The notes under the pieces: generated by a model
The model's database searches: none
The model's input: only the letters and a program-made list of their open reading frames with translations
What the model was told of the DNA's origin: nothing
Translations under genes and position numbers: made by a program
DNA from: Candidatus Thorarchaeota archaeon
GTDB taxonomy: Archaea > Asgardarchaeota > Thorarchaeia > Thorarchaeales > Thorarchaeaceae
Length of the DNA stretch: 64,000 nucleotides
Direction of reading: 5' to 3'
Assembly (NCBI GenBank): GCA_013388835.1
Contig: JACAEL010000069.1
Location: 1-64,000 of the forward strand
In this document: positions 1-64,000 of the stretch, in pieces
Layout of the letters: the number at the start of each line of letters is the position of its first letter
How positions within the stretch are numbered: the stretch's first letter is position 1

Positions 1-318
1 CTATTCAAGTGGCGGCTTAACAAGTCCCGCCTGATGGGGTTCTTGACCATCCAGCACGAGATTCTGAGCACCATTGTCACCGAGTACACTGATAGACCCG
101 GCACGGAGTTGGTCTACTCAACCTGCTCGCTTCTTCCCCACGAGGGTGAGTCGCAGATTGACTCTCTCCTGAAGGAGAGTAACATTGAACTTCTTGATCC
201 CGCCGTCGGTGGTCAGCACGGATACCCCGGTTTCCTGTGTTCTGAGAGGGTGAGGCGGTTATTTCCGCACATCCATGGGACAAGCGGCTTTTTCATCGCG
301 CGCTTCCGAATCAGGTAG
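1..318 (+). CDS. NSUN/RsmB-family RNA (cytosine-5) methyltransferase, C-terminal end
   Basis: The gene enters from outside the window; its frame is open from base 1 and closes at TAG 316-318, leaving about 105 residues. The visible part holds the family's motif VI, VYSTCSLLP, whose cysteine is the nucleophile that attacks C6 of the target cytosine, and the usual tail motif LFPHIHGTSGFFIARFR that closes the SAM-binding Rossmann fold. Members methylate C5 of cytosines in rRNA or tRNA using S-adenosylmethionine. Which RNA is modified cannot be told from this end alone. The 3' end overlaps the convergent neighbour by eight bases. Confidence 0.9.
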   Translation, partial: LFKWRLNKSRLMGFLTIQHEILSTIVTEYTDRPGTELVYSTCSLLPHEGESQIDSLLKESNIELLDPAVGGQHGYPGFLCSERVRRLFPHIHGTSGFFIARFRIR

Positions 319-1126
319 AAGATATCCTTCTGTGGACCGACTCCATCACTCTTCGCGCAAACTCCCTGTCGTCCTTGAAGGACCACGGAATTCTGAGAAA
401 CTTGGTCTTTGCCTCTTCGATGGCCCCAATATCCCTGCTAACAAACGCCTTGAAGACCAGTCTGGTCCACTGAAAACAGGGATCCTCGTTGAATCGTTCT
501 CTCTGCCCGGATGATGCTGCCATCTCAGCCAAGTACTCAATTCCCTCCTTTGGCCTGCCCATCATGAGTTCTGCAAGTGCAGCCATGCAGGAGAAGACAA
601 TGGCATTGTTGATGACCCCGGACTTGATATAGGTCTCAGCACTCTCCTTGTATTCCTGGAGCTTTTTCGCATAGAGCTGGCGGCCATCAATAGTAATGAG
701 ATCCTTATCCTCCTGTTTCTCAGCTTTTTTCAGCTGTGCCCCGCCAAGGACAGCGGCCTTCAATTCGGACTGCATGTCTCTCATCGCATCCCCCTTGGCC
801 GACTCCCTTGCAGTTGCTATGAGGTCTTGGCCTGCCTTTATCAATGCACGTTTGATTGACGGGTCTGATAGCGATGGGTCCTTTCTGCGCTGACCCTCCT
901 CATAGACCTGCCGGGCATACTTGAACATCTCATAGCCATTGTCAGTCAGATTCATGCTGTTTGCAAAGACAATCCCTTTGATGCAGGCGATTATTGTATT
1001 GTCGAGCTCTCCCAAGTTCTCGAACTGCGTTGCTGCCTCAACAAGCCAGAGAAGCGCGTCGGTGCTCTTCGCCTCAAGGAGCTTCTGTGCGTTTGACAGT
1101 GAACTGTACGCGTCGATGCATATCAC
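311..1126 (-). CDS. Helical-repeat (TPR/SNAP-like) protein
   Basis: Almost entirely alpha-helical, about 271 residues, with helix pairs of the form aromatic-x2-A-x3-Y-x3-G (for example YKESAETYIKSGVINNAIVF and LLWLVEAATQFENLGELDN) typical of TPR or alpha-SNAP-like solenoids. The frame stays open up to a GTG at 1336, but the extra 70 residues are Cys/Arg-rich and unlike protein, so I prefer the GTG at 1124-1126, just before the first good helix. No enzyme motif is present. A scaffold or adaptor role is inference. Convergent with the methyltransferase on its left and divergent from the PDCD5 gene on its right. Confidence 0.6.
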   Translation of the reverse strand: MICIDAYSSLSNAQKLLEAKSTDALLWLVEAATQFENLGELDNTIIACIKGIVFANSMNLTDNGYEMFKYARQVYEEGQRRKDPSLSDPSIKRALIKAGQDLIATARESAKGDAMRDMQSELKAAVLGGAQLKKAEKQEDKDLITIDGRQLYAKKLQEYKESAETYIKSGVINNAIVFSCMAALAELMMGRPKEGIEYLAEMAASSGQRERFNEDPCFQWTRLVFKAFVSRDIGAIEEAKTKFLRIPWSFKDDREFARRVMESVHRRISST

Positions 1127-1397
1127 GTAGAGACCTGCTTGTGTGCATTTGGCCTTGACTTCCCCTCTAGGTATCTTCTGATTACGCAGCGCACACGAGT
1201 GGCTGGCGCCTGCAGTACGAAGCCATGAACAGCTCTCCGACTCTGTCAATAGGTGTACACACGTCCTTCGCGTGATTATGGGCAGTGTGAACTCACACTT
1301 CGAGCCTAAAAACGTCACCCATCTATATCGACACACTTAACAACAGTCGCGAGAGGTCCTTAGCACCGAGGGATGAGCCCTGAACGATGACGACGAG

Positions 1398-1775
1398 TTG
1401 GCCATGATACGAAGAAAGAAGATGGCACAGCTTGTTCAGCGAGAGAAACAACTGCAGGCCGAGAGAGAACACAAGGCGAAGGTCTCGGCTGAGCGGTCAA
1501 AACTACTCAAGCGCTACCTTGCTCCAGATGCCGTGGCATACTTGGAGTCGCTGAAGACCAGAGACCCTCCGGTTGGCAACAAGGTGGAAGAGGTACTACT
1601 GTATCTCATCGTCTATCGTGGCGTACGCGAGACAATCGGCCAGACCGACGTGATGTACATCGAGCGACTTGCAAGAGGCGAGGAGCCGAAGATACGCGTA
1701 CACAGGGATGGTGAAACCTCAGACTTCGGTGCATACGTTCGAGAGGCCATCAAAGGGGAGATGCCAAAGGACTAG
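1398..1775 (+). CDS. PDCD5-family (TFAR19-related) DNA-binding protein
   Basis: A basic N-terminal helix (MIRRKKMAQL followed by QREKQLQAEREHK) leads into the three-helix bundle of the PDCD5 family, with the conserved stretch KVEEVLLYLIVYRG and a C-terminal VHRDG segment. About 125 residues matches archaeal members, which bind double-stranded DNA; the eukaryotic homologue also takes part in chaperonin and apoptosis pathways. In-frame starts are TTG 1398 and ATG 1404, but the family usually begins with an acidic DDELE-like segment, and exactly that (NDDDELA) is encoded upstream, directly after a CTG at 1380 that follows a GGGATGAG site. The true start may therefore be CTG 1380. Confidence 0.8.
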   Translation: MAMIRRKKMAQLVQREKQLQAEREHKAKVSAERSKLLKRYLAPDAVAYLESLKTRDPPVGNKVEEVLLYLIVYRGVRETIGQTDVMYIERLARGEEPKIRVHRDGETSDFGAYVREAIKGEMPKD

Positions 1776-1779
1776 AGTC

Positions 1780-2679
1780 TCAGGACAACGCCTGAGCACG
1801 GCTCTTCCAGTCTCGGATAGTGTACCGAAGCTCGTCGATACTCCCTTCGCTCACCTTCCACTGGTTGGCGGTCTTTCTCATCTGAAAGACAAGTGCGCCT
1901 GCCCTCGGCAGTCGCTGCTCAATTATGTCCACTGCAGCCGCTATGGCCTTTGCCACACTCTCGTGTCCATCAGTCCTTGAAACAACGGACTCCAGCTCAT
2001 CGAACAGTTTCGCGATAGGGGTTGTCTGCCACTGATCCACTGGCACTTCCACTTCTCGATACTTCTTCGCAGGTATGACCATGTTCCCATCCCTCAACTC
2101 CACTTCCCCTGCGCTCTGAAGCTCGTCGATGATGGACAGCGCAGCGGTAGTGTCTGACACTAGGACGGCAGCTACCTCCTCCACCTTCACTCGTCGCTTC
2201 TGCAAGACCATGTTCAACACTCTGTACTTTGGATCTCCCACTTCCAATACAGTCTTGCGCAGCACCTCTAAGGCACCTTCCTCGTTGTTGAGAACTGCTG
2301 TTGCAGCCTCCGAGAGAGCCCTCACATCCTCCTTGGCAGCCTTGGCCGTTCGCTGAGCCACCTCAAGTTCTTCTCTCATCGAGTGTTGTTCTCCACCGGG
2401 GGCTCTCTTCGAGGCCAGCTGAATCTGGTCCATCTTCATGCCTCTGACTTCCTTACCCACCTGGGTCAGGGCGCTCTTTGTCCGCTCGAGTTCTCCCCTG
2501 AGCATCATGATTTCCGCGTCCTTCTCACCGATGACGGACTGAAGTCGCTGTACCTCCTCTCCAAGCTGAGCGGCTCTCTTCTGGGCCCCGGCAAGCTGCG
2601 CTTGGAGCGCGTCAACAGTCTGGCTCAGAGCGGCGACCTGTCGAGTCCTCTCCCTAAGGCGTTCAGATTCGTCAGACAT
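1780..2679 (-). CDS. Coiled-coil protein with C-terminal winged helix
   Basis: Residues 1-130 form a long heptad coiled coil rich in Q, E, R and L. Residues about 135-210 read as a winged helix (LEVGDPKYRVLNMVLQKR, then EEVAAVLVSDTTAALSIIDE and an EVELRDGNMVIP wing). The last 80 residues are helical and end in a TIRDWKSRAQ segment. ATG 2679 is chosen because the 22 codons before it look non-coding. The fold suggests a DNA-binding or protein-bridging role, but no family name can be given. It is divergent from the TatD gene, with 71 bases between starts. Confidence 0.7.
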   Translation of the reverse strand: MSDESERLRERTRQVAALSQTVDALQAQLAGAQKRAAQLGEEVQRLQSVIGEKDAEIMMLRGELERTKSALTQVGKEVRGMKMDQIQLASKRAPGGEQHSMREELEVAQRTAKAAKEDVRALSEAATAVLNNEEGALEVLRKTVLEVGDPKYRVLNMVLQKRRVKVEEVAAVLVSDTTAALSIIDELQSAGEVELRDGNMVIPAKKYREVEVPVDQWQTTPIAKLFDELESVVSRTDGHESVAKAIAAAVDIIEQRLPRAGALVFQMRKTANQWKVSEGSIDELRYTIRDWKSRAQALS

Positions 2680-2750
2680 TTCAACCGAGATGTCCCCGAT
2701 GCATGGAGTAAAAAGGAATTCGTATGCGTCACTGTGGAGGCACAACGTAA

Positions 2751-3503
2751 TTGGAGCTGATAGACGCCCACACTCATTTGGACCTAGGTCATTTTCAGTC
2801 AGATATCGACACAGTCATAGCACGTGCCAAGTCCGCTGGTGTCGTTGGAATCGTGAACTGTTCGACCGGTCCCAAATCAATCCACAACACGCGCCTGCTG
2901 ATGCAAGCCCATCCCAACTACATATTCCACAGCTCGGGCTGTTCAGTTTCACAGCTCACCAGAGAAGACGCGTTACGTATTGCTGACCTCACTAGGCAAT
3001 ATGCATCGGAAGTCGTGGCAGTCGGCGAAGTGGGACTCGACTACCACTGGATAAAGGACCCCGCACAGAGGAAGGCACAAGAACCACTCTTCATCCAGTT
3101 CATGGACTTGGCCATGGAACTCCATAAGCCTCTTGTCATCCACTCCAGAAAGGCAGAGGCGGAGGCCATAGCACTCGTGGATCAGCACTACGAAGGGGAC
3201 GTGCTCATGCATTGCTACGATGGGACTCCTGAAGCAACAGCTGCCTTGAAGGACCGCGGATGGAGTGTCACACTTCCTGCGAACTTCGACAAGTATCGCA
3301 ATCGCATACATGCAGCACAGATACTTCCTCTCGAGTCCATAATGCTTGAGACCGATGGACCGTATCTGTCGCCGACCACAGGCAGAAATGAGCCGTCAAA
3401 CGTGAGGCATGGCTGTCTCTCACTTGCACGACTGCTTGGGCTGCCGGTTGAAGACGTCGCTGCAGCCACAACAAGCAATGCAAAGCGGTTCTATTCACTA
3501 TAG
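2751..3503 (+). CDS. TatD-family metal-dependent hydrolase/DNase
   Basis: A 250-residue TIM-barrel hydrolase with the complete TatD metal set: DAHTHLD at the N-terminus (H7, H9), GEVGLDY (metal-bridging Glu), IHSRKA, MHCYDGT and ETDGPYLSP near the C-terminus. Characterised relatives are Mg-dependent 3'-5' exonucleases or DNases acting in DNA repair; the true substrate here is unknown. Start is TTG 2751 with GTGGAGG ten bases upstream. It is followed by the PAC2-family gene, with 53 bases between them. Confidence 0.9.
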   Translation: MELIDAHTHLDLGHFQSDIDTVIARAKSAGVVGIVNCSTGPKSIHNTRLLMQAHPNYIFHSSGCSVSQLTREDALRIADLTRQYASEVVAVGEVGLDYHWIKDPAQRKAQEPLFIQFMDLAMELHKPLVIHSRKAEAEAIALVDQHYEGDVLMHCYDGTPEATAALKDRGWSVTLPANFDKYRNRIHAAQILPLESIMLETDGPYLSPTTGRNEPSNVRHGCLSLARLLGLPVEDVAAATTSNAKRFYSL

Positions 3504-3556
3504 CACCATGACCGATACCTCCAAATGCACTGTCTGCCCTAACACAACGGGCAAAC

Positions 3557-4348
3557 ATGTACACAAGACGCTATGCTACCTTGTCAGCCGATTCGCTAAA
3601 GGACCCTGTTGGCATTGTTGGTCTGCCGGGCATTGCAAACGTGGGCAGAATTGCTGTCGAGAGTCTAATCGAGATGCTTGACGCACAGGTGGTCTTGGAG
3701 TTCTTCAGTGATGACTTTCCTCCCCGTGTAGCTGTGAAGAATGGAATATCTCAGTTCCCGCGGTCTTCCGTCAGTGTGTACAGGGCTGCTCCTGATGAGC
3801 CCCATGACCTTGTCATGCTCTCAGCTGACTATCAGCCGTCGAGCAGTCAGGGAGTGTTTGCCTACGCCGACTTTGTCTCAAGGGAGTTCCAGTCATATGG
3901 AGTGAGACACATCTATGCTCTCGCTGCCTACGAGCAGGAATACCGAGACTTCTTCTCAAGCTATCCGCGAAGTCCAAGAGTCTTCATCTCTGCAAGTTCG
4001 GACCAACTGCTGCAGAGACTGTCAGGGATACAGGATGCCGTGGTGACTCTGGACGGTGTGATAAACGGCGCCAATGGCTTCATCCCTTCATGGGCTGCAA
4101 CGATGTATGACATGGATGGGGCGTGTCTCCTTGGAGAAACATTGGGAGTGATCAAGGCGGACTATCGAGCCGCAAGGGCGGTCCTACAGGTGCTTTCGGA
4201 CCATCTAGGCGTCAGCCTCGACCTTGAACAGCTTGACGAGCCTGTTGGCCATGTCGTAGAGTTCATCGAATGGGCAAAGAGCGAACTAGACCAGCGGAGT
4301 GAACGCGCTCCAGATGAGGAACACCCCTCTGACAGATACATCGGCTGA
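3557..4348 (+). CDS. PAC2-family protein (proteasome-assembly-chaperone fold)
   Basis: The N-terminus DPVGIVGLPGIANVGRIAVE is the glycine-rich signature of the PAC2 family (COG1938/COG2047), and the remainder has the expected HDLVMLSADYQ and GVINGANGFIPSW segments; 263 residues is full length. Eukaryotic members are chaperones for 20S proteasome assembly, but archaeal ones include enzymes of the ATP-grasp-related type and are mostly uncharacterised. The acidic tail after residue 240 (ERAPDEEHPSD) is probably disordered. A proteasome alpha subunit gene lies elsewhere in the window (62007-62768), so a link is possible but not shown by proximity. Confidence 0.85.
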   Translation: MYTRRYATLSADSLKDPVGIVGLPGIANVGRIAVESLIEMLDAQVVLEFFSDDFPPRVAVKNGISQFPRSSVSVYRAAPDEPHDLVMLSADYQPSSSQGVFAYADFVSREFQSYGVRHIYALAAYEQEYRDFFSSYPRSPRVFISASSDQLLQRLSGIQDAVVTLDGVINGANGFIPSWAATMYDMDGACLLGETLGVIKADYRAARAVLQVLSDHLGVSLDLEQLDEPVGHVVEFIEWAKSELDQRSERAPDEEHPSDRYIG

Positions 4349-4364
4349 CGGATACATCGACCGA

Positions 4365-4571
4365 CTACTCTACAACGTCCGGGTGGAGGATGTCCGTTAT
4401 CAAGGCTTGGCTATCCAAGTTGATGTAGAAGTGATGATCTTTGTGTTTCACCTTCACCATTAGTGGGAATCTCTTGGCCTTTGCAGTGATGCCAGGCGGG
4501 ACCTTGAGCACCGTTCTGTTGCCACATACAGGACAGTTGGCGTATCTCTCGAACGTGCTCACAGTGACCAT
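4365..4571 (-). CDS. Small CxxC protein
   Basis: A 68-residue protein with an N-terminal CPVCGNRT knuckle followed by a compact beta-rich region (FPLMVKVKHKDHHFYINLD). Only one CxxC pair is present, so metal binding would need a dimer or the HxxHH residues. It starts at ATG 4571 and ends 16 bases from the convergent PAC2 gene. The next gene upstream (4587-4991) is on the same strand, 15 bases away, so the two probably share a transcript. Function unknown. Confidence 0.6.
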   Translation of the reverse strand: MVTVSTFERYANCPVCGNRTVLKVPPGITAKAKRFPLMVKVKHKDHHFYINLDSQALITDILHPDVVE

Positions 4572-4586
4572 CTCATCTCTCAGACG

Positions 4587-4991
4587 CTAGCTGTGCACCT
4601 TGGTATCTGTACTTAACCATATCTGAGCCTTGCACTCGTCCGGCTTCGTGAGCACTTCCGTAAATACTCTGACGATAGCATCGGGTTCAAGACCGGCGGC
4701 GGACTCTCTGTCGGCTGCGACTATCCTGAGATTCTCATAGACACCTGACTCCACAAGGAATCGTAGCTCTCTCCCACCATACTGAGCCCCCAAGACAAAG
4801 AACTTTGCAAAGTCTTGGAACTCACCCTTAGGACCTCTCAGACTCGCCTTTACAAACAGGGCGCTCCCGGTGTCCAACAGTGGTTGCAGGAGGTATGCCC
4901 GGATGACCCGGTTGCCGACCTTTCTCCTGACGTCCATGAACTCCTCTGCAGTCCCGTCTTCCCTGCTCAGTCTCCACGTACTCTCGCTCAA
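4587..4991 (-). CDS. Uncharacterised alpha/beta protein
   Basis: A 134-residue protein predicted to be soluble and of alternating strands and helices (VIRAYLLQPLL, SALFVKASLRG, FAKFFVLGAQYGG, ELRFLVESGVY). I recognise no family. The start is TTG 4991, with a TATA-like CCTATATTGG about 30 bases upstream at 5021-5030, which suits a short-leader transcript. It is cotranscribed with the CxxC protein downstream. Confidence 0.55.
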   Translation of the reverse strand: MSESTWRLSREDGTAEEFMDVRRKVGNRVIRAYLLQPLLDTGSALFVKASLRGPKGEFQDFAKFFVLGAQYGGRELRFLVESGVYENLRIVAADRESAAGLEPDAIVRVFTEVLTKPDECKAQIWLSTDTKVHS

Positions 4992-5192
4992 GGTGTTCTC
5001 GAAGCATGCTCGGAGAGACCCAATATAGGCGTTGCTAATCCATAATGGCTTCCCGCAAGGGACTGAAACACTGGAAACAATCAGGACTCGAGAGGACCTC
5101 GACGAGCGGCAAGAGGTGCTGCTTGCATGATTGCGATCTCATTGTGCAGCTCTGCTGAGCCTTCTTAGAGAGTCTGAACGTGTGCGGGCAAG

Positions 5193-5198
5193 TTTTAT
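5193..5198 (+). promoter_or_regulatory. TATA-like box for the 7-TM protein gene
   Basis: TTTTAT lies 55 bases before the TTG start at 5253, which would place transcription start near 5222. An AAAGGAG ribosome site (5236-5242) sits ten bases before the TTG. The stretch 4992-5252 holds no convincing gene. Confidence 0.45.
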
Positions 5199-5252
5199 CT
5201 GTAGGTATACAGATTTGATTCCAGCCGAGAGAGTGAAAGGAGTCCATCCAAC

Positions 5253-5975
5253 TTGCAGACCGTTGACATGATTGTTCGTGAGGTTCACATGGGCCTGTGG
5301 TTCCTAGTAGTCGGATACTACTTCTTCCTGTTCATCTTCCTCCTGTTCTTCAGATGGCGCAACTCAAGGAACCCGTTCCAGCTGGCAATGGCGCTCTTTT
5401 TCCTGCTGCTTGCCGTCGGAAGGGTGTTCTACTTCATCGGCGACTTCTTTGCGGACCCCAAATCAATGCCCACCAATCCTCCCGGGCTCACTCCATTTCT
5501 CAATCCCTCATCTTTGGAGGGGGTTCTTGGCCAATGGCTCGGCATCGGTGGCTTCTTTGAATGGATGGCACTGGCAGTCCTGTCAGCAACTGCGGGCTTC
5601 ATGATTTTCGGCAAGCGCTGGGCGGAAATTGGATTCATGATTCCAGCAGCCGGCTTTGCTGTCGCGCTTGCAGTGCTTCCCTATTCACTAGTGAGCTACT
5701 ATGCAGGTCTCGCAGGCGTACTATATGCCCTCTTCTTGCCAGCCCTGTTCTGGTACTTGTCATGGCAGTCGGGCGGGCTGTTGCGGATTTCGAACTTCCT
5801 TCTAGGACTAGGGTTTCTAGTCCTGTTCACTGGTCGCGTGTTGCACGCAGGCAGGTTCATCCTCGATACTCTGGGGATCATCACCTATTCGGTATCGGGT
5901 GTACTGGCACCAGGTCTTATCGTCATAGGGCTGATTCTGATTGCCACAGGCAATGAGTGGGGTCAGAGTCAGTAG
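5253..5975 (+). CDS. Seven-transmembrane protein of unknown function
   Basis: A 240-residue protein with seven hydrophobic segments at about residues 14-33, 41-64, 97-116, 124-143, 147-169, 176-195 and 205-231, and a short polar loop rich in proline between segments 2 and 3 (PKSMPTNPPGLTPF). No signal peptide or catalytic motif was seen. A seven-segment layout resembles sensor or rhodopsin-like folds, but there is no retinal-binding lysine in segment 7 (LGIITYSVSGVLAPGLIVIG), so I do not call it a rhodopsin. Start TTG 5253 is supported by AAAGGAG. Confidence 0.75.
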   Translation: MQTVDMIVREVHMGLWFLVVGYYFFLFIFLLFFRWRNSRNPFQLAMALFFLLLAVGRVFYFIGDFFADPKSMPTNPPGLTPFLNPSSLEGVLGQWLGIGGFFEWMALAVLSATAGFMIFGKRWAEIGFMIPAAGFAVALAVLPYSLVSYYAGLAGVLYALFLPALFWYLSWQSGGLLRISNFLLGLGFLVLFTGRVLHAGRFILDTLGIITYSVSGVLAPGLIVIGLILIATGNEWGQSQ

Positions 5976-6044
5976 CGTGCTCTTCTACTCGCAGCACGAC
6001 ACTTGCAGATGCGAACGGACAGATGAGAGACTGCACAGGACTAC

Positions 6045-6668
6045 CTACAAACCAATCTCCTTCCAGGTAATCATCCTCATGTCCTCTAGGTCCTGCATGG
6101 CCTTCTGGACCTCCTTGATCGGCTTTCCCAGTTGATCGGCAATGGCTCTCGTAGTGAGTGTTCCTTTGCACATCTGCGCAACGTCATATGCTTCCTGACT
6201 CAGCTGTCCGAGTCTGACAAGCATCGGCGAGACCTTGCCTTTCAATACCGGAACAACTATGCGTTTCTCAGATGCCTTGCCATTCTTGGTGATTTCATCC
6301 GCTGTGGCCTTGAAGGACTCGAAAGGCTCCAGATTGCCATCCCAGTTGGCGAGCACCTTCTGAAATGCCTTTACGAAGGCAGCGTTGACGTCCCCTAGCA
6401 CAGCCATAGCGGCATTGGTGTCGTCAATCTTGTCAACGATTGCCGCGACAATCACATTCTCTCTCAGAGAGAGGCAGATGTCAAACGCACCGAAATCGAT
6501 GACGTGTACGCGGTTTCCTGAACTGAGTTCTCGACCGAACTGAATGAGTGCTGTGAGAAATCCACTGATCAAGTTCGGGTCCATGTCTGCTTGACCGTAT
6601 TTCCGGTCGAGCACACAGAGACCGCTATCGGCTATTAGAACGTACAGCGCCTGAATCAAGGGGTCCAA
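6045..6668 (-). CDS. Longin-like domain protein with C-terminal winged helix
   Basis: The first 120 residues have the five-strand, profilin-like pattern of longin/roadblock domains (LIQALYVLIADSGLCVLDR, then HVIDFGAFDICLSLRENVIV and AAIVDKIDDTNAAMAVL). The last 70 residues form a winged helix (LSQEAYDVAQMCKGTLTTR, AIADQLGKPIKEVQKAMQDL). Such longin-type proteins are abundant in Asgard archaea, where they are thought to partner small GTPases; that role is inference here. An ATG exists at 6701, but an ATATAA box lies at 6709-6714, so transcription should begin near 6686, inside that frame. TTG 6668, preceded by AGAAGGAGA, is the better start. Confidence 0.7.
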   Translation of the reverse strand: MDPLIQALYVLIADSGLCVLDRKYGQADMDPNLISGFLTALIQFGRELSSGNRVHVIDFGAFDICLSLRENVIVAAIVDKIDDTNAAMAVLGDVNAAFVKAFQKVLANWDGNLEPFESFKATADEITKNGKASEKRIVVPVLKGKVSPMLVRLGQLSQEAYDVAQMCKGTLTTRAIADQLGKPIKEVQKAMQDLEDMRMITWKEIGL

Positions 6669-6708
6669 TCTCCTTCTCTTGGAGCCGATTGCAGTACTCA
6701 TCGATGCT

Positions 6709-6714
6709 TTATAT
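6709..6714 (-). promoter_or_regulatory. TATA-like box for the longin-like gene
   Basis: On the minus strand the sequence reads ATATAA, with purine-rich bases before it. Its distance puts the transcript start near 6686, which argues for the TTG start at 6668. Confidence 0.5.
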
Positions 6715-6761
6715 CACTTTACGTGGCCTATTGTCGTGTGTCCTAGCGACACCCGCCCAAC

Positions 6762-6770
6762 CATCTTTTT
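6762..6770 (+). promoter_or_regulatory. TATA-like box for the EMAP-domain protein gene
   Basis: CTTTTTATC lies about 40 bases before the TTG start at 6806. A perfect GGTGA ribosome site (6797-6801) sits just before that TTG. Together with the box at 6709-6714 this makes a compact divergent promoter region. Confidence 0.5.
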
Positions 6771-6805
6771 ATCTCCGAGCAATTCCCCCACACATGGTGA
6801 AGTGA

Positions 6806-7501
6806 TTGGACACAGCTAAGGATGCGAGAGTCTTGGTCTTGGAGGACGCACTCAGACGTCTCGGGGAAATCATATCCAACAGGAAGCTCAAGCTCCATCT
6901 AGAGTACAGTCGACTAAGTCAGCTCATCCAGACTGCGAGTACTGCCCTCTATGAGGTGAAGTATTCCTATGTGGACCCTATGCAGCTGGCCGCCAGCGAG
7001 GGCACAAAGAAGATTGTCGATTGCGTGTCTGAGATTGGTGTCATGATGCACTCCGCAATAGCCTCGGTCGGCTTCAAACCAAAGACAACCAAGGAGCAGC
7101 TCGTTGTTGCAGAACTCAACTATGCGCTTCGCACAGTGGAAGGATTTCAGAGGCGTCTGAAGTCGGGGTCTGACGAGGCCGGACTTGCCGTAGACATTCT
7201 GGCTGTCGAGGTGAGCCAGACTAGACCTGTTGCTGGTGCATCGAAACTGACCCACTGTAGATGTTCCGATGGCAAGAGAGCGTGGAACATAGTGACCAAC
7301 ATTGCTGGCATCCGTGTGGGGAGCAAGCTGCCATGCGCAGTTCTTCCGCCTGTTGAGATGATGGACACGGTCAGCGAGGCGATGTTTCTCGGCGGTGACC
7401 CTCTTCCGGAGGGGACTCCACTAGGACCTATCGTTGCACCGTCCAGACAAATGCTGGACCAAGCCAGAGCCCAGACACTGAGAATTATCGAGAGGCTTTA
7501 A
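6806..7501 (+). CDS. RNA-binding protein with C-terminal EMAP/tRNA-binding domain (COG2517-like)
   Basis: The N-terminal 130 residues are helical; the C-terminal 100 residues form an OB-fold tRNA-binding domain, shown by CSDGKRAWNIVTNIAGIRVG, KLPCAVLPPVEMMDTVSEAMFL and LPEGTPLGPI, the pattern shared by EMAPII, Arc1p and methionyl-tRNA synthetase tails. The layout matches the archaeal group of predicted RNA-binding proteins with a C-terminal EMAP domain. It probably binds tRNA structure rather than sequence. Start TTG 6806 follows GGTGA. Four bases separate it from the MazG-like gene downstream, so they form an operon. Confidence 0.8.
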   Translation: MDTAKDARVLVLEDALRRLGEIISNRKLKLHLEYSRLSQLIQTASTALYEVKYSYVDPMQLAASEGTKKIVDCVSEIGVMMHSAIASVGFKPKTTKEQLVVAELNYALRTVEGFQRRLKSGSDEAGLAVDILAVEVSQTRPVAGASKLTHCRCSDGKRAWNIVTNIAGIRVGSKLPCAVLPPVEMMDTVSEAMFLGGDPLPEGTPLGPIVAPSRQMLDQARAQTLRIIERL

Positions 7502-7505
7502 CAAG

Positions 7506-7844
7506 ATGGACCTTAGAGAAGTACAGCATAGACTGGATGCATTTGATAGAGAGAGAGGATGGGACCGATTCCCGGCCTCACAGGTTTTCGCACATCTCAT
7601 CGAGGAGTTGGGAGAGATCTCTCGTCACATAACCGTCGAGGAGGGATACAAGGTGGTCGGACTGGGGCACAGAGGTGTTGACAGAAACGAGCTCTGTCAT
7701 GAGTTCGCCCAAGTCTTCTCCCTCTTCACACAGCTTGCAAATCACTTCTCAGTCGACTTGGAGTCTTGCGTGTCCGCTGAGCTGGAGATTATGCGAGAGA
7801 GGTTTCCAGCAGAGGAGTGGAGGCGGGAGATGGACCGTCGCTAG
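7506..7844 (+). CDS. MazG-like nucleotide pyrophosphohydrolase
   Basis: A 112-residue all-helical protein with the MazG metal motif: EELGEIS at residues 31-37, then ELCHEFAQVF at about 62-71 supplying the second acidic pair. Relatives cleave non-canonical or excess NTPs to NMP plus pyrophosphate, working as house-cleaning enzymes. It follows the EMAP-domain gene by four bases and starts at ATG 7506. The short length fits single-domain archaeal members that act as dimers or tetramers. Confidence 0.8.
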   Translation: MDLREVQHRLDAFDRERGWDRFPASQVFAHLIEELGEISRHITVEEGYKVVGLGHRGVDRNELCHEFAQVFSLFTQLANHFSVDLESCVSAELEIMRERFPAEEWRREMDRR

Positions 7845-8098
7845 ATCTTGTGTAGACTGAACACAGACCGACTGTCACATCAGTCATGAATACGCGGGGC
7901 CTCGTTCTGATGGTCGCATTCACCAAGCTGCCCATTGACTTGACATCAGGAGCAGCCACTACCTCAAGAACATCAGACTCCACCATGGTGGGCCCGTTTC
8001 CGAAACGATTGTCACATCAAGTGTCTCTTTCACGTCTTGATCGGTGCCTAGTGTGACCGAGGAACTGATGAGTGCAATGAACACCTGTAAGGAGTTTC

Positions 8099-8149
8099 CA
8101 AGTAGTCGGACATGGGGCGCGGCCGCAGCCGCGCACTGAGGACTACTTG
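8099..8149. terminator. Bipartite inverted repeat at the 3' end of the following gene
   Basis: An outer 9-base stem, CAAGTAGTC (8099-8107) with GACTACTTG (8141-8149), encloses an inner perfect 7-base GC stem, GCGCGGC (8117-8123) with GCCGCGC (8128-8134), around a CGCA loop. The outer right arm covers the stop codon of the minus-strand gene. The rest of 7845-8142 holds no supported gene. A transcript-end structure is the simplest reading. Confidence 0.6.
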
Positions 8150-8574
8150 AGTTTGCGCTGTGCTTCGAGCGCTTTCTTGGCCATCTCTTCTAGGTCCTTG
8201 GTGGCAGCAAGCAGACCAAGTGCCTTGTTGTGAACGACCTTGATCTGTTTCTCCTTAGCCCACTGCGCAAGCCCCGTGACAAGCGGCCCAAGCGCAGTCT
8301 TTGCCGCCTCGACGGTGCCAACGGCCTTTCCGAGGAGTTCGATTGCCTGCTTGGGGTTCATTCCTGCTTCGGCGACCCTGAGCCACACGAGCGAGTGTAT
8401 CATGTACAGCGCATCCAGCATGAGGGTTGGGGACTTCGGGTTTTCCTGCACCTTCTTGATGAGCCGCTCTTGGCGACCCTCAAAGACTTCTTTGAATAAC
8501 GCGAAAGCCTTCTTGTTGTTGCCTTCTCCTAGTTCTTGGATGCCCTTCTGAAGCTTCTCGTCCGTCTCTGACAA
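8143..8574 (-). CDS. Small helical protein of unknown function
   Basis: About 143 residues, all helical and Lys/Glu/Ala-rich, with TPR-like spacing (LQKGIQELGEGNNKKAFALF, then LMLDALYMIHSLVWLRVAEA) and a charged C-terminal helix (MAKKALEAQRKLK). The frame extends to a GTG at 8628, but TTG 8574 has an AAGGAG site nine bases upstream and begins right at the first helix, so it is preferred. No partner can be named. It is divergent from the CoA-ligase gene. Confidence 0.65.
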   Translation of the reverse strand: MSETDEKLQKGIQELGEGNNKKAFALFKEVFEGRQERLIKKVQENPKSPTLMLDALYMIHSLVWLRVAEAGMNPKQAIELLGKAVGTVEAAKTALGPLVTGLAQWAKEKQIKVVHNKALGLLAATKDLEEMAKKALEAQRKLK

Positions 8575-8735
8575 AGCTGGTGACTCCTTTTTGGCGGAAC
8601 TTGTCTTGAACGGACAGCTCGCCAGCACTATTATGGCTTTCGACTAGAAATACATCCTCGAAATGCCCTCGGAACGTTTATTATTCCGATGACGGCCCTC
8701 TCTGAACCCGGACTATTTCAACAGGAGGTCTTCGA

Positions 8736-10331
8736 ATGGTCAAGACCACGTTCACATTTGAGGAACTGAAGCGAACCAATCACCGTGAGATAAAGGAACT
8801 GCAAGACAGGAAGTTCCGTGCGTTCATAAGATATCAGGTCTGGCCGAATCATCCGTACTATCGTCGTCTGTTCAAGGAGAACAATATAGACCCCTTCAAT
8901 CTGACCTGCATCGAAGACTGGGCCAAGTACAAGATTCCGCTGGTCCGCAAGAAGGACTACAAGGACAGTCTTGCGCAGTTCGTACTGAATCCATCCCAAG
9001 TCGATGGAGCTGCAAGACCCCCTGCTGAAATAGTCAAAACATGGATGAAGTACACCAAGGAGTCCGGGAAGCATGATACTTACAGCTTCATCCGGAACAA
9101 CGGAGCCCGGGTGAAGCTCCACATCGGTTCTGCAGCGGCACAAGAACGTATCAAGGCTAGACTTACCCATGACTATGCTCCGCTCCAGTTCTGGCTCAGC
9201 TCAGGACGGGCCTCTGGTCTGCCGTCCCCCGTCTTTCTCACACGATATGACAATGAGTTGCTCTACAAGAACTGCGTGAAGGTAGGTCAGATGGCAATCG
9301 ACCCCTGGGTCGGCACCGGGTGGGAGCTTGTTAGCATGAACCTCTTTCCGTATGCACCCCATCTCGGATGGCATGCTGTCAACTTGGGCCTCGGTCAGAT
9401 GTCGAAGTTCTACGTTGCTACCAGTGCGGGAGGAGCAATACCCAGCGAGAAGCTTGTTGACCTAGCTAGGGTCTTCAAGGTGAACGGTTTCGCGGGTATG
9501 CCGTCCTACCTGCGCAATCGATTCTTCCGTGCGTTGAAGGAAGCAAAGGACTACACCGCGCCGGAGAAGGTTGTCGTGCTCCTCGCCGGTGAGAAGATCT
9601 ACGACGCAGTCGCACAAGACATGGTGCAGACCCTTACCGAAAAGGGTGCAAAAGAGGTGCGAGTCATAGGCGGCTATGCATCTTCAGAGAGCAAGGTGTC
9701 ATTTGCGGTTCAGTGCGACTATCGTGGCCCATACCACAACGTGAGCCCCCTCGTACTGTCCTTTGAGTTCATCAAGGTGAACAAGGACGGCACCTATGAC
9801 TTTGTGGGAGAGGATGAGCCGGGACATGTGACACTGTTCCATCTTGATGGCACTGGCACCGTATTCGAGGGCTTCCTTCTGGGTGACATCGCTTCTCGCC
9901 ATGAGAACGGGAAGTGTCCTGTCTGCGGGCTTGATGGCCCATTCTTCTGGGACATCGGCCGCCAGAACGACTCGGAGGCTCAGATTGAGGTCATGGGACT
10001 CACAGAGAAGAAGATCAAGGGTGCGACCGTCAATCTGACCGCCCTGAGAGAGGACCTTCTTCGTCTAAGCGAGATCGAAGAGTTACAGGTCGAGATAGCA
10101 AAGGAAGACATGTCAGACCCATATAGCATGGACATACTCAACCTCTATGTGGCTCCCCGCGGACCCGTAAACGCAGACTATACTTCCCTGACCCATGAGA
10201 TAGTGCGAATCACCAAGAATGCCACTGAGGTCACACCGAGGGTCTTCATGATTGCCTTCGAGGAACTCATGGAGAAGGCGGGGGGGCTCAAGTTCATGGA
10301 GATTGTTGATGCCCGTCCCAGACCGGCCTAG
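8736..10331 (+). CDS. PaaK-like AMP-forming acyl-CoA ligase
   Basis: A 531-residue member of the adenylate-forming family closest in layout to phenylacetate-CoA ligase/coenzyme F390 synthetase: N-terminal region with HPYYRRLFKE, a P-loop-like SSGRASGLPSP (residues about 152-162), VVLLAGEKI and VIGGYASSE in the core, the FLLGDIAS adenylate-contact strand, and a cysteine pair CPVCG in the C-terminal half. It would activate a carboxylic acid with ATP to an acyl-AMP and then a thioester. The substrate is unknown. The ATG start has AACAGGAGGT upstream and a TTTATTAT box near 8676. Confidence 0.8.
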   Translation: MVKTTFTFEELKRTNHREIKELQDRKFRAFIRYQVWPNHPYYRRLFKENNIDPFNLTCIEDWAKYKIPLVRKKDYKDSLAQFVLNPSQVDGAARPPAEIVKTWMKYTKESGKHDTYSFIRNNGARVKLHIGSAAAQERIKARLTHDYAPLQFWLSSGRASGLPSPVFLTRYDNELLYKNCVKVGQMAIDPWVGTGWELVSMNLFPYAPHLGWHAVNLGLGQMSKFYVATSAGGAIPSEKLVDLARVFKVNGFAGMPSYLRNRFFRALKEAKDYTAPEKVVVLLAGEKIYDAVAQDMVQTLTEKGAKEVRVIGGYASSESKVSFAVQCDYRGPYHNVSPLVLSFEFIKVNKDGTYDFVGEDEPGHVTLFHLDGTGTVFEGFLLGDIASRHENGKCPVCGLDGPFFWDIGRQNDSEAQIEVMGLTEKKIKGATVNLTALREDLLRLSEIEELQVEIAKEDMSDPYSMDILNLYVAPRGPVNADYTSLTHEIVRITKNATEVTPRVFMIAFEELMEKAGGLKFMEIVDARPRPA

Positions 10332-10527
10332 TCTACTGGCTGCGGTCACTCACCGACCATGAGAGTCACGGACTCTGCGGAAGTCATGTCTGGAGTCTGC
10401 ATAGCGGTCGTCGCGCCGCATAGTCCGTACATGTATGGCACACGAGTCGATTGCTTGTACCAGTTCCAGCCCTGAAACGATAGGTCGAAACCACTTATGC
10501 AATATAGAGTCAGAGTCATGCAATAGG

Positions 10528-10533
10528 TTATAA
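10528..10533 (+). promoter_or_regulatory. TATA-like box for the membrane protein gene
   Basis: TTATAA lies 41 bases before ATG 10569 in a 230-base intergenic stretch (10332-10562) that otherwise holds no gene. A GAGGTGG ribosome site (10556-10562) precedes the ATG by six bases. Confidence 0.45.
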
Positions 10534-10568
10534 GATTCGGGCATGAAGTACGACTGAGGTGGTTGTTC

Positions 10569-11519
10569 ATGGCGGTCGAGTTCGATTCTTCAGCCCCTGA
10601 AGCAACAAGCGCAGACCAGTTCAAACTGTCTGCAGTTCAGGTAGTCACAAAGACCATAGATGTATGGGCAAAGAAACCAGTACATTACATAGTGCTCTAC
10701 GGAATTGGCAGTTTCGTTAGTGCCATTGTCAGTGTCCTCTTGCTGTACATTGTTGCGGGCAACGACTTCTTGTCCGTTTTCCAATTGCAGGCGTCCTCTG
10801 ACATCACTACTACCATCGCGAACCTCTTCGCGCAGGTGCCTGCCACTCTAGCCATAGCCGTTTCTCTACTGGCCCTCGCACTAATCAGCACACTGTTGTC
10901 CGCTCTGTTTGCTGGAAGCACCATGAGGTACACCCTCAGTAGATATGCCGGGAACAACGAGGAAACGATTGCATCCAGCATCTCGTTTGGAGTGAACCGC
11001 ATTGTGAAACTATTCGGGGTTCAGCTCTTGCTGATTCTCATCGCCGGGGTCATAATGATTCCCGGACAGGTGTACACGTACGCGGTCATGGAAAGCATTC
11101 CATTGGATCCGTATCTTATCACTCCAGAGCAGGCCATGAGCGTTCTCACTGCATCTTTGTTCATGCTTTTGCTGCTACTTATTAACCTCTACTTGAACAT
11201 CCGGTTCTCAGTCGCTCTTCCGGTTGCTGTGGTTGAGGACTGTTCCATCGTCGGCTGTGTCAAACGTGCATGGAGTCTGAGCAGCGGTCAGTTCTGGCAT
11301 ATCTTCGGGCCACTGCTTTTGCTAGGAATTGGCACGGGTATTATAGGAGCCGGCTTGCTGGCTGGCTTTGCCTATCCAATCATGGTCAGTCCATTGTTTG
11401 TCATTGCAAGAGTAGTGGCAGTCCAAGCAATAGTTGGCTCGCTCAACGCCGTGTTCTTGCTTGTGCTCTATAAGGACCTCGAAGTCCGAAAAGCAGAAGT
11501 CGCACAGTTGCAGTGGTAG
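10569..11519 (+). CDS. Polytopic membrane protein (GDPD-membrane-domain-like)
   Basis: About 316 residues with six hydrophobic segments at roughly 40-65, 85-115, 145-170, 190-215, 238-265 and 275-300. A soluble N-terminal 25 residues precedes them. The arrangement, including a conserved-looking VVEDCSIVGCVKRAWSLSSG loop before the last two segments, resembles the membrane domain found in glycerophosphodiesterase-linked and DUF7544-like proteins. No catalytic site is visible. TTG 10563 is also in frame, but GAGGTGG is better spaced for ATG 10569. Confidence 0.7.
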   Translation: MAVEFDSSAPEATSADQFKLSAVQVVTKTIDVWAKKPVHYIVLYGIGSFVSAIVSVLLLYIVAGNDFLSVFQLQASSDITTTIANLFAQVPATLAIAVSLLALALISTLLSALFAGSTMRYTLSRYAGNNEETIASSISFGVNRIVKLFGVQLLLILIAGVIMIPGQVYTYAVMESIPLDPYLITPEQAMSVLTASLFMLLLLLINLYLNIRFSVALPVAVVEDCSIVGCVKRAWSLSSGQFWHIFGPLLLLGIGTGIIGAGLLAGFAYPIMVSPLFVIARVVAVQAIVGSLNAVFLLVLYKDLEVRKAEVAQLQW

Positions 11520-11536
11520 TTTTGGAAAGAGAATGC

Positions 11537-11563
11537 CGGACCGGGGTTTGCAGCCCCGGTCCG
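11537..11563. terminator. GC-rich hairpin between convergent genes
   Basis: A perfect 10-base stem CGGACCGGGG / CCCCGGTCCG with a seven-base loop (11547-11553). It lies 17 bases after the stop of the membrane protein gene and 23 bases from the stop of the convergent GTPase gene, so it can serve both strands. Confidence 0.7.
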
Positions 11564-11586
11564 ACTGACAGATGCTTGTTTGTGGT

Positions 11587-12918
11587 TCACTTCAAGCCGC
11601 GTTGTTGGACAAACTCGAGCAGTACGTCGTGAAGGTCTGGCTTGCCAATCTCTTGGAGGTCATATCTGACTCTAGTACTCGGTTTGTTGATTCTTATCAC
11701 CTTGGTCAGATCGATTGGCGTACCAATTACCACCGCGTCAACGTCAGCCTTACTGATTGTCTTTTCAAGCTCGAGCATCTGTTCCCGTCCGTAGCCCATT
11801 GCAGGCAAGACGTTCTCCAGGTGAGAGTATTTCTCGAACGTCTTCTTGATACTGCCGACTGCAAAAGGCCTTGGGTCAACAATGGTAGCTCCAGCCTTCT
11901 TAGCCGCAATGAATCCAGCCCCATACTTCATGTCCCCATGAGTCACGGTCGGGCCATCCTCGACAACAAGCACTCGCTTGCCTCTTATGAGGGCCATGTT
12001 GTCCACGCGCACGGGAGATGCTGCGTCAATTATGACAGCATTGGGGTTCACTTCCTGTACGTTTCGTCGGACGAATTCCACATCCTGGTAGTCCGCAGTC
12101 TCCACTTTGTTGATGATGACCACATGAGCCATCCGTAGGTTTGTCTCACCGGGGTAGTATGAGACCTCGTGTCCAGGTCTGTGTGGGTCGACCACAACTA
12201 TGTGAAGGTCAGGCTTATAGAATGGGAAGTCGTTATTGCCGCCATCCCATGTGATCACATCCGCTTCTTGTTCCGCCATCTCAAGAATCCGGCCGTAGTC
12301 GACTCCCGCATACAATACCACGCCCATACCAATCATGGGTTCATACTCCTCCCGTTCCTCTATCGTACACCTGTACTTGTCCATGTCCCCCATACTGCCG
12401 TACCTCTGTGCTATCTGGGTTGTCAGGTCAGGGTCATATGGCATGGGATGGCGGATGTTGACGGGCTTGAGTCCCATGTCGACTAGTATCTGATTGACTC
12501 TCCTCGAGGTCTGACTCTTTCCACAACCCGTTCTGACTGCTGTGACCGCGATCACTGGCTTCTTGCTCTTCAGTATCGTGGTACGAGGACCCATCAGTCT
12601 CATGTCCGGGCCAAGCGATGTCACCCATGCGATCTTGTGTCCCACGGTCATGTGCGGCAGGTCAGAGTAGGCGAGGATGCACTGCTCAACATCGTATTGC
12701 TTGATCAGTTCGGGCAGCTTCGCCTCTGGATATATCTTGATTCCATCCGGATATAGTCTGCCCGAGAGCTCGGGCGGGTAGACCCTGTCTCCAATCCCGG
12801 GTATCTGTTCAGCAGTGAAAGCTACCACTTCGTAGCCCTCATTCTCTCTGAAGTACACATTGAAGTTGTGGAAGTCTCTTCCGGCGGCTCCCATTATTAT
12901 GACTCGTTGTCTCGTCAT
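11587..12918 (-). CDS. Cyclic 2,3-diphosphoglycerate synthase-like GTPase
   Basis: A 443-residue protein of COG2403 type. It opens with a Rossmann-like VIIMGAAGRDFHNFN and carries a P-loop TAVRTGCGKSQTSRR at about residue 128, then TWDGGNNDFPF, VVVDPHRPG and VIINKVE. This layout is shared with cyclic 2,3-diphosphoglycerate synthetase of methanogens, which closes 2,3-DPG with ATP to give a compatible solute or phosphate store. Many archaeal relatives are annotated only as predicted GTPases, so the reaction here is probable rather than certain. Start ATG 12918. Confidence 0.8.
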   Translation of the reverse strand: MTRQRVIIMGAAGRDFHNFNVYFRENEGYEVVAFTAEQIPGIGDRVYPPELSGRLYPDGIKIYPEAKLPELIKQYDVEQCILAYSDLPHMTVGHKIAWVTSLGPDMRLMGPRTTILKSKKPVIAVTAVRTGCGKSQTSRRVNQILVDMGLKPVNIRHPMPYDPDLTTQIAQRYGSMGDMDKYRCTIEEREEYEPMIGMGVVLYAGVDYGRILEMAEQEADVITWDGGNNDFPFYKPDLHIVVVDPHRPGHEVSYYPGETNLRMAHVVIINKVETADYQDVEFVRRNVQEVNPNAVIIDAASPVRVDNMALIRGKRVLVVEDGPTVTHGDMKYGAGFIAAKKAGATIVDPRPFAVGSIKKTFEKYSHLENVLPAMGYGREQMLELEKTISKADVDAVVIGTPIDLTKVIRINKPSTRVRYDLQEIGKPDLHDVLLEFVQQRGLK

Positions 12919-13149
12919 GCGGAATCACTCCACTGGTCCGTTGTCGAGCCTGACTGGCCCTGCAGCGCAGATAAGTAATTGTCGGTGCGAAGTTTCTCTA
13001 AATCGTCGCATTGGTACATTGATGATATTCTCCTTTTCATGAATGACCTCTCGCAAAATCGCACCATAACACAAAGACTTAAGTTCGACCCAAGCTGCGA
13101 ATTAGAACACCCCTCCACTGTGCGCTATATTGGTTCATGAGGTGCAGTT

Positions 13150-13701
13150 GTGAAACTAGTAGAGCTTGCCCAGGAGTCCCTGCGATTGTTGAAGGAGAGT
13201 GGAGCGGAGGGCCTACGCAGCGATGATTTGGCAAGGATGCTGATGACTCCTAAGAGGAGGGTATACGACGTTGTGGCGGTGCTCAGAGCCCTCGGTCTAG
13301 TGACTACCCGGAGACGTTTCAACGGTACGACAATCACTTGGGTCGATCGTTCTAAGGAGTTCGTTCCCAGGGCCGAACACGAACGGCTCAAGAACGAGGT
13401 TCAGGCCCTGGACGCAGACAGAAAGGCTCTGCAGATTCAGGTTGTCGAACTGAAGGAGGAGCTGAGACAGGCCAGAGCCAGAGTGGCATACGAAGCAAGA
13501 CCTGTCCAGTCTGTCACGAGAACCGAGTTTAGCACAACACAACTTCGTGTACGATGTCATACGCCCGGCGGTTTCAAGAGAGTGACCAACTCAGGGATGG
13601 AGGTCCTGCTTGAGACCAGTGAGCCCGGTATGTCCGTAGACCCATCTGTCACACAGTGGAACGAGAACGAAGAACTCCTTCGTGTTCTTCAACGAGTCTG
13701 A
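13150..13701 (+). CDS. E2F/DP-like winged-helix DNA-binding protein with coiled coil
   Basis: Residues 1-66 match the E2F/DP winged helix in order and spacing: a first helix LAQESLRLLKES, then LRSDDLARML, and the recognition helix KRRVYDVVAVLRALGLV holding RRVYD at 36-40. In eukaryotic E2F the corresponding RRIYD supplies the arginines that read TTSSCGC. A basic wing (TTRRRFNGTTITWV) follows. Residues 75-112 form a heptad coiled coil, where eukaryotic E2F has its dimerisation helix, and a beta-rich tail of 70 residues comes after. Start GTG 13150, with CTATATTGG at about 13121-13129. The similarity is read by eye; homology rather than convergence is not proven. Confidence 0.7.
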   Translation: MKLVELAQESLRLLKESGAEGLRSDDLARMLMTPKRRVYDVVAVLRALGLVTTRRRFNGTTITWVDRSKEFVPRAEHERLKNEVQALDADRKALQIQVVELKEELRQARARVAYEARPVQSVTRTEFSTTQLRVRCHTPGGFKRVTNSGMEVLLETSEPGMSVDPSVTQWNENEELLRVLQRV

Positions 13702-13704
13702 CAC

Positions 13705-14085
13705 TCAGCCCTGTCGAAGCACGGCTCGAGCTCCTCTCCTAACTGTCCTGAGTCCTTCAAGGACAGAGTCCGCCGAGATGATACGCCCTATGACATTCAC
13801 AGGTGAGAATGTTGTCATCTCGTCAAGGTAGATACACAAACAGTCTCCGAGGGGCATATACGCGACTTGTCCTCTCTTGACCTGCCTCGTAGCCTTGATG
13901 TTGCCCTTGTTAATGCCGACTGTGACCCTCATTTCACCTCTCAGAAGAGCTGCCTTGCCCTCAATTGGCAGTCGGCTTTTCAACTCCTCCACTATGCTTG
14001 GCGCATGGACACGGTCCAGCACAGCCTGTACCATGGTACTATCGTCGAATACGACGTCTATCCTGAGTTCGCTCTCGGCGGCCAT
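13705..14085 (-). CDS. Cyclophilin-like domain protein
   Basis: A 126-residue beta-rich protein with the features of the archaeal/bacterial cyclophilin-like family (PF04126 type): LKSRLPIEGKAALLRGEMRV near the start, GQVAYMPLGDCLCIYL in the middle, and TTFSPVNVIGRI. These proteins have a cyclophilin fold, but prolyl isomerase activity is usually unproven. Start ATG 14085. It is convergent with the E2F-like gene, with three bases between stops, and divergent from the VWA operon. Confidence 0.75.
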   Translation of the reverse strand: MAAESELRIDVVFDDSTMVQAVLDRVHAPSIVEELKSRLPIEGKAALLRGEMRVTVGINKGNIKATRQVKRGQVAYMPLGDCLCIYLDEMTTFSPVNVIGRIISADSVLEGLRTVRRGARAVLRQG

Positions 14086-14195
14086 TACAGAGGTACTGAG
14101 AAGATGTCCCTAATAACAACTGCCTTCATTCATTTCGCGCTCGGCAAAAGCTTAATTGTGAAGACCGAGCCTCACGAGTAGAGGAGTGACTCGGG

Positions 14196-15320
14196 CTGCC
14201 ATCAAGACTGGATGTTGCATTTGTCGTGGATACCACGGGCTCTATGAAGGATGACATTAGGGCGGTGAAAGACAGCCTCTTTGACATTGTCGACCGTGTG
14301 ACAGAACGCACAAGAGGACTTGTCATCCGGTTTGGGATAGTGTCGTACAGAGACCACCCGCCCCAAGACAAGACCTACGTCACAAAGATCTTCGACTTCA
14401 GTGATGACATCAAGAAGGTCCACAGGGAGATATCGAAGCTTGACCCATCTGAGGGGGGTGACATGCCAGAGGCGGTTGCCGATGCGCTACATGACGCCCG
14501 TACGAGTCTCAGTTGGATGCGGGACTCATACAAGGTTCTGATTCTGGTTGGAGATGCGCCTCCTCATGGCAGGGCGTACAACAACATGGGAGATGACGCA
14601 TGGCCCAACGGTTGTCCGTGCGGGTATGACCCCAAGAATGAGGTCCAGCTGCTCAAGAAGGAACACGGCTCGACGGTGTTTGTGTTTGTCTGCGGCTGCA
14701 ATCCTGTTGTGGAGGACGCTTTTCGGAGCATTGCCAATGCCGTAGATGGTGGGGTATATTACTCACTCGTAGAGGTACGACATGTCCCTGACGCCATTCT
14801 GAAGATTCTTGAAGGAATGAGCGACCTCATCGAGTCGGATCAGAAAGTGCTAAGATACTACCAGTCACATGACGGGGTATTTGACCTTGGACAGGCAGCA
14901 TCGGACCTTGGGCTTGAACTCCGAGAGGTGAAGACCAGCCTCTCTCGACTCATTGAACTTGGAACTGTGCCTCGGTGGCCGAAGGGTCGTCCTCTCTCCT
15001 CCGGACAGATAGGTCTCTCGGTTGAACTGGGAGACGTGCCTGACGCCATACTCCCTGGTAAGGCATTCAAGTACCAGGTAAGGGTCAAGAACCCTAGTTC
15101 TGCAACAGCAGGGGTCCGAATAGTCGTGTCAATTGTGTCCGAGGACGGTGTCTCAGAGATAACAAATGAACAGCACGAGATTGCCCCCCGAGGTGACTCC
15201 ACAATAGACCTGAAGCTCGTGCCCATAGTCTACTCGAAGGGAAAGGCCAGTGTGAAGGTCGAAGTATACTATGGTTCAAAGCCTCTAGCATCCCGAATCT
15301 ACTCCACACGGGTCTACTAG
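14196..15320 (+). CDS. VWA-domain protein with winged helix and Ig-like tail
   Basis: The N-terminal VWA domain has an intact metal (MIDAS) site: VVDTTGSMKDD for the DxTxS motif, SEGGDMPEA, and ILVGDAPPHG, the pattern seen in VWKA-like VWA domains. It is followed at about residues 215-260 by a winged helix (VLRYYQSHDGVFDLGQAASD) and then by a CARDB-like beta-sandwich (VRVKNPSSATAGVRIVVSIV). The first ATG/GTG/TTG in frame is GTG 14226, which would remove the first VWA strand; the complete domain needs LPSRLDVAFVV, which follows a CTG at 14196 with GAGGAG at 14181-14186. I therefore set the start at CTG 14196. It is first in a four-gene operon. Confidence 0.75.
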   Translation: MPSRLDVAFVVDTTGSMKDDIRAVKDSLFDIVDRVTERTRGLVIRFGIVSYRDHPPQDKTYVTKIFDFSDDIKKVHREISKLDPSEGGDMPEAVADALHDARTSLSWMRDSYKVLILVGDAPPHGRAYNNMGDDAWPNGCPCGYDPKNEVQLLKKEHGSTVFVFVCGCNPVVEDAFRSIANAVDGGVYYSLVEVRHVPDAILKILEGMSDLIESDQKVLRYYQSHDGVFDLGQAASDLGLELREVKTSLSRLIELGTVPRWPKGRPLSSGQIGLSVELGDVPDAILPGKAFKYQVRVKNPSSATAGVRIVVSIVSEDGVSEITNEQHEIAPRGDSTIDLKLVPIVYSKGKASVKVEVYYGSKPLASRIYSTRVY

Positions 15321-15331
15321 GAGGTCTACCT

Positions 15332-16483
15332 GTGGAGCTCAAGCTGTTGCAAGGACGGAATCAACAGGGTATGAGCTTCACGAGCCCCGGATGCCTCGGC
15401 GGGAATGTCAAGACGGTCATTATTCGCTCAGAGGGTAGGCTCGTCCTGTCTGACGTGCGACACTCGGACAGAGTGCCAGCCAACAGCATTGTGGTGGATG
15501 CACGTATTGCTGACGCTCTCTTGGCCCGAGAAGGAACCGCCGTTCTGGTGGAGGCTGCGGACGAGGACATACCTGTCTGTGAAGAGATCTCTCTGAGCGT
15601 GAGTTCCCACACCGGGCTTGACTCTGAGAAGGTCGCTTCTGCTGTGTCAAAGAGAGTCACTGACCTGAAGCCCTATGTTGAAGGACTGATACTGCGGAGC
15701 GGTCAGGAGTTGCGGGCCGATGACCTGAGGCTCACATTCCGAGTCAAGTCGGTCACTCCCATGAGCACCACCCACCGGGCTGCGAGAGTCTTGTGGAAGC
15801 GGCTGAATAGGGTTGAGATTGAGGCCACTAGAGAAGCAGAATGCTACAACCTGTGCTGTGTCTTCGAGATGACCTCCACTGTGCACAGGAGTGACATCTC
15901 CATGGACGGTAGGATGGTCACTGAGTGGCAAGCAGCACTGCAGACTGCAAGTGACCTGTTGAACGACCTCATGTCCTGTGAGGCAGTCGCCCTGTTCAGT
16001 GCAATGATGTTCTCCTCATCTGTTGAGACTTTCAAGACGTACGACCCCGATTCAGGCCAAGAGTCTGAGTTCTGCACCGTTGACACGCCAGATGTGGCAA
16101 AGATGCTCTCGCTCTGGATGAGTAACAGGGAGAAAGACCATCGCGGGTCTCCTGCCAGTCCAGGGCTTGCAATAGAGCGTGCTCTTGGACTTGCCTACGA
16201 CATGACCCGCAAGAACGGACTGCCCACAGTCGTGCTCCTGTTCGCCTCGGGTGCTTACTCAGCAGGACCAAACCCTGTGAAACTCGCCACAGTGGACCCG
16301 GGCCAAGAACGCATAGCAGTGTTCACAGTTGGACTGGGCAGTTCTGCAGACATGGATCTGCTAGACGCCATAGCAGAGTCAGGAAGGGGAAGTGGCATTC
16401 GAGTCTCCACGGATGTGGACGCGGAGGCTGTTGAGAGAGCAGTTCATGACTGGGTACATAGGAGGACTGGGATAGTTGGGTGA
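15332..16483 (+). CDS. Cdc48-N-like barrel fused to a degenerate VWA domain
   Basis: Residues about 25-165 read as a Cdc48/p97 N-domain: a double-psi barrel segment (NSIVVDARIADALLAREGTA) then the second subdomain VTDLKPYVEGLILRSGQELR and LRLTFRVKSVTPM, which mirrors the 'PYL...RPV..GD.f.V....F.V....P' pattern of p97. Residues about 170-380 form a VWA fold (TVVLLFASGAYSAG, IAVFTVGLGSSADMDLLDAI), but the DxSxS motif is replaced by FEMTSTVHRSD, so no metal site is expected. GTG 15332 has AGGAGGT at 15319-15325. There is no ATPase domain. Confidence 0.7.
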   Translation: MELKLLQGRNQQGMSFTSPGCLGGNVKTVIIRSEGRLVLSDVRHSDRVPANSIVVDARIADALLAREGTAVLVEAADEDIPVCEEISLSVSSHTGLDSEKVASAVSKRVTDLKPYVEGLILRSGQELRADDLRLTFRVKSVTPMSTTHRAARVLWKRLNRVEIEATREAECYNLCCVFEMTSTVHRSDISMDGRMVTEWQAALQTASDLLNDLMSCEAVALFSAMMFSSSVETFKTYDPDSGQESEFCTVDTPDVAKMLSLWMSNREKDHRGSPASPGLAIERALGLAYDMTRKNGLPTVVLLFASGAYSAGPNPVKLATVDPGQERIAVFTVGLGSSADMDLLDAIAESGRGSGIRVSTDVDAEAVERAVHDWVHRRTGIVG

Positions 16484-16490
16484 TGGGCTG

Positions 16491-17696
16491 TTGACACGAC
16501 TTCAGGCCATGCGCGCCAGCAATGAGGTCTCAGGGTTCATTTGTTCGCGCCTTCCTTCAGGGCGCCTAGAGTCTGGATGTATTGAACAGGGTCTCTTCTC
16601 AAAGGGTACTGAGGGCGAGCTTCGTCTGCGCACGACTCAGGTACAGACTCTGATACCTGCAGACCGGACTGTTCGCCTCTTCACCGAACGAGGAGTGTTG
16701 AAGCAGGGCGACTATGGCATTCTCATGCTGGGCGAGCCGGGTCTGCACTCACCGCGATTCAATGTATATCTTGGGAACGACTCCTCAGAAGGCCAGACGT
16801 TCAGATACTGCGCCGCATTCTGGACTGTGAGCTCAACTCCTGATAGAGTACTTCGGATAGTCCTCAACGAGGCATTGGGCGTCGAGCCACCTCAGAGTAG
16901 CACAGTGTTCACAGACTATGTCGAAGAGGTCAGAGAGGCTGCTTCGATGGGACTCGTGAAAGAGGCACTTGCTATGGCGATACCAAGAGGGAAGTTCAAG
17001 CCCTCCGAATGGGTTAGTGAAGCAACAGCCGCAGAGGAGGACGAAAAGGTCCCGCTAAAGGTGGGCGAACTGAAACTCATACCGAGTCTTGCCCCGGTTG
17101 TGACCACTTGGATTCTTGGACTTGAGCTGGTCAGAAACACAAGAGACCGGTGCGTTGCTGCAATCATGTCACACGATGGTCGCACTGAGTCATGTCTGTG
17201 GGACGGTTTGAGGAGTATGGCTCTGTTCATGGTAACGGAAGGCCTAGATGCGAACCCCCTCCTGCTTTCAACAGTCCAGTCAATGTGGTCGTCTGGGAAA
17301 GAACGAGACCTGCCACCCAAGGTGCCTCAGAGTCGTTCAGACGATACTGCTCAATTGCGTATGCAAGACTCGTCATCCCCAAGTCTCGTCGAGTCAGAGA
17401 GAGTTGAGCGAGGACAAGACAAGACGACAGCGACGCCCAGCGACTTGGACCAGCTCACCCAGCTGATTCGAAACGTGCCCGTCGCTGAGATCCTATCCCG
17501 ACTGGCACATGTTGAACAGCGGGTCGAGTCCATAAGCACTAGGACGCCGTCCTCGCCCGATGAGTCGGGTAGTAGGTCCCTCCACGAACTGACGACCAGT
17601 CGGCTAAAGGAGGTGGTCGAACGGCTCGAACGACTGTCTGAACGTCTAGAGGACTTGGAAAAGAGAATCGCACGGTTTGCTTCGAAGACAGGGTGA
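16491..17696 (+). CDS. Unknown protein of the VWA operon, with C-terminal coiled coil
   Basis: About 400 residues. The first 270 form an alpha/beta region I cannot place, with beta-rich beginnings (SRLPSGRLESGCIEQGL, VRLFTERGVLKQGDYGILML) and helices later (EVREAASMGLVKEALAMA). Residues 275-320 are low-complexity and charged, and the last 60 form a strong coiled coil (LKEVVERLERLSERLEDLEK). TTG 16491 is preferred because GGTGA lies seven bases upstream and overlaps the previous stop; TTG 16476 is an alternative. Tight spacing on both sides ties it to the VWA proteins as a likely partner. Confidence 0.65.
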   Translation: MTRLQAMRASNEVSGFICSRLPSGRLESGCIEQGLFSKGTEGELRLRTTQVQTLIPADRTVRLFTERGVLKQGDYGILMLGEPGLHSPRFNVYLGNDSSEGQTFRYCAAFWTVSSTPDRVLRIVLNEALGVEPPQSSTVFTDYVEEVREAASMGLVKEALAMAIPRGKFKPSEWVSEATAAEEDEKVPLKVGELKLIPSLAPVVTTWILGLELVRNTRDRCVAAIMSHDGRTESCLWDGLRSMALFMVTEGLDANPLLLSTVQSMWSSGKERDLPPKVPQSRSDDTAQLRMQDSSSPSLVESERVERGQDKTTATPSDLDQLTQLIRNVPVAEILSRLAHVEQRVESISTRTPSSPDESGSRSLHELTTSRLKEVVERLERLSERLEDLEKRIARFASKTG

Positions 17697-17703
17697 CATT
17701 CCT

Positions 17704-17997
17704 ATGACAGACAGCAATGAGGAAGAGACGCGGAAGGATGCACAGTCTGTTCTTGCCTCGATGTCCGAGATTCTACAGCGACTTGAGAATGTCGAGAGTG
17801 TGCTTGACAGGATCGAAACGACTCTCGGAAAGAGACAAGGGTTGGCCTTGACGGACCAGACCGAGACCCGCGTGTCGAAGCTGCAATCGACTGCATCTCT
17901 CACCGAATCGACTCGCGAGGCGGTCTCCAGACTAGAGGTGGAGGTTGCAGACCTCGAGTCAAGAGTGAAGGCCATCGAGCTAATGCTGTCCGAGTAG
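17704..17997 (+). CDS. Short coiled-coil protein of the VWA operon
   Basis: A 97-residue acidic coiled coil (MSEILQRLENVESVLDRIET, then VSRLEVEVADLESRVKAIEL). ATG 17704 follows a GGTGA eight bases upstream that overlaps the previous stop. Its helix register resembles the C-terminal helix of the preceding protein, which hints that the two pair as a hetero-coil. It ends directly against the convergent gene at 17998. Confidence 0.65.
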   Translation: MTDSNEEETRKDAQSVLASMSEILQRLENVESVLDRIETTLGKRQGLALTDQTETRVSKLQSTASLTESTREAVSRLEVEVADLESRVKAIELMLSE

Positions 17998-20658
17998 TCA
18001 CCGAGGCTGTCCTGAAGCAGTCAGTGCTTCGAGCGAAGAGAGGACTGCGTTGTGTATCGTCTGTAGACATATCTTCGAAGCCTTTTCAACCACGAAACAT
18101 GACCCCTGCAGAGTCTTCAGTGCAGCCTGAGTGTCGAAGCTCTCCCCGACACCTATGACAAGAACCCGGCAACCATTCCTCTGTCCGATGGCATGGATGA
18201 AGGATGCGGCTTCATCTCCCTCGGCCTCTGCCCCACTTGTGACCAGAATTGCAAGAGTGGGCCTCTGGTCGCCAAAGTCCTCCAGAAACTCAGCAATGGA
18301 GCGATAGACCTCAGTCATGTTGGGAGGCCCAGCAGAGTCCCTGAGCGCGTCAAGCACTGATAGGACCATAGTGGTCCGTACCTCGCTTGACTCCATGTCA
18401 TCAGAGAACTGCAAGTACTGCTGAACCGTTTCCGCTTTCTGAACCGAGAACTTCTCCACGTCCTTGCTTGCGTTGATGAGAGCGAACCTCCCGTCGCATC
18501 GGTTCACCTCGAACAGGCTCATCAACAGCAGTCCAATTATCGCAACCCCCTCGGACCCCGAAACACTTCCCCGTACGTGGTCCGCAATCTGCTCCGTCAG
18601 GCCACCACCAGCGGAGCGCGTCAGTCTTGACAGGATGCTCCTCGGGGATGTCACGGAGATGCGTGACTCTCTACCTCCATTGAATTCAAGGCAGAGAATG
18701 ACATTGATCTCGGAGAGAGACGGAAGGGGTCTGAATTCCACATCCGCTCCTGTCAGAGTGCCGACCTCTCCGGGTCGGAGCTGCGGCCGTGACCACGTCA
18801 GATTAAAGATCACACCATGCTTCTGGCCCAAGGGGTAGTACTTCACACCTCTTGCAACAAAGAATCCCTGAAGCTTCGAGACAACATCACCATCTCTGAG
18901 CTGTATCAGGGACACCGTCTCCCCGGTGGTCGGTCCTGCAGACTCCCTGTAGCCAAAGACCACCTGTCTGAGGCCAATAGGCTGCCCCTGATACCTTACA
19001 ATGTCTAGCTGGTGCTTTCCGCTCATTGCGACAAGTTCTGAGTCGAGAGTGTGCACTGAGGCAGTCCGCGATTCCACGTCGCATGCGAAGGCCTTTCCTA
19101 CAAACCACTGACCGGTATGGTCCTCGAGAATCAGGACAAGGTCATCATCAGATACATTGAGTGCTTCCATGTCGCTCCGGTTCAGCCCAATCATTCCGGG
19201 GGAGGTCTCCTGCCTGCTCGCTGAGAAGTGAAGTGTAGAGAGTATCTCGACAGGGTCGACTACCCGGAAGTGCTCAAGAAGTGACTTACCAAACGCTCTC
19301 AGATGAGAGGGAGAGTTAAGCACCGGGCCCGACTGGGTGATGGACCTTAGAAGCGCAGTCATCTCTTCAGAGTCCCGGGACACCGGACCACGACTGAGCA
19401 CTCTCGTCCATCCCACCAGTCTCAGAGTCCCATCGTGTTCAGACTTCATGACCAGACTGGAAGCCCGCTCAGATGCGGCATCCTCGACTGTGACCACGGC
19501 TGTGCTGGTGTCTACTCTATAAGAGTCTGTTGAGATCATGAACGCCACAGATGCGACATGCTTCTGCTCTCTCGAAGCCAAGACCTGTAGCATGCGCAAG
19601 ACCTCATCATAAGCAGCCTTGCCCAACGACCGCTCAGCGACAACACACTCATCGTTAGCAGTAGCACGGAGGAAGGGTGGCGCTGATGGTAGCATCCGCA
19701 TGAGATTGCCCGCAAATATCCTCTGGAGGTCTCGCGGGGTTCCGGCCAGAGTCCTGCTCAGCAGATAGCTGAGAATCTCTGTTATGCTGTCGCCCAGCTG
19801 CGTCTCCGGATATAGACTCCCGAAGACAAGCCCGGACGCCCAGTCTTCGCCTCGGACTTCACGTAGCCGCTTGGTGATGGTGGATAGGGACCTCACTGTG
19901 GAACCCGCTGTGAGGAACCTTATGTCGGGTATTTCGGCCAGTCGGTTCACGACTGCTCCTAGCGTCTTGTGTGAACGCAGCGTGAGTACAATCGACGACC
20001 ACTTCAGTCCCATGCTTTTCAGAACCGAAAGCCATTCTAGGAGCGCGTCAAGGTCCTCTCGGTTGACCATCTCAATGAAGACGGGAAACCCCTGCCTCAG
20101 GTAGCCTATGAGGTCGTTTCTGTGGTGGCCATCAAAGACAGGCTTCAAGTCTTCTACTCGGAGCTGACAACCCCACCCTTGTCTGTCGTAGTCGCCCCAC
20201 CGGAGGTCTTGAGTGACAAGCATTCTAGGGCCATAGGGAGCGGTGAGGCACCATCTTCTGACAGTCTCAGAGTTCTCCTCTCGCTGAGCCTTACTCAACA
20301 CCATGTCTCCGACGTTCGATAGGGGACGAACGAGGAATTGGTCAACTAGCCAGCTGGTATCTGCCTCCTGCATTCCGGCATAGAGGTCACTAAGCAGCCG
20401 AGGTCTTGCCAGGTAGTCGTAGGTCTTACGAGGGACGTACTTGTACGCACTGGGATACTTTGAGACAAGCGTGAACAGCTGGCTCTCCACGGTCCTGTAG
20501 TATGAGAGTGCCCGGGCCGGGTCGAATGTTGTATTCTGAGATCCCACCTGGACGACTCCAAGTTGTAGCGTCCCGTCAAGTACAAAGAAGCGGTGGATTT
20601 CATTTGCCTCGCTGTCTTCTACTACCAGCAAGTGACTCGCCCCGTTGGTTTGTGTCAT
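17998..20658 (-). CDS. Pseudo-amidohydrolase / Cdc48-N-like / VWA fusion protein
   Basis: An 886-residue protein with three parts. Residues about 20-330 parallel the active amidohydrolase encoded next door (20761): RFFVLDGTLQLG against AFYVVDAHHHMG, TSWLVDQFLVRPLS against HGWLVDRTVVFPYS, RDLQRIFAGNLMRML against ADIQRVLAGNILSLV. The metal HxH is replaced (D28-G-T-L), so it should be inactive. Residues about 485-645 form a Cdc48-N-like double-psi barrel (SPGMIGLNRSDMEALNVSDD, GFFVARGVKYYPLGQKHGVI). Residues about 650-880 form a VWA fold (RPTLAILVTSGAEAEG, CRVLVIGVGES) lacking DxSxS (it has LEFNGGRES). ATG 20658 is chosen; 72 further upstream codons look non-coding. Confidence 0.7.
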   Translation of the reverse strand: MTQTNGASHLLVVEDSEANEIHRFFVLDGTLQLGVVQVGSQNTTFDPARALSYYRTVESQLFTLVSKYPSAYKYVPRKTYDYLARPRLLSDLYAGMQEADTSWLVDQFLVRPLSNVGDMVLSKAQREENSETVRRWCLTAPYGPRMLVTQDLRWGDYDRQGWGCQLRVEDLKPVFDGHHRNDLIGYLRQGFPVFIEMVNREDLDALLEWLSVLKSMGLKWSSIVLTLRSHKTLGAVVNRLAEIPDIRFLTAGSTVRSLSTITKRLREVRGEDWASGLVFGSLYPETQLGDSITEILSYLLSRTLAGTPRDLQRIFAGNLMRMLPSAPPFLRATANDECVVAERSLGKAAYDEVLRMLQVLASREQKHVASVAFMISTDSYRVDTSTAVVTVEDAASERASSLVMKSEHDGTLRLVGWTRVLSRGPVSRDSEEMTALLRSITQSGPVLNSPSHLRAFGKSLLEHFRVVDPVEILSTLHFSASRQETSPGMIGLNRSDMEALNVSDDDLVLILEDHTGQWFVGKAFACDVESRTASVHTLDSELVAMSGKHQLDIVRYQGQPIGLRQVVFGYRESAGPTTGETVSLIQLRDGDVVSKLQGFFVARGVKYYPLGQKHGVIFNLTWSRPQLRPGEVGTLTGADVEFRPLPSLSEINVILCLEFNGGRESRISVTSPRSILSRLTRSAGGGLTEQIADHVRGSVSGSEGVAIIGLLLMSLFEVNRCDGRFALINASKDVEKFSVQKAETVQQYLQFSDDMESSEVRTTMVLSVLDALRDSAGPPNMTEVYRSIAEFLEDFGDQRPTLAILVTSGAEAEGDEAASFIHAIGQRNGCRVLVIGVGESFDTQAALKTLQGSCFVVEKASKICLQTIHNAVLSSLEALTASGQPR

Positions 20659-20760
20659 TCCTGTTGGTGAACAGATATATGCGTAGTGTATCGTCAGATG
20701 TCTGTCTGTACCATGTTTCATCACGTCCACATCATGACAGCACAGGCGGAGTTGTAGCAG

Positions 20761-22260
20761 ATGCTCATTGTGCGAGCTGTGGAGGACCTCCCCCAGTATG
20801 GAATGAAGAAAGGGCAGGAGATTGCATTCTATGTGGTTGATGCCCACCACCACATGGGGAAGGAGAAGTCCCACAGGAACACTCCCTCTGGAGCATATGA
20901 CTTCTATGCACTCCTGTGGTTCGAAATGCAGCGCATGGCCAAGGAGATGCTTGACAGAGATGAACTGCTTCTTGAGCCGGTCAGGGTCGAGCCACCACCG
21001 GCAGTGGCAAGACTCTTCGGGTCAAGGGATGACTGGAATGCTTTCAACCATGGTTGGCTTGTGGACCGGACTGTCGTCTTTCCATACTCGGACGACTATG
21101 CCCGCTCCGGCTTTCCGCAGAACGCCAGCTTCAAGGTCTCAAATGACCGCATAGCCGGATGGTCCACTCGGGCGCCCAACTCCGCCAGACTCATAGGGTT
21201 CGCTCGGGTCGACCCGATGGACTACAAGGAGGGAAGACCCGACTTGGCAGTGGTGGAACTCGAACGCGCTGTCAAGACCCTGGGTCTGAGGGGTCTCAAA
21301 CTGCATCCACTGTCTCAGCTCTTCGTCGACGATCTCACCAGCACACCCGTCAAGGAGGTACTTCTCAAGGCATTTGAACTGAACATCCCTGTCCTCTTTG
21401 ACACGAGAAACATCCGAACGGTCAGCAAGATAGTCGAACTGACGGAGGCTCTTGCAGGACCCGCCATCGACCGGTCATACAGCGGGGTGATTGTGGCTCA
21501 CTGTGGCATGAGCCCGGGCGACCCTGCACTATACAAGTACCTTGGGCATCCACGAGTCTATGGGGAGACCTCCACACTACACGGCAATGATGTGCCGCTT
21601 CTATTCAAGAGCGCGAGGGAGAGGATCGTATCAGATGGAAACAGATGGTCAGAGAAGCTCATCTTCGGAACCGACTACACCTTTCTCTCTGTCCAAGCGG
21701 CTCAGGTTGTCCTCTTCATGCTCTCTCGTGACTTCCCCGGGAACCTGGCCGACATACAGAGGGTGCTGGCCGGGAATATCCTCTCCCTAGTCAGGACCCC
21801 CATGAAGACAGACGCGGGTTGTACTCTGAAGCCAAGACAACTGCTGCTCAGGAGGCAGTCCAGCAGTGTGCTGGAGGCTCTGGAGAGAGAGGTGTTCTCT
21901 CTCGTATCAGACGGCGAATGGGAGACCTCCTCATTGGACTTTCTGATCCCACCATCGGGGACTTGGCCGGAACCCCGCGTGGAGGAGAGCGGCTGGTTCT
22001 GCGGAGTGGACATTGAATCGTATGTCCTCACGATTGTGCACCGGGAGTCGAGGAGAGAGGTGCATCTTCTGTTTCGCCAGCATCCGGGGGACATTGTCAC
22101 ACTGTCGGTGATTGGTAGTCGCGGCGAACCAACGCTTTGCACAACAGAACACTCAACACAGAGAATGAACTACGAACTTGAGAGGACTCTCAGTAAGAAC
22201 TCCAGGCAGATTGACAGCCCAGACGCTGTTCACGCGGCACTGAAGTCACTGCTACCATAG
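20761..22260 (+). CDS. Amidohydrolase (amidohydro_2 type) with unknown C-terminal domain
   Basis: Residues about 22-350 form a TIM-barrel metal hydrolase with every expected ligand motif: VVDAHHHMG (H29, H31), GLRGLKLHPLSQLF, GVIVAHCGMSPG and IFGTDYTFLS. Relatives hydrolyse or decarboxylate small aromatic or cyclic acids. The last 145 residues (from RRQSSSVLEALEREV) are an extra alpha/beta domain that seems to have a counterpart in the pseudo-enzyme encoded divergently. The shared architecture and 102-base divergent promoter suggest a paired enzyme and pseudo-enzyme. Start ATG 20761; the 33 residues before the HxH strand are longer than usual. Confidence 0.8.
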   Translation: MLIVRAVEDLPQYGMKKGQEIAFYVVDAHHHMGKEKSHRNTPSGAYDFYALLWFEMQRMAKEMLDRDELLLEPVRVEPPPAVARLFGSRDDWNAFNHGWLVDRTVVFPYSDDYARSGFPQNASFKVSNDRIAGWSTRAPNSARLIGFARVDPMDYKEGRPDLAVVELERAVKTLGLRGLKLHPLSQLFVDDLTSTPVKEVLLKAFELNIPVLFDTRNIRTVSKIVELTEALAGPAIDRSYSGVIVAHCGMSPGDPALYKYLGHPRVYGETSTLHGNDVPLLFKSARERIVSDGNRWSEKLIFGTDYTFLSVQAAQVVLFMLSRDFPGNLADIQRVLAGNILSLVRTPMKTDAGCTLKPRQLLLRRQSSSVLEALEREVFSLVSDGEWETSSLDFLIPPSGTWPEPRVEESGWFCGVDIESYVLTIVHRESRREVHLLFRQHPGDIVTLSVIGSRGEPTLCTTEHSTQRMNYELERTLSKNSRQIDSPDAVHAALKSLLP

Positions 22261-22308
22261 CGACCGATTCTTTATAACAACACACTGACACGCAGATTAC
22301 AAGGAATT

Positions 22309-23613
22309 GTGGAGGCGACAGAGATCCCCAAACGCATGACTTTGAAGATTGTTGATGGTGGCGATCTCAGAGGATATGCGAATCTTCATCCGGACACCGC
22401 AAAGGCGCTCGACGCTGAGATTGGCTCGATAGTCACGTTCGAAGACACAAGCAGCGGCTTCTGGGGCGCAGCCGAGATACGGAAGAGCTCCTCTGTGGGA
22501 CGGGACCGAATAGTAGTCGACACACTCATACTGGAGGCTTCCCTCCTAATGGATGGTGACACGGTTGAGGTGGAGCTGTATGAGAAAGATATGGTCGCTC
22601 TCGAGTACGTGGAGTTTGGACTGAAGCCGCTGACAGACAAGGCAAACTCAGAGGACCTGATAACCAGAGCTGCAGAAAAGATCGACTCACTTGAGAAAGT
22701 GATAGGTGGTCGTCTGGTCTACCCCGGGATGTCCTTCAACTGGCCGGAGATGGCTGTCAAAGTTGAGATTACCCTGACCCGACCTCCACTGAGCGGCAAG
22801 AGCTTCGCGAAGCTCGCCTTTGAGGCGTTACGAGAGAAGACCGGGTACCAGTTCAAGACAATTGGTATTGCTACACCATTCAATGCCATACTCTGCATTG
22901 ACACAAGCGGGTCCATGAAGACTACCGACGTTCCTGTTCAGGACATTGCACATGCGAGGGAGGGGCTGAAGGACCTGGCAGGTGACAATCCAGAGGTGCA
23001 GAGCTTCTTGGATCGTTTTGAAGAGGGCAAGAATGTGAGCAGAGCCGAGGCCGCCGCGATGGCGGTCCTGCTCTATCTGGCCGAGAAGGTGGGTCGAGGG
23101 TATGGCGAGAAGGTCGCACTAGTCACCTTTGAGAAGGATGTCAGTGAGATGACCTTTCTGAACTCTGAAACGGGAGAAGTGCAACCGTTTGTGGAGTGTA
23201 CTGGGAAAGACAAGGCTCTCGGCCAACAGGTGATCAGCACTTATGTCATAGACAAGGTAGAGGAAGGCGGGACGCTCACTGATATCGGTACCGCCCTCAT
23301 CAAGGCCCATGAGATTCTGCTTGCGTTCAAAGACCCAAACAAACCCGCAATGATAATCGTGCTCACTGATGGTATGACAACAGCAGGCCCGCCTCCACTG
23401 AAGGTACTGAAAGAGCGCTTCACGGAGAAGAACCGACTCGTAATCTACACGATAGGCCTGGGCGAGCGAAGTGAGATTGACGAAGAGCTCATGCTGGCCA
23501 TAGCTCAGTTCGGTAACGGGACCTATCGTCATGTCGATAACATGAGGGACCTGCTCGAATGGTACGGCAGACTTGCAAGCGAGTTCGCCATTGTCATAAA
23601 GGGAAATGCCTAG
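22309..23613 (+). CDS. Cdc48-N-like barrel plus intact VWA domain
   Basis: A 434-residue protein. Residues about 10-170 form a double-psi-barrel type N-domain (LRGYANLHPDTAKALDAEIG, then LLMDGDTVEVELYE and GGRLVYPGMSFNWPE). Residues about 195-430 form a canonical VWA with an intact MIDAS: ILCIDTSGSMKTTD, EGGTLTDIGTAL and IVLTDGMTTAGPPP. Start GTG 22309 has AAGGAA a few bases upstream, and TTTATAA (22270-22276) is a TATA-like box about 35 bases ahead. It is the one member of the Cdc48-N/VWA set here with a working metal site. It overlaps its convergent neighbour by four bases. Confidence 0.75.
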   Translation: MEATEIPKRMTLKIVDGGDLRGYANLHPDTAKALDAEIGSIVTFEDTSSGFWGAAEIRKSSSVGRDRIVVDTLILEASLLMDGDTVEVELYEKDMVALEYVEFGLKPLTDKANSEDLITRAAEKIDSLEKVIGGRLVYPGMSFNWPEMAVKVEITLTRPPLSGKSFAKLAFEALREKTGYQFKTIGIATPFNAILCIDTSGSMKTTDVPVQDIAHAREGLKDLAGDNPEVQSFLDRFEEGKNVSRAEAAAMAVLLYLAEKVGRGYGEKVALVTFEKDVSEMTFLNSETGEVQPFVECTGKDKALGQQVISTYVIDKVEEGGTLTDIGTALIKAHEILLAFKDPNKPAMIIVLTDGMTTAGPPPLKVLKERFTEKNRLVIYTIGLGERSEIDEELMLAIAQFGNGTYRHVDNMRDLLEWYGRLASEFAIVIKGNA

Positions 23614-24758
23614 GAGAAGGCGTCAACCAGCCCTCTCAGAGTGTCTAGATCCATGTCGCGGATTTGCTCTTCGGTCAGCCCCTTCAGCGCCTCTGGGGGC
23701 ACCTTCATCAAGAGCTTCCCCTTGACTTCGCCATACTTGGTGATTAGTTCTGAACTCGTAGACTCTTCGGAAGACGTGGCAGACGATTCGCCTGAGGACT
23801 CCCTGTCAGGCGTAGCAATCAGGGCCTCAAGCTCATCTTCACTTAGGCTGTCAATGGCGCCCGGTGGCAGTGAGTCTCGGACTTCCTTCGGTATCTTGGC
23901 AATGAGCTCCTCACGGCTCGGTCCCTTCTTCACTACCCTGACCTTCTTCACCTTCCGAACACGTACTGTCTTCTTCTTCTCCCTGCCTGCAGCTTCAGGG
24001 AAGGAAGCCATCAGTGAGTCGACGAGTTCTCTTGCAGTGGTTGGAGTCAGTCGTCTGAGGTCTTCTACGGGTAGGGTTGCACGCAGGTCCTCCGGTAGTT
24101 CGCTCAGAATTGCCTCCACTTCTGCCGACATTCCTGTTGTCTTCGGAGTGGTGACTTCAGCTTCGGCTGTCGCGGCGGGTGTCTCTGTGCTTCTGAGGAT
24201 TATGGGCTCGCTCTCAAGCTCCGCCTCCAGAGCGGTTGAGTCAATGGGTACGTCGAACTTCTGGCGGCTCCATCTGACGTAGCTGTCGATTGCATTCGAG
24301 TTCACGCGAAGACCTCGGAGGTATTCTCGGACCTGTTCCTCGGTCATGCCCGGAAAGCCATCAATGAACTTGTCGATGGTCTCAGAGGGCAGTCTCGCCC
24401 AGATTGGACCGTTGACCAGTTTCGACAGCCCTGCAGCACAGTGGGACCGCACCCATGTGTTTGTGTCCTTGAGACCCCTCAATAGATGGGGTATGTTCCG
24501 GGGTTGTCGGTACCACGCAATCAGCTGAGCAGCAGCTATCCTCACATTGGCCTCATCATCATCCAGTGCTCGTACCGCATCAAGGACCATTGATGGGTCC
24601 CCGACTTCGACTGCAGCCAATAGAGCTCTCTCCCGAACTGTCTCAGAGGCATCCGAGAAAGCACTGATCAGTTCCGCTCTGACCTTGGGGTCCTTCCGTG
24701 CTAGCTTTCCGACTTCCTCGGTTTCATACTCAAGCAACATCTGCCTAGTATCAGCCAA
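23610..24758 (-). CDS. HEAT-repeat protein with tandem PxxLxxxLP motifs
   Basis: Residues 1-130 are HEAT/PBS-lyase-type repeats (VRERALLAAVEVGDPSMVLD, VRIAAAQLIAWYRQPRNIP, WVRSHCAAGLSKLV). From residue 215 a short helical motif occurs three times: SELPEDLRATLPVEDLRRLT (219-238), AKIPKEVRDSLPPGAIDSLS (287-306) and MKVPPEALKGLTEEQIRDMD (351-370), each ending in a leucine-rich ELV/ALI/GLV helix. Charged linkers separate them, one strongly basic (KKKTVRVRKVKKVRVVKK, 261-278). TTG 24758 has AGGAGA upstream. It is probably a scaffold; its convergent overlap with the VWA gene makes it a candidate cluster partner. Confidence 0.7.
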   Translation of the reverse strand: MADTRQMLLEYETEEVGKLARKDPKVRAELISAFSDASETVRERALLAAVEVGDPSMVLDAVRALDDDEANVRIAAAQLIAWYRQPRNIPHLLRGLKDTNTWVRSHCAAGLSKLVNGPIWARLPSETIDKFIDGFPGMTEEQVREYLRGLRVNSNAIDSYVRWSRQKFDVPIDSTALEAELESEPIILRSTETPAATAEAEVTTPKTTGMSAEVEAILSELPEDLRATLPVEDLRRLTPTTARELVDSLMASFPEAAGREKKKTVRVRKVKKVRVVKKGPSREELIAKIPKEVRDSLPPGAIDSLSEDELEALIATPDRESSGESSATSSEESTSSELITKYGEVKGKLLMKVPPEALKGLTEEQIRDMDLDTLRGLVDAFS

Positions 24759-25050
24759 TCCCTAGGGGTCTCCTTAGACATGACTTCTATGGTCGGTTTT
24801 ACCGATATATGTCCCGTACTTAAATCACTTGGCCCTAGATATGGCTTTAGTGGGGATAGACACCACTGCACTAGCTTGTTGACACCACTCATCGTACGAC
24901 TGGGACCAGTACATGTTCCGACCTCTTGTAGCCTCGTTCGCAGACCCGGGGTGACACGACAAACCATTGCACATCCATGGACATGACATCACTGCATAGT
25001 GAGACCGGATTAGATTTAGGCAAGAATGAGGAGGAAGACTCGATGCGCAG

Positions 25051-25878
25051 ATGTCTGACGATCGCCGTGCAAGAGTCACAAGAGTGACTCTCTTCGCACT
25101 ACTGATGGTTGCAATTGTTGCGCTGCCAGTCTTCGGTTCCGCACTCTTTGCAGGAGAGGATGCAGAAGTTGTCGGGAGCATTCTCGCGCTCTGCACCTTT
25201 CCATTGATGTATCTCGCACTCGTGTACTTCTTGGGCCAAGAGCGAAGAAAGGGATTCTCCAGCCTCGGGCTCACTCTCACGCCCAATACCGTTCATAGTC
25301 TGATTATCGGCGCCCTGTCAGGACTAGTCGCATCCAGTGTGGTATTCCTGCTGGCACTCACCTTCGGCGGGCAGACACGACCTGTCTCAGAGATCACCGC
25401 CGACCTCATCATCTCGGAGATTGTGATTACAGCATTGGTGGCAGGTCTTGAGGAGCTCTCTTACCGAGGTTACATGATGACAAGAATGGCCGAGCTCTGG
25501 GGCAAAGGTAGAGCAATCCTGCTCAGCTCTGCAGTCTTCTCATTGGTTCACTTCAGCTGGTGGCTGCCATGGGGTACAGTGTCAGCTGAACTCGTACTCA
25601 TGTTCTCCATCAACCTCTTCTTGGGTGGCTGTGTACTTGGGGCGGCCTATTATCTCTCGGGAAGTGCCATCTGGGCGTCCATTGGCTTTCACTACATGTG
25701 GAACATTGTTGCCTATGTGATGTTTCCCGTGTACCCCACGACCCCGGTAGCAGCTCCAATCATATTTCAGATAGAGTGGGGCGTCACGACAGTCCTTGGC
25801 TTCGCTGCCGGACTTGGCCTGATGTACCTCCTCTTCAGGACAATAGATTCTTCGGGACTTCGTCGCATTCGAAACTAG
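25051..25878 (+). CDS. CPBP/CAAX-type intramembrane metalloprotease
   Basis: A 275-residue protein with about seven to eight membrane segments and the three catalytic motifs of the family: EELSYRG (E134, E135, R139), FSLVHF (H167) and HYMWN (H214, N218). Relatives cleave prenylated CAAX proteins in eukaryotes and diverse membrane peptides elsewhere. The substrate here is unknown. ATG 25051 is used; the 290 bases upstream (24759-25050) carry TATA-like elements near 24800-24830 and no gene. Confidence 0.85.
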   Translation: MSDDRRARVTRVTLFALLMVAIVALPVFGSALFAGEDAEVVGSILALCTFPLMYLALVYFLGQERRKGFSSLGLTLTPNTVHSLIIGALSGLVASSVVFLLALTFGGQTRPVSEITADLIISEIVITALVAGLEELSYRGYMMTRMAELWGKGRAILLSSAVFSLVHFSWWLPWGTVSAELVLMFSINLFLGGCVLGAAYYLSGSAIWASIGFHYMWNIVAYVMFPVYPTTPVAAPIIFQIEWGVTTVLGFAAGLGLMYLLFRTIDSSGLRRIRN

Positions 25879-26101
25879 GAGTGCTGAAACTCCATCCATG
25901 GTCAGCTGGAGAAGAACGCAAGCAGTGGCAGCTGTGATTGTCAAAGGCCAGCACTGGACATTGACAGGCTGCGTGCTGCACCGTTACTAGTGCCAGCACG
26001 AATCAGACCTGCTCAGAAGGGAGCATAGAGCCATCCCTACTCAGGTTCAATGCGCCAACAACATGGTCACTGTGACGACTGCGCACAGGCTTCTTGTGAG
26101 C

Positions 26102-27559
26102 CTAGGATGTCAACTCCAGAAGTGATGGCATCTCGGCTATCATCAGTTTGTTGAACACGCTGTACTGCTGCTCATAGATGGCAACATTCTCAGGAATCGG
26201 CTGTCGTCTCTCCTCCACCCGGTACATGTTATCAACAGCCTCAGGATATGACCCGTACACACCTGTACCTACTGCTGCAAGGATTGCAGCACCAATCACC
26301 GTCGAGTCACGCGACCGTGGCAACACCACCGTCTTGTTCGTGCAGTCAGCCATTATCTGCCTCCACAAGGGGGAGTTCGCACCTCCGCCGTCGACCCTGA
26401 GTTCAGTGAATACGAGGTCCAGCATGCCCTCCATCATTTGCAGATAGAGCTGGATACCGTATCCATTAGCCTCCATGATGGCCCTCGCGATGTGAGCTCG
26501 TGTGTGACCAAAGCCGAGATTGTAGAAGATTCCCTTGTTATAGGCCATGAAGGGGAAGACGACAAGTCCATCACTGCCAGGTGGCACTGCATGTGCGGAC
26601 TGCTCAATCAATCCCCACACATCCCTCCCGGCTTGGGCAGCCAGTGCCATCTCGACCTGACAGTACTGGTCTCGATACCACTTGTAGGCGAGACCCGTGC
26701 CGGGTATGACACCCTCAAGAATCCACTTTCCCGGGATTGCAGAGGGGTTGCTGAACATGACATAGGGTTCCTCGATGTGTTGTTCGGTATGAGTGATGAC
26801 AAACGTCCCGGTGCCGGTTGTAGCCTTAACAACGCCAGTACGTATGGTTCCGGTCCCAAGTGCGGAACACTGTTGGTCACCACTACCCATTATCACCAGA
26901 GTACCAGGACGAAGACCACAGCTCTTGGAGGCCGTGGATGAGACCTCTCCTACTGTGCTGCCGGGCTGCTTGATTGTCGCAAGTTTGTCTACTGGAATGC
27001 CGGTCAGCTCACATAGCTCCTCAGACCACTCCAGAGTCGCATGGTCGATTGGACCATAGCGCGCGTTGGCAGGCTCCGTGACCATCTCCCCACACAACCT
27101 GAAGTTGATCAGAGCATCCAGTGTGACGAACTTGCACGTCTTCTCGAACAGGGTCGGACGGTTCTCTGCGAACCACATGATCTTGTTGACGCTCTTCCGC
27201 GGCCCTATCTGTGCAGCCAGCTCTTTGCTCTTCTTGGTAGAGCGATTGTCGACCCATGTGACGGTTGGAGCCAGAGGTGAGCCGGAACTGTCCACGGGAG
27301 TTATGCAGTCTCTCGTCGTAGCAACAACACAGGCCACGACAGCGTCACGCCCACCCTTGTAGTCGGAGACCGCTCTCTGCATCGTGTTGCAGGCGGTCCG
27401 CCAGTATGTGTCCGCTAGCTGCTCGTGGGTCTTCAGCTCGCGAGGCGTTGGCGGATACTCTTCATATGCTCTGGATAGTTCCCGGCCCTCCTCGTCCACT
27501 AGTGAGGACCTCGCACCAGTTGTGCCAATGTCAAATACCGCGAATACTCTCTGACTCAT
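26102..27559 (-). CDS. FGGY-family carbohydrate kinase
   Basis: A 485-residue two-domain sugar kinase with the ASKHA nucleotide fold. It starts with FAVFDIGTTGARSSLVDEEG (phosphate 1), has TWVDNRS and VIMGSGDQQCSALGTG in the middle, TGTGTFVI (phosphate 2), and DGGGANSPLWRQIMAD (adenosine region) plus GAAILAAVGTG at the end. Members phosphorylate glycerol, xylulose, ribulose or related polyols with ATP. The conserved substrate-site residues do not let me choose between glycerol and pentulose. Divergent from the MBL hydrolase. The stop overlaps a weak AGGCT/AGCCT hairpin at 26087-26103. Confidence 0.85.
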   Translation of the reverse strand: MSQRVFAVFDIGTTGARSSLVDEEGRELSRAYEEYPPTPRELKTHEQLADTYWRTACNTMQRAVSDYKGGRDAVVACVVATTRDCITPVDSSGSPLAPTVTWVDNRSTKKSKELAAQIGPRKSVNKIMWFAENRPTLFEKTCKFVTLDALINFRLCGEMVTEPANARYGPIDHATLEWSEELCELTGIPVDKLATIKQPGSTVGEVSSTASKSCGLRPGTLVIMGSGDQQCSALGTGTIRTGVVKATTGTGTFVITHTEQHIEEPYVMFSNPSAIPGKWILEGVIPGTGLAYKWYRDQYCQVEMALAAQAGRDVWGLIEQSAHAVPPGSDGLVVFPFMAYNKGIFYNLGFGHTRAHIARAIMEANGYGIQLYLQMMEGMLDLVFTELRVDGGGANSPLWRQIMADCTNKTVVLPRSRDSTVIGAAILAAVGTGVYGSYPEAVDNMYRVEERRQPIPENVAIYEQQYSVFNKLMIAEMPSLLELTS

Positions 27560-27647
27560 CTCGTTCTCCGAACTGACGACAAAGGCATGCGGGACTTAAG
27601 AATGTTCTCGACTGATGTTCAGCCAGAGTTATCAGAGGGAATGGTGC

Positions 27648-28607
27648 ATGCATGTTGTAATGGTAGACCATGCTCCATACCCAATCCACTCTGAGGTGGA
27701 GCAGCATGTCCATCTCATACGGGGAGGGAATAACGCGAGGTTTCCCCAAGCCAATTGTCTCCTCATAGACGATGACACTCTTACACTAGTGGACGCTGGT
27801 GCCGACATCAGACACATCGAGGCAACGCTTAGGGACTTCGGTCACAGTCTGAAAGACATCGACCTGATAGTCCTGACCCACTTCCATGTGGACCACAAAG
27901 GACATGCCACGCAGCTGCAGCAAGTCTCGGAATGCGAGGTCATATGTCATCCTCTTGCAGAGAGAGGGGTCAAGACATTCTCAGGGCTTGTAGACTGCTA
28001 TGGTATTGAAGGGCACAGATGTTACCAAGACTGGATGGGGCTGCTCCACGAACGACTGCCACACGTCATGTCTGACTACACCGTGACGGGCCTCATAGAC
28101 ATGAATAGGACCATAGACCTCGGGGAGTGTGTCCTCCATCCGATATGCGCACCAGGACACACACCAGACCACATCTGTATCGGAATCAACGGCTATGAGA
28201 CCATCTTTCTTACGGACATTGACCTTACTAGGTTCGGGCCGTGGTATGGCAATGTGGTCAGCGATATCCCCCAGTTTCGAGAGTCAATCAAGAACATCAT
28301 CAGTCTGCGTCCAAGAGTCGGAATAAGCAGCCATCTGGTGGATCCTGTGAGAGATGGACTGGAACTCGAACTGAAGAGGTACATGGCAGTCTTCGACCAG
28401 AGAGAGAAGAGGATTGTCGAGCGATTGTCTGCAGGCTATGACACAATAGACGCCTTAGCAGCTCTGCCCACCATCTATCCGCGCCTTCCGCAAGGCCTCT
28501 ACATAGTCTTCGAGGAATTCATGTTACGAAAGCATGTGGAGGAACTTGTCCGTAGAGGTGTTGCATACCTCGACGGCAATCGGATACGTCTTGTAGAGAG
28601 AGGATAG
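27648..28607 (+). CDS. MBL-fold metallo-hydrolase
   Basis: A 319-residue metallo-beta-lactamase-fold enzyme. Metal ligands are visible as LTHFHVDHKGHA (HxHxDH), CAPGHTPDHICI, FLTDIDLTRFG and ISSHLVDP. The C-terminal 80 residues form a helical domain with winged-helix character (VERLSAGYDTIDALAALPTI) as in many thioesterase- or glyoxalase-II-like archaeal members. ATG 27648 is preferred, with ATG 27660 as an alternative; TTG/ATG codons further upstream lack a ribosome site. The substrate is unknown. Confidence 0.85.
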   Translation: MHVVMVDHAPYPIHSEVEQHVHLIRGGNNARFPQANCLLIDDDTLTLVDAGADIRHIEATLRDFGHSLKDIDLIVLTHFHVDHKGHATQLQQVSECEVICHPLAERGVKTFSGLVDCYGIEGHRCYQDWMGLLHERLPHVMSDYTVTGLIDMNRTIDLGECVLHPICAPGHTPDHICIGINGYETIFLTDIDLTRFGPWYGNVVSDIPQFRESIKNIISLRPRVGISSHLVDPVRDGLELELKRYMAVFDQREKRIVERLSAGYDTIDALAALPTIYPRLPQGLYIVFEEFMLRKHVEELVRRGVAYLDGNRIRLVERG

Positions 28608-28608
28608 G

Positions 28609-28630
28609 AGACGGAGCCAGAGCCCCGTCT
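28609..28630. terminator. Hairpin between convergent genes
   Basis: AGACGG (28609-28614) pairs with CCGTCT (28625-28630) around a ten-base loop, one base after the MBL gene stop and ten bases before the stop of the convergent hydratase gene. Confidence 0.5.
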
Positions 28631-28640
28631 TCGTCAAGGC

Positions 28641-29423
28641 TCACTCATGTCTGAAGGTGGGAGTACGCTTGCTCAGAAAGGCGTCAACTCCCTCGTCCTT
28701 GTCCTTGGTGTCAAAAGTCTTGCAGAAGACATCCACCTCGAACTTTAGACTCCGGTCGAGTGGCATCACCCATGCGTTGTTCACTGACTGCTTTGCGAGT
28801 CTTACTGCGACGCCGGGCTTCGTTACAAGGAGCTTCGCCAGCTCCAGAGTGCCGGCCTTGAGTGCAGCTACGGACTCAAACACCCTGTCAACCAGTCCGA
28901 TGCGCAGTGCTTCTTCAGCGGATATCTGCTTCCCCGTGAAGACTAGTTCCTTTGCCGTGCCAAGACCCACAAGCCGTGGAAGGCGTACGGTACCACCGAA
29001 TCCAGGTATGATGCCCAAGTTGATCTCCGGTTGACCCAGTCTGGCATTTGACGATGCGTAGCGAATGTCGCACGCCATTGCAATCTCGCACCCACCGCCA
29101 AGAGCGAAACCGTTGATTGATGCTATCACGGGTTTGCTCATACCCTCGATGTACGTGCATAACTGCTGGCCGTTCTCAGCCAGAGGACGTACGGTCTTGG
29201 AGTCACGGCCCTTGAACTCACTGATGTCAGCACCTGCTGCAAAGGCCTTCTCACCAGCGCCTGTAAGTACAACCGCTCTTACAGTCGAGTCGGCCTCAGC
29301 CTTCTTCATGAACTCCTTCAGGGTCTTCACGACCTCTATGTTAAGAGCATTGTACTTGTCAGGACGGTTTATTGTGATGGTGGCCACGCCCTCGGCAACC
29401 TCGTAGAGGACATCGTTCGACAT
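28641..29423 (-). CDS. Enoyl-CoA hydratase/isomerase family protein
   Basis: A 260-residue crotonase-fold enzyme with INRPDKYNALN, the oxyanion-hole segments AGADISEF and INGFALGGGCEIAMACD, and the catalytic-region GQPEINLGIIPGFGGTVRLPR with both glutamates usual in hydratases. It would add water to trans-2-enoyl-CoA in beta-oxidation. ATG 29423 follows GAGAGGTCC; the frame runs on to 29693, but that part does not look coding. It is the last gene, separated by the small gene at 29608, of the minus-strand acyl-CoA oxidation block. Confidence 0.9.
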   Translation of the reverse strand: MSNDVLYEVAEGVATITINRPDKYNALNIEVVKTLKEFMKKAEADSTVRAVVLTGAGEKAFAAGADISEFKGRDSKTVRPLAENGQQLCTYIEGMSKPVIASINGFALGGGCEIAMACDIRYASSNARLGQPEINLGIIPGFGGTVRLPRLVGLGTAKELVFTGKQISAEEALRIGLVDRVFESVAALKAGTLELAKLLVTKPGVAVRLAKQSVNNAWVMPLDRSLKFEVDVFCKTFDTKDKDEGVDAFLSKRTPTFRHE

Positions 29424-29607
29424 TTCTGGACCTCTCCTTTCGCACACCACCTGACTCATCACGATAATAAGGCTTCGGCAACCACTCATGCGAATACGGG
29501 AGAGTTCGAACACGTGTTCTGATGGACCAGTGTGCACGCCTGTGGACGTAAGTTTATCAGGTCGTGTGTACACAGTTCTCGTACTGGGTCGATAGAAGGT
29601 GAGAACG

Positions 29608-29964
29608 TTGTATGCGACATTCAGAAAACAGGTCTGGCGTGACTCACTTCTTGCGATGAAGAACTCTCTTCTGAGCACGTACGACCTCAGCACATCAGCA
29701 GCGGAAGAAGAACTCTTTGTTCAGTCATGGCTTAGCGATGGCCCGGAATACGTCGAGTTCTCAGGGTACAAGCGCAACGAGGGGCGCAAGAGGATCACTG
29801 ATGCGGCAGATCTGATTGACGACGCAGTCCAAGCGCTGGACAAGTGCGATAGTGCCGAGGCCTCTCGGGTGTACTTGGAAACCCTCAAGAGAGTCGTGCT
29901 CCTGTCAAACTTGGCGAGGGTACTTGAGGACTCGGTGAAGACTACATATACGAGAGAGAAATAG
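29608..29964 (+). CDS. Small helical protein of unknown function
   Basis: About 118 residues, helical, with aromatic-rich FVQSWLSDGPEYVEFSGYKR in the middle and a leucine-rich C-terminal helix. TTG 29608 is chosen because GGTGA lies five bases upstream; GTG 29599 overlaps that site. A TTTATC box lies at about 29550. It is inserted on the opposite strand within the acyl-CoA block, and no function is suggested by the sequence. Confidence 0.55.
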   Translation: MYATFRKQVWRDSLLAMKNSLLSTYDLSTSAAEEELFVQSWLSDGPEYVEFSGYKRNEGRKRITDAADLIDDAVQALDKCDSAEASRVYLETLKRVVLLSNLARVLEDSVKTTYTREK

Positions 29965-29984
29965 AGAGGGCACAGAGGCCCTCT
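29965..29984. terminator. Hairpin directly after a stop codon
   Basis: AGAGGGC (29965-29971) pairs with GCCCTCT (29978-29984) around ACAGAG. It begins at the base after the plus-strand stop codon and ends five bases before the convergent gene's stop. Confidence 0.65.
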
Positions 29985-29988
29985 TGGA

Positions 29989-30402
29989 CTAGACCTGCCA
30001 CTTGTAGGTGACTTTCTTATCGTCTACCTTCTCTATGCCGAGCTTCAGAGGCATACCGACAGTTGGCATGTCCATCAGATTTGTGATGTGCGCAGTCAAC
30101 CTGAGCCCAGACGGAAACTCGCCTATGGCCACCACGTACGGGGCGCGTGAGGACATAGTCTCAGGGGCAAAGTCGACGATTACGTACGAGAGGAGCTTGG
30201 CTTCGGTCTCCTTGTGAGGGGTGAGCTCACACACGCTCAAGCACTTCTGACAGTGCTCCCTCGGTGGGAGATACTCAGCTCCACACTTGGTGCACTTGCT
30301 CTTGTTGAGCGTGCCTGAATCAAGCTCAGTCAGAAACTGACGGAAGAAAGGTGTCAAAGCCTTGTCAGTCGTATATCCAAGATAGACTTCCTTCTCGCTC
30401 AT
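29989..30402 (-). CDS. DUF35 OB-fold/zinc-ribbon protein (thiolase partner)
   Basis: A 137-residue protein with an N-terminal helix (LTPFFRQFLTEL), a rubredoxin-like zinc ribbon (SKCTKCGAEYLPPREHCQKC) and an OB-fold (LLSYVIVDFAP, VVAIGEFPSGLRLTAHI). Such proteins bind thiolases; in archaea the trio of HMG-CoA synthase, thiolase and DUF35 protein channels acetoacetyl-CoA. Here the start (ATG 30402) lies two bases after the stop of the thiolase gene, so the pair is probably one complex. No HMG-CoA synthase lies nearby. Confidence 0.9.
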   Translation of the reverse strand: MSEKEVYLGYTTDKALTPFFRQFLTELDSGTLNKSKCTKCGAEYLPPREHCQKCLSVCELTPHKETEAKLLSYVIVDFAPETMSSRAPYVVAIGEFPSGLRLTAHITNLMDMPTVGMPLKLGIEKVDDKKVTYKWQV

Positions 30403-30404
30403 TG

Positions 30405-31571
30405 CTACCAACCTCGCTCGTAGATGAACACATTGACGAATTGCCCAGACTGACCCACATTGTGTACAAGACCGTACTTCACGTCCTTTATCTGACGCGA
30501 ACTTTTCTCGGCCTTGCCCTGCATCTGTTTGTAGACCTCATAGGTCATCGAGATGCCCGTGGCACCCAGCGGATGTCCCTTGCTCTTGAGACCACCATCA
30601 CAGTTGACGGGAATCCGACCGTCATGGTAGTTCTCCTTGTTCTCGACTATTTCCCGTCCCTTTCCTGGTGGTGCAAAGCCCAAGTCCTCATAGGCAATCA
30701 ACTCTGCTATTGTGAAGCAGTCGTGGACTTCGGCCATGTCAATCTTGTCCGGTCCAATACCGGCCATCTTGTAGGCAGCCGCGGCAGCCTGCCTCGCACC
30801 GGGGATGGAGGTGAGGCTTGGACGGCTCTGGATCATCATCTCCGATGCGCCAGCTCCAATGCCCGCAATCCACATGGGGTAGTCCGTGAACTCCTTCACT
30901 CTCTCCTCAGCCGCAATCACCACGGCTGCAGCACCATCAGTAATGAGACTGCAGTCATAGAGGTTCAAAGGCCGGCAGATTGGTATGGCGTTGTTTGCCT
31001 CCTCGAAAGACACCGCCTTTGGCAGGTGTGCCTTTGGATTCTGAGAGCCATAGTGATGGGACTTCACTGCAATCTGTGCCAGCACGTCATGTGGCATGTT
31101 GTACTTCGCCATGTACTGGGTGGCCATTAGCGCATAGAAAGCGGGAAAGGATATCCCGTAGGGGTATTCCCACCTCATGTCACCAGCTCGGGACATGTAC
31201 TCGGTGGCAGTGGCAGAGGACACACGGTTCATCTGCTCCACACCAAGTACAAGCATGACGTCATAGAGGCCCGAGGCCACCATGCCCCATGCGGCCCTCA
31301 GCGATGCGGTTCCAGTGGCGCAAGCGGACTCGCATCTGAGGTGAGGCCGATTCTGAAGCCCTATGTAGTCAGCCATCAAGGCCGAACCAGCTCCCTGACC
31401 CGTAAACTGCGATGCAGCATAAGAGAGCACCGAGGCATCAATCCGGTCCTGAGTGATTCCCGCGTCATAGATAGGCTTGTAGGCCTCCCATGTCAGCTCT
31501 CTCATGGTCGCGTCGGGTCGTTTGCCGAACTTGCTGTGACCAGCAGCAACAACAGCAACTCTTCTTGCCAA
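30405..31571 (-). CDS. Thiolase-family acetyl-CoA acyltransferase (SCP2-type)
   Basis: About 388 residues with the thiolase landmarks: ESACATGTASLRAAW (nucleophilic cysteine), DCSLITDGAAAVVI, EVHDCFTIAELIAYEDLGFA, GLKSKGHPLGATG (catalytic His) and the C-terminal LVHNVGQSGQ. The pattern is that of SCP2/non-specific-lipid-transfer-like thiolases of archaea. It would cleave 3-ketoacyl-CoA or condense acetyl-CoA. TTG 31571 (giving ARRVAVVAAGHSKFG, as in relatives) with GGAG upstream is preferred over the longer start at 31619. Confidence 0.88.
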   Translation of the reverse strand: MARRVAVVAAGHSKFGKRPDATMRELTWEAYKPIYDAGITQDRIDASVLSYAASQFTGQGAGSALMADYIGLQNRPHLRCESACATGTASLRAAWGMVASGLYDVMLVLGVEQMNRVSSATATEYMSRAGDMRWEYPYGISFPAFYALMATQYMAKYNMPHDVLAQIAVKSHHYGSQNPKAHLPKAVSFEEANNAIPICRPLNLYDCSLITDGAAAVVIAAEERVKEFTDYPMWIAGIGAGASEMMIQSRPSLTSIPGARQAAAAAYKMAGIGPDKIDMAEVHDCFTIAELIAYEDLGFAPPGKGREIVENKENYHDGRIPVNCDGGLKSKGHPLGATGISMTYEVYKQMQGKAEKSSRQIKDVKYGLVHNVGQSGQFVNVFIYERGW

Positions 31572-31677
31572 TGTTTGTAATTCTCCGATTGTAGTCGTTC
31601 CCGACAAAGATGTGCCCACTCTGAGTGCGAGGTCTTAAGCATACCGGATGGACAATGAAGAACAGAAAAAGGCAAGA

Positions 31678-31703
31678 AGCCCACCTCGCCGTGGAGGTAG
31701 GCT
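31678..31703 (-). terminator. Imperfect hairpin downstream of the second enoyl-CoA hydratase gene
   Basis: AGCC-ACCTC pairs with GAGGT-GGCT with one unpaired base on each side. It sits eight bases past the hydratase stop (31711) and well before the thiolase start, so it would partly separate two transcripts. Confidence 0.4.
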
Positions 31704-31710
31704 CCAGATA

Positions 31711-32523
31711 CTATTGTCCAGTGAACTTGCCGCGACGTTTCTCGAAGATTGCGCTGATGCCTTCAGCCAGGTCCTTTGTCTTGAAGCACTCGACAGCAGC
31801 ATCCACCTCGTAGCGGAGGTTGTCGACGTAGCTGGCTTCGAACGCCATATGTGTGGCCTTCTTTGCGAGCCTGACCGCGACTGGTGCGTTGCCACCAAGC
31901 TTGGCTCCGTACCACATTGCTTGGCTGATGAGCTCCTCTTTCTTCGTGACTTTGCTCACCAGACCCATCTGGAGTGCTTCAGAAGCCGTCACCTGACCAC
32001 CTGTCAGCACCATCTCAAGGGCTCGACCGAGACCCACAATCCTTGGTAGTCGGACACACCCACCCCAAGCGGGGAGAAGGCCCAGACTAACCTCCGGGGT
32101 ACCAATCTTTGCTTCTTCCTCACAGATCCTGATGTCACAGGCGAGGGCAATCTCGGTACCACCACCCAGACAGAGCCCATTAATGGCTGCAATCACAGGC
32201 TTGCTAAGGGTCGCAATCGTGTCGATTGCCTTCTGACCCTGTGAGACCAGTTCCGCCACCTTGCCTGGGCTGCCCAACAGGCCCTGTGCCATCTTCAGGT
32301 CCGCGCCCGTGCAGTATACCTTCTCATGCGCGCTCGCAAGGACAACAGACCTGATGTCGGGGTCTTTCTCTGCAGTCTGGAGGGCTGCGATGAGATCAGC
32401 GATGAACTCGTCGTTGATTGCGTTGAGAGCATCAACACGGTTGAACTTTATCAGAGCCGTGTTCTTGACAGGGCTCAGAAAGGACCCTGCCTTTTCGTAT
32501 AGCATAGTCTTGAACTCAGGCAT
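31711..32523 (-). CDS. Enoyl-CoA hydratase/isomerase family protein (second copy)
   Basis: A 270-residue crotonase. Recognisable segments are FNRVDALNAIND, CTGADLKMAQGLL, INGLCLGGGTEIALACD and GTPEVSLGLLPAWGGCVRLPR. Both active-site glutamate positions are filled. ATG 32523 has GGTGA five bases upstream, better than the GTG at 32532. Sequence identity to the first copy (28641) is moderate, so they may work on different chain lengths or one may be an isomerase. Confidence 0.88.
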   Translation of the reverse strand: MPEFKTMLYEKAGSFLSPVKNTALIKFNRVDALNAINDEFIADLIAALQTAEKDPDIRSVVLASAHEKVYCTGADLKMAQGLLGSPGKVAELVSQGQKAIDTIATLSKPVIAAINGLCLGGGTEIALACDIRICEEEAKIGTPEVSLGLLPAWGGCVRLPRIVGLGRALEMVLTGGQVTASEALQMGLVSKVTKKEELISQAMWYGAKLGGNAPVAVRLAKKATHMAFEASYVDNLRYEVDAAVECFKTKDLAEGISAIFEKRRGKFTGQ

Positions 32524-32644
32524 TGTTTTCACCTTTTTCGAGACAGTGGGTTTCGTTTGTAAGACCCAACTTATAAACCTCCTACCTTGGCATCTGTGGG
32601 ATGCACTGTCAGTATGGTCCTTGCCGGGAGTGCAAAAACAGCAC

Positions 32645-32667
32645 GAGGGAGGCCGATGACCTCCCTC
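32645..32667 (-). terminator. Perfect 8-base hairpin after the dehydrogenase gene
   Basis: GAGGGAGG (32645-32652) pairs with CCTCCCTC (32660-32667) around CCGATGA, 19 bases beyond the stop of the 3-hydroxyacyl-CoA dehydrogenase gene. Confidence 0.6.
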
Positions 32668-32685
32668 ATCGTATCACATTCTCTG

Positions 32686-33810
32686 CTATCCGAGCATCTT
32701 GGGGACACTATAGCAGGGCCCATGCTCCTTCTCCAGTTTGCCAAGCTCCGCTTTGATTCTGTCGAAGCCGTACTTGGCAGCCATCTCGAATGGGCCTAGT
32801 GGAAAACTGGCTCCGAGTTTCATGGCCAAGTCTATGTCCTCCTTCGTGGCGATGCCTTGATCGACCAGAATCATTGCCTCACGAATGACGGGCAAAGAGA
32901 TGCGGTCCACCAACCACTGAGCATCTACGCCCTTCGGTGGAGGTGCTGGCTCAGCCGTGCCACCATAGTGATAGAAGCCCTTCTTTGCCTTCGCACCAAT
33001 GGCGCCACTCTTCACCAGGTCTTCGAGAGTCTTGGGAGGTCGGAAGCAGTCACCCAGCTCGCGGTAGAGAGTACTCATGGCATTGAATGCAATGTCTAGG
33101 CCCACAAAGTCACCGAGCGTGAATGGACCCGCGGGGAACTTTGCAATGGTCGTCATTGCGCGGTCTATCTCCTCCTTTGTGGCAACGCCGTTCTCATAGA
33201 GGACAATCGCCTCGCGTAGTACGGGCATCAGAATCCGATTCACAATGAACCCGGGACTGTTCTTCGCCTTGACAGCCGTCTTGCCCTGCTTCTCACCGAC
33301 CTTGATCACCGCGTCGATTGTCTCCTGGCTCGTCTTGGAACCTATCACAATCTCAATCAGCTTCATGGCTGCTACTGGTGAGAAGTAGTGCATACCGACG
33401 AACTTGTCTGGTCGGCCTGTGGACTTGGCAAGCTCATCAATGCTCAGAGATGAGGTGTTGGTCGCAAGGATGGCATGAGCGGGTGCGCTCTTGTCAACTT
33501 CAGAGAAGAGCTTCTTCTTCGCATCCATGTTCTCAAAGATTGCCTCGATGACAAGGTCTGCATCCCGCACGGCCTCGGCGAGGTTGACAGTCCCCTTCAG
33601 GCGGCTCATGAGACCTTCGGCCTCGCTCATGGACATCTTTCCCTTGTCGATGCCACTCATGACATCGGAGCGAATCCTGTCCATTCCTGCGTCGACCGCC
33701 TGCTGGTTCACATCAACCATCGTGACATCGAAGCCGCGCCATGCCGAAACATAGGCGATGCCTGAGCCCATCAGACCTGAACCCACCACTGTTATCCGCT
33801 TGATGTCCAC
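32686..33810 (-). CDS. 3-hydroxyacyl-CoA dehydrogenase
   Basis: A 374-residue NAD-dependent dehydrogenase. It has TVVGSGLMGSGIA (NAD site), DLVIEAIFENM, NTSSLSIDELA, VGMHYFSPVAAMKLIEI (catalytic His), NSPGFIVNRILMPVLREA (first C-terminal domain) and a second, shorter copy of that domain (ISLPVIREAMILVDQG). It oxidises L-3-hydroxyacyl-CoA to 3-ketoacyl-CoA. It is the last gene of the tight run 35476-32686, and the thiolase and hydratases that would act before and after it lie just downstream. Confidence 0.93.
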   Translation of the reverse strand: MDIKRITVVGSGLMGSGIAYVSAWRGFDVTMVDVNQQAVDAGMDRIRSDVMSGIDKGKMSMSEAEGLMSRLKGTVNLAEAVRDADLVIEAIFENMDAKKKLFSEVDKSAPAHAILATNTSSLSIDELAKSTGRPDKFVGMHYFSPVAAMKLIEIVIGSKTSQETIDAVIKVGEKQGKTAVKAKNSPGFIVNRILMPVLREAIVLYENGVATKEEIDRAMTTIAKFPAGPFTLGDFVGLDIAFNAMSTLYRELGDCFRPPKTLEDLVKSGAIGAKAKKGFYHYGGTAEPAPPPKGVDAQWLVDRISLPVIREAMILVDQGIATKEDIDLAMKLGASFPLGPFEMAAKYGFDRIKAELGKLEKEHGPCYSVPKMLG

Positions 33811-33822
33811 AACGTCCGCCTC

Positions 33823-34179
33823 CTACATGGACATCATCGCTGCGAGAATCAGATTCGCAAGTGGGTCACTCTCATTCGCATTTCCAATGACTGTCAGTCT
33901 TCCATCGGCCATGGTATCCTTGAATGGGGTTTCACCTGTGAAGATTGCCAACAGCGTGGCCGAATTGGCTTTGTAGATCACATCAGGACTCGGATAGATA
34001 CCTTCGTGGAGCGTCATATCCTCACGGGTGACCACGATATACTGATCACCCTCTTCGGTATGAACTTGAAGGACCTTGCCATCGTACGGACCAATCCACT
34101 CTGCGAGGTTCTTTTTCAGGTCAGCCTTTTCCTTTACCTTCGCCATCAGGAACTGGAAGAACTCCTGTAGTTGAGTCAT
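33823..34179 (-). CDS. SCP2-type sterol/lipid-binding domain protein
   Basis: A 118-residue single-domain SCP2 fold (DQYIVVTREDMTLHEGIYPS, VIYKANSATLLAIFTGETPF, DGRLTVIGNANESDPLANLI). Such proteins bind hydrophobic acyl chains. Its position directly before the dehydrogenase gene and among acyl-CoA enzymes suggests a carrier for fatty acyl-CoA substrates. It overlaps the upstream gene by four bases. Confidence 0.8.
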   Translation of the reverse strand: MTQLQEFFQFLMAKVKEKADLKKNLAEWIGPYDGKVLQVHTEEGDQYIVVTREDMTLHEGIYPSPDVIYKANSATLLAIFTGETPFKDTMADGRLTVIGNANESDPLANLILAAMMSM

Positions 34180-34457
34180 TTCTTCTCGTCCTCCTTCATG
34201 ATCCAGTCAGCAATGGCCTCCTTCATGGCAGCATCTACTGAAACTGCCCACATGTTGCCTTTTCTTCTCTTGACGGTCTCAAGGAACTCATCATAGTCTG
34301 GTCCATCCATCAGGACGACGATTCGTCCCTTCCTGTCATTCAGGAAGGACTGATGAATCATCTTCTTGGAGGTCCAGTACTCATGGGTTATGTCACCCTC
34401 CTTCAGTCGAGGATAGAAGGGCCAGTCTCCTCTTGGATGCTTTCTGAACTTCGCCAT
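34176..34457 (-). CDS. Uncharacterised small protein in acyl-CoA operon
   Basis: About 93 residues, beginning MAKFRKHPRGDWPFYPRL at ATG 34457, with beta strands (GRIVVLMDGPDYD) and a charged C-terminal helix. I know no family. The four-base overlap with the SCP2 gene and one-base gap to the gene upstream place it in the operon and argue that it is translated. Confidence 0.65.
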   Translation of the reverse strand: MAKFRKHPRGDWPFYPRLKEGDITHEYWTSKKMIHQSFLNDRKGRIVVLMDGPDYDEFLETVKRRKGNMWAVSVDAAMKEAIADWIMKEDEKK

Positions 34458-34458
34458 C

Positions 34459-34716
34459 TCACTTCTCACTCCATCTCTTTACTAGCCTGCCGTCAGCTTC
34501 AAGGAAACCAGGTCGAAACGGCCACTGGACTGCATAGCGCATTCCCTTGACTCCGTCAACCTCTCCCTTAGACCAACGTCCGGTATAGACGCGTCCACCT
34601 TTGCCCATACAGAACTCGTGCATCACGACTTCTATCAGGCCTTCCGGTTTCAGACCAGCTTCTTCAGCAATTTCCTTCAGGTGCTTGAGGACTTCTCCTT
34701 CGAAATTGACTTCCAT
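34459..34716 (-). CDS. Uncharacterised small protein in acyl-CoA operon
   Basis: About 85 residues from ATG 34716, with an N-terminal helix (LKHLKEIAEEAGLKPEGLIE) and a beta-rich, aromatic second half (VYTGRWSKGEVDGVKGMRY). It has a one-base gap from both neighbours. It shares the theme of a GD/GDG-W-x-P motif with the following small protein (DWPFYPRL versus QWPFRPGF), so the two may be distant relatives; this is a by-eye remark. Confidence 0.6.
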   Translation of the reverse strand: MEVNFEGEVLKHLKEIAEEAGLKPEGLIEVVMHEFCMGKGGRVYTGRWSKGEVDGVKGMRYAVQWPFRPGFLEADGRLVKRWSEK

Positions 34717-34717
34717 T

Positions 34718-35476
34718 TCACTTCTTCCTCCTGAAAGCAAGCCGCTTGTATGGGTAGCCCCATCGCTCCTGATACATCAGACCTTCAAGTGGAGGTCGGC
34801 TGGGACCTAGGTCGCGTGCGCGAACCCGCTTGCCTATACAGAAGGCGGTCAGCGGCAACCATATGGGCGGGATTCCAAGTCGATCGCGGATCAGTTCTGC
34901 GTGTCGGGGGTCCGAACAGACCAGAGCCTCGTATCCGCAGCCATATCCTAGCTCAGAGGCCACAAGCCACATGTTCATGATGGCCATACCTGCTACTACC
35001 GAGCCGAACAGCTCGTTCGGATACAAGTAGCCTGCATCGTGCCATGAGTCACTCGCACAGACTATAATCACAGTGTCCGACTTCTCGGGGTATCGGAAGA
35101 GCTCGCCATCTCGGAGTCTGGCATACACAGCTGCGCGATAGGGGTCTCCGATGAACCAGTTTCTTCCGCTGGTGAGTTCAAAGGGCGCTCCACCAAAGGC
35201 AGTCTGCGCCATCTCCTGTGCTATGTCCGCAAGGAACACCTTCGTGTCCTGGTCGTCACGGATGACTATGAAGCGGACCATAAGCATATTCTCTGGACTG
35301 GGAGCGTGCCGAGCCGCATCAAGTATCATCTCAATGTGCTCGTCGGGGATGCGCTCGCCAGTGAATTCGCGGATAGAGCGTCTCTCTCGAATCATCCGCA
35401 GAGAGGCAAGTTCGGGGGAGACCTTCGTCTCATTGCTCGCCTCGCTGGCAGAGTCAGGTCTTGAAGCAGTAACCAT
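34718..35476 (-). CDS. Nitroreductase-family flavoprotein
   Basis: About 252 residues with the family's N-terminal FMN motif (IRERRSIREFTGERIPDEH), DAARHAPSPENM and YGCGYEALVCSDPRHAELI with the C-terminal GKRVRARDLG region. It should bind FMN and reduce nitro compounds, quinones or dehydrogenate a bound substrate with NAD(P)H. ATG 35476 follows GGGATGA; earlier ATGs in the frame lie in sequence that overlaps the upstream membrane protein. It is first in the tight five-gene run ending with the dehydrogenase. Confidence 0.85.
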   Translation of the reverse strand: MVTASRPDSASEASNETKVSPELASLRMIRERRSIREFTGERIPDEHIEMILDAARHAPSPENMLMVRFIVIRDDQDTKVFLADIAQEMAQTAFGGAPFELTSGRNWFIGDPYRAAVYARLRDGELFRYPEKSDTVIIVCASDSWHDAGYLYPNELFGSVVAGMAIMNMWLVASELGYGCGYEALVCSDPRHAELIRDRLGIPPIWLPLTAFCIGKRVRARDLGPSRPPLEGLMYQERWGYPYKRLAFRRKK

Positions 35477-35556
35477 TGTTTCATCCCTTAGGTCAATAGT
35501 AGGCTGACGCACACTTGCTGGCATAAATCTGTATCGAACGCCTGTCGCTAGCAAGT

Positions 35557-36114
35557 TCAGCCTCGCAGGCCTATCTGACACCAGCCCTGTACTGAAGTGT
35601 GTGTCTGCATGTGAAGTGGTGCGTCGGCCCAGATGGTAGTGGGCTCTCTCATACGATAGTGCAGCGCCAAGAAGATGCCCATTGCCTGCTGCATTGGCAT
35701 GGGGATGGGAAGGCGTAGTGCGAGATAGGGCGAAGGATAGTACATGAAAAAGGGGAGGTACGTCATCAATGTGAAAATGTCCGCGAAGAAGAGACTTAGG
35801 AAAGCAACCAGACCAAGTCTATGACCGCTTGTCTTGCCGCCCACGTACCTGACAACCGATACCGGGAATACTAGATTGAACGGAAAGAGGAACAGAAACG
35901 TAAACAACACGTACGGGGGGTTCAGCGCGAAACCCTGGCTAAGCATGAATTCACTGTACGAAGTAGAAACATAGCTCCATAGAAGAGCGACTATTTGATA
36001 TCCCCCGTAGTAGACCATCTCATATCCCCCATAGTACAGAGGTATCACAGACAACGGACACAGAAGCGTGGCCACCGTCATCGTAACGGCAGATACTGCA
36101 AGACGCCGCTCCAT
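35557..36114 (-). CDS. Small integral membrane protein
   Basis: A 185-residue protein with about four hydrophobic segments (7-27, 38-58, 66-92, 103-127), several Tyr-Tyr-Gly-Gly motifs between the first two (IPLYYGGYEMVYYGGYQIV) and a soluble tail. The repeat YYGGY occurs twice within 12 residues. No family recognised. ATG 36114 is the start. Confidence 0.55.
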   Translation of the reverse strand: MERRLAVSAVTMTVATLLCPLSVIPLYYGGYEMVYYGGYQIVALLWSYVSTSYSEFMLSQGFALNPPYVLFTFLFLFPFNLVFPVSVVRYVGGKTSGHRLGLVAFLSLFFADIFTLMTYLPFFMYYPSPYLALRLPIPMPMQQAMGIFLALHYRMREPTTIWADAPLHMQTHTSVQGWCQIGLRG

Positions 36115-36544
36115 TGCAATCAGAGAAACCGAGTCTGGCTAGCCACTAATGAGCCTTATCATCTCATCATCAACTCTGTTGCATGATCCATCTGCTCTCC
36201 CAGATGAGCTATACAAGTCGCAGACCATTACGAGCCAGCATCTTCAGGAGCACCTCTCGACCTTCGGCCAATTCTCCTTGACCTCAGGGCACTACCGTAT
36301 TGCCTTTAGTGCAGAGTATCCCGACTGAATCAGACCATTCAGCCCGTGGTTGTCATGTTTCACTGCACACGAGAGGACACCAGACTATTCACGGGATGAC
36401 AAGTTCAGGTCAGTCAATGGCAGGTGTGTATGACGTGAGTATTGGTGGCATAACAGTCACGGTACACAAGATGCCATAAGGTGCATACAGCGGAACTCAC
36501 GCAGACGTGCTCTCAGACTCCCGGTATTCTCGACGCACGTCTCT
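36115..36544. other. Intergenic stretch without a supported gene
   Basis: About 430 bases. Short frames here lack a ribosome site and do not resemble protein. I saw no tRNA-like cloverleaf and no clear repeat. It holds the promoter of the membrane protein gene (minus strand) and the 3' region of the DRTGG-domain gene. Confidence 0.5.
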
Positions 36545-36573
36545 GCGGAGAGGAGAACGACTGCCCTCTCCGC
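36545..36573 (-). terminator. Perfect 9-base hairpin after the DRTGG-domain gene
   Basis: GCGGAGAGG (36545-36553) pairs with CCTCTCCGC (36565-36573) around an 11-base loop. It starts six bases beyond the stop codon of the minus-strand gene. Confidence 0.65.
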
Positions 36574-36578
36574 TCTCA

Positions 36579-37652
36579 TCATTGCATCAGAGAGACGATA
36601 GCATCCAAGTCGATTGACTCGCCCACTATTCGCTCCACCACAGCAGCCTTCTCAATGTTCTCAGGGCTGACAGAACCGACGAGGTGATCGACTATCTGAC
36701 TGGTGCTGTAAGTGTCCTTGGCTGTAACCATTATGGGAATCCCAAGCTCCTTGGCTCTGGTAAGGATCATCATATCGGGTCCAAGACTGCCGACAAGGAT
36801 GAGCAGTCTTGTGTCAGTCTCCATTGCGGCAAGACAGAGATCCGAACGGTCGCCACTGGTTATGACAGCCTTGCCCTTCTTTTGGCGGAACCATCTCAAT
36901 GCGTTCTCGGGTGCCATGCTACCTACGACAAACTCATCGACGATGGTGTTCAGCTTGTCCTCACCTATGACCATCTGTCCGTCCAGAGCTTTCATTATGT
37001 CCCGCACTGTTGGATTGAACAGCTCCCGGTTCTGATATATCGCCCCACAGAAACGTACACCATGTCTCTCCAATAGTGGCGCGATGCTCTCACTGATAGT
37101 CGAACGAAGCATGGGCGGGACCATCATGAGGATGACCCCAATGGACTCCACTCCGAAGTGACGGAAGAAGTCTCTGTGCATGAGCACCTCGTCAATCGCC
37201 TCGACCTCGGGAAAGCGCACAACGCAGACGACCGATGCGCCCAGTTCCTTGGCAATCTGAGGAGATGAGAGATCGATATGAAGCAGATGCCATGGGGCCT
37301 CCGTCCCTTCAATCAGCACGAAATCGACATCCTCGGACACGACGCTGTAGCAGTCATGAATCGTCTTGAGCAGCGCGACCCGGCCCTTCTTAATCATCTC
37401 ATCGAAGCTCGACATCGTTCTGAGAATGGGAGAGATGCATTCCTCCTTCGCGCCCATCTTCAACACCTGTTTCATAAGCTCCGCATCTCTGTCATAGTCA
37501 GGGGACTCGCCTCCCATACCATACGTCCTCTCACCCACGGGCTTGAAGTACGAAACATCATAGCCCTTGGCTCGGAGGCGTGAGGCAAGACCGAGTGCCA
37601 CCATGGTCTTCCCAGTCAGTGTAGCTCCGCTAACCATCAGACTCTTCGCCAT
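36579..37652 (-). CDS. BioD-like P-loop plus DRTGG-domain protein
   Basis: A 357-residue protein with an N-terminal dethiobiotin-synthetase-like P-loop domain (MVSGATLTGKTMVALGLASR, VDFVLIEGTEAPWHL) and a C-terminal DRTGG domain (KGKAVITSGDRSDLCLAAME). This is the layout of the N-terminal part of long phosphotransacetylases, without the catalytic acetyltransferase domain. Its start is four bases after the stop of the ADP-forming acyl-CoA synthetase gene. In many archaea the two genes are neighbours, so a regulatory or sensing role for acyl-CoA/acyl-phosphate metabolism is likely. ATG 37652. Confidence 0.85.
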   Translation of the reverse strand: MAKSLMVSGATLTGKTMVALGLASRLRAKGYDVSYFKPVGERTYGMGGESPDYDRDAELMKQVLKMGAKEECISPILRTMSSFDEMIKKGRVALLKTIHDCYSVVSEDVDFVLIEGTEAPWHLLHIDLSSPQIAKELGASVVCVVRFPEVEAIDEVLMHRDFFRHFGVESIGVILMMVPPMLRSTISESIAPLLERHGVRFCGAIYQNRELFNPTVRDIMKALDGQMVIGEDKLNTIVDEFVVGSMAPENALRWFRQKKGKAVITSGDRSDLCLAAMETDTRLLILVGSLGPDMMILTRAKELGIPIMVTAKDTYSTSQIVDHLVGSVSPENIEKAAVVERIVGESIDLDAIVSLMQ

Positions 37653-37656
37653 GTTC

Positions 37657-39771
37657 CTAACCTCCAATAGTGATCTTCACGTCCACCGCAACCACTCCCT
37701 TCGACACCTCGTAGCCAAACAATGGGTTGATGTCAAGTTCCACAATCTCAGGAAAGTCCGTCACCAGTTGGCTGATCTTCAAGATGGTGTCCTCAAGGGC
37801 CTTGATGTCACTGGGGGGCTCGCCACGCACGCCTCTTAACAGGGTCCCCATCTTGGTCTCCGCAATCATCTCGGACACGTCGCTTCTCGTCATGGGTGCA
37901 AGTCTGAAGGCGACGTCCTTCAGGTAGTTGACGAAGATGCCTCCGGCTCCGAACATTACCAGAGGACCAAACTGAACGTCACGAGAGCAACCGACGATCA
38001 GTTCTCGACCCTTGTCAGCCATCTGCTGAACCTCAACGCCGTATATGATTGCCTTTGGCATGTTCGCCTTGCAGCTCGCCAGTATCTGTTGAAACGCAAC
38101 CTCAACATCCTCAGGCGTGGCAAGTCCAACGCGTATGCCACCAACATCGCTCTTGTGGATGATGTCAGGGCTCGCAATCTTCATCACAACAGGATAGCCT
38201 ATCTCTGAGGCAATCTGCTTTGCCTCTTCCGAACTGGTGGCCAGTCGAATCTTCGCAGTTGGAATGGAGTAGGCCTCCGCAATCGCATGAGCTTCGCTTC
38301 CCAAAAGGACTCTGCGGCCGTCAGCCCTGACGCTCTCAATGACCTGCTGCACTCTCTTCTTGTCCACATTGAAGCGAGGAATGCTCTCATCTCGCAGTGA
38401 GTTTCGGCGCTCAACGTACTTGTATAGCTCAGCCAGTGCCTTTACTGCCCGTTCAGGGAAGTCAAAGACAGGCACCCTTCCCTCGTTCAGGACTATTCTC
38501 GGGTACACCATCGAGTTGCCACCCATGAATACAGTCACGATGGGCTTCTCGGGATACTTCTGATGGGTCTCGACCAGCACGCGAGCGGTCTCGGTCACCT
38601 CCGTCATTGCCTGAGGGGTGAGGAGGACTATGACGGCATCTACATTCTCATCTCTCAGTACAGCCTCAGTGCATAGTCTGTAGTCTTCTGCAAGGGCCGT
38701 TCCAAGTGCATCGACAGGATTGTACACTGCCGCAGCTGGTGGCAGACTCTTCTTGAGCAGGTCTACGGTCGCCGGGGAGAGCTGGGTCACTACCAGTCCA
38801 TTCGCTTCGCATGCGTCAGTGGTGAGAATGCCGGGCCCTCCCGCATTTGTGACTATTGCGACGCGGTTACCTGCAGGGAGATGCATGTCATCGAACACAT
38901 TTGCGACATCGAACAGGCTCGCCATGCTCGTCGCCCGAATGACACCGCACTGCTTGAACGCAACATCGTATGCCGTATCGCTCCCCGCCAGAGAGCCGGT
39001 GTGAGAAGACGCAGCTCTGGCACCAGCAGCACTGACTCCGGACTTGATGACGAAGATTGGCTTCTGTGGCACCACTTTCCGGCAGGCTTCTACAAACTTC
39101 CGTCCATCGACGACAGACTCGATGTAGAGCAGTATGAAGGTGGAGTCAGGATCATCTCCAAACGCCTCGATGAAGTCAGACTCGTCAAGGTGAGCCTTGT
39201 TGCCCAGGCTGACAAACTTGGAGAAGCCAATGCTCTCCATGAGACTCCAGTCGAGAATACCAGTCATGAGTGCACCTGACTGCGAAGCAAATGCGATTGT
39301 TCCCTTCGCAGGAGTACCAGCTGCGAAAGTTGCATTGTACGGACGGTTTGTGTTGACTATGCCAAGACAGTTGGGACCCTGGACAACCATGCCATACTTC
39401 TCAGCAATCTGGACCAGCTTCCGCTCAGCCTCTAGGCCATCATGTCCAATCTCCTTGAACCCCGCAGTTATTACAACCAGAGCTTTCACACCCTTCTTAC
39501 CACACTCTTCCGCCACCTCCAGGACTGCCTTGGCCGGCACGACTATCACGGCCACATCAACGTCCCCAGAGATGTCACTCAGCCTCCTGTAGACCTTGTG
39601 ACCAAACATCTCGCCGCCACTGGGGTTTATGGGATATATCCTGCCATCAAACCCACTGTCTACAAGATTGCGCATCACATCGTTGCCAAGCTTGCCCTTT
39701 GTTGAGGATGCGCCAACAACCGCGATGGAGCGGGGATTGAAGAGCGCTCTGATGCCTTTCTGCCTGTCCAC
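37657..39771 (-). CDS. ADP-forming acyl-CoA (acetyl-CoA) synthetase, fused alpha-beta
   Basis: A 704-residue fused enzyme. Residues 1-460 are the alpha-type part: CoA-binding IAVVGASSTKGKLGNDVMR, QGPNCLGIVN, FASQSGALM, and the phospho-histidine segment AASSHTGSLAGSD. Residues 465-704 are the ATP-grasp beta-type part (YPVVMKIASPDIIHKSDVGG, GRELIVGCSRDVQFGPLVMF, VELDINPLFGYE). It converts acyl-CoA, ADP and phosphate into acid, CoA and ATP, giving substrate-level phosphorylation from the products of the oxidation block. Operon with the DRTGG gene. Start ATG 39771 region. Confidence 0.93.
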   Translation of the reverse strand: MDRQKGIRALFNPRSIAVVGASSTKGKLGNDVMRNLVDSGFDGRIYPINPSGGEMFGHKVYRRLSDISGDVDVAVIVVPAKAVLEVAEECGKKGVKALVVITAGFKEIGHDGLEAERKLVQIAEKYGMVVQGPNCLGIVNTNRPYNATFAAGTPAKGTIAFASQSGALMTGILDWSLMESIGFSKFVSLGNKAHLDESDFIEAFGDDPDSTFILLYIESVVDGRKFVEACRKVVPQKPIFVIKSGVSAAGARAASSHTGSLAGSDTAYDVAFKQCGVIRATSMASLFDVANVFDDMHLPAGNRVAIVTNAGGPGILTTDACEANGLVVTQLSPATVDLLKKSLPPAAAVYNPVDALGTALAEDYRLCTEAVLRDENVDAVIVLLTPQAMTEVTETARVLVETHQKYPEKPIVTVFMGGNSMVYPRIVLNEGRVPVFDFPERAVKALAELYKYVERRNSLRDESIPRFNVDKKRVQQVIESVRADGRRVLLGSEAHAIAEAYSIPTAKIRLATSSEEAKQIASEIGYPVVMKIASPDIIHKSDVGGIRVGLATPEDVEVAFQQILASCKANMPKAIIYGVEVQQMADKGRELIVGCSRDVQFGPLVMFGAGGIFVNYLKDVAFRLAPMTRSDVSEMIAETKMGTLLRGVRGEPPSDIKALEDTILKISQLVTDFPEIVELDINPLFGYEVSKGVVAVDVKITIGG

Positions 39772-39969
39772 TTCTCACACGACCTTCACTCAGGCGTCAC
39801 TGGCGGTCGGAAGGAGATGGTGATATAACTTCTGCGTATTGGCCCTGCTGAGTTGCCCTATTGTCGAACCTGTACTGGACTCGGAATTCATCACTCCCAT
39901 CGTATTGGACCAGTAATACCAGCACCCATATTGGTGTATGATGAGGACACAATCGGGTGAATACCGGGA

Positions 39970-40110
39970 ATGAAGCTTGTCACATTACATGTTCCTAACA
40001 CCTACATTGAAGGCCTAGAGAAGCTCGTAGAGAACAACCTGTATCCGAACAGGTCTGAAGCAATCAGAATCGCAATCAGAGACCTCTTGAAGAGAGAGCT
40101 GTGGGGTTGA
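39970..40110 (+). CDS. Ribbon-helix-helix (CopG/Arc-type) regulator, 46 residues
   Basis: ATG 39970 to TGA 40108-40110 encodes a 46-residue protein. It begins with a beta strand MKLVTLHVP, then helix A TYIEGLEKLVENN, a turn YPNRSEA and helix B IRIAIRDLLKREL. The NRSEAIRIAIRDLL pattern is diagnostic for RHH DNA-binding dimers. It is very short but complete for the fold. It lies between the ADP-forming synthetase gene (divergent) and a Cys-rich gene on the same strand 101 bases downstream, and may regulate either. A GAGCC/GGCTC hairpin follows the stop. Confidence 0.8.
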   Translation: MKLVTLHVPNTYIEGLEKLVENNLYPNRSEAIRIAIRDLLKRELWG

Positions 40111-40211
40111 GCCAGTCCCCGGCTCCTCCCTCCGCCCTCGGCGGTCACGGTGTCCCACCTAGCGAGTTCTGCACAGATATCTCTATATTGGACAGACCGT
40201 AGACTCATCTG

Positions 40212-41213
40212 TTGAAAAGACATCCTAGGGACGCTGATGACTTGCTTGTGGACGAAGAGGGCATAGGTGCAAGAAGATCCATACGTCTTGTCAGAGGGTG
40301 CCCCTGCTACAAGGTCTTTGGCGACGAGAAGCTCTGTGTCAACGATGACACTGTGCAAGAGATGGATGTAATCGAGGTTGACCCAACGCTGTTCTCGCTC
40401 CACGCAGACCGAGCGGCGATGGAGGAAGAGAGAGCGAATAGTGAGAACATCTGTTACTGCTCAGTCTATGTCAACTATCCAGACAACAGAGTCTATTGCA
40501 TCTCACAGGGTTGGATGTTGAAGATTCATGGTCGAGAGGTGCTCGGCAATGACCTAGAGGACGCGCTCCAGTTCCTCACGACCAAGGATGTCTCTCAGAG
40601 CGCAGAGATATGCAGCGAGTGCCTGTACAAGTTTCTGCTGACTCTGAGCGACCAGTTCGCAGACGCCATGACAAGGAAGGAGAAGACTGACGAGGTCAAG
40701 AGGTACGTGGACAAGTTCTCGCTCATGATTGCTCTAAAGCACAGTCAGATAGACGAGATGATGGAGCCGATAGGCTCAGAGAGTGACATAAAGGATAACA
40801 TGGACCACTTTGCGTTCTTGAGAAGGTACTTGGTCCAACTGTTGGAACAACAATCCTACTGGGGGGACCTTGCAAAGGAGACAAGCAAAGACCCAGAGAA
40901 GGTCTGGATGACAAACCTGCTGAGAGACAGGGAGAAGCTCGCACGGTTCGAGTTTCAGTTCTACAGCCAGACACTTCAACTCCGGGACATTTATGACTTC
41001 AACCTCATGATCAAGATGCTCTCATTCATCCTCAAGACTGCAGACGAGATACTCTCCATCAACGAGAGGATTCACTCACAGATACGCTCTGAACACTTCA
41101 AGGAAGCACTTCAGAAAGACCCTCGGCTTCAACGTCTGGCTTCCTATGCAGACAAGAGCAGGACCATTGAACACAACTTCGGGAACATACTCCAGATACT
41201 GAGCAGGCTGTAG
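40212..41213 (+). CDS. Uncharacterised protein with cysteine-rich N-terminal half
   Basis: A 333-residue protein. The N-terminal 145 residues carry CPCYKVFGDEKLC, ICYCSVYVNYPDNRVYC and EICSECLY, eight or more cysteines that could hold zinc or an iron-sulfur cluster. The rest is a long helical region (MIALKHSQIDEMMEPIGSES, FAFLRRYLVQLLEQQSYWG, YDFNLMIKMLSFILKTADEI). TTG 40212 follows a CTATATTGG box (about 40185) at leaderless spacing. No family recognised. Confidence 0.65.
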   Translation: MKRHPRDADDLLVDEEGIGARRSIRLVRGCPCYKVFGDEKLCVNDDTVQEMDVIEVDPTLFSLHADRAAMEEERANSENICYCSVYVNYPDNRVYCISQGWMLKIHGREVLGNDLEDALQFLTTKDVSQSAEICSECLYKFLLTLSDQFADAMTRKEKTDEVKRYVDKFSLMIALKHSQIDEMMEPIGSESDIKDNMDHFAFLRRYLVQLLEQQSYWGDLAKETSKDPEKVWMTNLLRDREKLARFEFQFYSQTLQLRDIYDFNLMIKMLSFILKTADEILSINERIHSQIRSEHFKEALQKDPRLQRLASYADKSRTIEHNFGNILQILSRL

Positions 41214-41222
41214 ACTACCTGT

Positions 41223-42173
41223 TCATATGACCTCACCAAGAGTGTTTCTCAACCAGCGTATGTACATACGGATACAGTCCTCAAGACTGACCTGAGGCTT
41301 CCAACCAAACGACTTCAACAGTGACACATCGAGGTCAGTCAAGACAACATCACCCTGCCAGCCCGCTCTTCCTCCTGTGTACTCAATCCGGGTGTTCCCA
41401 AGTCCCAGCTCATCAACAACGAGCTCGGCAATCCTGGACACCCTGAGACGTTCTCCGGAACTCACATTGACAGGCAAGAAGCCCTCCTTTGCTCTCTGCC
41501 CAAGCAGGACCGTAGCATCGACAGCGTCATGGACGCATACATAGCTCTTCTCTTGAGTACCATCTCCAAGAACCTCAAGACGACGGGGGTCACTCTTCAG
41601 CCTACTGTAGAAGTCGTATATCACACCGTGCGTCGAGCGTGGACCGATGATGTTGCCGAACCTCACTGATACGGCCTCTAGACCATACAGCTCGGAGTAG
41701 GATGAGAGATACATCTCAAAGGCACTCTTGGCTGCTCCATAGTTGCTGACGGGACGGAGCAGGGTTGACTCGGGAGTGGGCAGGGTTGTCGCCCGGCCGT
41801 AGACCGTACCGCCGGACGATGCGAACACAAACCGTTGGATGCCAGCCTCTCTGACTGCTTCCAGTAGAACCATGCTGCCCATAAGATTGATCTCAAAGTC
41901 CCAGAACGGACGAACGGCACTCAGCCGTACATCTGGTTGAGCAGCAAAGTGATACACAGCAGACACACCGTCAAGTGCTTTCTGGACATCATCCCTTGAC
42001 AGAATGGAGCCCCTTACAAGGACAATGTCGTCACTCTCAATGTGCGAACTCAGATTCTCCTCAAGTCCCGTCGACAGGTCATCAAGAACAACCACTTCAT
42101 ACTCCCGGGCGAGCCTGTCCACTAGGTGACTGCCAACGAATCCAGCGCCACCTGTCACAAGTACGCGTTTCAA
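41223..42173 (-). CDS. NAD-dependent sugar-nucleotide epimerase/dehydratase (GalE-like)
   Basis: A 316-residue short-chain-dehydrogenase-type epimerase. It has VLVTGGAGFVGSHLVDRL (NAD site), VVLDDLST, YHFAAQPDVR, FASSGGTVYG and NYGAAKSAFE (catalytic Tyr-x3-Lys), SVRFGNIIGPRS and a C-terminal sugar-binding part. Relatives act on UDP-glucose or dTDP sugars. TTG 42173, after GGAG, makes the standard N-terminus; GTG 42206 would add 11 residues. It lies with the YkgJ and aminotransferase genes on one strand. Confidence 0.88.
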   Translation of the reverse strand: MKRVLVTGGAGFVGSHLVDRLAREYEVVVLDDLSTGLEENLSSHIESDDIVLVRGSILSRDDVQKALDGVSAVYHFAAQPDVRLSAVRPFWDFEINLMGSMVLLEAVREAGIQRFVFASSGGTVYGRATTLPTPESTLLRPVSNYGAAKSAFEMYLSSYSELYGLEAVSVRFGNIIGPRSTHGVIYDFYSRLKSDPRRLEVLGDGTQEKSYVCVHDAVDATVLLGQRAKEGFLPVNVSSGERLRVSRIAELVVDELGLGNTRIEYTGGRAGWQGDVVLTDLDVSLLKSFGWKPQVSLEDCIRMYIRWLRNTLGEVI

Positions 42174-42219
42174 GGTAGATATCTCCAAACCCGACGAAGA
42201 AACCAACTACATTAAGGCT

Positions 42220-42801
42220 TTACTGAGTGATGGGCCTCGCGCTTGACAACAGCTCGTCTATCAGGTACTTGGCTGAAGGACTGTGCTCCCGCGCATTCCA
42301 CATCTCTACGAACGCACGATACTCCTTCATATCGCTGGTGACCTGCAGGGCAACGGTCGCAAGCTCTTCTGCATGTACGGCTGGTCCTTGTCCCAGCCCC
42401 TCACAGATGTGTTTCATCGCGCTCAGGCCCCACTTGAGAACCCCGTTGTCTTCTCTGAAGAAGAACGGGAAAGCGCGACAGACGCTCGGTCTCACGGGAT
42501 ATATCATGCACTCGTTCCCGCTGAGAAAGATGCAGTCACCATTCTCAAGCTTCCTCAGGGCCATGTATGCCAGTCCCTTCTCAGTACTGACCGCCGGCAC
42601 ATGTTTCAGACCGGCAGGCACCTCGTCCGCATCAAGAGTGTAGAAGTCAATGGCACGTAGCAACTGCGGGGTGTCAATTCTCAGAGCGTCCCTGATGCGC
42701 AGCAGGTCGGAGCCGGTGATGGTGACCAACAGTAACTCACTCCTGCAGCAAGCACCGCACTTGGTGCATTCAAATCGAATCTCGCTACTATGAGACTGCA
42801 A
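42220..42801 (-). CDS. YkgJ-family cysteine-cluster protein
   Basis: A 193-residue protein with the family pattern: FECTKCGACCRSE near the N-terminus (CxxCGxCC) and GNECMIYPVRPSVCRAFPF, with KHICEGLG after. The conserved cysteines are thought to bind zinc or an Fe-S cluster. Its biochemical role is unknown in most species. Its start overlaps the end of the aminotransferase gene by 14 bases, so they are translationally coupled. Confidence 0.85.
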   Translation of the reverse strand: MQSHSSEIRFECTKCGACCRSELLLVTITGSDLLRIRDALRIDTPQLLRAIDFYTLDADEVPAGLKHVPAVSTEKGLAYMALRKLENGDCIFLSGNECMIYPVRPSVCRAFPFFFREDNGVLKWGLSAMKHICEGLGQGPAVHAEELATVALQVTSDMKEYRAFVEMWNAREHSPSAKYLIDELLSSARPITQ

Positions 42802-43993
42802 TGGCCTTGACTTCCTTCATCGGCTTCCGCTCAAGCGTGTGAAGGTAATCGGAGAGAGCGGCAAGGCCTTGTTTGATTGTTTCGGATGAGGTCGCATAGC
42901 TGAAGCGCAGATGCCCATCGTACTCCACTCCAAAGGACCTTCCCGGAGTACATACCACTCCGGTGTGCTCAAGTATGCGTTCTGCGAGGGTTTCGCTGGG
43001 TATGCCGAAGACAGAGAAGTCAGGAAAGACGTAGAAGGCACCAAGAGGCAGAGGGCAGTTAGTCAGCCCCATTTCACACAGCATGCTGCGCATCAGATTC
43101 CTTCGTTTCTCGTACTCCACACGCATCTTCTCAACGGAGGACTGATCGCCTTTGAGTGCTTCAACACCTGCTGCTTGGACGAAGGATGTCGCGCAGGAAG
43201 TGGTGTTCTGCTGCACACGAATCATGTTGTCAATAGTGGTAGGATTTCCGACAGCAAAGCCCAGTCGCCAGCCTGTCATGGAGTAAGACTTGGAGAAACC
43301 ATTGATTACCAGAGTCCGCTCCATCGCCGGGTCAATCTCAAGCATTGAGGTCTGCCTGTGCCCGTCATAGACCAAGGCTTCGTATATCTCATCGCTGAAG
43401 ATCACAAAGTCATGATCAGTTGCAAGGTCATAGATTGTCTTGAGGTCCTCCTTCATGAGCAGTCCGCCCGTTGGGTTGTTAGGGCTGTTGACCACGATGC
43501 AGGTCGTCTTCTTTGTGATGCGTTCTTTCAGCTTCTCCTCATCAAGGGTGTAGGAGGCATCTGTGGGGACCTCGATAGCAGTGGCGCCCACTGTGTCAAT
43601 CATGACTTTGTAGCTCGGCCAAGCGGGAGTCAGAAGAAGTACATCGTCGCCAGCATCCACGGTTGAGAGGAACCCCATGAAGAGTGCCATCTTCGCTCCG
43701 GCCGTGACAATGACATTCTTGCGGCCGTTGATTTCGATGCCTCTCTTGCGGTACATACCCGCTATCGCGTCAAGCAGAGGTGTGATTCCTCGAGCTGAGA
43801 CATACTTGGTGAATCCCTGATTCAGTGCCTCAATGCCAGCCCGGACGATATTGTCTGGTGTTGGAAAGTCGGGCTGACCTACCTCAAAGTGATAGACACG
43901 TTTTCCTTCCTGTTCAAGCCTTGATGCGAGCTCAAACATCTTGAGGGTTTCTGAAGCGGGGATCCTCATCATGTGATGCGAAGTCCAATCCAA
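42788..43993 (-). CDS. Class I PLP-dependent aminotransferase (aspartate-type)
   Basis: About 401 residues with the fold-type I aminotransferase features: HFEVGQPDFPTPDNI, VNSPNNPTGGLL, FVIFSDEIYEALVYDG, the PLP lysine in NGFSKSYSMTGWRLGF and LRFSYATSSE (C-terminal arginine). It would transfer amino groups between aspartate or aromatic amino acids and 2-oxoglutarate. TTG 43993 (AGGTG upstream) gives an N-terminus like relatives; a TATA-like GATATAAC lies near 44052-44059. The frame extends to 44149 without support. Confidence 0.9.
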   Translation of the reverse strand: MDWTSHHMMRIPASETLKMFELASRLEQEGKRVYHFEVGQPDFPTPDNIVRAGIEALNQGFTKYVSARGITPLLDAIAGMYRKRGIEINGRKNVIVTAGAKMALFMGFLSTVDAGDDVLLLTPAWPSYKVMIDTVGATAIEVPTDASYTLDEEKLKERITKKTTCIVVNSPNNPTGGLLMKEDLKTIYDLATDHDFVIFSDEIYEALVYDGHRQTSMLEIDPAMERTLVINGFSKSYSMTGWRLGFAVGNPTTIDNMIRVQQNTTSCATSFVQAAGVEALKGDQSSVEKMRVEYEKRRNLMRSMLCEMGLTNCPLPLGAFYVFPDFSVFGIPSETLAERILEHTGVVCTPGRSFGVEYDGHLRFSYATSSETIKQGLAALSDYLHTLERKPMKEVKAIAVS

Positions 43994-44145
43994 AGGAGGC
44001 ACCTGCCAATTCCAGTTGTTCTTGGCGAGAGTAGGTTCAGGCCTGAACGCAGGGTTATATCGCTTTTGATTGCGATACAATCGACCGGACCCGTTTCGAG
44101 TGCCGCAATGCATCACTCCGGACTTCGGACCAATTAGGAGGGCAG

Positions 44146-45027
44146 TCACTCAGAGTCCCAGTGGTGCCCAGTCCCCCGACCTGTGTTGCAACCTCTCATT
44201 GCTGCAAAGGACTCCTCCAACATGGTCCTCTGATGGTCTGTACCTCGGACGCGGACCCGGTCGAGCAGAGCTTCTCCCAGACCGAGCTCATATGCCCTAC
44301 GAATGTATGGGATGTCCACGGGCTTGATGCCCAGTAACCCTGCACAGAATGCGTCAACGGCAACGGGGTCGGTTCCCAGTACGACACCGCCTATGTGCTG
44401 AGACCTACCAGACTCCCGGTCCCCAATGACCACATCGGTGAGGTCCACCACAGACAGCGCAGGTCGGAAGGCCATGAGAAGGTCGACAATGACGTCACTG
44501 AGCTGTTCATGATAGACCGACTTGTCCCTCTCCGGAATCAGACCAAAGAGGTTCTTCAGTCCAGCTCCAAGCACGGCTTTGTTCGACTCTCTCTTGACAG
44601 TGGCTGCACTCACCAGATATCCGTGCGGTTTCATAAGCAACTCTGGCATACGAATCTTGTTCAAGATGTGGCCCGGCGGGCAGCTTGCGGCGACTGGTGA
44701 ACTCGACAGATTGACCAATGACACTCGATCTGACTTTAGACTGAAGAGACCCAGACCTGCAAACGCCTGCTCTGCAGTCCGGCGCGGATTGTCGCTCTCA
44801 ACAACAAAGACGGACTCGCCGGCGAACATCTCGACCAGAGCGCGAATGAGACTGGGATTTGTGTTGCCAACCAAACTCGGGTCATAGATGGAGGGCTTTA
44901 TGATGACACGATTGAACATGTGGTCAATACGGAGAGGTTCTGAGAGGTTGGAGATGGCCTTCAACAGAGTCTCCCGTGGGTTCCTCCTGACAGCAATAGA
45001 CACTTCGGCAGTGAAGTCCATAAGCAA
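44146..45027 (-). CDS. DUF362-family protein
   Basis: A 293-residue protein of the DUF362 family: VIIKPSIYDPSLVGNTNPSL near the N-terminus, FVVESDNPRRTAEQAFAGLG, VSAATVKRESNKAVLGAGLK-N, LSVVDLTDVVIGDRESGR and GTDPVAVDAFCAGLLGI. In other members this domain is joined to 4Fe-4S ferredoxin motifs; none is present here. The reaction is not known. Start TTG 45027, with ATG 45021 as an alternative. Confidence 0.8.
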   Translation of the reverse strand: MLMDFTAEVSIAVRRNPRETLLKAISNLSEPLRIDHMFNRVIIKPSIYDPSLVGNTNPSLIRALVEMFAGESVFVVESDNPRRTAEQAFAGLGLFSLKSDRVSLVNLSSSPVAASCPPGHILNKIRMPELLMKPHGYLVSAATVKRESNKAVLGAGLKNLFGLIPERDKSVYHEQLSDVIVDLLMAFRPALSVVDLTDVVIGDRESGRSQHIGGVVLGTDPVAVDAFCAGLLGIKPVDIPYIRRAYELGLGEALLDRVRVRGTDHQRTMLEESFAAMRGCNTGRGTGHHWDSE

Positions 45028-45077
45028 GTGTCCCGCTCCAAGGCTTTAAGTTCAATCACTGTACCGTTCCGGCAGAG

Positions 45078-45824
45078 ATGTCACCGCTATCACCAGAAGC
45101 ACGTGAGAGGTATTCACGGATGCTCAGGCTTTACGACTTCAGCGAAGCCGACATGGAAACCATAGCCAATACGACTGTCGCAGTTGTTGGAGCAGGCGGT
45201 CTTGGTAGTCCAGCCCTCAGACTACTCACCTCGATTGGCTTCGGCACGATACGGATTATTGACAACGACATTGTGCAACTGAGCAATCTACAACGCCAGA
45301 ATCTCTACTTGACCGAGGACATCGGAAGACCGAAGGCAGTCGCTGCAGCAGAGAATCTCAGACTCCAGAACCCTGAGGTCACCATTGAACCCGTAGAGGC
45401 GACCATCACTGCAGAGAATGCAGGGATGCTGTTGAAAGGTGTGGACATCATTGTTGACGGACTTGATTCCCTCGAGGCGCGAAGAGCCGTCAACAGAGCG
45501 AGCGTGAACATGTGCACACCCTATGTCTTTGCAGGAGCTGTCGAGTACTACGCGAATCTGACCACCATTGTCCCCGGCAAGACTCCCTGCCTCAACTGCA
45601 TCATGGGTGAGGCAAGAGATGACCCGAACAACACAGCAGCAGTCCGCGGCGTTGATCCAGCGATGCTTGCGGTGGCCTCAGCAATAGAGGTCCGTGAGGC
45701 AACCCTTCTGGCGATGGGTAGGGAACCACTGCTCAAGGGACGTCTGATGGCAATTGACATGGCCACCTTGAGCTTCGACACCTTTGAAGTCAAGGCGGCT
45801 GACAACTGCGATGTGTGTCGTTAG
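45078..45824 (+). CDS. ThiF/MoeB-like E1 adenylyltransferase
   Basis: A 248-residue E1-like enzyme: RYSRMLRLYDF (N-terminal helix), VAVVGAGGLGSPALRLL (nucleotide site), IIDNDIVQLSNLQRQ with the Arg used for adenylation, IVDGLDSLEARRAVNRA, and a zinc site CLNC (171-174) plus CDVC (245-248). Relatives adenylate the C-terminal glycine of a ubiquitin-fold sulfur carrier (ThiS, MoaD, SAMP). No such small protein is next to it in the window. The GCxP-type cysteine loop carries GEARDDPNNTA. Confidence 0.92.
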   Translation: MSPLSPEARERYSRMLRLYDFSEADMETIANTTVAVVGAGGLGSPALRLLTSIGFGTIRIIDNDIVQLSNLQRQNLYLTEDIGRPKAVAAAENLRLQNPEVTIEPVEATITAENAGMLLKGVDIIVDGLDSLEARRAVNRASVNMCTPYVFAGAVEYYANLTTIVPGKTPCLNCIMGEARDDPNNTAAVRGVDPAMLAVASAIEVREATLLAMGREPLLKGRLMAIDMATLSFDTFEVKAADNCDVCR

Positions 45825-47183
45825 TCATGTTCCAAAGAAGAGTCGTCGGGCTCGACGTATGCGCTCTTCTTCGCTCTCATCGTCCTCATCAGGTGGAGGC
45901 GGAGGCGGTGGGGGATAAGGAGTACCTCTGGACGGCAATCGGTCAGTGAAGTCATCCTCATCGACAGCAGACTCTTCGGCTTCAGTGTGATCTGCCTCCT
46001 TTGTCTCTTCAAGAGACGCCGACTCTCTGGACGGACTCGACATGGATGGACGTTCTTCCACCACACTCACTTCTTCATCTGGACTCCTCAGTGCTTCTGG
46101 CGCAGTGGAATCCTCGCGAGGTTCATGTCCACGTACCATCTCATCGTACCACAATCCGGTCGGATGAACGCCAGAACGCTCATCAACCGACTCCGGCGCC
46201 GCGGCAGACTCTTCGCTCACTGATGACACATGCGGCTCTTCCTCTACTGGTTCGGGAGAGATAGTTATACCATGAGAAGAGAATGCCCGCTCAAGCTCAT
46301 CCAGTGCCTCTGGTAGCTTCGACTCGGAGAAGGAGGGTTCCTCCTGCCCCGACAGATCCGTGTCTTCATGGAACTCGTCAGTGCTCGGGAGCACCTCAGG
46401 GGAGCTCTCGAGACCCTCATCTGATGTGGACCCGCGCCGAGCAGTCTCCTCATGTTCCGCAAAGCCAGACTCGTCGGCCTCGTAGGGCTCCGGCGCATCG
46501 AGGTGAAACTCAGACACGAAATCCCTTGGAGGACCTTCGAATCGAAGCTCCTCCGCGTGTTCAGCATCGGTGCGTCGTATGAACCCAAAGCCAGTTCCCG
46601 CCGGTTCATCAGGAGTTGGCAAGCCTGCAGACTCTGATTCCGACTCATCCACCACGTCTTCCCCTCCTGCATGAAGCAGGTCTCCGCTCTCCTCGTCAAC
46701 GAGCTCAGTGTCTTCATGAGTGAAGTCGGCGCGCGCAAGCGGGACCTCCTCAGAGACACGCGCAAGCGGGACCTCTTCAGAAGTCTCGGGTGGTCCGGGG
46801 GAAAGGTCTGAAGAGGAATCGAGTGACTCAGCAGGGTCCGGTACCACTTCCACACTCCGTGTGGGTGCTGTGTCCGTTGGGCTCTCCTCAGTTCTCGTTT
46901 CCTGTTCGAAACTGAGCTCAGAATCGGCGAGAGACGAGGACCTATCAGCCGACTCCTCCGGACGCTCGCCGCTTGAGCCAAAACTCACACCAAGGAGGTC
47001 ACTCAGACATGACTCACACTTCTTGGAAACGGCAATGAGTGCCTCATTGAGGAAGTCGTCAAGTGTCTTCGCCTTCTCCGGGTTCCGCCTAGACCACTTG
47101 ATGAAACTGTCGATCATCCGTAGTGCATCACGGACACCCATCCAATATGATTCGTCGCGGCCGCCTGTAGTCACCAACTGCAC
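45825..47183 (-). CDS. Disordered acidic protein with poly-proline run
   Basis: A 452-residue protein. The first 65 residues form a small helical domain (MGVRDALRMIDSFIKWSRRN, CESCLSDLLGV). The next 350 are extremely acidic, Ser/Glu/Pro-rich and surely disordered, with a nine-residue repeat SEEVPLAR(V/A) side by side. Near the end are PYPPPPPPPP and a basic C-terminal SLiM-like RRARRLFFGT. Base composition is GC-rich in the proline stretch (45893-45925). Its stop abuts the ThiF gene stop. The proline run is the kind of site bound by profilins, SH3 or WW domains; binding is inference. Confidence 0.65.
   Translation of the reverse strand: MQLVTTGGRDESYWMGVRDALRMIDSFIKWSRRNPEKAKTLDDFLNEALIAVSKKCESCLSDLLGVSFGSSGERPEESADRSSSLADSELSFEQETRTEESPTDTAPTRSVEVVPDPAESLDSSSDLSPGPPETSEEVPLARVSEEVPLARADFTHEDTELVDEESGDLLHAGGEDVVDESESESAGLPTPDEPAGTGFGFIRRTDAEHAEELRFEGPPRDFVSEFHLDAPEPYEADESGFAEHEETARRGSTSDEGLESSPEVLPSTDEFHEDTDLSGQEEPSFSESKLPEALDELERAFSSHGITISPEPVEEEPHVSSVSEESAAAPESVDERSGVHPTGLWYDEMVRGHEPREDSTAPEALRSPDEEVSVVEERPSMSSPSRESASLEETKEADHTEAEESAVDEDDFTDRLPSRGTPYPPPPPPPPDEDDESEEERIRRARRLFFGT
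46732..46785. repeat. Two-copy 27-base direct repeat inside the acidic protein gene
   Basis: The block CGCGCAAGCGGGACCTC is present twice, 27 bases apart, encoding SEEVPLAR twice. The copies differ by only one or two bases, so the duplication is recent. Confidence 0.6.
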
Positions 47184-47234
47184 CTACATCTGAAGGGGCT
47201 CGAATCCGGAAAAGGCTTTTGCATTACGTGCGTC

Positions 47235-47708
47235 TTACCGCTCTCTCGTCTTGGCCTTCCTCTGAAGAAGCATTTCCTCAGTCAGCTCGTCAAGAAGACG
47301 AAGGAACTCCTGTTTTTTCTTAGTAGTCACCCTGGGGCCGGTGAGGAAGACTCTTGTGGGATACCCAGCACCAATCTTCTCTCGAATCTCATTGCGGTAA
47401 TGAGCCTCAACCTCAGGGTCCGCATCCCTCATGACTATGATTGCAGCTGTTGCACCCTTGAATGTGAGCGAAAGCAGGAGACTCTGAGCCTCGCGTCCAG
47501 GGGACATCATAACGGTACGGACATCAGAGCCATCAACCTGGGTCTTGGTGGAGGTTATCTTGATGCCGTCAACCGCAACGACCTTCTCCGTACACATCCT
47601 AAGGGTTTCAGCCAGCAAGGAGTCATCGGGACCCACGATAGTGACCTTGAAGAGATAGTGCCCACTCCCGGAACTGCTGTCTTCAACCACCTTCTTCTCT
47701 CCTGGCAT
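47235..47708 (-). CDS. Ras-fold pseudo-GTPase
   Basis: A 157-residue protein following the Ras/Arf strand order: FKVTIVGPDDSLLAETLRM where G1 is expected, then VDGIKITSTKTQVDGSDVRT (switch region), VMMSPGREAQSLLL (place of the DxxG/WDTAG), AAIIVMRDAD, and RVFLTGPRV in place of the NKxD strand. The GKS/T of the P-loop, DxxG and NKxD are all absent, so it should not bind GTP in the usual way. It is preceded by an acidic N-terminus. Transcribed toward the disordered protein gene, with 51 bases between them. Confidence 0.6.
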   Translation of the reverse strand: MPGEKKVVEDSSSGSGHYLFKVTIVGPDDSLLAETLRMCTEKVVAVDGIKITSTKTQVDGSDVRTVMMSPGREAQSLLLSLTFKGATAAIIVMRDADPEVEAHYRNEIREKIGAGYPTRVFLTGPRVTTKKKQEFLRLLDELTEEMLLQRKAKTRER

Positions 47709-47852
47709 GCTAGCAGACCCTCTCGCATTATCTGCCGTAAGACTGTATCATGCTAGACCAAGTTGAGACTGATATGTCTTGCGTGGACATGGTGAGCCAT
47801 AGCCATTAGGTTATTAAGCGTTGATTCGGGGCGAAATGACTAGGTATGAAGA

Positions 47853-48200
47853 ATGACTAGTGCTTCTGAGGTTTTTCAGGCGTTGGCCCCGGTCATGGAC
47901 CCTGAACACCCTGTCTCAGTGACCGACCCTCGGATGGGGATTGTGAAACAGGAGTTCATCAGCGTCGATGAAGGAAGAATCACGGTGCAGTTCAAGCCAA
48001 CGGTACCCTATTGCCCGATGGGAGGACTGATAGGAGTCCTCATTCGTCATCATCTCGAGAAGGTATACCCTGGCACCAAGATATCCGTGAGGGTTGTCCC
48101 CGGCACCCATGCAAGAGAGACTGATGTCAATGATATGATAAATGACGACGGCAAGTACGCCCAGATAATCAAGCAGATGAAGGAAAGAGGCATGATCTAG
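47853..48200 (+). CDS. MIP18/CIA2-like (DUF59) iron-sulfur assembly protein
   Basis: A 115-residue DUF59-domain protein that resembles eukaryotic CIA2/MIP18 more than bacterial SufT: APVMDPEHPVSV, ITVQFKPTVPYCPMGGLIGV (with the reactive cysteine in the PYC/PHC position) and VVPGTHARETDVNDMINDDG. CIA2 delivers Fe-S clusters to cytosolic and nuclear target proteins. Start ATG 47853. It heads a plus-strand run with the TM/zinc-ribbon gene and the RimI-like gene. Confidence 0.9.
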   Translation: MTSASEVFQALAPVMDPEHPVSVTDPRMGIVKQEFISVDEGRITVQFKPTVPYCPMGGLIGVLIRHHLEKVYPGTKISVRVVPGTHARETDVNDMINDDGKYAQIIKQMKERGMI

Positions 48201-48213
48201 GTCGTGTCCTGAA

Positions 48214-48573
48214 GTGCGCGTGTCCGTCATGTTCATGGTTCTTGGTCTGACCGCCATAGCATTGGGACTGATGCTGGTCCTGATTCTTGCAGACAGCAGT
48301 TCTGCAGGGGGATTCTTCTTCGTCGTCCCCTTCATGTTTCCGCTTGGTGCCCCCGGAGTGGTCTTTGCATTTGCCTTCATCGCCGTGGCTGTGGTCTTCA
48401 TGGTCATGTTCGTGACTCAATTGAGAATGGTCGGATGGGGCCTTGAGTCCGTCACACAGGGGCATCGTGAGGAGCGGTCAGTTCACCATAGATGTGCCTT
48501 CTGCGAAAGGAGTGTGCCCTCAGATGCAGTATTCTGCCCGTATTGTGGCATTCGCATCCAAGAGGGACAATAG
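48214..48573 (+). CDS. Two-TM protein with C-terminal zinc ribbon
   Basis: A 119-residue protein with two membrane segments (about 5-28 and 33-66) and a C-terminal zinc-ribbon (HRCAFCERSVPSDAVFCPYC) near residues 92-111, four cysteines as two CxxC pairs. Start GTG 48214. It sits 13 bases after the CIA2-like gene and two bases before the acetyltransferase gene, so they are an operon. Confidence 0.65.
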   Translation: MRVSVMFMVLGLTAIALGLMLVLILADSSSAGGFFFVVPFMFPLGAPGVVFAFAFIAVAVVFMVMFVTQLRMVGWGLESVTQGHREERSVHHRCAFCERSVPSDAVFCPYCGIRIQEGQ

Positions 48574-48575
48574 GT

Positions 48576-49064
48576 ATGACTGATTCGGTGACATTGGAGC
48601 CTCTCAATGAGACAGACTTGGAGGCGGTAGTGGAGCTGGAGAAACAGTGCTTCCCGGACCCATGGGAGAGTGATCTCTTCCGACTGTTCGCAGACCTTGG
48701 AGGAATGATACAAGGACCCGGAGGCACTATCTTGAGATTCTACGTGGCGCATCTAAGGCAGGAGGTGGTAGGCTATGTCTGCTGGGAGGACAGCAGGAGG
48801 AATAGAGAGGCGAGAGTCAGCAACATAGCAGTTGCACCCAGGTACAGGCGGCTTGGGATTGGAACACTCCTGATGCGGTTTGTCATGGCCTCCGCGCAAC
48901 GGGCGGGCTGTGCCAGACTCAGTCTTGAAGTGCGAGAGAAGAACCTCCCAGCCCGGCGACTATATGAGAAGATGGGACTGCATCCTACAGGACGCAGCCC
49001 CAAGTACTATGGAGATGAAGATGCCATCATCTACTCGACTTCGCTTACTTCTTCGCCTCTCTGA
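48576..49064 (+). CDS. RimI-like GNAT N-acetyltransferase
   Basis: A 162-residue GNAT protein: EKQCFPDPWES (N-terminal helix pair), YVCWEDSRRNREARVSNIAV, PRYRRLGIGTLLMRF (acetyl-CoA pyrophosphate site), LSLEVREKNLPARRLYEKMG. The series matches RimI/Ard1, which acetylate N-termini of ribosomal or other proteins. ATG 48576 follows the stop of the previous gene by two bases. The last 20 bases overlap the convergent giant coiled-coil gene. Confidence 0.9.
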   Translation: MTDSVTLEPLNETDLEAVVELEKQCFPDPWESDLFRLFADLGGMIQGPGGTILRFYVAHLRQEVVGYVCWEDSRRNREARVSNIAVAPRYRRLGIGTLLMRFVMASAQRAGCARLSLEVREKNLPARRLYEKMGLHPTGRSPKYYGDEDAIIYSTSLTSSPL

Positions 49065-52000
49065 CGAGACTTGGCCCCAGCAGGTCGTGAAACAGTCCGA
49101 GATAGCCAGGGGACACCGTGACCAGAGCAATCGACTTCTCTATGTCCTTGACGCTACCAAGCACCATCTCCTTGTCATCGCGCACTGAAAGCAATGGTGG
49201 GGACTTCTCTCGCCACACTCTCCAGCCGGGCAGTTGCTCCGGGGTCTCTTCCGTTTCCTCTGAGAGAGGCACCACGAGGACTCTTCGGCCAGCTTCCTTC
49301 ACTTTCGCCAGCTTCTTGATGTCTACGAGCGTCAAGTCCGGGACCGAGATCAGTATGGACTCTTCAGCTCGCTGGGCCATGTCGTGGATATAGGCGAGTA
49401 TCTCCTCGCGGCCGCTCAGGTACCACGTATCACTGGCAGACACCTTCGACAACTCTGTAGATGCCGAGTGTACTGACTCAAGAGCATGGAGAATCTGAGC
49501 AAGGGCATTCGCCGAGTGAAGAGCAGCGGACTTGATGAGCGCTCCAAGCTGATTCTGCGACACTTTCACCTCTCCACCCCACTTCCGAAGACTCTTATCT
49601 GAAGTGGTCTCAAAGGTCCCTAGTAGGTCATTTCGTGTCTGGAGGAAGACAGACCCTGCTTCGCTGGCACTGGTCGTGGCTCTGGTGACCATCTGGGTTG
49701 TGCGCTGAGAGATAGAACTGACTTCGTTTCGAACGGACTCGGTCAGTTCATGGACAGCATCTCCTAGCTTCTTCTTGAGCACAATAGCCGCCGCTTCAAG
49801 TCTTCTGTATGACTGCACATTGCCAGCTACTAATGCTCCCTGAGTCCTCTCAATGACAGCGTCACGCGAAGTGCCAGCCTGTCTGACAAGCGTGTCGACA
49901 AATTTGCGGTACGCATCGGTGGCTGCCTTGATTTCAGCAGTAATGTCTGAGATTCCTGCGGAGAGCGAGTCTTGGACAACCTTCTCCTCGGCTTCTGCAT
50001 CGGCGGATGCTGAGGCGACTTCCGCTGCGACAGTCTCCTTGACGGACTTCTCAAAACCGTTCAATGACTTTGTGGCCTTCTGGATGACGGATGCGCTCTT
50101 CTGACTCAAGTCTTCGATTGACGCGGTCACTGCCCCTTCGACCTGATTCAGAACTGCTTCCAGCAACTCTTGGATCTTGTCTGCATTGGCCTCTCCTGTT
50201 TCAGTCAATGCTCGGCTGGTCGTCTCATCGCTCCTCTGAAGCGTCCGCTGTACCACGTCCACTGCATTTGCAAGTTTCACACCCAGACTTGTCAGTGACG
50301 TGGAGAAGTCATCCAACTTCGTCTCAAACCACACGGATGAGGCGTCAATGGCTTGAGAGGCCTCCGTCTTGAACGAGGCTATCGAGGCAGCAGCCGTATC
50401 CAGTAGGGCCGCCCTTGACTTCACTCCCTGAGTCTGTCTCTCCGCCAGCGCCTTGTGATACGCACCCAGCCGCTCAGTGGCGGACTCCATGGTCTTCTTG
50501 GACAGCGCGTCAAGACTCTTGCTTGTTTCGGCGACAACCCGAGTTGCGGTATCGATATGGTCGGAGATATGCTTCTCCGTGAGTGCGCGGACGTTATCGA
50601 TACTCTTGACCAAGGCGGACTCTAGGGAGTCACGGGCTGAATCCAGCCGCTGTGTAACTACTGCATTCGCTTCGGAGACTGTCTTCTTGAATGCCTGTGC
50701 AGCCCCAAGTAAGTCCTGACAAACCTCACTCACAGTCGAGCTCTCAATCTCCTTGAGCGCATCATGAACGGTCTTCAGAGAGGCTTCGATTTGCTCAAGG
50801 GCATCCTCGACGCTCTGGGATATTCCTGCCTTATTGTCATCAATGAGGCTCTCAAGCTGCTTCCGGATGGACTCAAGAGCGAGAGAGGCCTCTGCAACCC
50901 TGGCTGCAATCTGCGACGCGAACTCCTCACGAATCTTGACCGAGTCTTCTTTCAGGACCGAAACCTCGCTTCGTAGAGAGTTCGTGAGCTCAGCATGTGC
51001 AGATGTTATGGTGTCCCGTGCTTCAAGGGCTTGACTTGAGATCATGCCATTGAAGGCAGACTCTACCTCTGCCACCATCTCTGCAAAACGCTTTGTCAGC
51101 TCTTCGACATGCCCATGGAACTCCGCCCGCATCTCCTGTGCTTGCCGTTCTATCCGCCCAATCTGCTCTTGGACAGATACATCGATTGCTTTCTGTGCCT
51201 TTTCCGTGTGTGAGCCGATACGTGACACACCTTGTGCAAGTCGCTCGTCAATCCTGGACTTGAGCTCTTCATAGAGGGAGATGACTTCTTCCAGACTCGC
51301 CTTCGTTGAGGTGGCATAAGCAGACACCATCTCGTCGAGCTTGGACCCCACCGACGAGTCAAGGTCTTGGGCGGTCTTCCGGATGGTGGTCAGGGTGGCT
51401 TGACCCTTCGCTGCCCCTGATGACACAATGCTGCTAAAGGCGGACTTCAGTCGATTGCTCATGCTTTCCGCCAGTCCGGTCAACTCATTGACCTCAGTGT
51501 CTAGAAGAGATGAGACATCGGCCGCAGTGGTTGACACCTGTTTCGCAAGGCTCTTTGCTGTCGACTTGGCCAGCTTGTCAAGACTGGCGATTAGAGTATC
51601 TCTTACTTGGACGAAACGGGTAGACTCTATCTGTGATTCACTCTCAAGAACCTGCAAGATGGAATTCTTGGCCTCTCCCAATGCGGACTCCAAGTCGGCA
51701 TTGGTCTTGGATACCAGTTCTTGGATACTCTGGTACTCGGTGTCCATCTGTTGGTTGGAACTCTCGAGATGCTCTGTGATTGTGGCGACCACTGAGTCAT
51801 GGTATGACTTGTCGGTATGCGCGACCTGTTCAAGCTGTTTCGTGAGTGACGTAACAGTCGACTCTATGTGAGCAGCCACCTCAGCTTTCCATGCATCAAT
51901 GTCCTCGCTCATGGCATGAACAGATTCGGACGCCTTTGCAATGCCAGCCCTCACTTCTGCAGCCTGTTCTGCATGGACATTCCGGACAGCGACCAGCGAG

Positions 52001-52941
52001 TTCTTGATGGCTTCCCTTCCGCTCTCATGAATCCTCGCAATCGCAGCTTCCAATCGCTCCAGCTCGTGGAGAATATCGCTCGATGTCGCGTCCATCACAG
52101 GAGTCAGCTGCCGGACTTTCTCAGCTGCGACTCCAGACACCCGGGCGCCGATGCTGCTGAACGCGGACCTAACGGCCTTCGCGCTTTGACTGAGCGCATT
52201 CATTACAACCTTTTTGGTCTCGTGAACCACCTTCCCTGCAACAGCACTAAATCTGTCAGCGCTCTCCGTTGTCGAAGACAGCTCCGATTGGACCCACTGG
52301 TCAAACTCCGCTGAGACCCCATTGAGTTCTGAACTGAGTGTCTTCTGAATCTGATCAAGTTCTCCTTGAAGAGCCGTCAGACCCTCTCCAAGGTTGTTGT
52401 CCAACGTGACCTCGACGCCCGCGAGAACGGACTCTACACGTTTCGAGAACTCCTGGAGCAGTGTCCTGACAGCTTCTGCAATCTCGGTGATTTGGTCGTG
52501 GACAGCCTTTGCCACTGACAGGTCGTATGCTTCAAGGCCTTCTCGCAGACGCCCGGTGCTTGCTTGACGGACTGTCAACAGCTCGTCGACTAGACTGTCA
52601 AGTCCCGAGATGTGAGACTCAACAGCCAGTCCGGTCTTCTCTGCGAAGGACTTCAGCTCATCTCTTGCGGATGAGAGGATAGGTCCAGCACTCATACATA
52701 GCGAAAGTCCTCTGTAGAGAGGAAGGATGCCTTCGCTCTTGACAGCTAGCCCTTTCTCGACAAGTCCCTCCAGCGTCTTCTCGACACGAGCTGGATTGTC
52801 TCCCAGAATGAGGGCAATCGCCCCTGCTGTCATGTTGCCACCGATGTATAATGGCAGGAGCACACTGACTTCCGCTTCAGACAGACCAAGAGCCTCTCTC
52901 AGAGCAGTCAATTTGCCTCTCAACGCAGATTCGTCACTCAT
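49045..52941 (-). CDS. Giant TrmB-like protein with ~1100-residue coiled coil
   Basis: A 1298-residue protein. Residues 1-78 are a TrmB-type winged helix (ALGLSEAEVSVLLPLYIGGN, ARVEKTLEGLVEKGLAVKSE). Residues about 80-1185 are helical and coiled-coil throughout, Ser/Glu/Ala-rich like apolipoprotein or chemoreceptor signalling helices. Residues about 1190-1298 form a PLD-like end domain as in TrmB regulators (AEESILISVPDLTLVDIKKL, VRDDKEMVLGSVKDI). Ordinary TrmB proteins are 250-350 residues, so the insertion is extraordinary. There is no transmembrane segment. The ATG 52941 start fits the domain start. A structural or DNA-tethering role is inference. Confidence 0.8.
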   Translation of the reverse strand: MSDESALRGKLTALREALGLSEAEVSVLLPLYIGGNMTAGAIALILGDNPARVEKTLEGLVEKGLAVKSEGILPLYRGLSLCMSAGPILSSARDELKSFAEKTGLAVESHISGLDSLVDELLTVRQASTGRLREGLEAYDLSVAKAVHDQITEIAEAVRTLLQEFSKRVESVLAGVEVTLDNNLGEGLTALQGELDQIQKTLSSELNGVSAEFDQWVQSELSSTTESADRFSAVAGKVVHETKKVVMNALSQSAKAVRSAFSSIGARVSGVAAEKVRQLTPVMDATSSDILHELERLEAAIARIHESGREAIKNSLVAVRNVHAEQAAEVRAGIAKASESVHAMSEDIDAWKAEVAAHIESTVTSLTKQLEQVAHTDKSYHDSVVATITEHLESSNQQMDTEYQSIQELVSKTNADLESALGEAKNSILQVLESESQIESTRFVQVRDTLIASLDKLAKSTAKSLAKQVSTTAADVSSLLDTEVNELTGLAESMSNRLKSAFSSIVSSGAAKGQATLTTIRKTAQDLDSSVGSKLDEMVSAYATSTKASLEEVISLYEELKSRIDERLAQGVSRIGSHTEKAQKAIDVSVQEQIGRIERQAQEMRAEFHGHVEELTKRFAEMVAEVESAFNGMISSQALEARDTITSAHAELTNSLRSEVSVLKEDSVKIREEFASQIAARVAEASLALESIRKQLESLIDDNKAGISQSVEDALEQIEASLKTVHDALKEIESSTVSEVCQDLLGAAQAFKKTVSEANAVVTQRLDSARDSLESALVKSIDNVRALTEKHISDHIDTATRVVAETSKSLDALSKKTMESATERLGAYHKALAERQTQGVKSRAALLDTAAASIASFKTEASQAIDASSVWFETKLDDFSTSLTSLGVKLANAVDVVQRTLQRSDETTSRALTETGEANADKIQELLEAVLNQVEGAVTASIEDLSQKSASVIQKATKSLNGFEKSVKETVAAEVASASADAEAEEKVVQDSLSAGISDITAEIKAATDAYRKFVDTLVRQAGTSRDAVIERTQGALVAGNVQSYRRLEAAAIVLKKKLGDAVHELTESVRNEVSSISQRTTQMVTRATTSASEAGSVFLQTRNDLLGTFETTSDKSLRKWGGEVKVSQNQLGALIKSAALHSANALAQILHALESVHSASTELSKVSASDTWYLSGREEILAYIHDMAQRAEESILISVPDLTLVDIKKLAKVKEAGRRVLVVPLSEETEETPEQLPGWRVWREKSPPLLSVRDDKEMVLGSVKDIEKSIALVTVSPGYLGLFHDLLGPSLVREAKK

Positions 52942-52964
52942 TTCTCAATCCCACCCTGCAATTC

Positions 52965-53780
52965 TCAACTCCCGTGCTCCTCTGGAGCACCCGTGGCCAA
53001 TGTGCTGAAAAGTGTTAGCAAGCCGCCCACCATGATTGAGGGTTCACCGTTTCTGACAATAACCTCAACAATGACGTGTGTCCTGTCTTCAACAATTTCC
53101 ACCCTAAAACTCTCAAACTTCCGGGTCAAATCAGGCTCTAACGCCTTCGTTATCCTTGCTGGGCTCATCTTGGGTACGTCGATTCTCATCGTCCACCAGT
53201 TTGGAGTCACGTCCCGACATGACACGGGCAGACTGTAGTAGTTTCCGAACAGTGTGAGGTACAGCTTGAAGACGCCGAAGTCCCGAATCTCGTAATCAAG
53301 CGGGTTCATCAACACGATTCCTCTGGTGAAGTCAAAGTGAAACACGAGACCATCACCGGCCAGCAAGAGTAGATCCTGTTCAGTCGCCTTTGCTGATTTG
53401 GACCAGAGGCTGCCAAACCGTGTCGTGAACTGCTTTATTGACCCCATCCCTAAGGTTGCGAGAAGGTCCTTGATCAGTAGTCGTCGATTGTCCATACCTC
53501 GACCCTTTCGCTCCAGAATGTAACGCTTGACCTGATCCAGATACTGCGAGTAACAGAAGGCTGGCAGGTCTGGAGGTTCAACACCTAGTTCGATGAGCAT
53601 GTTCAGGAAGTTGCGATTCTTGCAGGCAGGACGCACTGTGCAGCTCAGTCGATCTTCCTGACACGCGGTACACTTCTTCTCATGCAGTTCGAACAGCTCT
53701 CTGGCCAGCTGCCGGTCCGAGTCAGTGTCGAGTAGGCGAATTCTGCTTGAGAGCCGAGAGTCGTGGTTCGTGTACTGCAT
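52965..53780 (-). CDS. Uncharacterised protein with N-terminal cysteine motif
   Basis: A 271-residue protein. Residues 33-60 include KKCTACQEDRLSCTVRPACK with four cysteines, a probable zinc or Fe-S site. A helical part follows (LIELGVEPPDLPAFCYSQYL) and the last 120 residues look beta-rich (VFHFDFTRGIVLMNPLDYEI, VRNGEPSIMVGGLLTLF). It precedes the giant coiled-coil gene by 23 bases, so it is likely the first gene of that transcript. No family recognised. A leader of 160 bases without a gene lies upstream (53781-53939). Confidence 0.65.
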   Translation of the reverse strand: MQYTNHDSRLSSRIRLLDTDSDRQLARELFELHEKKCTACQEDRLSCTVRPACKNRNFLNMLIELGVEPPDLPAFCYSQYLDQVKRYILERKGRGMDNRRLLIKDLLATLGMGSIKQFTTRFGSLWSKSAKATEQDLLLLAGDGLVFHFDFTRGIVLMNPLDYEIRDFGVFKLYLTLFGNYYSLPVSCRDVTPNWWTMRIDVPKMSPARITKALEPDLTRKFESFRVEIVEDRTHVIVEVIVRNGEPSIMVGGLLTLFSTLATGAPEEHGS

Positions 53781-53939
53781 GGTGCTTCATCTCAGGAATG
53801 ATAGAAGTGGTCGAGGCCTAGATGAGAACGTGCCTTCCTGAAGTCTAAGCAGCAAGAGGACCATCGTAAAAATAAACCTATGGCAATGTAAACCGTCCGC
53901 TGCACGATGGGAGGACCGTGTACAGAAGCACTGATAGCT

Positions 53940-54950
53940 CTAGGACCTTGCGGCTTCCTTGAGCTTGGAGGTCCAGCTGCGTATTTCCTTGTTGAGCCGC
54001 GCTATGTCATTATCGTTCAGCGTCGCGGTCGGCGGGTAGGACTTGAGTTCTCGTGCGATTCGTCCGAAGTCATGTAGGACAGGAGTGGGACGCTGAAGTT
54101 GACTGGTAAGCTGGTCTCGTATCTCCTCAAGAGCTCTGGCCATCTTGACTGCTTCCGTCTGAGGACTTACCATCTTGAGCAGCTTGTCCATTAGGCCATC
54201 AATCGTAGATGGCAGAGGACCTTGGAACACGCGGGGTTCCTCAGGCACTTCGGTCGATTCGGTGCGAGCAGGCGCCTTCTTTCCCGCATCCCTCTCCGTG
54301 GACGCGGAGACCTGTGACGAATCTATCATCTTGGTCACTGAGCCGAGAGCCTGAGATACCTCTTCAAGCGTCTTGTTGTGCTTGCGTTCTAGGTCGTCGA
54401 GCTGACGTACAATGATTCCCACAATCTCCTTTGTCTCTTCGAAGGTCGTCGTGAGATCATGAAATCGCTCCTCAATCCCCGACAGACCAGCAACGTACTG
54501 CTGTAGGTCGTCAATCTTCTTGGAGAGAGCATCATTCTCTGAGGCCTCGCTCAGCTGTCTCACTGCACTGTCGATTCTAGTCACTGAACCGACGACTTCG
54601 TCAAGCTTCTTTCCCAGTTCACCCACTTCTTGCCTTGCTGAGGCCTTGTCGATTCTTGAGTCGAGCTTCTCGAACACGTTTGTCAACTTGTCGAGTTTCT
54701 CAGATATGGCAGAGATGCCCTCGTCCTGCCTTATCTCTTCGACACCCGCTTCTATCTTTGTGACAATCTGAGCCATGGGGTTCATGTGCCCGAGCACCTC
54801 TCGAAGGTCCTGTTCCATCGCCTTGAACCGGTCAGCCATCTCCGCTATCGATGAGAGCTTCTTCATCTCATCTCTTACGGAGCGTAACTCACCTGCAATC
54901 TTCTCGACCTTCTCTTCCAAACCGTCAATGTGCACCTGATCGTCTGGCAT
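53940..54950 (-). CDS. Long coiled-coil protein
   Basis: About 336 residues. Residues 1-215 are heptad coiled coil with several hinge points (EKVEKIAGELRSVRDEMKKL, LTNVFEKLDSRIDKASARQE, GIIVRQLDDLERKHNKTLEE). A Pro/Glu-rich disordered stretch follows at about 225-250, and the last 85 residues form a short helical domain. The chain resembles chemoreceptor or kinetochore-type rods only in general nature. ATG 54950 is used; TTG 54959 is possible. Confidence 0.65.
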   Translation of the reverse strand: MPDDQVHIDGLEEKVEKIAGELRSVRDEMKKLSSIAEMADRFKAMEQDLREVLGHMNPMAQIVTKIEAGVEEIRQDEGISAISEKLDKLTNVFEKLDSRIDKASARQEVGELGKKLDEVVGSVTRIDSAVRQLSEASENDALSKKIDDLQQYVAGLSGIEERFHDLTTTFEETKEIVGIIVRQLDDLERKHNKTLEEVSQALGSVTKMIDSSQVSASTERDAGKKAPARTESTEVPEEPRVFQGPLPSTIDGLMDKLLKMVSPQTEAVKMARALEEIRDQLTSQLQRPTPVLHDFGRIARELKSYPPTATLNDNDIARLNKEIRSWTSKLKEAARS

Positions 54951-55062
54951 TTGAGCTTCCAATCCTGCAAGAGGCTGTTTCGCATTGTTTTGTGATGCAC
55001 ATATAGCCTTTCGGTAAATGAATACCTGCCTTGGACTGCCACAGTCATGACGACATTCGGAA

Positions 55063-55881
55063 TCATTTTGCCCTGATGATCTCGATTCCCAAGTCTTCGA
55101 GAACCGGCAAGACTCTCTCTCGCTGCGATGCGTTCGTGCCCTTCCAGTCAATCAGCGCGGTCTTCACAGTGCTGGCAGACCGCCTCACCATCTGGCCAAT
55201 AGTATCGGGGGCTATATCATCCATTGCATACCTGGCGGCCATATGACCGATGTCACATTCGCCGTCCAGGACAATGCTGTTGAACTTGCTCGCATAGTGA
55301 GTACCCCCAAAGGCAATGGCGGAGTCGCCTCCAAGAGATGGTTCCAGACAGTCCATCACTGCTGCAGCAACTGCAGCTGCGCCTTCAGGGTGGTTCCAAT
55401 AGGTCTCGTCACTGCCAAGCTCAACAAAGAGAAGCGGAGTCATGAGGTTGGTCGGGCCGTGATGTGTCACCTCAAGCGATACGTCAAAGTCATGAAGACC
55501 ACGCTCCTCGCGTTCTGCATATAGGCGTCTCAACGCCGCCGAAACCAGCCTGGGGGCACTGACAGACAATGCCCTTGGTTGACCACCAAAGGCAGTGTCT
55601 TCACCAAAGTTCCCTGTGCTGTGCACAAGGAGGGAGGGCCTTCCCGACTGTGCTCTGTGTCTAGAGCAGAAGATGAACACCTCTGGACGGAAGTGGTCTT
55701 CCAGGTGGTCACACGCAATCATGTCGCGTTCAGTGGTGATGAGCTTGGCTTTCGTATCCAGTGTATACACCGGGCTCCCCTCAAAGGACTCGCCGTCTTC
55801 ACTGAAGCCGTAGTCAGAAACAAGTACGCGAAGGATGTTCTGACTCGCTGGGTCCTTCTTGGAGGTTACTAGGACTCGCAA
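55063..55881 (-). CDS. D-aminoacyl-tRNA deacylase (DTD2/GEK1 family)
   Basis: A 272-residue protein with the archaeal/plant DTD2 motifs: LRVLVTSKKDPASQNI at the N-terminus, FIFCSRHRAQSGRPSLLVHS, EVTHHGPTNLMTPLLFVELG and AIAFGGTHYASKFN. The enzyme removes D-amino acids (and, in plants, aldehyde adducts) from tRNA, protecting translation. TTG 55881 reproduces the family's N-terminus exactly and follows GAGGGCG; the GTG at 55911 would overlap the upstream gene. It is coupled to the coiled-coil gene before it, with 11 bases between them. Confidence 0.92.
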   Translation of the reverse strand: MRVLVTSKKDPASQNILRVLVSDYGFSEDGESFEGSPVYTLDTKAKLITTERDMIACDHLEDHFRPEVFIFCSRHRAQSGRPSLLVHSTGNFGEDTAFGGQPRALSVSAPRLVSAALRRLYAEREERGLHDFDVSLEVTHHGPTNLMTPLLFVELGSDETYWNHPEGAAAVAAAVMDCLEPSLGGDSAIAFGGTHYASKFNSIVLDGECDIGHMAARYAMDDIAPDTIGQMVRRSASTVKTALIDWKGTNASQRERVLPVLEDLGIEIIRAK

Positions 55882-55892
55882 GGCATTCGCCC

Positions 55893-57137
55893 TCAGCTTG
55901 GTACTGTGCACTTCTCAAGCAGCGGTTCCAGAGTCAGTCCCATCTCAATCTTGACCTTCTCTTGGAACGACTGCTCTATCTCAGTCTCTATCCTGGCCCT
56001 GAACTCAACAATCTTATCGAGTTGGCGCGTTATCTCGTCTCTTACGCGCAGCATGTCGTTAGTGTGGTACTCTAGATCCTTTGAGGCCTCTTCGAACCGA
56101 TGCTCAAGTCTCGAGGCCTGTTGGTATACTTCCGATCCGGCAAAGGCACGGCGGTTCTCATCGATTGATTTGGCCTTTGTCTGAAGCTCGGCCAGTGCAC
56201 CACTTCTGATGGCATCAATCTCCTCCACGGCTCGTCGCTCAAGACGCCGATCCTTCAATGGGAGTGAGCCACGCTCAATTGCCTCGCGCACCGCCATAAG
56301 CCCCTCGACCAGGGCCGGATAGCCTACAGCATCTGCTGTTATCGCCTTCAGGGGGTCTTCGAAGTAGTCCGTCAGAGCCTTCTGGCCCGCAGGCCCTACC
56401 CGAACGCCAGTGTCATGCTGAAGGAACTTCTTGACGGGCTTCTTGAGGGTGTTCAGTTTCATCTGAAGGACGCTCTGGACGCGCTCAGCCTCCTCATCAA
56501 GGTTGAGCAGCCCAGACACGTTGGATGTCTGTCTGAAGGTCTCAAGCTCTCGCTTGGCCTCCTCATACTCTTTCTTGGCCTGTTCGAGCTTGGTGCGTAT
56601 CTGACGAATTGTCTCATCGTAGACTTCTCTGCTATAGCCGAGCTCACGAAGTGCGTTTATCCTCTGACCAATTCTCTCAAGGTCCTTGAGCCATGAGAAC
56701 TCATAGAGCAGCTTCTGCAACCGAGACATCTCCTGCATGAGGTCCTTCATGTAGATGTCCAGCTGTTTGATGGTGCTCTTGTGTTTCTTGTCCATCCGTC
56801 GAATCCAGCGAGCTCCAGCACCCCACAGCTCCTGTATGAAGCGTTGAATCTCGTTCTGCATCGCCTCTGTATTGCTGTAAGATATCTCTTCGCCCAGACC
56901 GAAGTTCTTCACTATCTCGTCCAGCTTCAGAGCGAAACGTGTGGAAGTCCCCACTGACTCGGGATCATCATCATCAGCCGCATCCTCTTTGAGCTCATTT
57001 GCAATCGCCTGGATGTCCTTCAAAGCCCGGTCGACAACCTTGTAGCTCCTCTCCGCTCGCCTTGTGAACTCCTTCGACTTGTCGGCCAATCTCTTGCGGT
57101 ACCATTTCTCTAGCTCGTCAAGAGTAAGCGAGGACAT
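55893..57137 (-). CDS. Helical/coiled-coil protein of unknown function
   Basis: A 414-residue protein, almost wholly helical, with coiled-coil runs (IRQIRTKLEQAKKEYEEAKR, LKRELETFRQ) and a central folded region (FLQHDTGVRVGPAGQKALTD, AVGYPALVEGLMAVREAIER). A short acidic loop DDDDPES lies at about 55-61. No ATPase or DNA-binding motif was seen. ATG 57137. It is first in a transcript with the DTD2 gene. Confidence 0.7.
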   Translation of the reverse strand: MSSLTLDELEKWYRKRLADKSKEFTRRAERSYKVVDRALKDIQAIANELKEDAADDDDPESVGTSTRFALKLDEIVKNFGLGEEISYSNTEAMQNEIQRFIQELWGAGARWIRRMDKKHKSTIKQLDIYMKDLMQEMSRLQKLLYEFSWLKDLERIGQRINALRELGYSREVYDETIRQIRTKLEQAKKEYEEAKRELETFRQTSNVSGLLNLDEEAERVQSVLQMKLNTLKKPVKKFLQHDTGVRVGPAGQKALTDYFEDPLKAITADAVGYPALVEGLMAVREAIERGSLPLKDRRLERRAVEEIDAIRSGALAELQTKAKSIDENRRAFAGSEVYQQASRLEHRFEEASKDLEYHTNDMLRVRDEITRQLDKIVEFRARIETEIEQSFQEKVKIEMGLTLEPLLEKCTVPS

Positions 57138-57255
57138 GAATCAAACCCCAGATGACTACCCGCTCTTGGAGCCACATATCAATCTTGCGAACCACATGGT
57201 CAGGAGTCACCGGATGACTAAACTGTTGGGAGTGACTACGAACCAGTAGATTAGT

Positions 57256-57262
57256 TTTATAT
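57256..57262 (+). promoter_or_regulatory. TATA-like box for the beta-sandwich gene
   Basis: TTTATAT puts the transcript start near 57285, with a GTGAAAGG ribosome site (57294-57301) before ATG 57305. These signals support 57305, not the later TTG 57446, as the gene's start. Confidence 0.5.
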
Positions 57263-57304
57263 CGTGTCGCGTGGGTGTGCTCAAGCAAGGACCAGTGAAA
57301 GGCA

Positions 57305-58108
57305 ATGACAGAGATACTGGAAACTGGTGGTCGACACCCAAGAATTGACCTCAGCTATGCAGTTGAGTGCACTTCTTGAGGAAGTGGTCGCATCGGCTTC
57401 TACATCAAGCGTCTGAGCCTCATCGACTCCTTAGGAATCGAGCGATTGCTGCTGAAGAATCCCACGGACTATCAAGGCGGGTTCTGGTTCTCCTACATGC
57501 ATGAAGGGGAGTACTTCAAGTCGGCATCGACCGAGGTTGAGAGCATCAAGCTAATCCGCAAGGAGCAGATTGGAAAGAAGCTTAGAGTGACTCTTCATCA
57601 TAAGCCCTCTGCATTCAAGAAACCGAAACTTGAGGTTCAGGTGGACTTGCTGAGCTACGACGAGCCAGTCCTGATGATTCGCTATCGGATGCGTAACATC
57701 ACCGAGGAGCCCATCAAAGAGATGCTGCTGTACAACCTCATGGACTTTGATGTTGGCGGTCCGGCAAGCTATCAGGACGACAGTGCGGCTTTCAATCCGG
57801 AGAGTGGCATAATGCGCGTGTGGGACCCGAACGGGGTGTTCGTCAGTATATCGTCTGAACCCAAGCCTGATGCATGGGAGATATCAGCACCGGCTAAGAA
57901 TAAGCTTGGAGACGGCCGCCGCGACCTGCTCAAGAATCTGGAGTATGGGCCCAAGGACATAGCCACTGCCCTGCAGTGGCACATTGGCACACTCGACGCG
58001 GACCAGTCGCGGACTGTGGACATGGTCCTTGCAGCGTCCGGGAGTCAAGAGGACACCTCGGCCCTCACATCCAGTGCATGGGAAGTGTTTGCTGCGAAGA
58101 TGCGATGA
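57305..58108 (+). CDS. Beta-sandwich (GH-N-domain-like) protein with an in-frame TGA
   Basis: From ATG 57305 the frame encodes 24 codons ending ...VECTS, then TGA (57377-57379), and goes on in the same frame as GSGRIGFYIKRLSL and the rest to 58108. After the TGA the protein is beta-rich (FWFSYMHEGEYFKSASTEVE, VLMIRYRMRNITEEP, LLYNLMDFDVGG) and resembles N-terminal carbohydrate-hydrolase-type sandwiches, although no catalytic residues can be set. The TGA could be selenocysteine, a CGA-to-TGA nonsense change or a sequencing error. If it is a real stop, translation could restart at TTG 57446. Confidence 0.5.
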
Positions 58109-58140
58109 TGCGGTTCTGAAAAGCACTTGAATCGCAGAGC

Positions 58141-58207
58141 CGAGGGAAGCACCCTCGCTTCTCAGCAGACACTTCAGTAAGGGAGCAGGGACTCGCAGTG
58201 AGTCCCT
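58141..58207. terminator. Two consecutive hairpins between convergent genes
   Basis: CGAGGG (58141-58146) pairs with CCCTCG (58152-58157), and AGGGACTC (58187-58194) pairs perfectly with GAGTCCCT (58200-58207) around GCAGT. They fill the gap between the stops at 58108 and 58225 and can end both transcripts. Confidence 0.65.
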
Positions 58208-58224
58208 CGCTCATGGCATCTTGC

Positions 58225-58599
58225 CTAACGGAGATGTTTCACCAATGACATGGCAGGGGGAGTAAGTAGGGCCGGTCTTCCTCGGTTGTCTGAACTGCCA
58301 CCAGTGATCAGCCCGAGCTCAACAAGAGACCTCAGGTTCCACTTCACTGTGGAGTACGGGATTCCGCTCTTGCGAGACACAATGTCAGCCAGCGATGTCA
58401 GCGTCAGACTGTCTCGTCCAAGCACGGCAGCCGAGTGCTTCAGAACAGTCTTCTGTGTCCGACTCAGTTTCGCCTCGGCCAGCACCAGATATGCTTTGAA
58501 GAGGGTCTCAGAAGAAGTCTCATCAGTGTGAGGGCTAGTTTCTCCAGATTGCCTGCTGCTGGAGAACACATTCACCTCGACGGTGGATTTGATACTCAC
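58225..58599 (-). CDS. Winged-helix regulator
   Basis: A 124-residue protein with a Ser/Thr-rich N-terminal 30 residues and a C-terminal winged helix (SLADIVSRKSGIPYSTVKWN, LRSLVELGLITGG, then a wing SSDNRGRPALLTP). It is close to ArsR/MarR-like single-domain regulators. GTG 58599 is the start of the longest form. The gene is in its own transcript, convergent with the beta-sandwich gene. Confidence 0.7.
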   Translation of the reverse strand: MSIKSTVEVNVFSSSRQSGETSPHTDETSSETLFKAYLVLAEAKLSRTQKTVLKHSAAVLGRDSLTLTSLADIVSRKSGIPYSTVKWNLRSLVELGLITGGSSDNRGRPALLTPPAMSLVKHLR

Positions 58600-58748
58600 C
58601 TTTTCGGCCTTCGACCCGACACTGATGGGTAGGGGTCTGCAACTTGCTACCCATTGCGCTTTTCACCTCTCAGACTCATAAGATAATCACTGGCTTGTCT
58701 GCATCACACTTAAGTCTTTATGAAGCCGTCAGACACATAGTCAGTGAG

Positions 58749-59243
58749 TCATTGAAGATCCTCAGGAAGGTCCAGCCCGAGTGACTTCAGTCTGCCGAAG
58801 CCTTGACTGAACATACTCATGTAATGACGGATGTCCTCTTCCGACTCCGCAATTGCTTGCAGTGCAGACCCTATGTCCTCCAGTCCCCCTTTCTGGTACT
58901 CCTCAATCATCATATCGAAGGCGTCGCTCATATGCAGAATACCGTCTTGTATGCGCAAGGCCAGATCGAGCATTGACTGGACCACTTGAATTGTGTCTAC
59001 ATCAGGCATATACGGGAGGAAGTCCTCAAGGGCAACTCCAGCCTCCCTGCACTTGTCAACACGACCAGGGATGACGACATCACGCATATTGTACATCCAT
59101 CCCAATCGCTGAGATTCGGTCAGCTCGTGAAGATTCTCCATGTTGAAGTACGAGGTCCACGGACCAAACTCCGACGTCTCATAGTATATCCAATCGTCGA
59201 AGGCTCCTAGAACTCTCTTCCAAGCATCCTCCATCTCGGACAA
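58749..59243 (-). CDS. Uncharacterised helical protein
   Basis: About 164 residues. The first 60 are aromatic-rich (DDWIYYETSEFGPWTSYFNM), followed by long helices (VQSMLDLALRIQDGILHMSD, LEDIGSALQAIAESEEDIRH). TTG 59243 is chosen because the shared TTATAA box at 59285-59290 puts the transcript start near 59262 and AGAGG lies about ten bases upstream of the TTG. TTG 59267 would lie upstream of that start. No family recognised. Confidence 0.6.
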   Translation of the reverse strand: MSEMEDAWKRVLGAFDDWIYYETSEFGPWTSYFNMENLHELTESQRLGWMYNMRDVVIPGRVDKCREAGVALEDFLPYMPDVDTIQVVQSMLDLALRIQDGILHMSDAFDMMIEEYQKGGLEDIGSALQAIAESEEDIRHYMSMFSQGFGRLKSLGLDLPEDLQ

Positions 59244-59284
59244 TCGATGTTCGCCTCTGTGTTGCAAAACACTGACAGCGGGTG

Positions 59285-59290
59285 TTATAA
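59285..59290. promoter_or_regulatory. Palindromic TATA box shared by divergent genes
   Basis: TTATAA is self-complementary and sits at the right distance for both neighbours: about 25 bases from GTG 59315 on the plus strand (leaderless) and about 42 bases from TTG 59243 on the minus strand. Confidence 0.45.
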
Positions 59291-59314
59291 ACTAACGGAA
59301 GGCAAGAGAGTCAT

Positions 59315-59968
59315 GTGACGGCTGCGACAATAGTCGGTCTTCTTCGGAAGACAAAGGAAAGCGGGACCATCTCAGAGGTCGATGAGGCCACCGTCGAGGT
59401 CCTTCGAGAGCTTGCCATTCCCCTCGTCAATGGGGTCTGGCAGCTTGACAGGCGACAACGTGTTGAATTGGCCAAGAGAGCGGTCTCGTGCGGCGCACAG
59501 ATTGACACGGTCGTCGGTACACTCAGCTGGAAGGACTTCGAGAGATTTATCGCGGGAGTCCTTGAAGAGAACAACTACAAGTGCATAGAGAGTTTCAGAA
59601 GAAGAGGTGACTCCGACACAGAAGGGATGGAGATAGACGTAGTGGGCGTCCTCGGAAGGAGAGTGGTGTCAGTGGATGCCAAGATGTGGGGAGTACGGTC
59701 CGGAAAGACAGGTGCTCTGAGGACAGCTGCACAGAGGCAGGCGTCCCGAACAGAACGACTCGTCACTATGCTTCCAAGAATAGCCGAGCGACTTGGGATT
59801 AGCGGTGGGACCTACCATCTATATCCCGTGCTTGTCACATGGCTGATTGAAGATGTGGAAATAGCAGATGGCGTGCCTATAGTCCCAGTGTTCAAGTTCA
59901 ACTCGTTCATTCTGGACATCGAAATGTATGACGACTTCATGGTGTCATATCCTGGAGAGCTTGCCTAG
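59315..59968 (+). CDS. Mrr-like restriction-endonuclease-fold protein
   Basis: A 217-residue protein. Residues 70-155 hold the Mrr/PD-(D/E)xK pattern: LSWKDFERFIAGVLEENNYK (N-terminal helix), then GMEIDVVGVLGRRVVSVDAKMW with the D and D-x-K metal and catalytic residues, and an AQRQASRTERL helix (QxxR). The N-terminal 60 residues are winged-helix-like. A nuclease on damaged or modified DNA is expected; no methyltransferase partner is nearby. GTG 59315 is probably read from a leaderless transcript. Confidence 0.75.
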   Translation: MTAATIVGLLRKTKESGTISEVDEATVEVLRELAIPLVNGVWQLDRRQRVELAKRAVSCGAQIDTVVGTLSWKDFERFIAGVLEENNYKCIESFRRRGDSDTEGMEIDVVGVLGRRVVSVDAKMWGVRSGKTGALRTAAQRQASRTERLVTMLPRIAERLGISGGTYHLYPVLVTWLIEDVEIADGVPIVPVFKFNSFILDIEMYDDFMVSYPGELA

Positions 59969-59980
59969 CTCTAGTCATGG

Positions 59981-60997
59981 CTAGGATGTCTGCAGTTCCT
60001 GCATCCTGTTCGTCACTGTGTCCATCAAGACAGTCTCAATCAGCGATTCAAGAGAGGCCCGAGACCCGAGGACTGATTGGATTGCAGGGTAGGTCATCAA
60101 ATTCGCCTGTGTGGCCCTTGCGATTGACTGCACTCTCTCCTCGGGCGTGGAGGGTGGTCTGTTCTCGAAGCGCCGCGCATCCTCGTCAATTCTTCCGATG
60201 ACGTGCTTTAGGATAGCACTGTGGACTTCGTTGGGGTGAATCGAAGCCATTCCAGCACCGCAAGACTGTCCCTCGCCCTCGAAGTCTCCGTGAGCGACGA
60301 TGATCAGATGCCTCTCCTTTAGTGGCATGGAGAGCCATGTGGCAAAGAACTCGTTGAGGACGGACGTCTCATCTGCGTCTCCAGAGAATCTGGGAATGTA
60401 ACCTCCAAGACACTGGATAGCCATAGGGACTCCTCTGGGAGTTGGTGGCGGCTCCACACGAGAGTCCGAGCATATCACCACCAGAGTTGTCTCGTCATTG
60501 GGTAGTGGCCTTCGGACGCGCGACATCAACAGATTCTCGACTTCGTAAGAACGACCAAGGCCATGAGGCACCAGTCGGGCAGTGCCTGCTTCATAGTCGG
60601 CTCTCAGGGCTACAAGGGGAACGCCTTTCAAGTCGGGATGGCTTGAAACCGCCTTCAGGGAGGCTTGAATCACACCATCGGACTCGGCGGCCTCGAAGGT
60701 GACTATGACACCCGTTCTATCAGCAAAGTGGCTACTATAGGCGGCAGGACCACCAAATAAGAACGGGGACTGACTCGCACTCATGAGAGGCTTCCTCGGT
60801 ACTCTGGTTGCATGGAATGCATCACCCTGCTCTAAGGAGAGAAGCTGAAGGTCTTGTTGACTGTGGTCCATTGAGGAGATCAAGAGGAAACGGGGGGACT
60901 GTCCCTTCGCAGCAGCGCGCATTCGTTCCCTCAGAGTGGGGTCGGACTTGCGCTTCTCGAACATCTCCTTGGACATCTTGACTAACTGACTCGACAT
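59981..60997 (-). CDS. Tandem beta-carbonic-anhydrase-like protein with one degenerate copy
   Basis: A 338-residue protein with two related alpha/beta halves. The second half has VVICSDSRVEPPP (C176, D178, R180), AIQCLGGYIPRFSG and IVAHGDFEGEGQSCGAGM (H236, C246), the zinc-ligand sequence order of beta-carbonic anhydrases, though the His-Cys spacing is nine instead of two. The first half follows the same order (FLLISSMDHSQQDLQLL, GDAFHATRVPRK, GVIVTFEAAESDGVIQASL) without zinc ligands. ATG 60997 is used because the preceding 32 codons are not protein-like. It is divergent from the RimK-type gene. Confidence 0.7.
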   Translation of the reverse strand: MSSQLVKMSKEMFEKRKSDPTLRERMRAAAKGQSPRFLLISSMDHSQQDLQLLSLEQGDAFHATRVPRKPLMSASQSPFLFGGPAAYSSHFADRTGVIVTFEAAESDGVIQASLKAVSSHPDLKGVPLVALRADYEAGTARLVPHGLGRSYEVENLLMSRVRRPLPNDETTLVVICSDSRVEPPPTPRGVPMAIQCLGGYIPRFSGDADETSVLNEFFATWLSMPLKERHLIIVAHGDFEGEGQSCGAGMASIHPNEVHSAILKHVIGRIDEDARRFENRPPSTPEERVQSIARATQANLMTYPAIQSVLGSRASLESLIETVLMDTVTNRMQELQTS

Positions 60998-61102
60998 CGA
61001 ATCACCGCTCAGAATGCTACTGCGGCTGCAGAGTACTATCGAATAAACACTTCCAGCACCTTCAAAACCCCTTTCACGCCACTCCACCAGCAAGCAAAGA
61101 AG

Positions 61103-61993
61103 GTGGATAAACTCGTGCTTCTCGGAGTGTCATATCATGAGAACATCAACAACTGGGCCACCAAGAGCATCATAGATGCGATGACGTTTCGAGGTCACGA
61201 AGTGAAGGCCTTCAGGCTCTCAGAACTGGGAGCTGAGGTGCCACACAAGTTCACGCTTCACGAGGACGAGGATGTTTCAGGCATGGCAGGACTGCTGGTC
61301 AGGACGATAGGATATGGCACTGGTGACCAGATAACTTACAGAATCAGCCTCCTTGAACACCTCGAGGACGCTGGTGTCTATGTGATGAATCCTGCCTACT
61401 CGTTCAGAAGGGCGAAGGACAAGTATGCCACCCTCACTGCACTCCACAAGGCGGGAATAAAGGTACCAAGAACATATGTCGGGGAGAACTTGGATGCTGC
61501 GGCCAAGTTTGTGGAAGAAGTCGGAGATGTCGTCATCAAGCCCCTCATAGGGTCCAGAGGACTGGGCTCGATCCGAGCGGAGCACAGAGAGCTGACATAC
61601 AGAGCGATGAAGTTCATACACCAGCTGGGTCAGGTGCTCTATGTACAAGAGATGATTGACAAGCCCGACAGAGACATACGTGCCTTCGTGATAGGCGGTC
61701 AGATGGTGGGGGCCATGTACAGATACCTTCCTGCTGGAGAGTGGCGCACAAATGTTCATGGAGGGGGACAGCCAGTCAAAGCCACTCTGGACCCTGAGTA
61801 TGTAGAGTGCGCTATCAAGACCGCAGAAGTACTCAGACTGGACTACACCGGTGTGGACATAATAGAGACCCCAGAGGGACCATGTGTAATAGAGGCCAAC
61901 GCCGCACCTTCGTGGGCCGGTCTCTCAACGGTCATTCCCGTGGACATAGCAGGGGCTATAGTGGACCATCTCGTGAATATGTGCAAGAGGTAG
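61103..61993 (+). CDS. RimK-type ATP-grasp ligase
   Basis: A 296-residue ATP-grasp enzyme with a RimK-like N-terminus, FRRAKDKYATLTALHKAGIK, VVIKPLIGSRGLGSI (phosphate loop), VQEMIDKPDRDIRAFVIGG, NVHGGGQPVKA and GVDIIETPEGPCVIEANAAP. The family links amino acids, often glutamate, to a carboxylate in an ATP-dependent step; archaeal relatives include MptN and CofF, which add glutamate to tetrahydromethanopterin or F420. Which substrate this one uses cannot be told here. TTG/GTG usage aside, the start 61103 has AGAAGGTGG upstream. Confidence 0.85.
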   Translation: MDKLVLLGVSYHENINNWATKSIIDAMTFRGHEVKAFRLSELGAEVPHKFTLHEDEDVSGMAGLLVRTIGYGTGDQITYRISLLEHLEDAGVYVMNPAYSFRRAKDKYATLTALHKAGIKVPRTYVGENLDAAAKFVEEVGDVVIKPLIGSRGLGSIRAEHRELTYRAMKFIHQLGQVLYVQEMIDKPDRDIRAFVIGGQMVGAMYRYLPAGEWRTNVHGGGQPVKATLDPEYVECAIKTAEVLRLDYTGVDIIETPEGPCVIEANAAPSWAGLSTVIPVDIAGAIVDHLVNMCKR

Positions 61994-62006
61994 CTGCCCA
62001 CAGGGA

Positions 62007-62768
62007 TCAGGCCTTTGACACGGCCGCAGCAACAGCCTTCCTAACCTGGTCACGTGAGTATATCCGGAACTGGGCATCCGTCGTGCTGATGGCACCTATC
62101 TCCATCCTCTCGCTGCGCTCATCAATCTTGTCAGCGGCAATCTTCTCGCGTTGGGGGCTCAGGACGGCCTTTATTGCAAGTCCAAGCGCTTGATCAAGGC
62201 TCAATCCGTCCTTGTATTCCTTCTCCAGAGCTGTTGCAAACATGTCCTTGACAGCGTCTGCATCCTTACCAATCGCAGCGGCCTTGTAGCCCCAGAATGA
62301 ACCGGAGGGGTCAGTCATGTACAGCTGCGGAACACCTGCATCGACACCAGCCACCAAGAGTGAAACGCCAAAGGGACGGTATCCTCCTGCTTGTGTATAC
62401 ATCTGCTTGATATCGCAGAGGTCAATGACAAGCGAACGGATTGAGATGGGCTCGTCGTAACTGAGCCTACTGATTTGGGCCTGTACTCTTGCCCGGTCTA
62501 TCAGCTTTCGTGCGTCTGCATGAAGTCCGGAGATTGCAGTGCCTACATGGTCATCAATCAGGAGAATCTTCTTCAGAGAGTCCATGTCCACGAGCTGATG
62601 AGGTGTGTGTTTCTCGCCAACAAGAACGACACCGTCAGTCGCCTTCACGCCGACAGCCAAGGGTCCTCTCCGCACAGCCTCGATGGCGTACTCGACCTGA
62701 TACAGCCGTCCTTCTGGGCTGAACATTGTAATAGCCCTGTCGTAGTTCTGACTTGAAACCGGGAACAT
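62007..62768 (-). CDS. psmA: 20S proteasome alpha subunit
   Basis: A 253-residue protein with the alpha-type N-terminal helix and signature YDRAITMFSPEGRLYQVEYA, then AVGVKATDGVVLVGEKH, MYTQAGGYRPFGVSLLVAGV and the C-terminal KIDERSERMEIGAI. Alpha subunits form the outer heptameric rings of the 20S core that gate substrate entry; they lack the N-terminal threonine of beta subunits. ATG 62768 is the start; relatives have a similar N-terminus. No beta subunit lies in the window. Confidence 0.96.
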   Translation of the reverse strand: MFPVSSQNYDRAITMFSPEGRLYQVEYAIEAVRRGPLAVGVKATDGVVLVGEKHTPHQLVDMDSLKKILLIDDHVGTAISGLHADARKLIDRARVQAQISRLSYDEPISIRSLVIDLCDIKQMYTQAGGYRPFGVSLLVAGVDAGVPQLYMTDPSGSFWGYKAAAIGKDADAVKDMFATALEKEYKDGLSLDQALGLAIKAVLSPQREKIAADKIDERSERMEIGAISTTDAQFRIYSRDQVRKAVAAAVSKA

Positions 62769-62854
62769 ATGGGGAAAAGCTCCTTAGACCATTGCCTAGT
62801 CAACCATTCAGAATGGGGTTCGGTAGAGAGCGTTAAAAGCTTGTCTGTGCGTTA

Positions 62855-63544
62855 TCAACTCCAATTCAGTCTTATTCGGACTCCGTTGACGTCCATGTTC
62901 TGCAGGTCCTTCAGCTCGTCCAGCTGGGGTCTCCGCATTGCTTCAGACTCCTGACAGCTTGGCCGGGGAACGTAGTTCTGCACTGTGTATTGACCCTTGA
63001 AACCAAGCTCTGAGAGTACGTGCGCGATTTCGAGAATGTCATCGGGACTGAGCAGGCCGCTGGCATAAGTTGTCCGGGGCCAGAATGCCACATGCGAGTC
63101 CAGGACGGCCTCAATACTCGTTCTTACAGATGGCCATGGATTGTATGTGCATCCTGTCACTCGCGGATACGAGTCGGGTCTTGTCTTCATGTCAAACCAG
63201 ACAGAGTCAAGGTATGTAAGACAACGCCGAAGCACAGTCGGGACTGAACCCTGTGTATTGAGATTGATGTGCTTCCCCCTCTCCTCACGTAGTAGGGCTA
63301 GAAGATCTGGAAGGTCCTTGTGAACTGTTGGCTCACCACCAGTGATGCAATACCCGTCGGTAAGATGACCCTGTGACCTGCGCACAATCTCATCCAGCGG
63401 GACGGCCACGCCGGAGTCCAGTGGAATCAGCTCGCTGTTCTGACAGTATGGACACCTGAAGTTGCAGCCCCCGGTGAAGATGACTGTCACAGGCTTACCG
63501 GGCACATCAGAGAGGCTGACATCGATTATCGACCCGAGACGCAA
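62855..63544 (-). CDS. Radical SAM activating enzyme (NrdG/PflA-like)
   Basis: A 229-residue radical SAM protein with the cluster motif TGGCNFRCPYCQNSE (CxxxCxxC) and the SAM-binding GYCITGGEP. The rest (LDSVWFDMKTRPDSYPRVTG, VAFWPRTTYASGLLSPDD) matches small activases of anaerobic ribonucleotide reductase or pyruvate-formate-lyase type. The partner glycyl-radical enzyme is not in the window, so the target is unknown. TTG 63544 is preceded by GGAGTGA. Confidence 0.85.
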   Translation of the reverse strand: MRLGSIIDVSLSDVPGKPVTVIFTGGCNFRCPYCQNSELIPLDSGVAVPLDEIVRRSQGHLTDGYCITGGEPTVHKDLPDLLALLREERGKHINLNTQGSVPTVLRRCLTYLDSVWFDMKTRPDSYPRVTGCTYNPWPSVRTSIEAVLDSHVAFWPRTTYASGLLSPDDILEIAHVLSELGFKGQYTVQNYVPRPSCQESEAMRRPQLDELKDLQNMDVNGVRIRLNWS

Positions 63545-63615
63545 GCGTCGTCACTCCTATTCGTTCAGAGAGCATCTGCTGTCGGCCTTATTAATATGCC
63601 AGAACAGCCGCTCGA

Positions 63616-64000
63616 CTACGCACGGCGCAGAGTGACAGTGAACCGGGCTCCTTGAGCGGGCTGGCCATCAACGCGGTCGCCCAGTTCTATTTGGCCTCCG
63701 TACTTGCGAACCATCTGATACACTAGTGTGAGGCCCACTCCGCCACTCCTCTTTGACCTCTCGAATATGATGGCCTTCTTGGCATCGCTTATACCAGGAC
63801 CATTGTCAGATACGCTCACCTTCACCGAGGAGTCAGTCGTCTCAAGTTCCACCCAGATCTCCTTGGACTCCTTTGGGTTGTGTCTGGCTGCGTTCTCCAG
63901 AAGATTCCACATGAGCTCGCCAAGAAGTGCGTCGGCGACAACGAGGACATCTTCGTGAAGACCACTCAGATGAACCCGAGCTCCATACACACGCTCGACT
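63616..64000 (-). CDS. Histidine kinase, C-terminal ATPase domain (partial)
   Basis: The window ends inside this gene; the frame is open to base 64000. The visible 128 residues form a HATPase_c domain with the N box (MWNLLENAARHNPKESK), G1 box (DNGPGISDA), and G2 box (GGVGLTLVYQMVRKYGG). The upstream dimerisation and sensor domains lie beyond the window. Histidine kinases are patchy in archaea; the receiver partner is not seen here. Confidence 0.88.
   Translation of the reverse strand, partial: VERVYGARVHLSGLHEDVLVVADALLGELMWNLLENAARHNPKESKEIWVELETTDSSVKVSVSDNGPGISDAKKAIIFERSKRSGGVGLTLVYQMVRKYGGQIELGDRVDGQPAQGARFTVTLRRA

Follow-up and report, generated by a model that had tools for sequence, protein, structure and literature searches.

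In animals and plants the G1/S switch is E2F, which in human cells starts DNA replication; the origin of the family remains open. In human E2F8, whose preferred site is TTTTTGGCGGGAAAA, a minor-groove arginine precedes helix 1 of the DNA-binding domain (PMC4686757). In Archaea, E2F homologs have been reported in some Asgard genomes according to a 2024 review, 'The Archaeal Cell Cycle' (PMC7617429, citing Spang 2015 and Zaremba-Niedzwiedzka 2017). The protein described here is of the same kind as those homologs, whose architecture, promoter sites, partners and spread across lineages are not described in the text of that review. Our own literature search, which left out many subscription papers and all preprints, likewise found nothing on the architecture, lineage distribution or promoter sites of Asgard E2F. 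The existence of Asgard E2F homologs is already known; what is new is the architecture that we term type I, together with the promoter elements associated with it.

The gene lies in a window of 64,000 nucleotides, namely positions 1 to 64,000 of contig JACAEL010000069.1 from a Candidatus Thorarchaeota archaeon (GCA_013388835.1). A first-pass annotation of this DNA, made from the sequence without database searches, had proposed an E2F/DP-like transcription factor in an archaeal genome, with the helix order of E2F/DP, an RRVYD recognition signature and a coiled coil directly behind the DNA-binding domain. Each of these proposals is borne out by the analysis below (Table 1), and the Asgard provenance agrees with the relatives of the protein, which are named Thorarchaeota.

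Domain architecture of the protein

The top Pfam match of the ORF is E2F_TDP (PF02319), which at 37.8 bits and E 1.6e-9 is far above chance and exceeds the curated cut-off of 25.7 bits; a six-frame search of the genome retrieves the same gene at 39.4 bits. In the AlphaFold2 model of the protein (pLDDT 86.5) the winged helix is predicted to consist of three helices (3-20, 24-31 and 35-47) followed by two wing strands (51-56 and 59-64), which is the order seen in E2F/DP. The RRVYD motif, within the longer KRRVYD at residues 35-40, opens the third, i.e. the recognition, helix. Directly behind the winged helix the model has a single long helix of 42 residues, which corresponds to the proposed coiled coil. 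Across 59 aligned relatives G21, R36, R37, D40 and W64 are invariant, and Y39 is conserved in at least 90%.

Beyond the long helix, residues 133-183 form a second conserved module that is absent from the first-pass annotation, with predicted strands at 133-136, 142-147, 152-156 and 161-164 and a terminal helix. All members of type I share one plan: a winged helix, a coiled coil or linker, and the four-strand C-terminal module. The length of the coiled coil differs between members, and proteins of 114-136 aa have none but still retain the winged helix together with the strand module.

A blind Foldseek search with the model of residues 64-183 against 350,542 PDB chains placed E2F1 at rank 1 and DP1 at rank 2, the two chains being those of the 2aze coiled-coil/marked-box complex, with non-significant E-values of 1.0 and 1.2. 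VIA alignment of the tail gave Z-scores of 4.0 for E2F1, 3.9 for E2F4 and 3.8 for E2F5, with large rmsd. Comparison by hhalign with the coiled-coil/marked-box (CC-MB) regions of E2F1, E2F4 and E2F5 (the E2F1 query being identical to 2aze_B) detected no profile similarity, and marked-box homology is unsupported by this method. The Pfam E2F_CC-MB model (PF16421) did not match the tail either, an absence of little weight given that no positive control accompanied the search. That E2F1 and DP1 are the two best Foldseek matches is striking, but their scores are not significant; an origin of the tail shared with the eukaryotic marked box is possible but has not been shown.

Table 1. Coordinates of the E2F/DP-like gene, its domains, upstream signals and neighbors in the window
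Feature	Coordinates	Strand	Basis
E2F/DP-like protein, 183 aa, GTG start	13150..13701	+	ORF; only E2F_TDP match of the genome
E2F_TDP winged helix, residues 4-64 (RRVYD = residues 36-40)	13159..13341	+	Pfam PF02319 and AlphaFold2
Coiled-coil helix, residues 74-115	13369..13494	+	AlphaFold2; sub-threshold leucine-zipper Pfam match at 74-105
C-terminal module, four strands and short helix 172-182; predicted topology like the E2F/DP marked box	13546..13698	+	AlphaFold2 and Foldseek; without profile match
Shine-Dalgarno-like GAGGTG	13139..13144	+	Sequence; GGGGTGC/GAGGTGC kept in relatives
Putative operator or upstream element TCGCAAAATCG	13051..13061	+	Motif kept in Thorarchaeota-type E2F promoters
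BRE/TATA-like element CACAAAGACTTAAGTT	13070..13085	+	Position and sequence conserved upstream; function inferred
Convergent cyclophilin-like gene (PF04126), conserved neighbor	13705..14085	-	Homolog in 44 of 54 loci
Divergent 443-aa protein with weak CobW/HypB-like NTPase similarity, sharing the promoter region	11587..12918	-	In 36 of 54 loci, Thorarchaeota-type only

Phyletic distribution and gene neighborhood

The genome (3.0 Mb, 97.6% complete) contains one E2F_TDP match. Above-cut-off copies, usually single, are present in 75 of the 227 genomes of the phylum, distributed over about 14 families; they are found in 20 of 45 high-quality genomes, 31 of 61 genera and 41 of the 47 genomes of the window's own family, and none of 14 control genomes has an E2F_TDP match. 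Searching genome contigs with the single sequence yielded no confirmed relatives, and the search was repeated with an alignment. A conserved-pattern search of contigs recovered 53 relatives, 52 from Asgard MAGs and one from a Bathyarchaeota MAG. The Asgard relatives span Thor-, Hel-, Baldr-, Odin-, Heimdall-, Sif- and Borrarchaeota; also among them are two labeled Lokiarchaeota and two given only as 'archaeon' that group with Thorarchaeota. Three genomes (G003, G035 and G178) encode two type I paralogs each, which are possible heterodimer pairs. A match of 27.9 bits in a 336-aa frame of G109 was discarded, phmmer not having confirmed its kinship.

A second Asgard E2F_TDP subtype, type II, comprises eight sequences from families f12 and f26 (loci L013, L023, L024, L045, L051, L052, L056 and L063). 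All eight match E2F_TDP, and E2F8 and E2F4 come first in their profile search of the PDB. The turn before their RRxYD motif is three residues longer, and their conserved C-terminal domain is unrelated.

The Bathyarchaeota copy, from HyVt-197 (L123:7793-8134), is a protein of 113 aa that matches E2F_TDP at 49.4 bits (49-50) and adjoins the same convergent cyclophilin-like gene as the Asgard loci. Among 398 genomes of its phylum (on the Thermoproteota side) HyVt-197 itself is the only one to pass the cut-off, with a second, weak match at L125. Since any ancestry outside the Asgards rests on this one MAG, a binning artifact or transfer remains possible. The cyclophilin-like neighbor recurs in Thor-, Hel-, Baldr-, Odin-, Sif-, Borr- and Bathyarchaeota loci, which argues for old vertical inheritance. 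Downstream, at 14226-17696, are encoded VWA-domain and coiled-coil proteins of 364, 383 and 406 aa, the first of which is positionally kept in most Thorarchaeota-type loci.

Conserved elements upstream of the E2F-like genes

The upstream regions of the Thorarchaeota-type genes have diverged except for TTCG[A/G]AAAATCG-like elements adjoining the BRE/TATA-like box. An exact TCGNAAAATCG stands just upstream of the BRE/TATA in 24 of the 38 E2F loci of this type, as against none in shuffles, and is often present twice, with the copies 36 bp apart. The CG pairs of the element are 8 bp apart, unlike the canonical E2F site. The exact sequence occurs twice in the genome, once at 13051-13061 of the window and once within a CDS. 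Across the 47 genomes of the family TTCGRAAAATCG gives 108 matches versus 15 for the reversed control, and family-wide few places have the element as recurrently as the promoter of the E2F-like gene itself. In ten loci (L150, L176, L224-L228 and others) the element also precedes a CheY-like response regulator, at a distance of exactly 218 nt in six of them, and it lies upstream of large secreted or surface proteins (six of cl4 and three of cl9). In L181 and L183 (genomes G193 and G194) TTCGAAAAATCG is situated 84-110 nt upstream of an actin gene, before a TTAAATA-like box. Replication genes were not found among the other promoters with the element.

Two observations bear on how closely the element can be tied to the protein. 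Family f19 (genomes G085-G092) shows an excess of TTCGRAAAATCG (39 versus 7 for the reversed control), and no E2F_TDP match was found in that family; this, together with the presence of the element at several promoters, weakens the link between it and the E2F-like protein. Further, the promoter region is common to the E2F gene and the divergent gene, so that the element could serve the latter.

E2F-consensus sites occur at E2F-like promoters of separate other Asgard lineages and at two Baldrarchaeota paralogs. TTTGGCGGGAAA is matched at 12 of 12 positions upstream of two Heimdallarchaeota copies and GGCGGG is found at a third; three genes of Baldr/Odin type have TTGGCGCC upstream, and a Baldrarchaeota paralog has ATTGGCGCCAAAT. 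Relative to controls, i.e. GC-matched promoters taken at loci of the same kind after exclusion of shared intergenic regions, the best-match distance was lower both for TTTGGCGGGAAA (p 5.4e-4 by gene and 0.011 by genus, the latter using one value per genus) and for TTTSGCGCSAAA (p 2.6e-4 and 0.009, respectively). By-genus enrichment of the short TTTSSCGC was not significant (0.13), and many non-Thor E2F promoters have no good E2F site. Several motifs having been tried, we consider the enrichment to be moderate evidence. An exploratory GGCGSS pattern (8 of 15 versus 3 of 149) had been picked post hoc and was superseded by the test with literature-defined motifs. Genome-wide, TTGGCGCC counts are about two- to three-fold over the reversed control in Baldr-group genomes, with no such excess in two of three Heimdall genomes.

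Mechanistic interpretation and alternatives

The interpretation that we favor, and hold to be fairly likely, is that of an archaeal E2F free of both DP and Rb, probably homodimeric and autoregulatory. The protein is predicted to act as a homodimer whose two subunits are joined through the long helix and the C-terminal strand module, such that each RRVYD recognition helix would contact the major groove of a half-site that contains CG. It would bind its own promoter just upstream of the BRE/TATA and regulate its own synthesis, possibly along with a small set of other genes. Dimerization, binding to the promoter elements and autoregulation are inferences, and on whether a homodimer binds and regulates its own promoter we see the balance as about even.

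The strongest competing proposal grants a homologous DNA-binding domain and assigns it an unrelated function, as a local regulator of surface proteins, signaling or metabolism, with a tail of independent origin and with the elements being read by another factor. The occurrence of the element at the CheY-like regulator, large secreted proteins and actin rather than at replication genes, its excess in f19 without E2F, the lack of profile similarity between the tail and CC-MB and the want of a pocket protein above cut-off would all fit such a regulator. Nevertheless, the recurrence of the element at the E2F-like gene's own promoter, the E2F-consensus sites in separate lineages and at the two Baldrarchaeota paralogs, and the placing of E2F1 and DP1 first in the blind tail search speak against it, and we regard it as unlikely without discarding it.

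The first-pass annotation had itself allowed for convergence, i.e. an ordinary TrmB/MarR/ArsR-type winged helix that gained RRxYD independently and has a generic leucine zipper behind it, and had named as refutation of an E2F assignment the absence of an E2F_TDP hit with best structural matches to MarR/ArsR winged helices. The first part of this did not come to pass. The second did: whole-model fold searches (Foldseek and VIA) gave ArsR, MarR, Z-alpha and generic winged helices as best matches, and E2F/DP DNA-binding domains are absent among the matches listed for the winged helix. Such matching favors generic winged helices but cannot separate the winged-helix families from each other, and hence does not refute kinship with E2F; being filled with generic winged helices, it was uninformative and was dropped as a family test. 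TrmB is the runner-up among winged-helix Pfam families for the ORF (17.6 bits, below its own cut-off) and is weakly matched by 46 of the 59 type I relatives (best 4.5e-6); E2F_TDP is matched by all 59 (best 4.5e-11). Against convergence, the E2F_TDP match covers 61 residues and thus extends beyond the motif alone, and a profile of the 59 relatives run against all PDB sequences retrieves E2F8 (1.7e-11), E2F4 (2.7e-7) and DP2 (0.01) as its sole relatives at E<0.1. The same search returned no further chain at E<0.8, and no MarR, ArsR or TrmB protein despite the many in the PDB. The Bathyarchaeota relative at 49.4 bits, the tail topology and the promoter sites likewise point to E2F. Judged by sequence, homology of the DNA-binding domain to the E2F/DP winged-helix family is firm; the ORF very probably encodes an E2F/DP-family DNA-binding protein, and we consider convergence quite improbable.

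In a tree from 66 alignment columns type I stands apart from a set made up of type II, human E2F1/E2F4 and the Bathyarchaeota copy; eukaryotic E2F is placed close to the type II and Bathyarchaeota sequences with 92/45 support. Its inner forks have supports of 92/45 and 94/47 and come with long-branch warnings; there are only two eukaryotic rows, and the winged-helix row of human E2F1 is an unverified sequence.

That Asgards acquired a eukaryotic E2F gene by horizontal transfer, or that the copies are contaminants, would accord with E2F being otherwise a eukaryotic family. Either is hardly credible, given that the gene is spread over 75 of 227 genomes and about 14 families, with a conserved archaeal gene order and archaeal BRE/TATA-like and Shine-Dalgarno-like signals, and given the deep divergence between lineages and the second subtype.

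Comparison with eukaryotic and archaeal systems

A search for the pocket-protein domain RB_B (PF01857) matched nothing in this genome, and across 59 genomes nothing exceeded the cut-off; the sub-threshold matches are proteins of about 320 aa, sizes that we infer to be typical of TFB. A search for an E2F-consensus regulon in Heimdall- and Baldrarchaeota recovered a few sites in 6 of 11 genomes and no replication-gene set. A role of the archaeal protein in the cell cycle is neither shown nor excluded.

The compact one-domain archaeal version, with no DP found and no pocket protein above cut-off, is a concrete candidate for the ancestral state of E2F, and the promoter elements render its DNA specificity testable. 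If the Heimdallarchaeota copies do bind TTTGGCGGGAAA, the E2F DNA code would be older than eukaryotes and older than its use in the cell cycle. Going further, one may tentatively envisage that the archaeal ancestor of eukaryotes already had the full E2F/DP core (winged helix, coiled coil and marked-box-like module) with the DNA code TTTGGCGGGAAA / TTTSGCGCSAAA, in the form of a homodimer regulating itself and predating DP, Rb and cyclin-CDK control. Eukaryotes would then have derived separate E2F and DP proteins from it and placed the cell cycle under their control; we see this as a possibility, with the balance still against it.

With the archaeal TrmB, MarR and ArsR regulators the protein shares the overall fold and the character of a small regulator near the BRE/TATA, but none of them offers a comparable sequence match. 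Compared with typical E2F1-6, this genome lacks a second E2F_TDP gene in the role of DP, and the protein lacks a Pfam CC-MB match; its 183 aa leave no room for the transactivation/Rb-binding tail of eukaryotic E2F. It has only one E2F_TDP domain, whereas the atypical E2F7/8 have two per chain, and it begins at helix 1, i.e. without the basic N-terminal minor-groove arm of human E2Fs. What it has in common with eukaryotic E2F/DP, of which E2F8 (DBD1, 4yo2) and E2F4 (1cf7) are the nearest solved structures, is the RRxYD recognition helix and the tryptophan at the end of the wing, as well as a helix and then a strand module behind the winged helix; several of the Asgard copies also have E2F-like sites upstream.

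Follow-up and report, generated by a model that had tools for sequence, protein, structure and literature searches.

The gene cluster and its conservation in Thorarchaeia

The window, a stretch of 64,000 nucleotides from a Candidatus Thorarchaeota contig (JACAEL010000069.1), contains a cluster of eight reading frames, all of which were present at the positions given in Table 1, with BIG and the HEAT-repeat gene on the minus strand. The order of the cluster was kept in all 12 same-class loci examined, which places its conservation far above chance. The HEAT gene was convergent with NvB in every Thorarchaeia locus examined, and an ORF of similar size to CC2 occupied the same position in most relatives. 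As shown below by its partners elsewhere, the segment from 14196 to 24758 is part of a larger gene set.

Table 1. Genes and translation signals of the cluster, with positions in the window.
Feature	Position	Strand	Description
VWA1	14196..15320 (start tentative)	+	VWA with MIDAS, an apparent winged helix and an Ig-like domain at the C terminus
NvA	15332..16483	+	Cdc48-N-like domain and VWA, MIDAS lost
CC1	16476..17696	+	Unassigned fold, C-terminal coiled coil; fast evolving
CC2	17677..17997	+	Short coiled-coil protein
BIG (886 aa)	17998..20658	-	Pseudo-amidohydrolase (residues ~8-461) and Cdc48-N/VWA half (residues ~467-863)
AMH	20761..22260	+	ACMSD/COG2159-type amidohydrolase (PF04909, E 1.3e-10), complete metal site
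NvB ribosome-binding site	22311..22315	+	GGAGG, 8 nt upstream of the start codon
NvB likely start codon	22324..22326	+	ATC; the GTG at 22309 overlaps the ribosome-binding site
NvB	22324..23613	+	Cdc48-N domain (residues ~1-175), then VWA with intact MIDAS (residues ~180-429)
HEAT-repeat protein	23610..24758	-	HEAT_2 (E 6.1e-12), repeated C-terminal motifs

A sequence-only reading of this locus had proposed that three of its proteins (NvA, BIG and NvB) join a Cdc48-type N-domain to a VWA domain, that no AAA+ ATPase accompanies them in the cluster, and that two of four VWA domains keep the MIDAS residues while two have lost them. All three proposals held. The domain pair is supported by Pfam matches to CDC48_N and CDC48_2, by the structure 1cz4 and by hhalign matches of NvA and BIG to NvB; the Pfam scan found no AAA+ domain in the cluster proteins; and in the alignments MIDAS is retained in NvB and VWA1 and absent from NvA and BIG. 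The search for AAA+ domains was equally negative in the proteins scanned at 8.7-12.9 and 25.0-27.6 kb, as it was for the partner genes scanned in other families. The expectation of conserved synteny in Asgard genomes was borne out, but the nearby AAA+ gene that would have strengthened that reading was not found among the neighbours scanned.

VWA1 matched the Pfam families VWA_4 (E 4.5e-13) and Transglut_C (E 0.0015), while its winged helix was assigned by eye. Its MIDAS residues, D12-T14-S16 (DxTxS) and D120, were invariant in 12 orthologues, and its identity across Thorarchaeia was 61-67%.

NvB combines a Cdc48-type N-domain with a VWA domain

Conservation in the cluster is highest for NvB (75-82% identity within its family), as fits a core subunit. 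CDC48_N (PF02359) recognised the N-terminal domain of NvB in 13 of 35 members of the family (best E 1.3e-9), and in a search with the NvB profile the VAT N-domain 1cz4 aligned in register (E 0.006). The structure check suggested by the sequence-only reading gave the same answer, as p97 N-domains matched the predicted NvB model in Foldseek with a TM of 0.65-0.75 of the target, with DEPDC5/Iml1 ranking higher still. In the VWA domain, the MIDAS residues D193, S195, S197, T319 and D349 were all invariant.

NvB shares with Cdc48, p97 and VAT both the fold of the N-domain, a DPBB followed by a second barrel, and detectable sequence similarity. In NvB, however, this domain precedes a VWA domain, and the AAA+ D1/D2 ring is missing. 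The earlier view that Cdc48-type N-domains occur only before an ATPase ring proved too narrow. UFD1 carries such a domain free. DEPDC5 joins an NSF/Cdc48-like NTD to a Sec23/VWA-like SABA domain (PMC8534245). VWA proteins with a MIDAS are also found in operons of MoxR/RavA-ViaA and chelatase-type systems, but the AAA+ ATPase that defines those systems was not found in the genes scanned. A VWA-type trunk is likewise present in COPII Sec23/Sec24, and COPII-like homologues were reported in earlier Asgard surveys (PMC10307638); no cluster protein had a Sec23/24 Pfam match.

The start of NvB was previously placed at the GTG at 22309, and this assignment should probably be revised. At the position of the start codon given in Table 1, 25 orthologues had ATC (22), ATT (2) or ATA (1), and never ATG, GTG or TTG. 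The spacing from GGAGG to this codon was 8 nt in 21 of the 25, and in the remaining four GGAGG would overlap the stop codon upstream. NvB translation therefore likely begins at a conserved AUC-type codon. Conserved starts other than AUG are rare, and this one hints at control at the level of translation.

BIG and NvA are decayed relatives of NvB

The sequence-only reading missed that BIG has a dead amidohydrolase as its N-terminal half. This half aligned with AMH (hhalign E 8.2e-27), including the C-terminal domain that the two proteins share, and the other half aligned with NvB over its full length (E 1.2e-34). Metal ligands are gone from both halves, including the MIDAS. Two decayed copies, one of AMH and one of NvB, are fused in BIG. 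Its copies in families f1, f4 and f11 form one clade, and by this sequence relationship BIG arose once. The decay was stepwise, since the HxH motif is retained in the f11 copies and lost in f1. Of the earlier notion of an active and decoy set, the active and decayed copies stand, whereas "pseudoenzyme fusion" is a better term than "decoy". That a single chain holds both AMH and NvB points, by the Rosetta-stone argument, to an AMH-NvB complex. As a pseudoenzyme, BIG probably partners the active AMH-NvB unit or regulates it.

NvA also aligned with NvB over the full length (hhalign E 4.5e-29), and five of seven NvA members matched CDC48_2 (PF02933). It evolves fast (26-32% identity) and is missing from some relatives. 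CC1 was considered as a further decayed NvB and ruled out (hhalign probability 0.2); this comparison served as the negative control for the hhalign matches of BIG and NvA.

An amidohydrolase and a carboxylate-amine ligase accompany NvB across Asgard archaea

The metal site of AMH (HxH/H/H/D; H5, H7, H158, H223 and D281, numbered from 20833) did not vary among 15 sequences taken from two families. AMH resembles the ACMSD/COG2159 amidohydrolases in its Pfam match and full metal site, but differs from them in an extra N-terminal strand region and a C-terminal domain, in its tie to NvB and in having a fused, dead copy. The third recurrent gene encodes a GCS2-type carboxylate-amine ligase. In this genome it sits on a separate contig, which is why it was overlooked at first reading; in Thorarchaeia it is found ~10 kb away. 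The ligase matched PF04107 above the cut-off and YbdK in the PDB (E 1.4e-12), with invariant E-x-E (E22/E24) and H-x-H (H172/H174) motifs. Unlike YbdK, these ligases often measure 1000-1400 aa in total, carry long extensions at the C terminus with an Ig-like match in one, and adjoin AMH and NvB.

Among 228 Asgard genomes, ~128 carried NvB, 130 AMH and 130 GCS2; all three were present in 114 and any of them in 141. The three occur together in 12 families, mostly as neighbours, and their co-occurrence is strong (Fisher p 1e-37 to 3e-48, uncorrected for phylogeny). Where a single contig carried both genes, AMH and GCS2 lay within 15 kb of each other in all 93 of 93 genomes, and NvB and AMH in 67 of 76. 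The gene order c20-GCS2-AMH was repeated in f2 and f27, and a mirrored order, NvB-c20-GCS2-AMH, in f24/f25; c20 had no PDB match by sequence. In f28, AMH and NvB were mostly not adjacent, and the NvB paralogues L048, L050 and L070 had neither AMH nor GCS2 alongside. Other neighbours of NvB relatives include Roadblock, gelsolin and Rag-like GTPase genes: f2 has actin, gelsolin and Roadblock, a Roadblock gene adjoins the long NvB of families f2 and f27, and in three genomes of f11 and one of f28 a gene for a Gtr1/RagA-type GTPase lies divergently next to an NvB paralogue.

A proposed amide ligase/hydrolase complex and its alternatives

From the observed domains, the co-occurrence and neighbourhood of the three genes, and the BIG fusion with its decay, we suggest, with slightly less than even confidence, that NvB is the scaffold of an amide ligase/hydrolase pair in a predicted phylum-wide Asgard complex with GCS2 and AMH. 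That the three proteins are physically associated is probable; that they run a cycle of ligation and hydrolysis is a more tentative proposal. The N-domain of NvB would be the end that binds a partner or client, and the VWA domain would hold a ligand via Mg2+ at the MIDAS. GCS2, using ATP, would make an amide bond on the client, a glutamate-type tagging of a protein or small amine, and the metal-dependent AMH would break it. By fusion and decay, an AMH-NvB pair gave rise to BIG in Thorarchaeia and two further families. Both enzyme families are broad, and ACMSD-type enzymes can be decarboxylases; the product of GCS2 may be a small metabolite.

Alternatively, NvB could correspond in archaea to the front, NTD-SABA half of DEPDC5/Iml1, and may even be its ancestor, serving as a scaffold that controls Rag- or Arf-like GTPases with Roadblock proteins. 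AMH and GCS2, as enzymes turned sensors, would then detect amino-acid metabolites. DEPDC5 acts in nutrient sensing in humans and, like Iml1 (Sea1), is a subunit of GATOR1/SEACIT. We consider this alternative unlikely, despite a structural resemblance. DEPDC5/Iml1 chains took Foldseek ranks 1-6 and 8 for the NvB model (E 3e-11, ~430 columns, whole query) and ranks 1-3, 5, 6, 8 and 12 for the independent BIG model, whose pLDDT was 82.5; in both cases they stood above p97. Like DEPDC5/Iml1, NvB has a Cdc48/NSF-N-like domain followed directly by a VWA/Sec23-like domain, a likeness at the level of the fold only, and this domain order was called unique to DEPDC5/Iml1 in a 2021 review (PMC8534245). 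Rag-like GTPase or Roadblock genes adjoin NvB relatives in some families, which might suit an action on Rag GTPases as in GATOR1, but Asgard genomes encode so many small GTPases that a degree of adjacency is expected. Moreover, the TM of NvB to DEPDC5 was only ~0.33, as the domains are differently oriented. A link by sequence was rejected: the IML1 HMM (PF12257) left the NvB loci in 59 Asgard genomes unmatched, with chance-level matches elsewhere, and DEPDC5 was absent among the matches listed for a 35-sequence NvB profile against the PDB. NvB also ends after its VWA domain, lacking SHEN, DEP and CTD, and the Pfam scan found no DEP domain in any cluster protein. Unlike in GATOR1, its partners are AMH and GCS2; for NPRL2, the GATOR1 partner with a longin domain, the model (NPR2 HMM, PF06218) gave nothing above the cut-off in 99 genomes.

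The amide ligase/hydrolase reading must also be set against a purely metabolic complex, in which GCS2 and AMH would handle a gamma-glutamyl-type or related small molecule, with NvB and BIG as assembly or metallation chaperones. The GCS2 relatives YbdK and GshA act on small molecules, the ACMSD family is metabolic, and metal insertion or enzyme maturation is a frequent role of VWA proteins. We nevertheless find this improbable, as VWA maturation systems normally need the AAA+ partner that was missing among the genes scanned, and the Ig, HEAT and coiled-coil partners, with the f2 neighbours, look more like cell biology. The original interpretation, which is only partly supported, was an adaptor set that brings clients to a Cdc48/VAT ATPase for unfolding. 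Although the N-domains are genuine, that of Cdc48 binds adaptors and not the ATPase, the cluster, flanking and partner genes scanned contained no AAA+ gene, and the linked genes encode a ligase and a hydrolase. The recurrent partners GCS2 and AMH point to the formation and cleavage of amide bonds, not to protein unfolding, and the adaptor role is very unlikely. Least credible is an anti-virus or inter-microbe conflict system. Fast evolution of NvA, CC1 and BIG, the pseudoenzymes and one weak match to a PADLOC HEAT model would suit it, but NvB shows high conservation, a fixed position and a phylum-wide spread, neither a nuclease nor a protease nor a toxin-like effector was found, and no core gene matched a PADLOC model. 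In the search for homologues beyond Asgard archaea, viral contigs contained none, plasmids gave weak VWA-level matches only, and a single scan of genome contigs recovered only a close Thorarchaeota relative.

Implications for Asgard archaea

Asgard archaea are the closest known relatives of eukaryotes. In about half of 228 of their genomes, across 12 families, we find a gene set of scaffold, ligase, hydrolase and pseudoenzyme fusion. The NvB-AMH-GCS2 set and the BIG fusion match no system described in the open-access literature searched, where no paper linked Asgard archaea to GATOR1/DEPDC5 or to this set; Asgard Rag-like GTPases and Roadblock proteins have been treated without mention of GATOR or DEPDC5 (PMC10933270). 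It is doubtful that NvB shares ancestry with the NTD-SABA core of DEPDC5/Iml1; if it does, the GATOR1 scaffold and the amino-acid branch of TOR signalling would derive from an archaeal complex that was already working with Rag-like GTPases and Roadblock proteins and took its metabolic input from an amide ligase and an amidohydrolase. If the resemblance reflects convergence, the set remains a candidate archaeal amide-tagging or metabolite system. If it reflects homology, a GATOR1 subunit would have a prokaryotic relative, and an archaeal origin of nutrient sensing would become testable.

NvB cluster and its domains

Contig C69, from a Thorarchaeia (Asgard) genome of 3.0 Mb, carries the window. 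Among named relatives, the closest one found was Ca. Thorarchaeota OWC2, whose NvB is 80% identical. All eight genes described in the sequence-only reading, VWA1 to HEAT, are present at the locus. In all Thorarchaeia loci examined, the cluster is flanked by an E2F/DP-type winged-helix protein and a cyclophilin-like protein.

Features of the cluster and of other genes in the window
Coordinates	Strand	Feature	Description
8736-12918		Two proteins, 531 and 443 aa	~75-82% conserved; adjoin cluster in relatives; no Pfam match
13150-14085		E2F/DP-type winged-helix protein and cyclophilin-like protein	Leucine-zipper-like segment in the former; flank the cluster
14196-15320	+	VWA1	VWA protein
15332-16483	+	NvA	Cdc48-N, VWA
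16476-17696	+	CC1	Coiled coil
17677-17997	+	CC2	Coiled coil
17998-20658	-	BIG	886 aa
20761-22260	+	AMH	ACMSD-type amidohydrolase
22324-23613	+	NvB	Cdc48-N, VWA
23610-24758	-	HEAT	Tail with three imperfect copies of a 25-30-residue motif, like IPKEVRDSLPPGAIDSLSEDELEALI (read by eye)
49045-52941	-	1298-aa protein	TrmB-like N-terminus; long apolipoprotein-like helical repeats

The same reading had proposed a Cdc48-N domain in NvA, BIG and NvB, which Pfam searches across the family, profile comparisons and structure modelling bear out. Scanned singly against Pfam, the proteins gave only VWA and a weak CDC48_2; among family members, CDC48_N was matched by 13/35 NvB (best 1.3e-9) and CDC48_2 by 5/7 NvA sequences. 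With a profile of the 35 NvB sequences, the N-domain of VAT was recovered in register (E 0.006), and the AlphaFold2 model of NvB (pLDDT 84.8) matched p97 N-domains with TM 0.65-0.75 of target. Profile comparison aligned NvB from end to end with NvA and with BIG's C-terminal half; an unrelated control profile gave a probability of 0.2. The MIDAS motif, the VWA metal site, is present in NvB and VWA1 and absent from NvA and BIG, again as first read.

NvB, AMH and GCS2 in Asgard archaea

NvB, AMH and GCS2, a carboxylate-amine ligase (PF04107), occur together in 114 of 228 Asgard genomes (NvB 128, AMH 130, GCS2 130, any 141; sets transcribed from match tables). The 12 families with any one of them have the other two as well. 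In the other 17 families none was found save weak generic amidohydrolase matches and one weak NvB-profile match (f15), absences that are soft in MAGs. Fisher p-values for co-occurrence (1e-37 to 3e-48) take no account of shared ancestry; the argument's weight falls on family-level agreement and kept proximity: among genomes with both genes on one contig, AMH and GCS2 lie within 15 kb in 93/93, NvB and AMH in 67/76.

When loci of other Asgard families were compared all against all, GCS2 stood next to AMH, to NvB or to both of them in 16. The AMH-NvB pair of f4 is convergent with a 1180-1250-aa protein bearing the GCS2 domain, and targeted f2 and f27 loci have the order c20-GCS2-AMH. Thorarchaeia also have GCS2, in most genomes ~10 kb downstream of NvB; that of the source genome is on contig C24, outside the window and the region first described. 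Among solved structures YbdK is closest to GCS2, in which motifs E22/E24 and H172/H174 are invariant.

The unannotated c20 family lies between or beside GCS2 and NvB (L062, L064-L066, L077-L079, L084, L085, L098). Its N-terminus is Ig-like (weak TRAPPC13_C match in one member), its C-terminal domain is conserved with no fold assigned, and a short version adjoins GCS2 in Thorarchaeia.

Decayed fusion of AMH and NvB

When neighbouring genes fuse, this is classically taken to mean that their products work together. The first 460 residues of BIG, overlooked initially, are a copy of AMH including its C-terminal domain (hhalign E 8.2e-27). This half lacks the metal ligands; in AMH, H5, H7, H158, H223 and D281 (numbered from 20833) are invariant. 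BIG homologues occur in 43 f1 genomes and in families f4 (locus L096 adds a second f4 genome) and f11, and form one clade (support 98/94). Read by eye, f11 copies retain the HxH motif, have FGTN in place of FGTD and partly keep the MIDAS motif. Because of this single clade and these intermediate motifs, the sequences indicate one origin of the fusion within the f1/f4/f11 lineages, followed by stepwise decay.

Start codon of NvB

Among 25 Thorarchaeia orthologues, the conserved NvB start (22324-22326 in the window) is ATC in 22, ATT in 2, ATA in 1 and ATG, GTG or TTG in none. It lies 8 nt 3' of GGAGG in the 21/25 with this motif inside the open frame. Most orthologues lack any standard start from the upstream stop down to the ATC-type codon, where protein similarity begins. 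The GTG at 22309 overlaps GGAGG and is unlikely to be the start. When a non-AUG start is conserved, translation is usually under control, as may be so here; the AUC-type start is reminiscent of the AUU autoregulation of infC.

Resemblance to DEPDC5

Against the PDB, the NvB model matched chains of the GATOR1 subunit DEPDC5/Iml1 at ranks 1-6 and 8 over the whole query (E ~3e-11), followed by p97 N-domains; DEPDC5 chains also led for BIG, modelled from a separate alignment. DEPDC5 comprises NTD (like Sec18/NSF), SABA (like Sec23), SHEN, DEP and CTD, a set absent from other proteins (PMC8534245). NvB has the first two in identical order but lacks SHEN, DEP and CTD. Since the global TM-score is low (0.33), the modelled match is one of domain order and local structure, not rigid superposition. 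No sequence link was found by the IML1 HMM on NvB loci of 59 genomes or among the matches listed for the 35-sequence NvB profile against the PDB, and the HMM for the GATOR1 partner NPRL2 (PF06218) gave none over cut-off in 99 genomes.

The long NvB of f2 and f27 has a second Cdc48-N domain and adjoins a Roadblock protein and a gelsolin-like protein (Lokiarchaeota 2DGel structure match, E 1e-13); in f2, an actin gene also lies beside it. In three f11 genomes and one f28 genome, a Gtr1/RagA-type GTPase gene and a paralogue of NvB lie divergently side by side; such adjacency is weak by itself, as these GTPases are numerous in Asgard genomes. These neighbours are suggestive with regard to a possible DEPDC5 homology. 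A precursor of the GATOR1 scaffold in archaea seems an unlikely reading.

At f2 loci L052, L053, L054 and L074-L077, the two-Cdc48-N NvB has a proline-rich linker, with Roadblock, gelsolin-like and YjeF/NnrD-type neighbours and, in several, actin and coiled-coil genes. At L050, L070, L103 and L104, an NvB paralogue is divergent from an HHH + Gtr1/RagA-type GTPase; genes for arginase, radical SAM and alcohol dehydrogenase proteins are close, and neither AMH nor GCS2 is nearby.

Proposed working

The initial idea of an unfoldase adaptor is very unlikely, as no ATPase gene was found in the cluster or among the flanking and partner genes scanned. Composition, co-occurrence, fusion with decay, and active-site conservation are observed. 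NvB probably acts as a common holder of AMH and GCS2. More tentatively, GCS2 might form an amide bond on a client, a bond that AMH would remove; the NvB N-domain would select the client and its MIDAS would sense a ligand.
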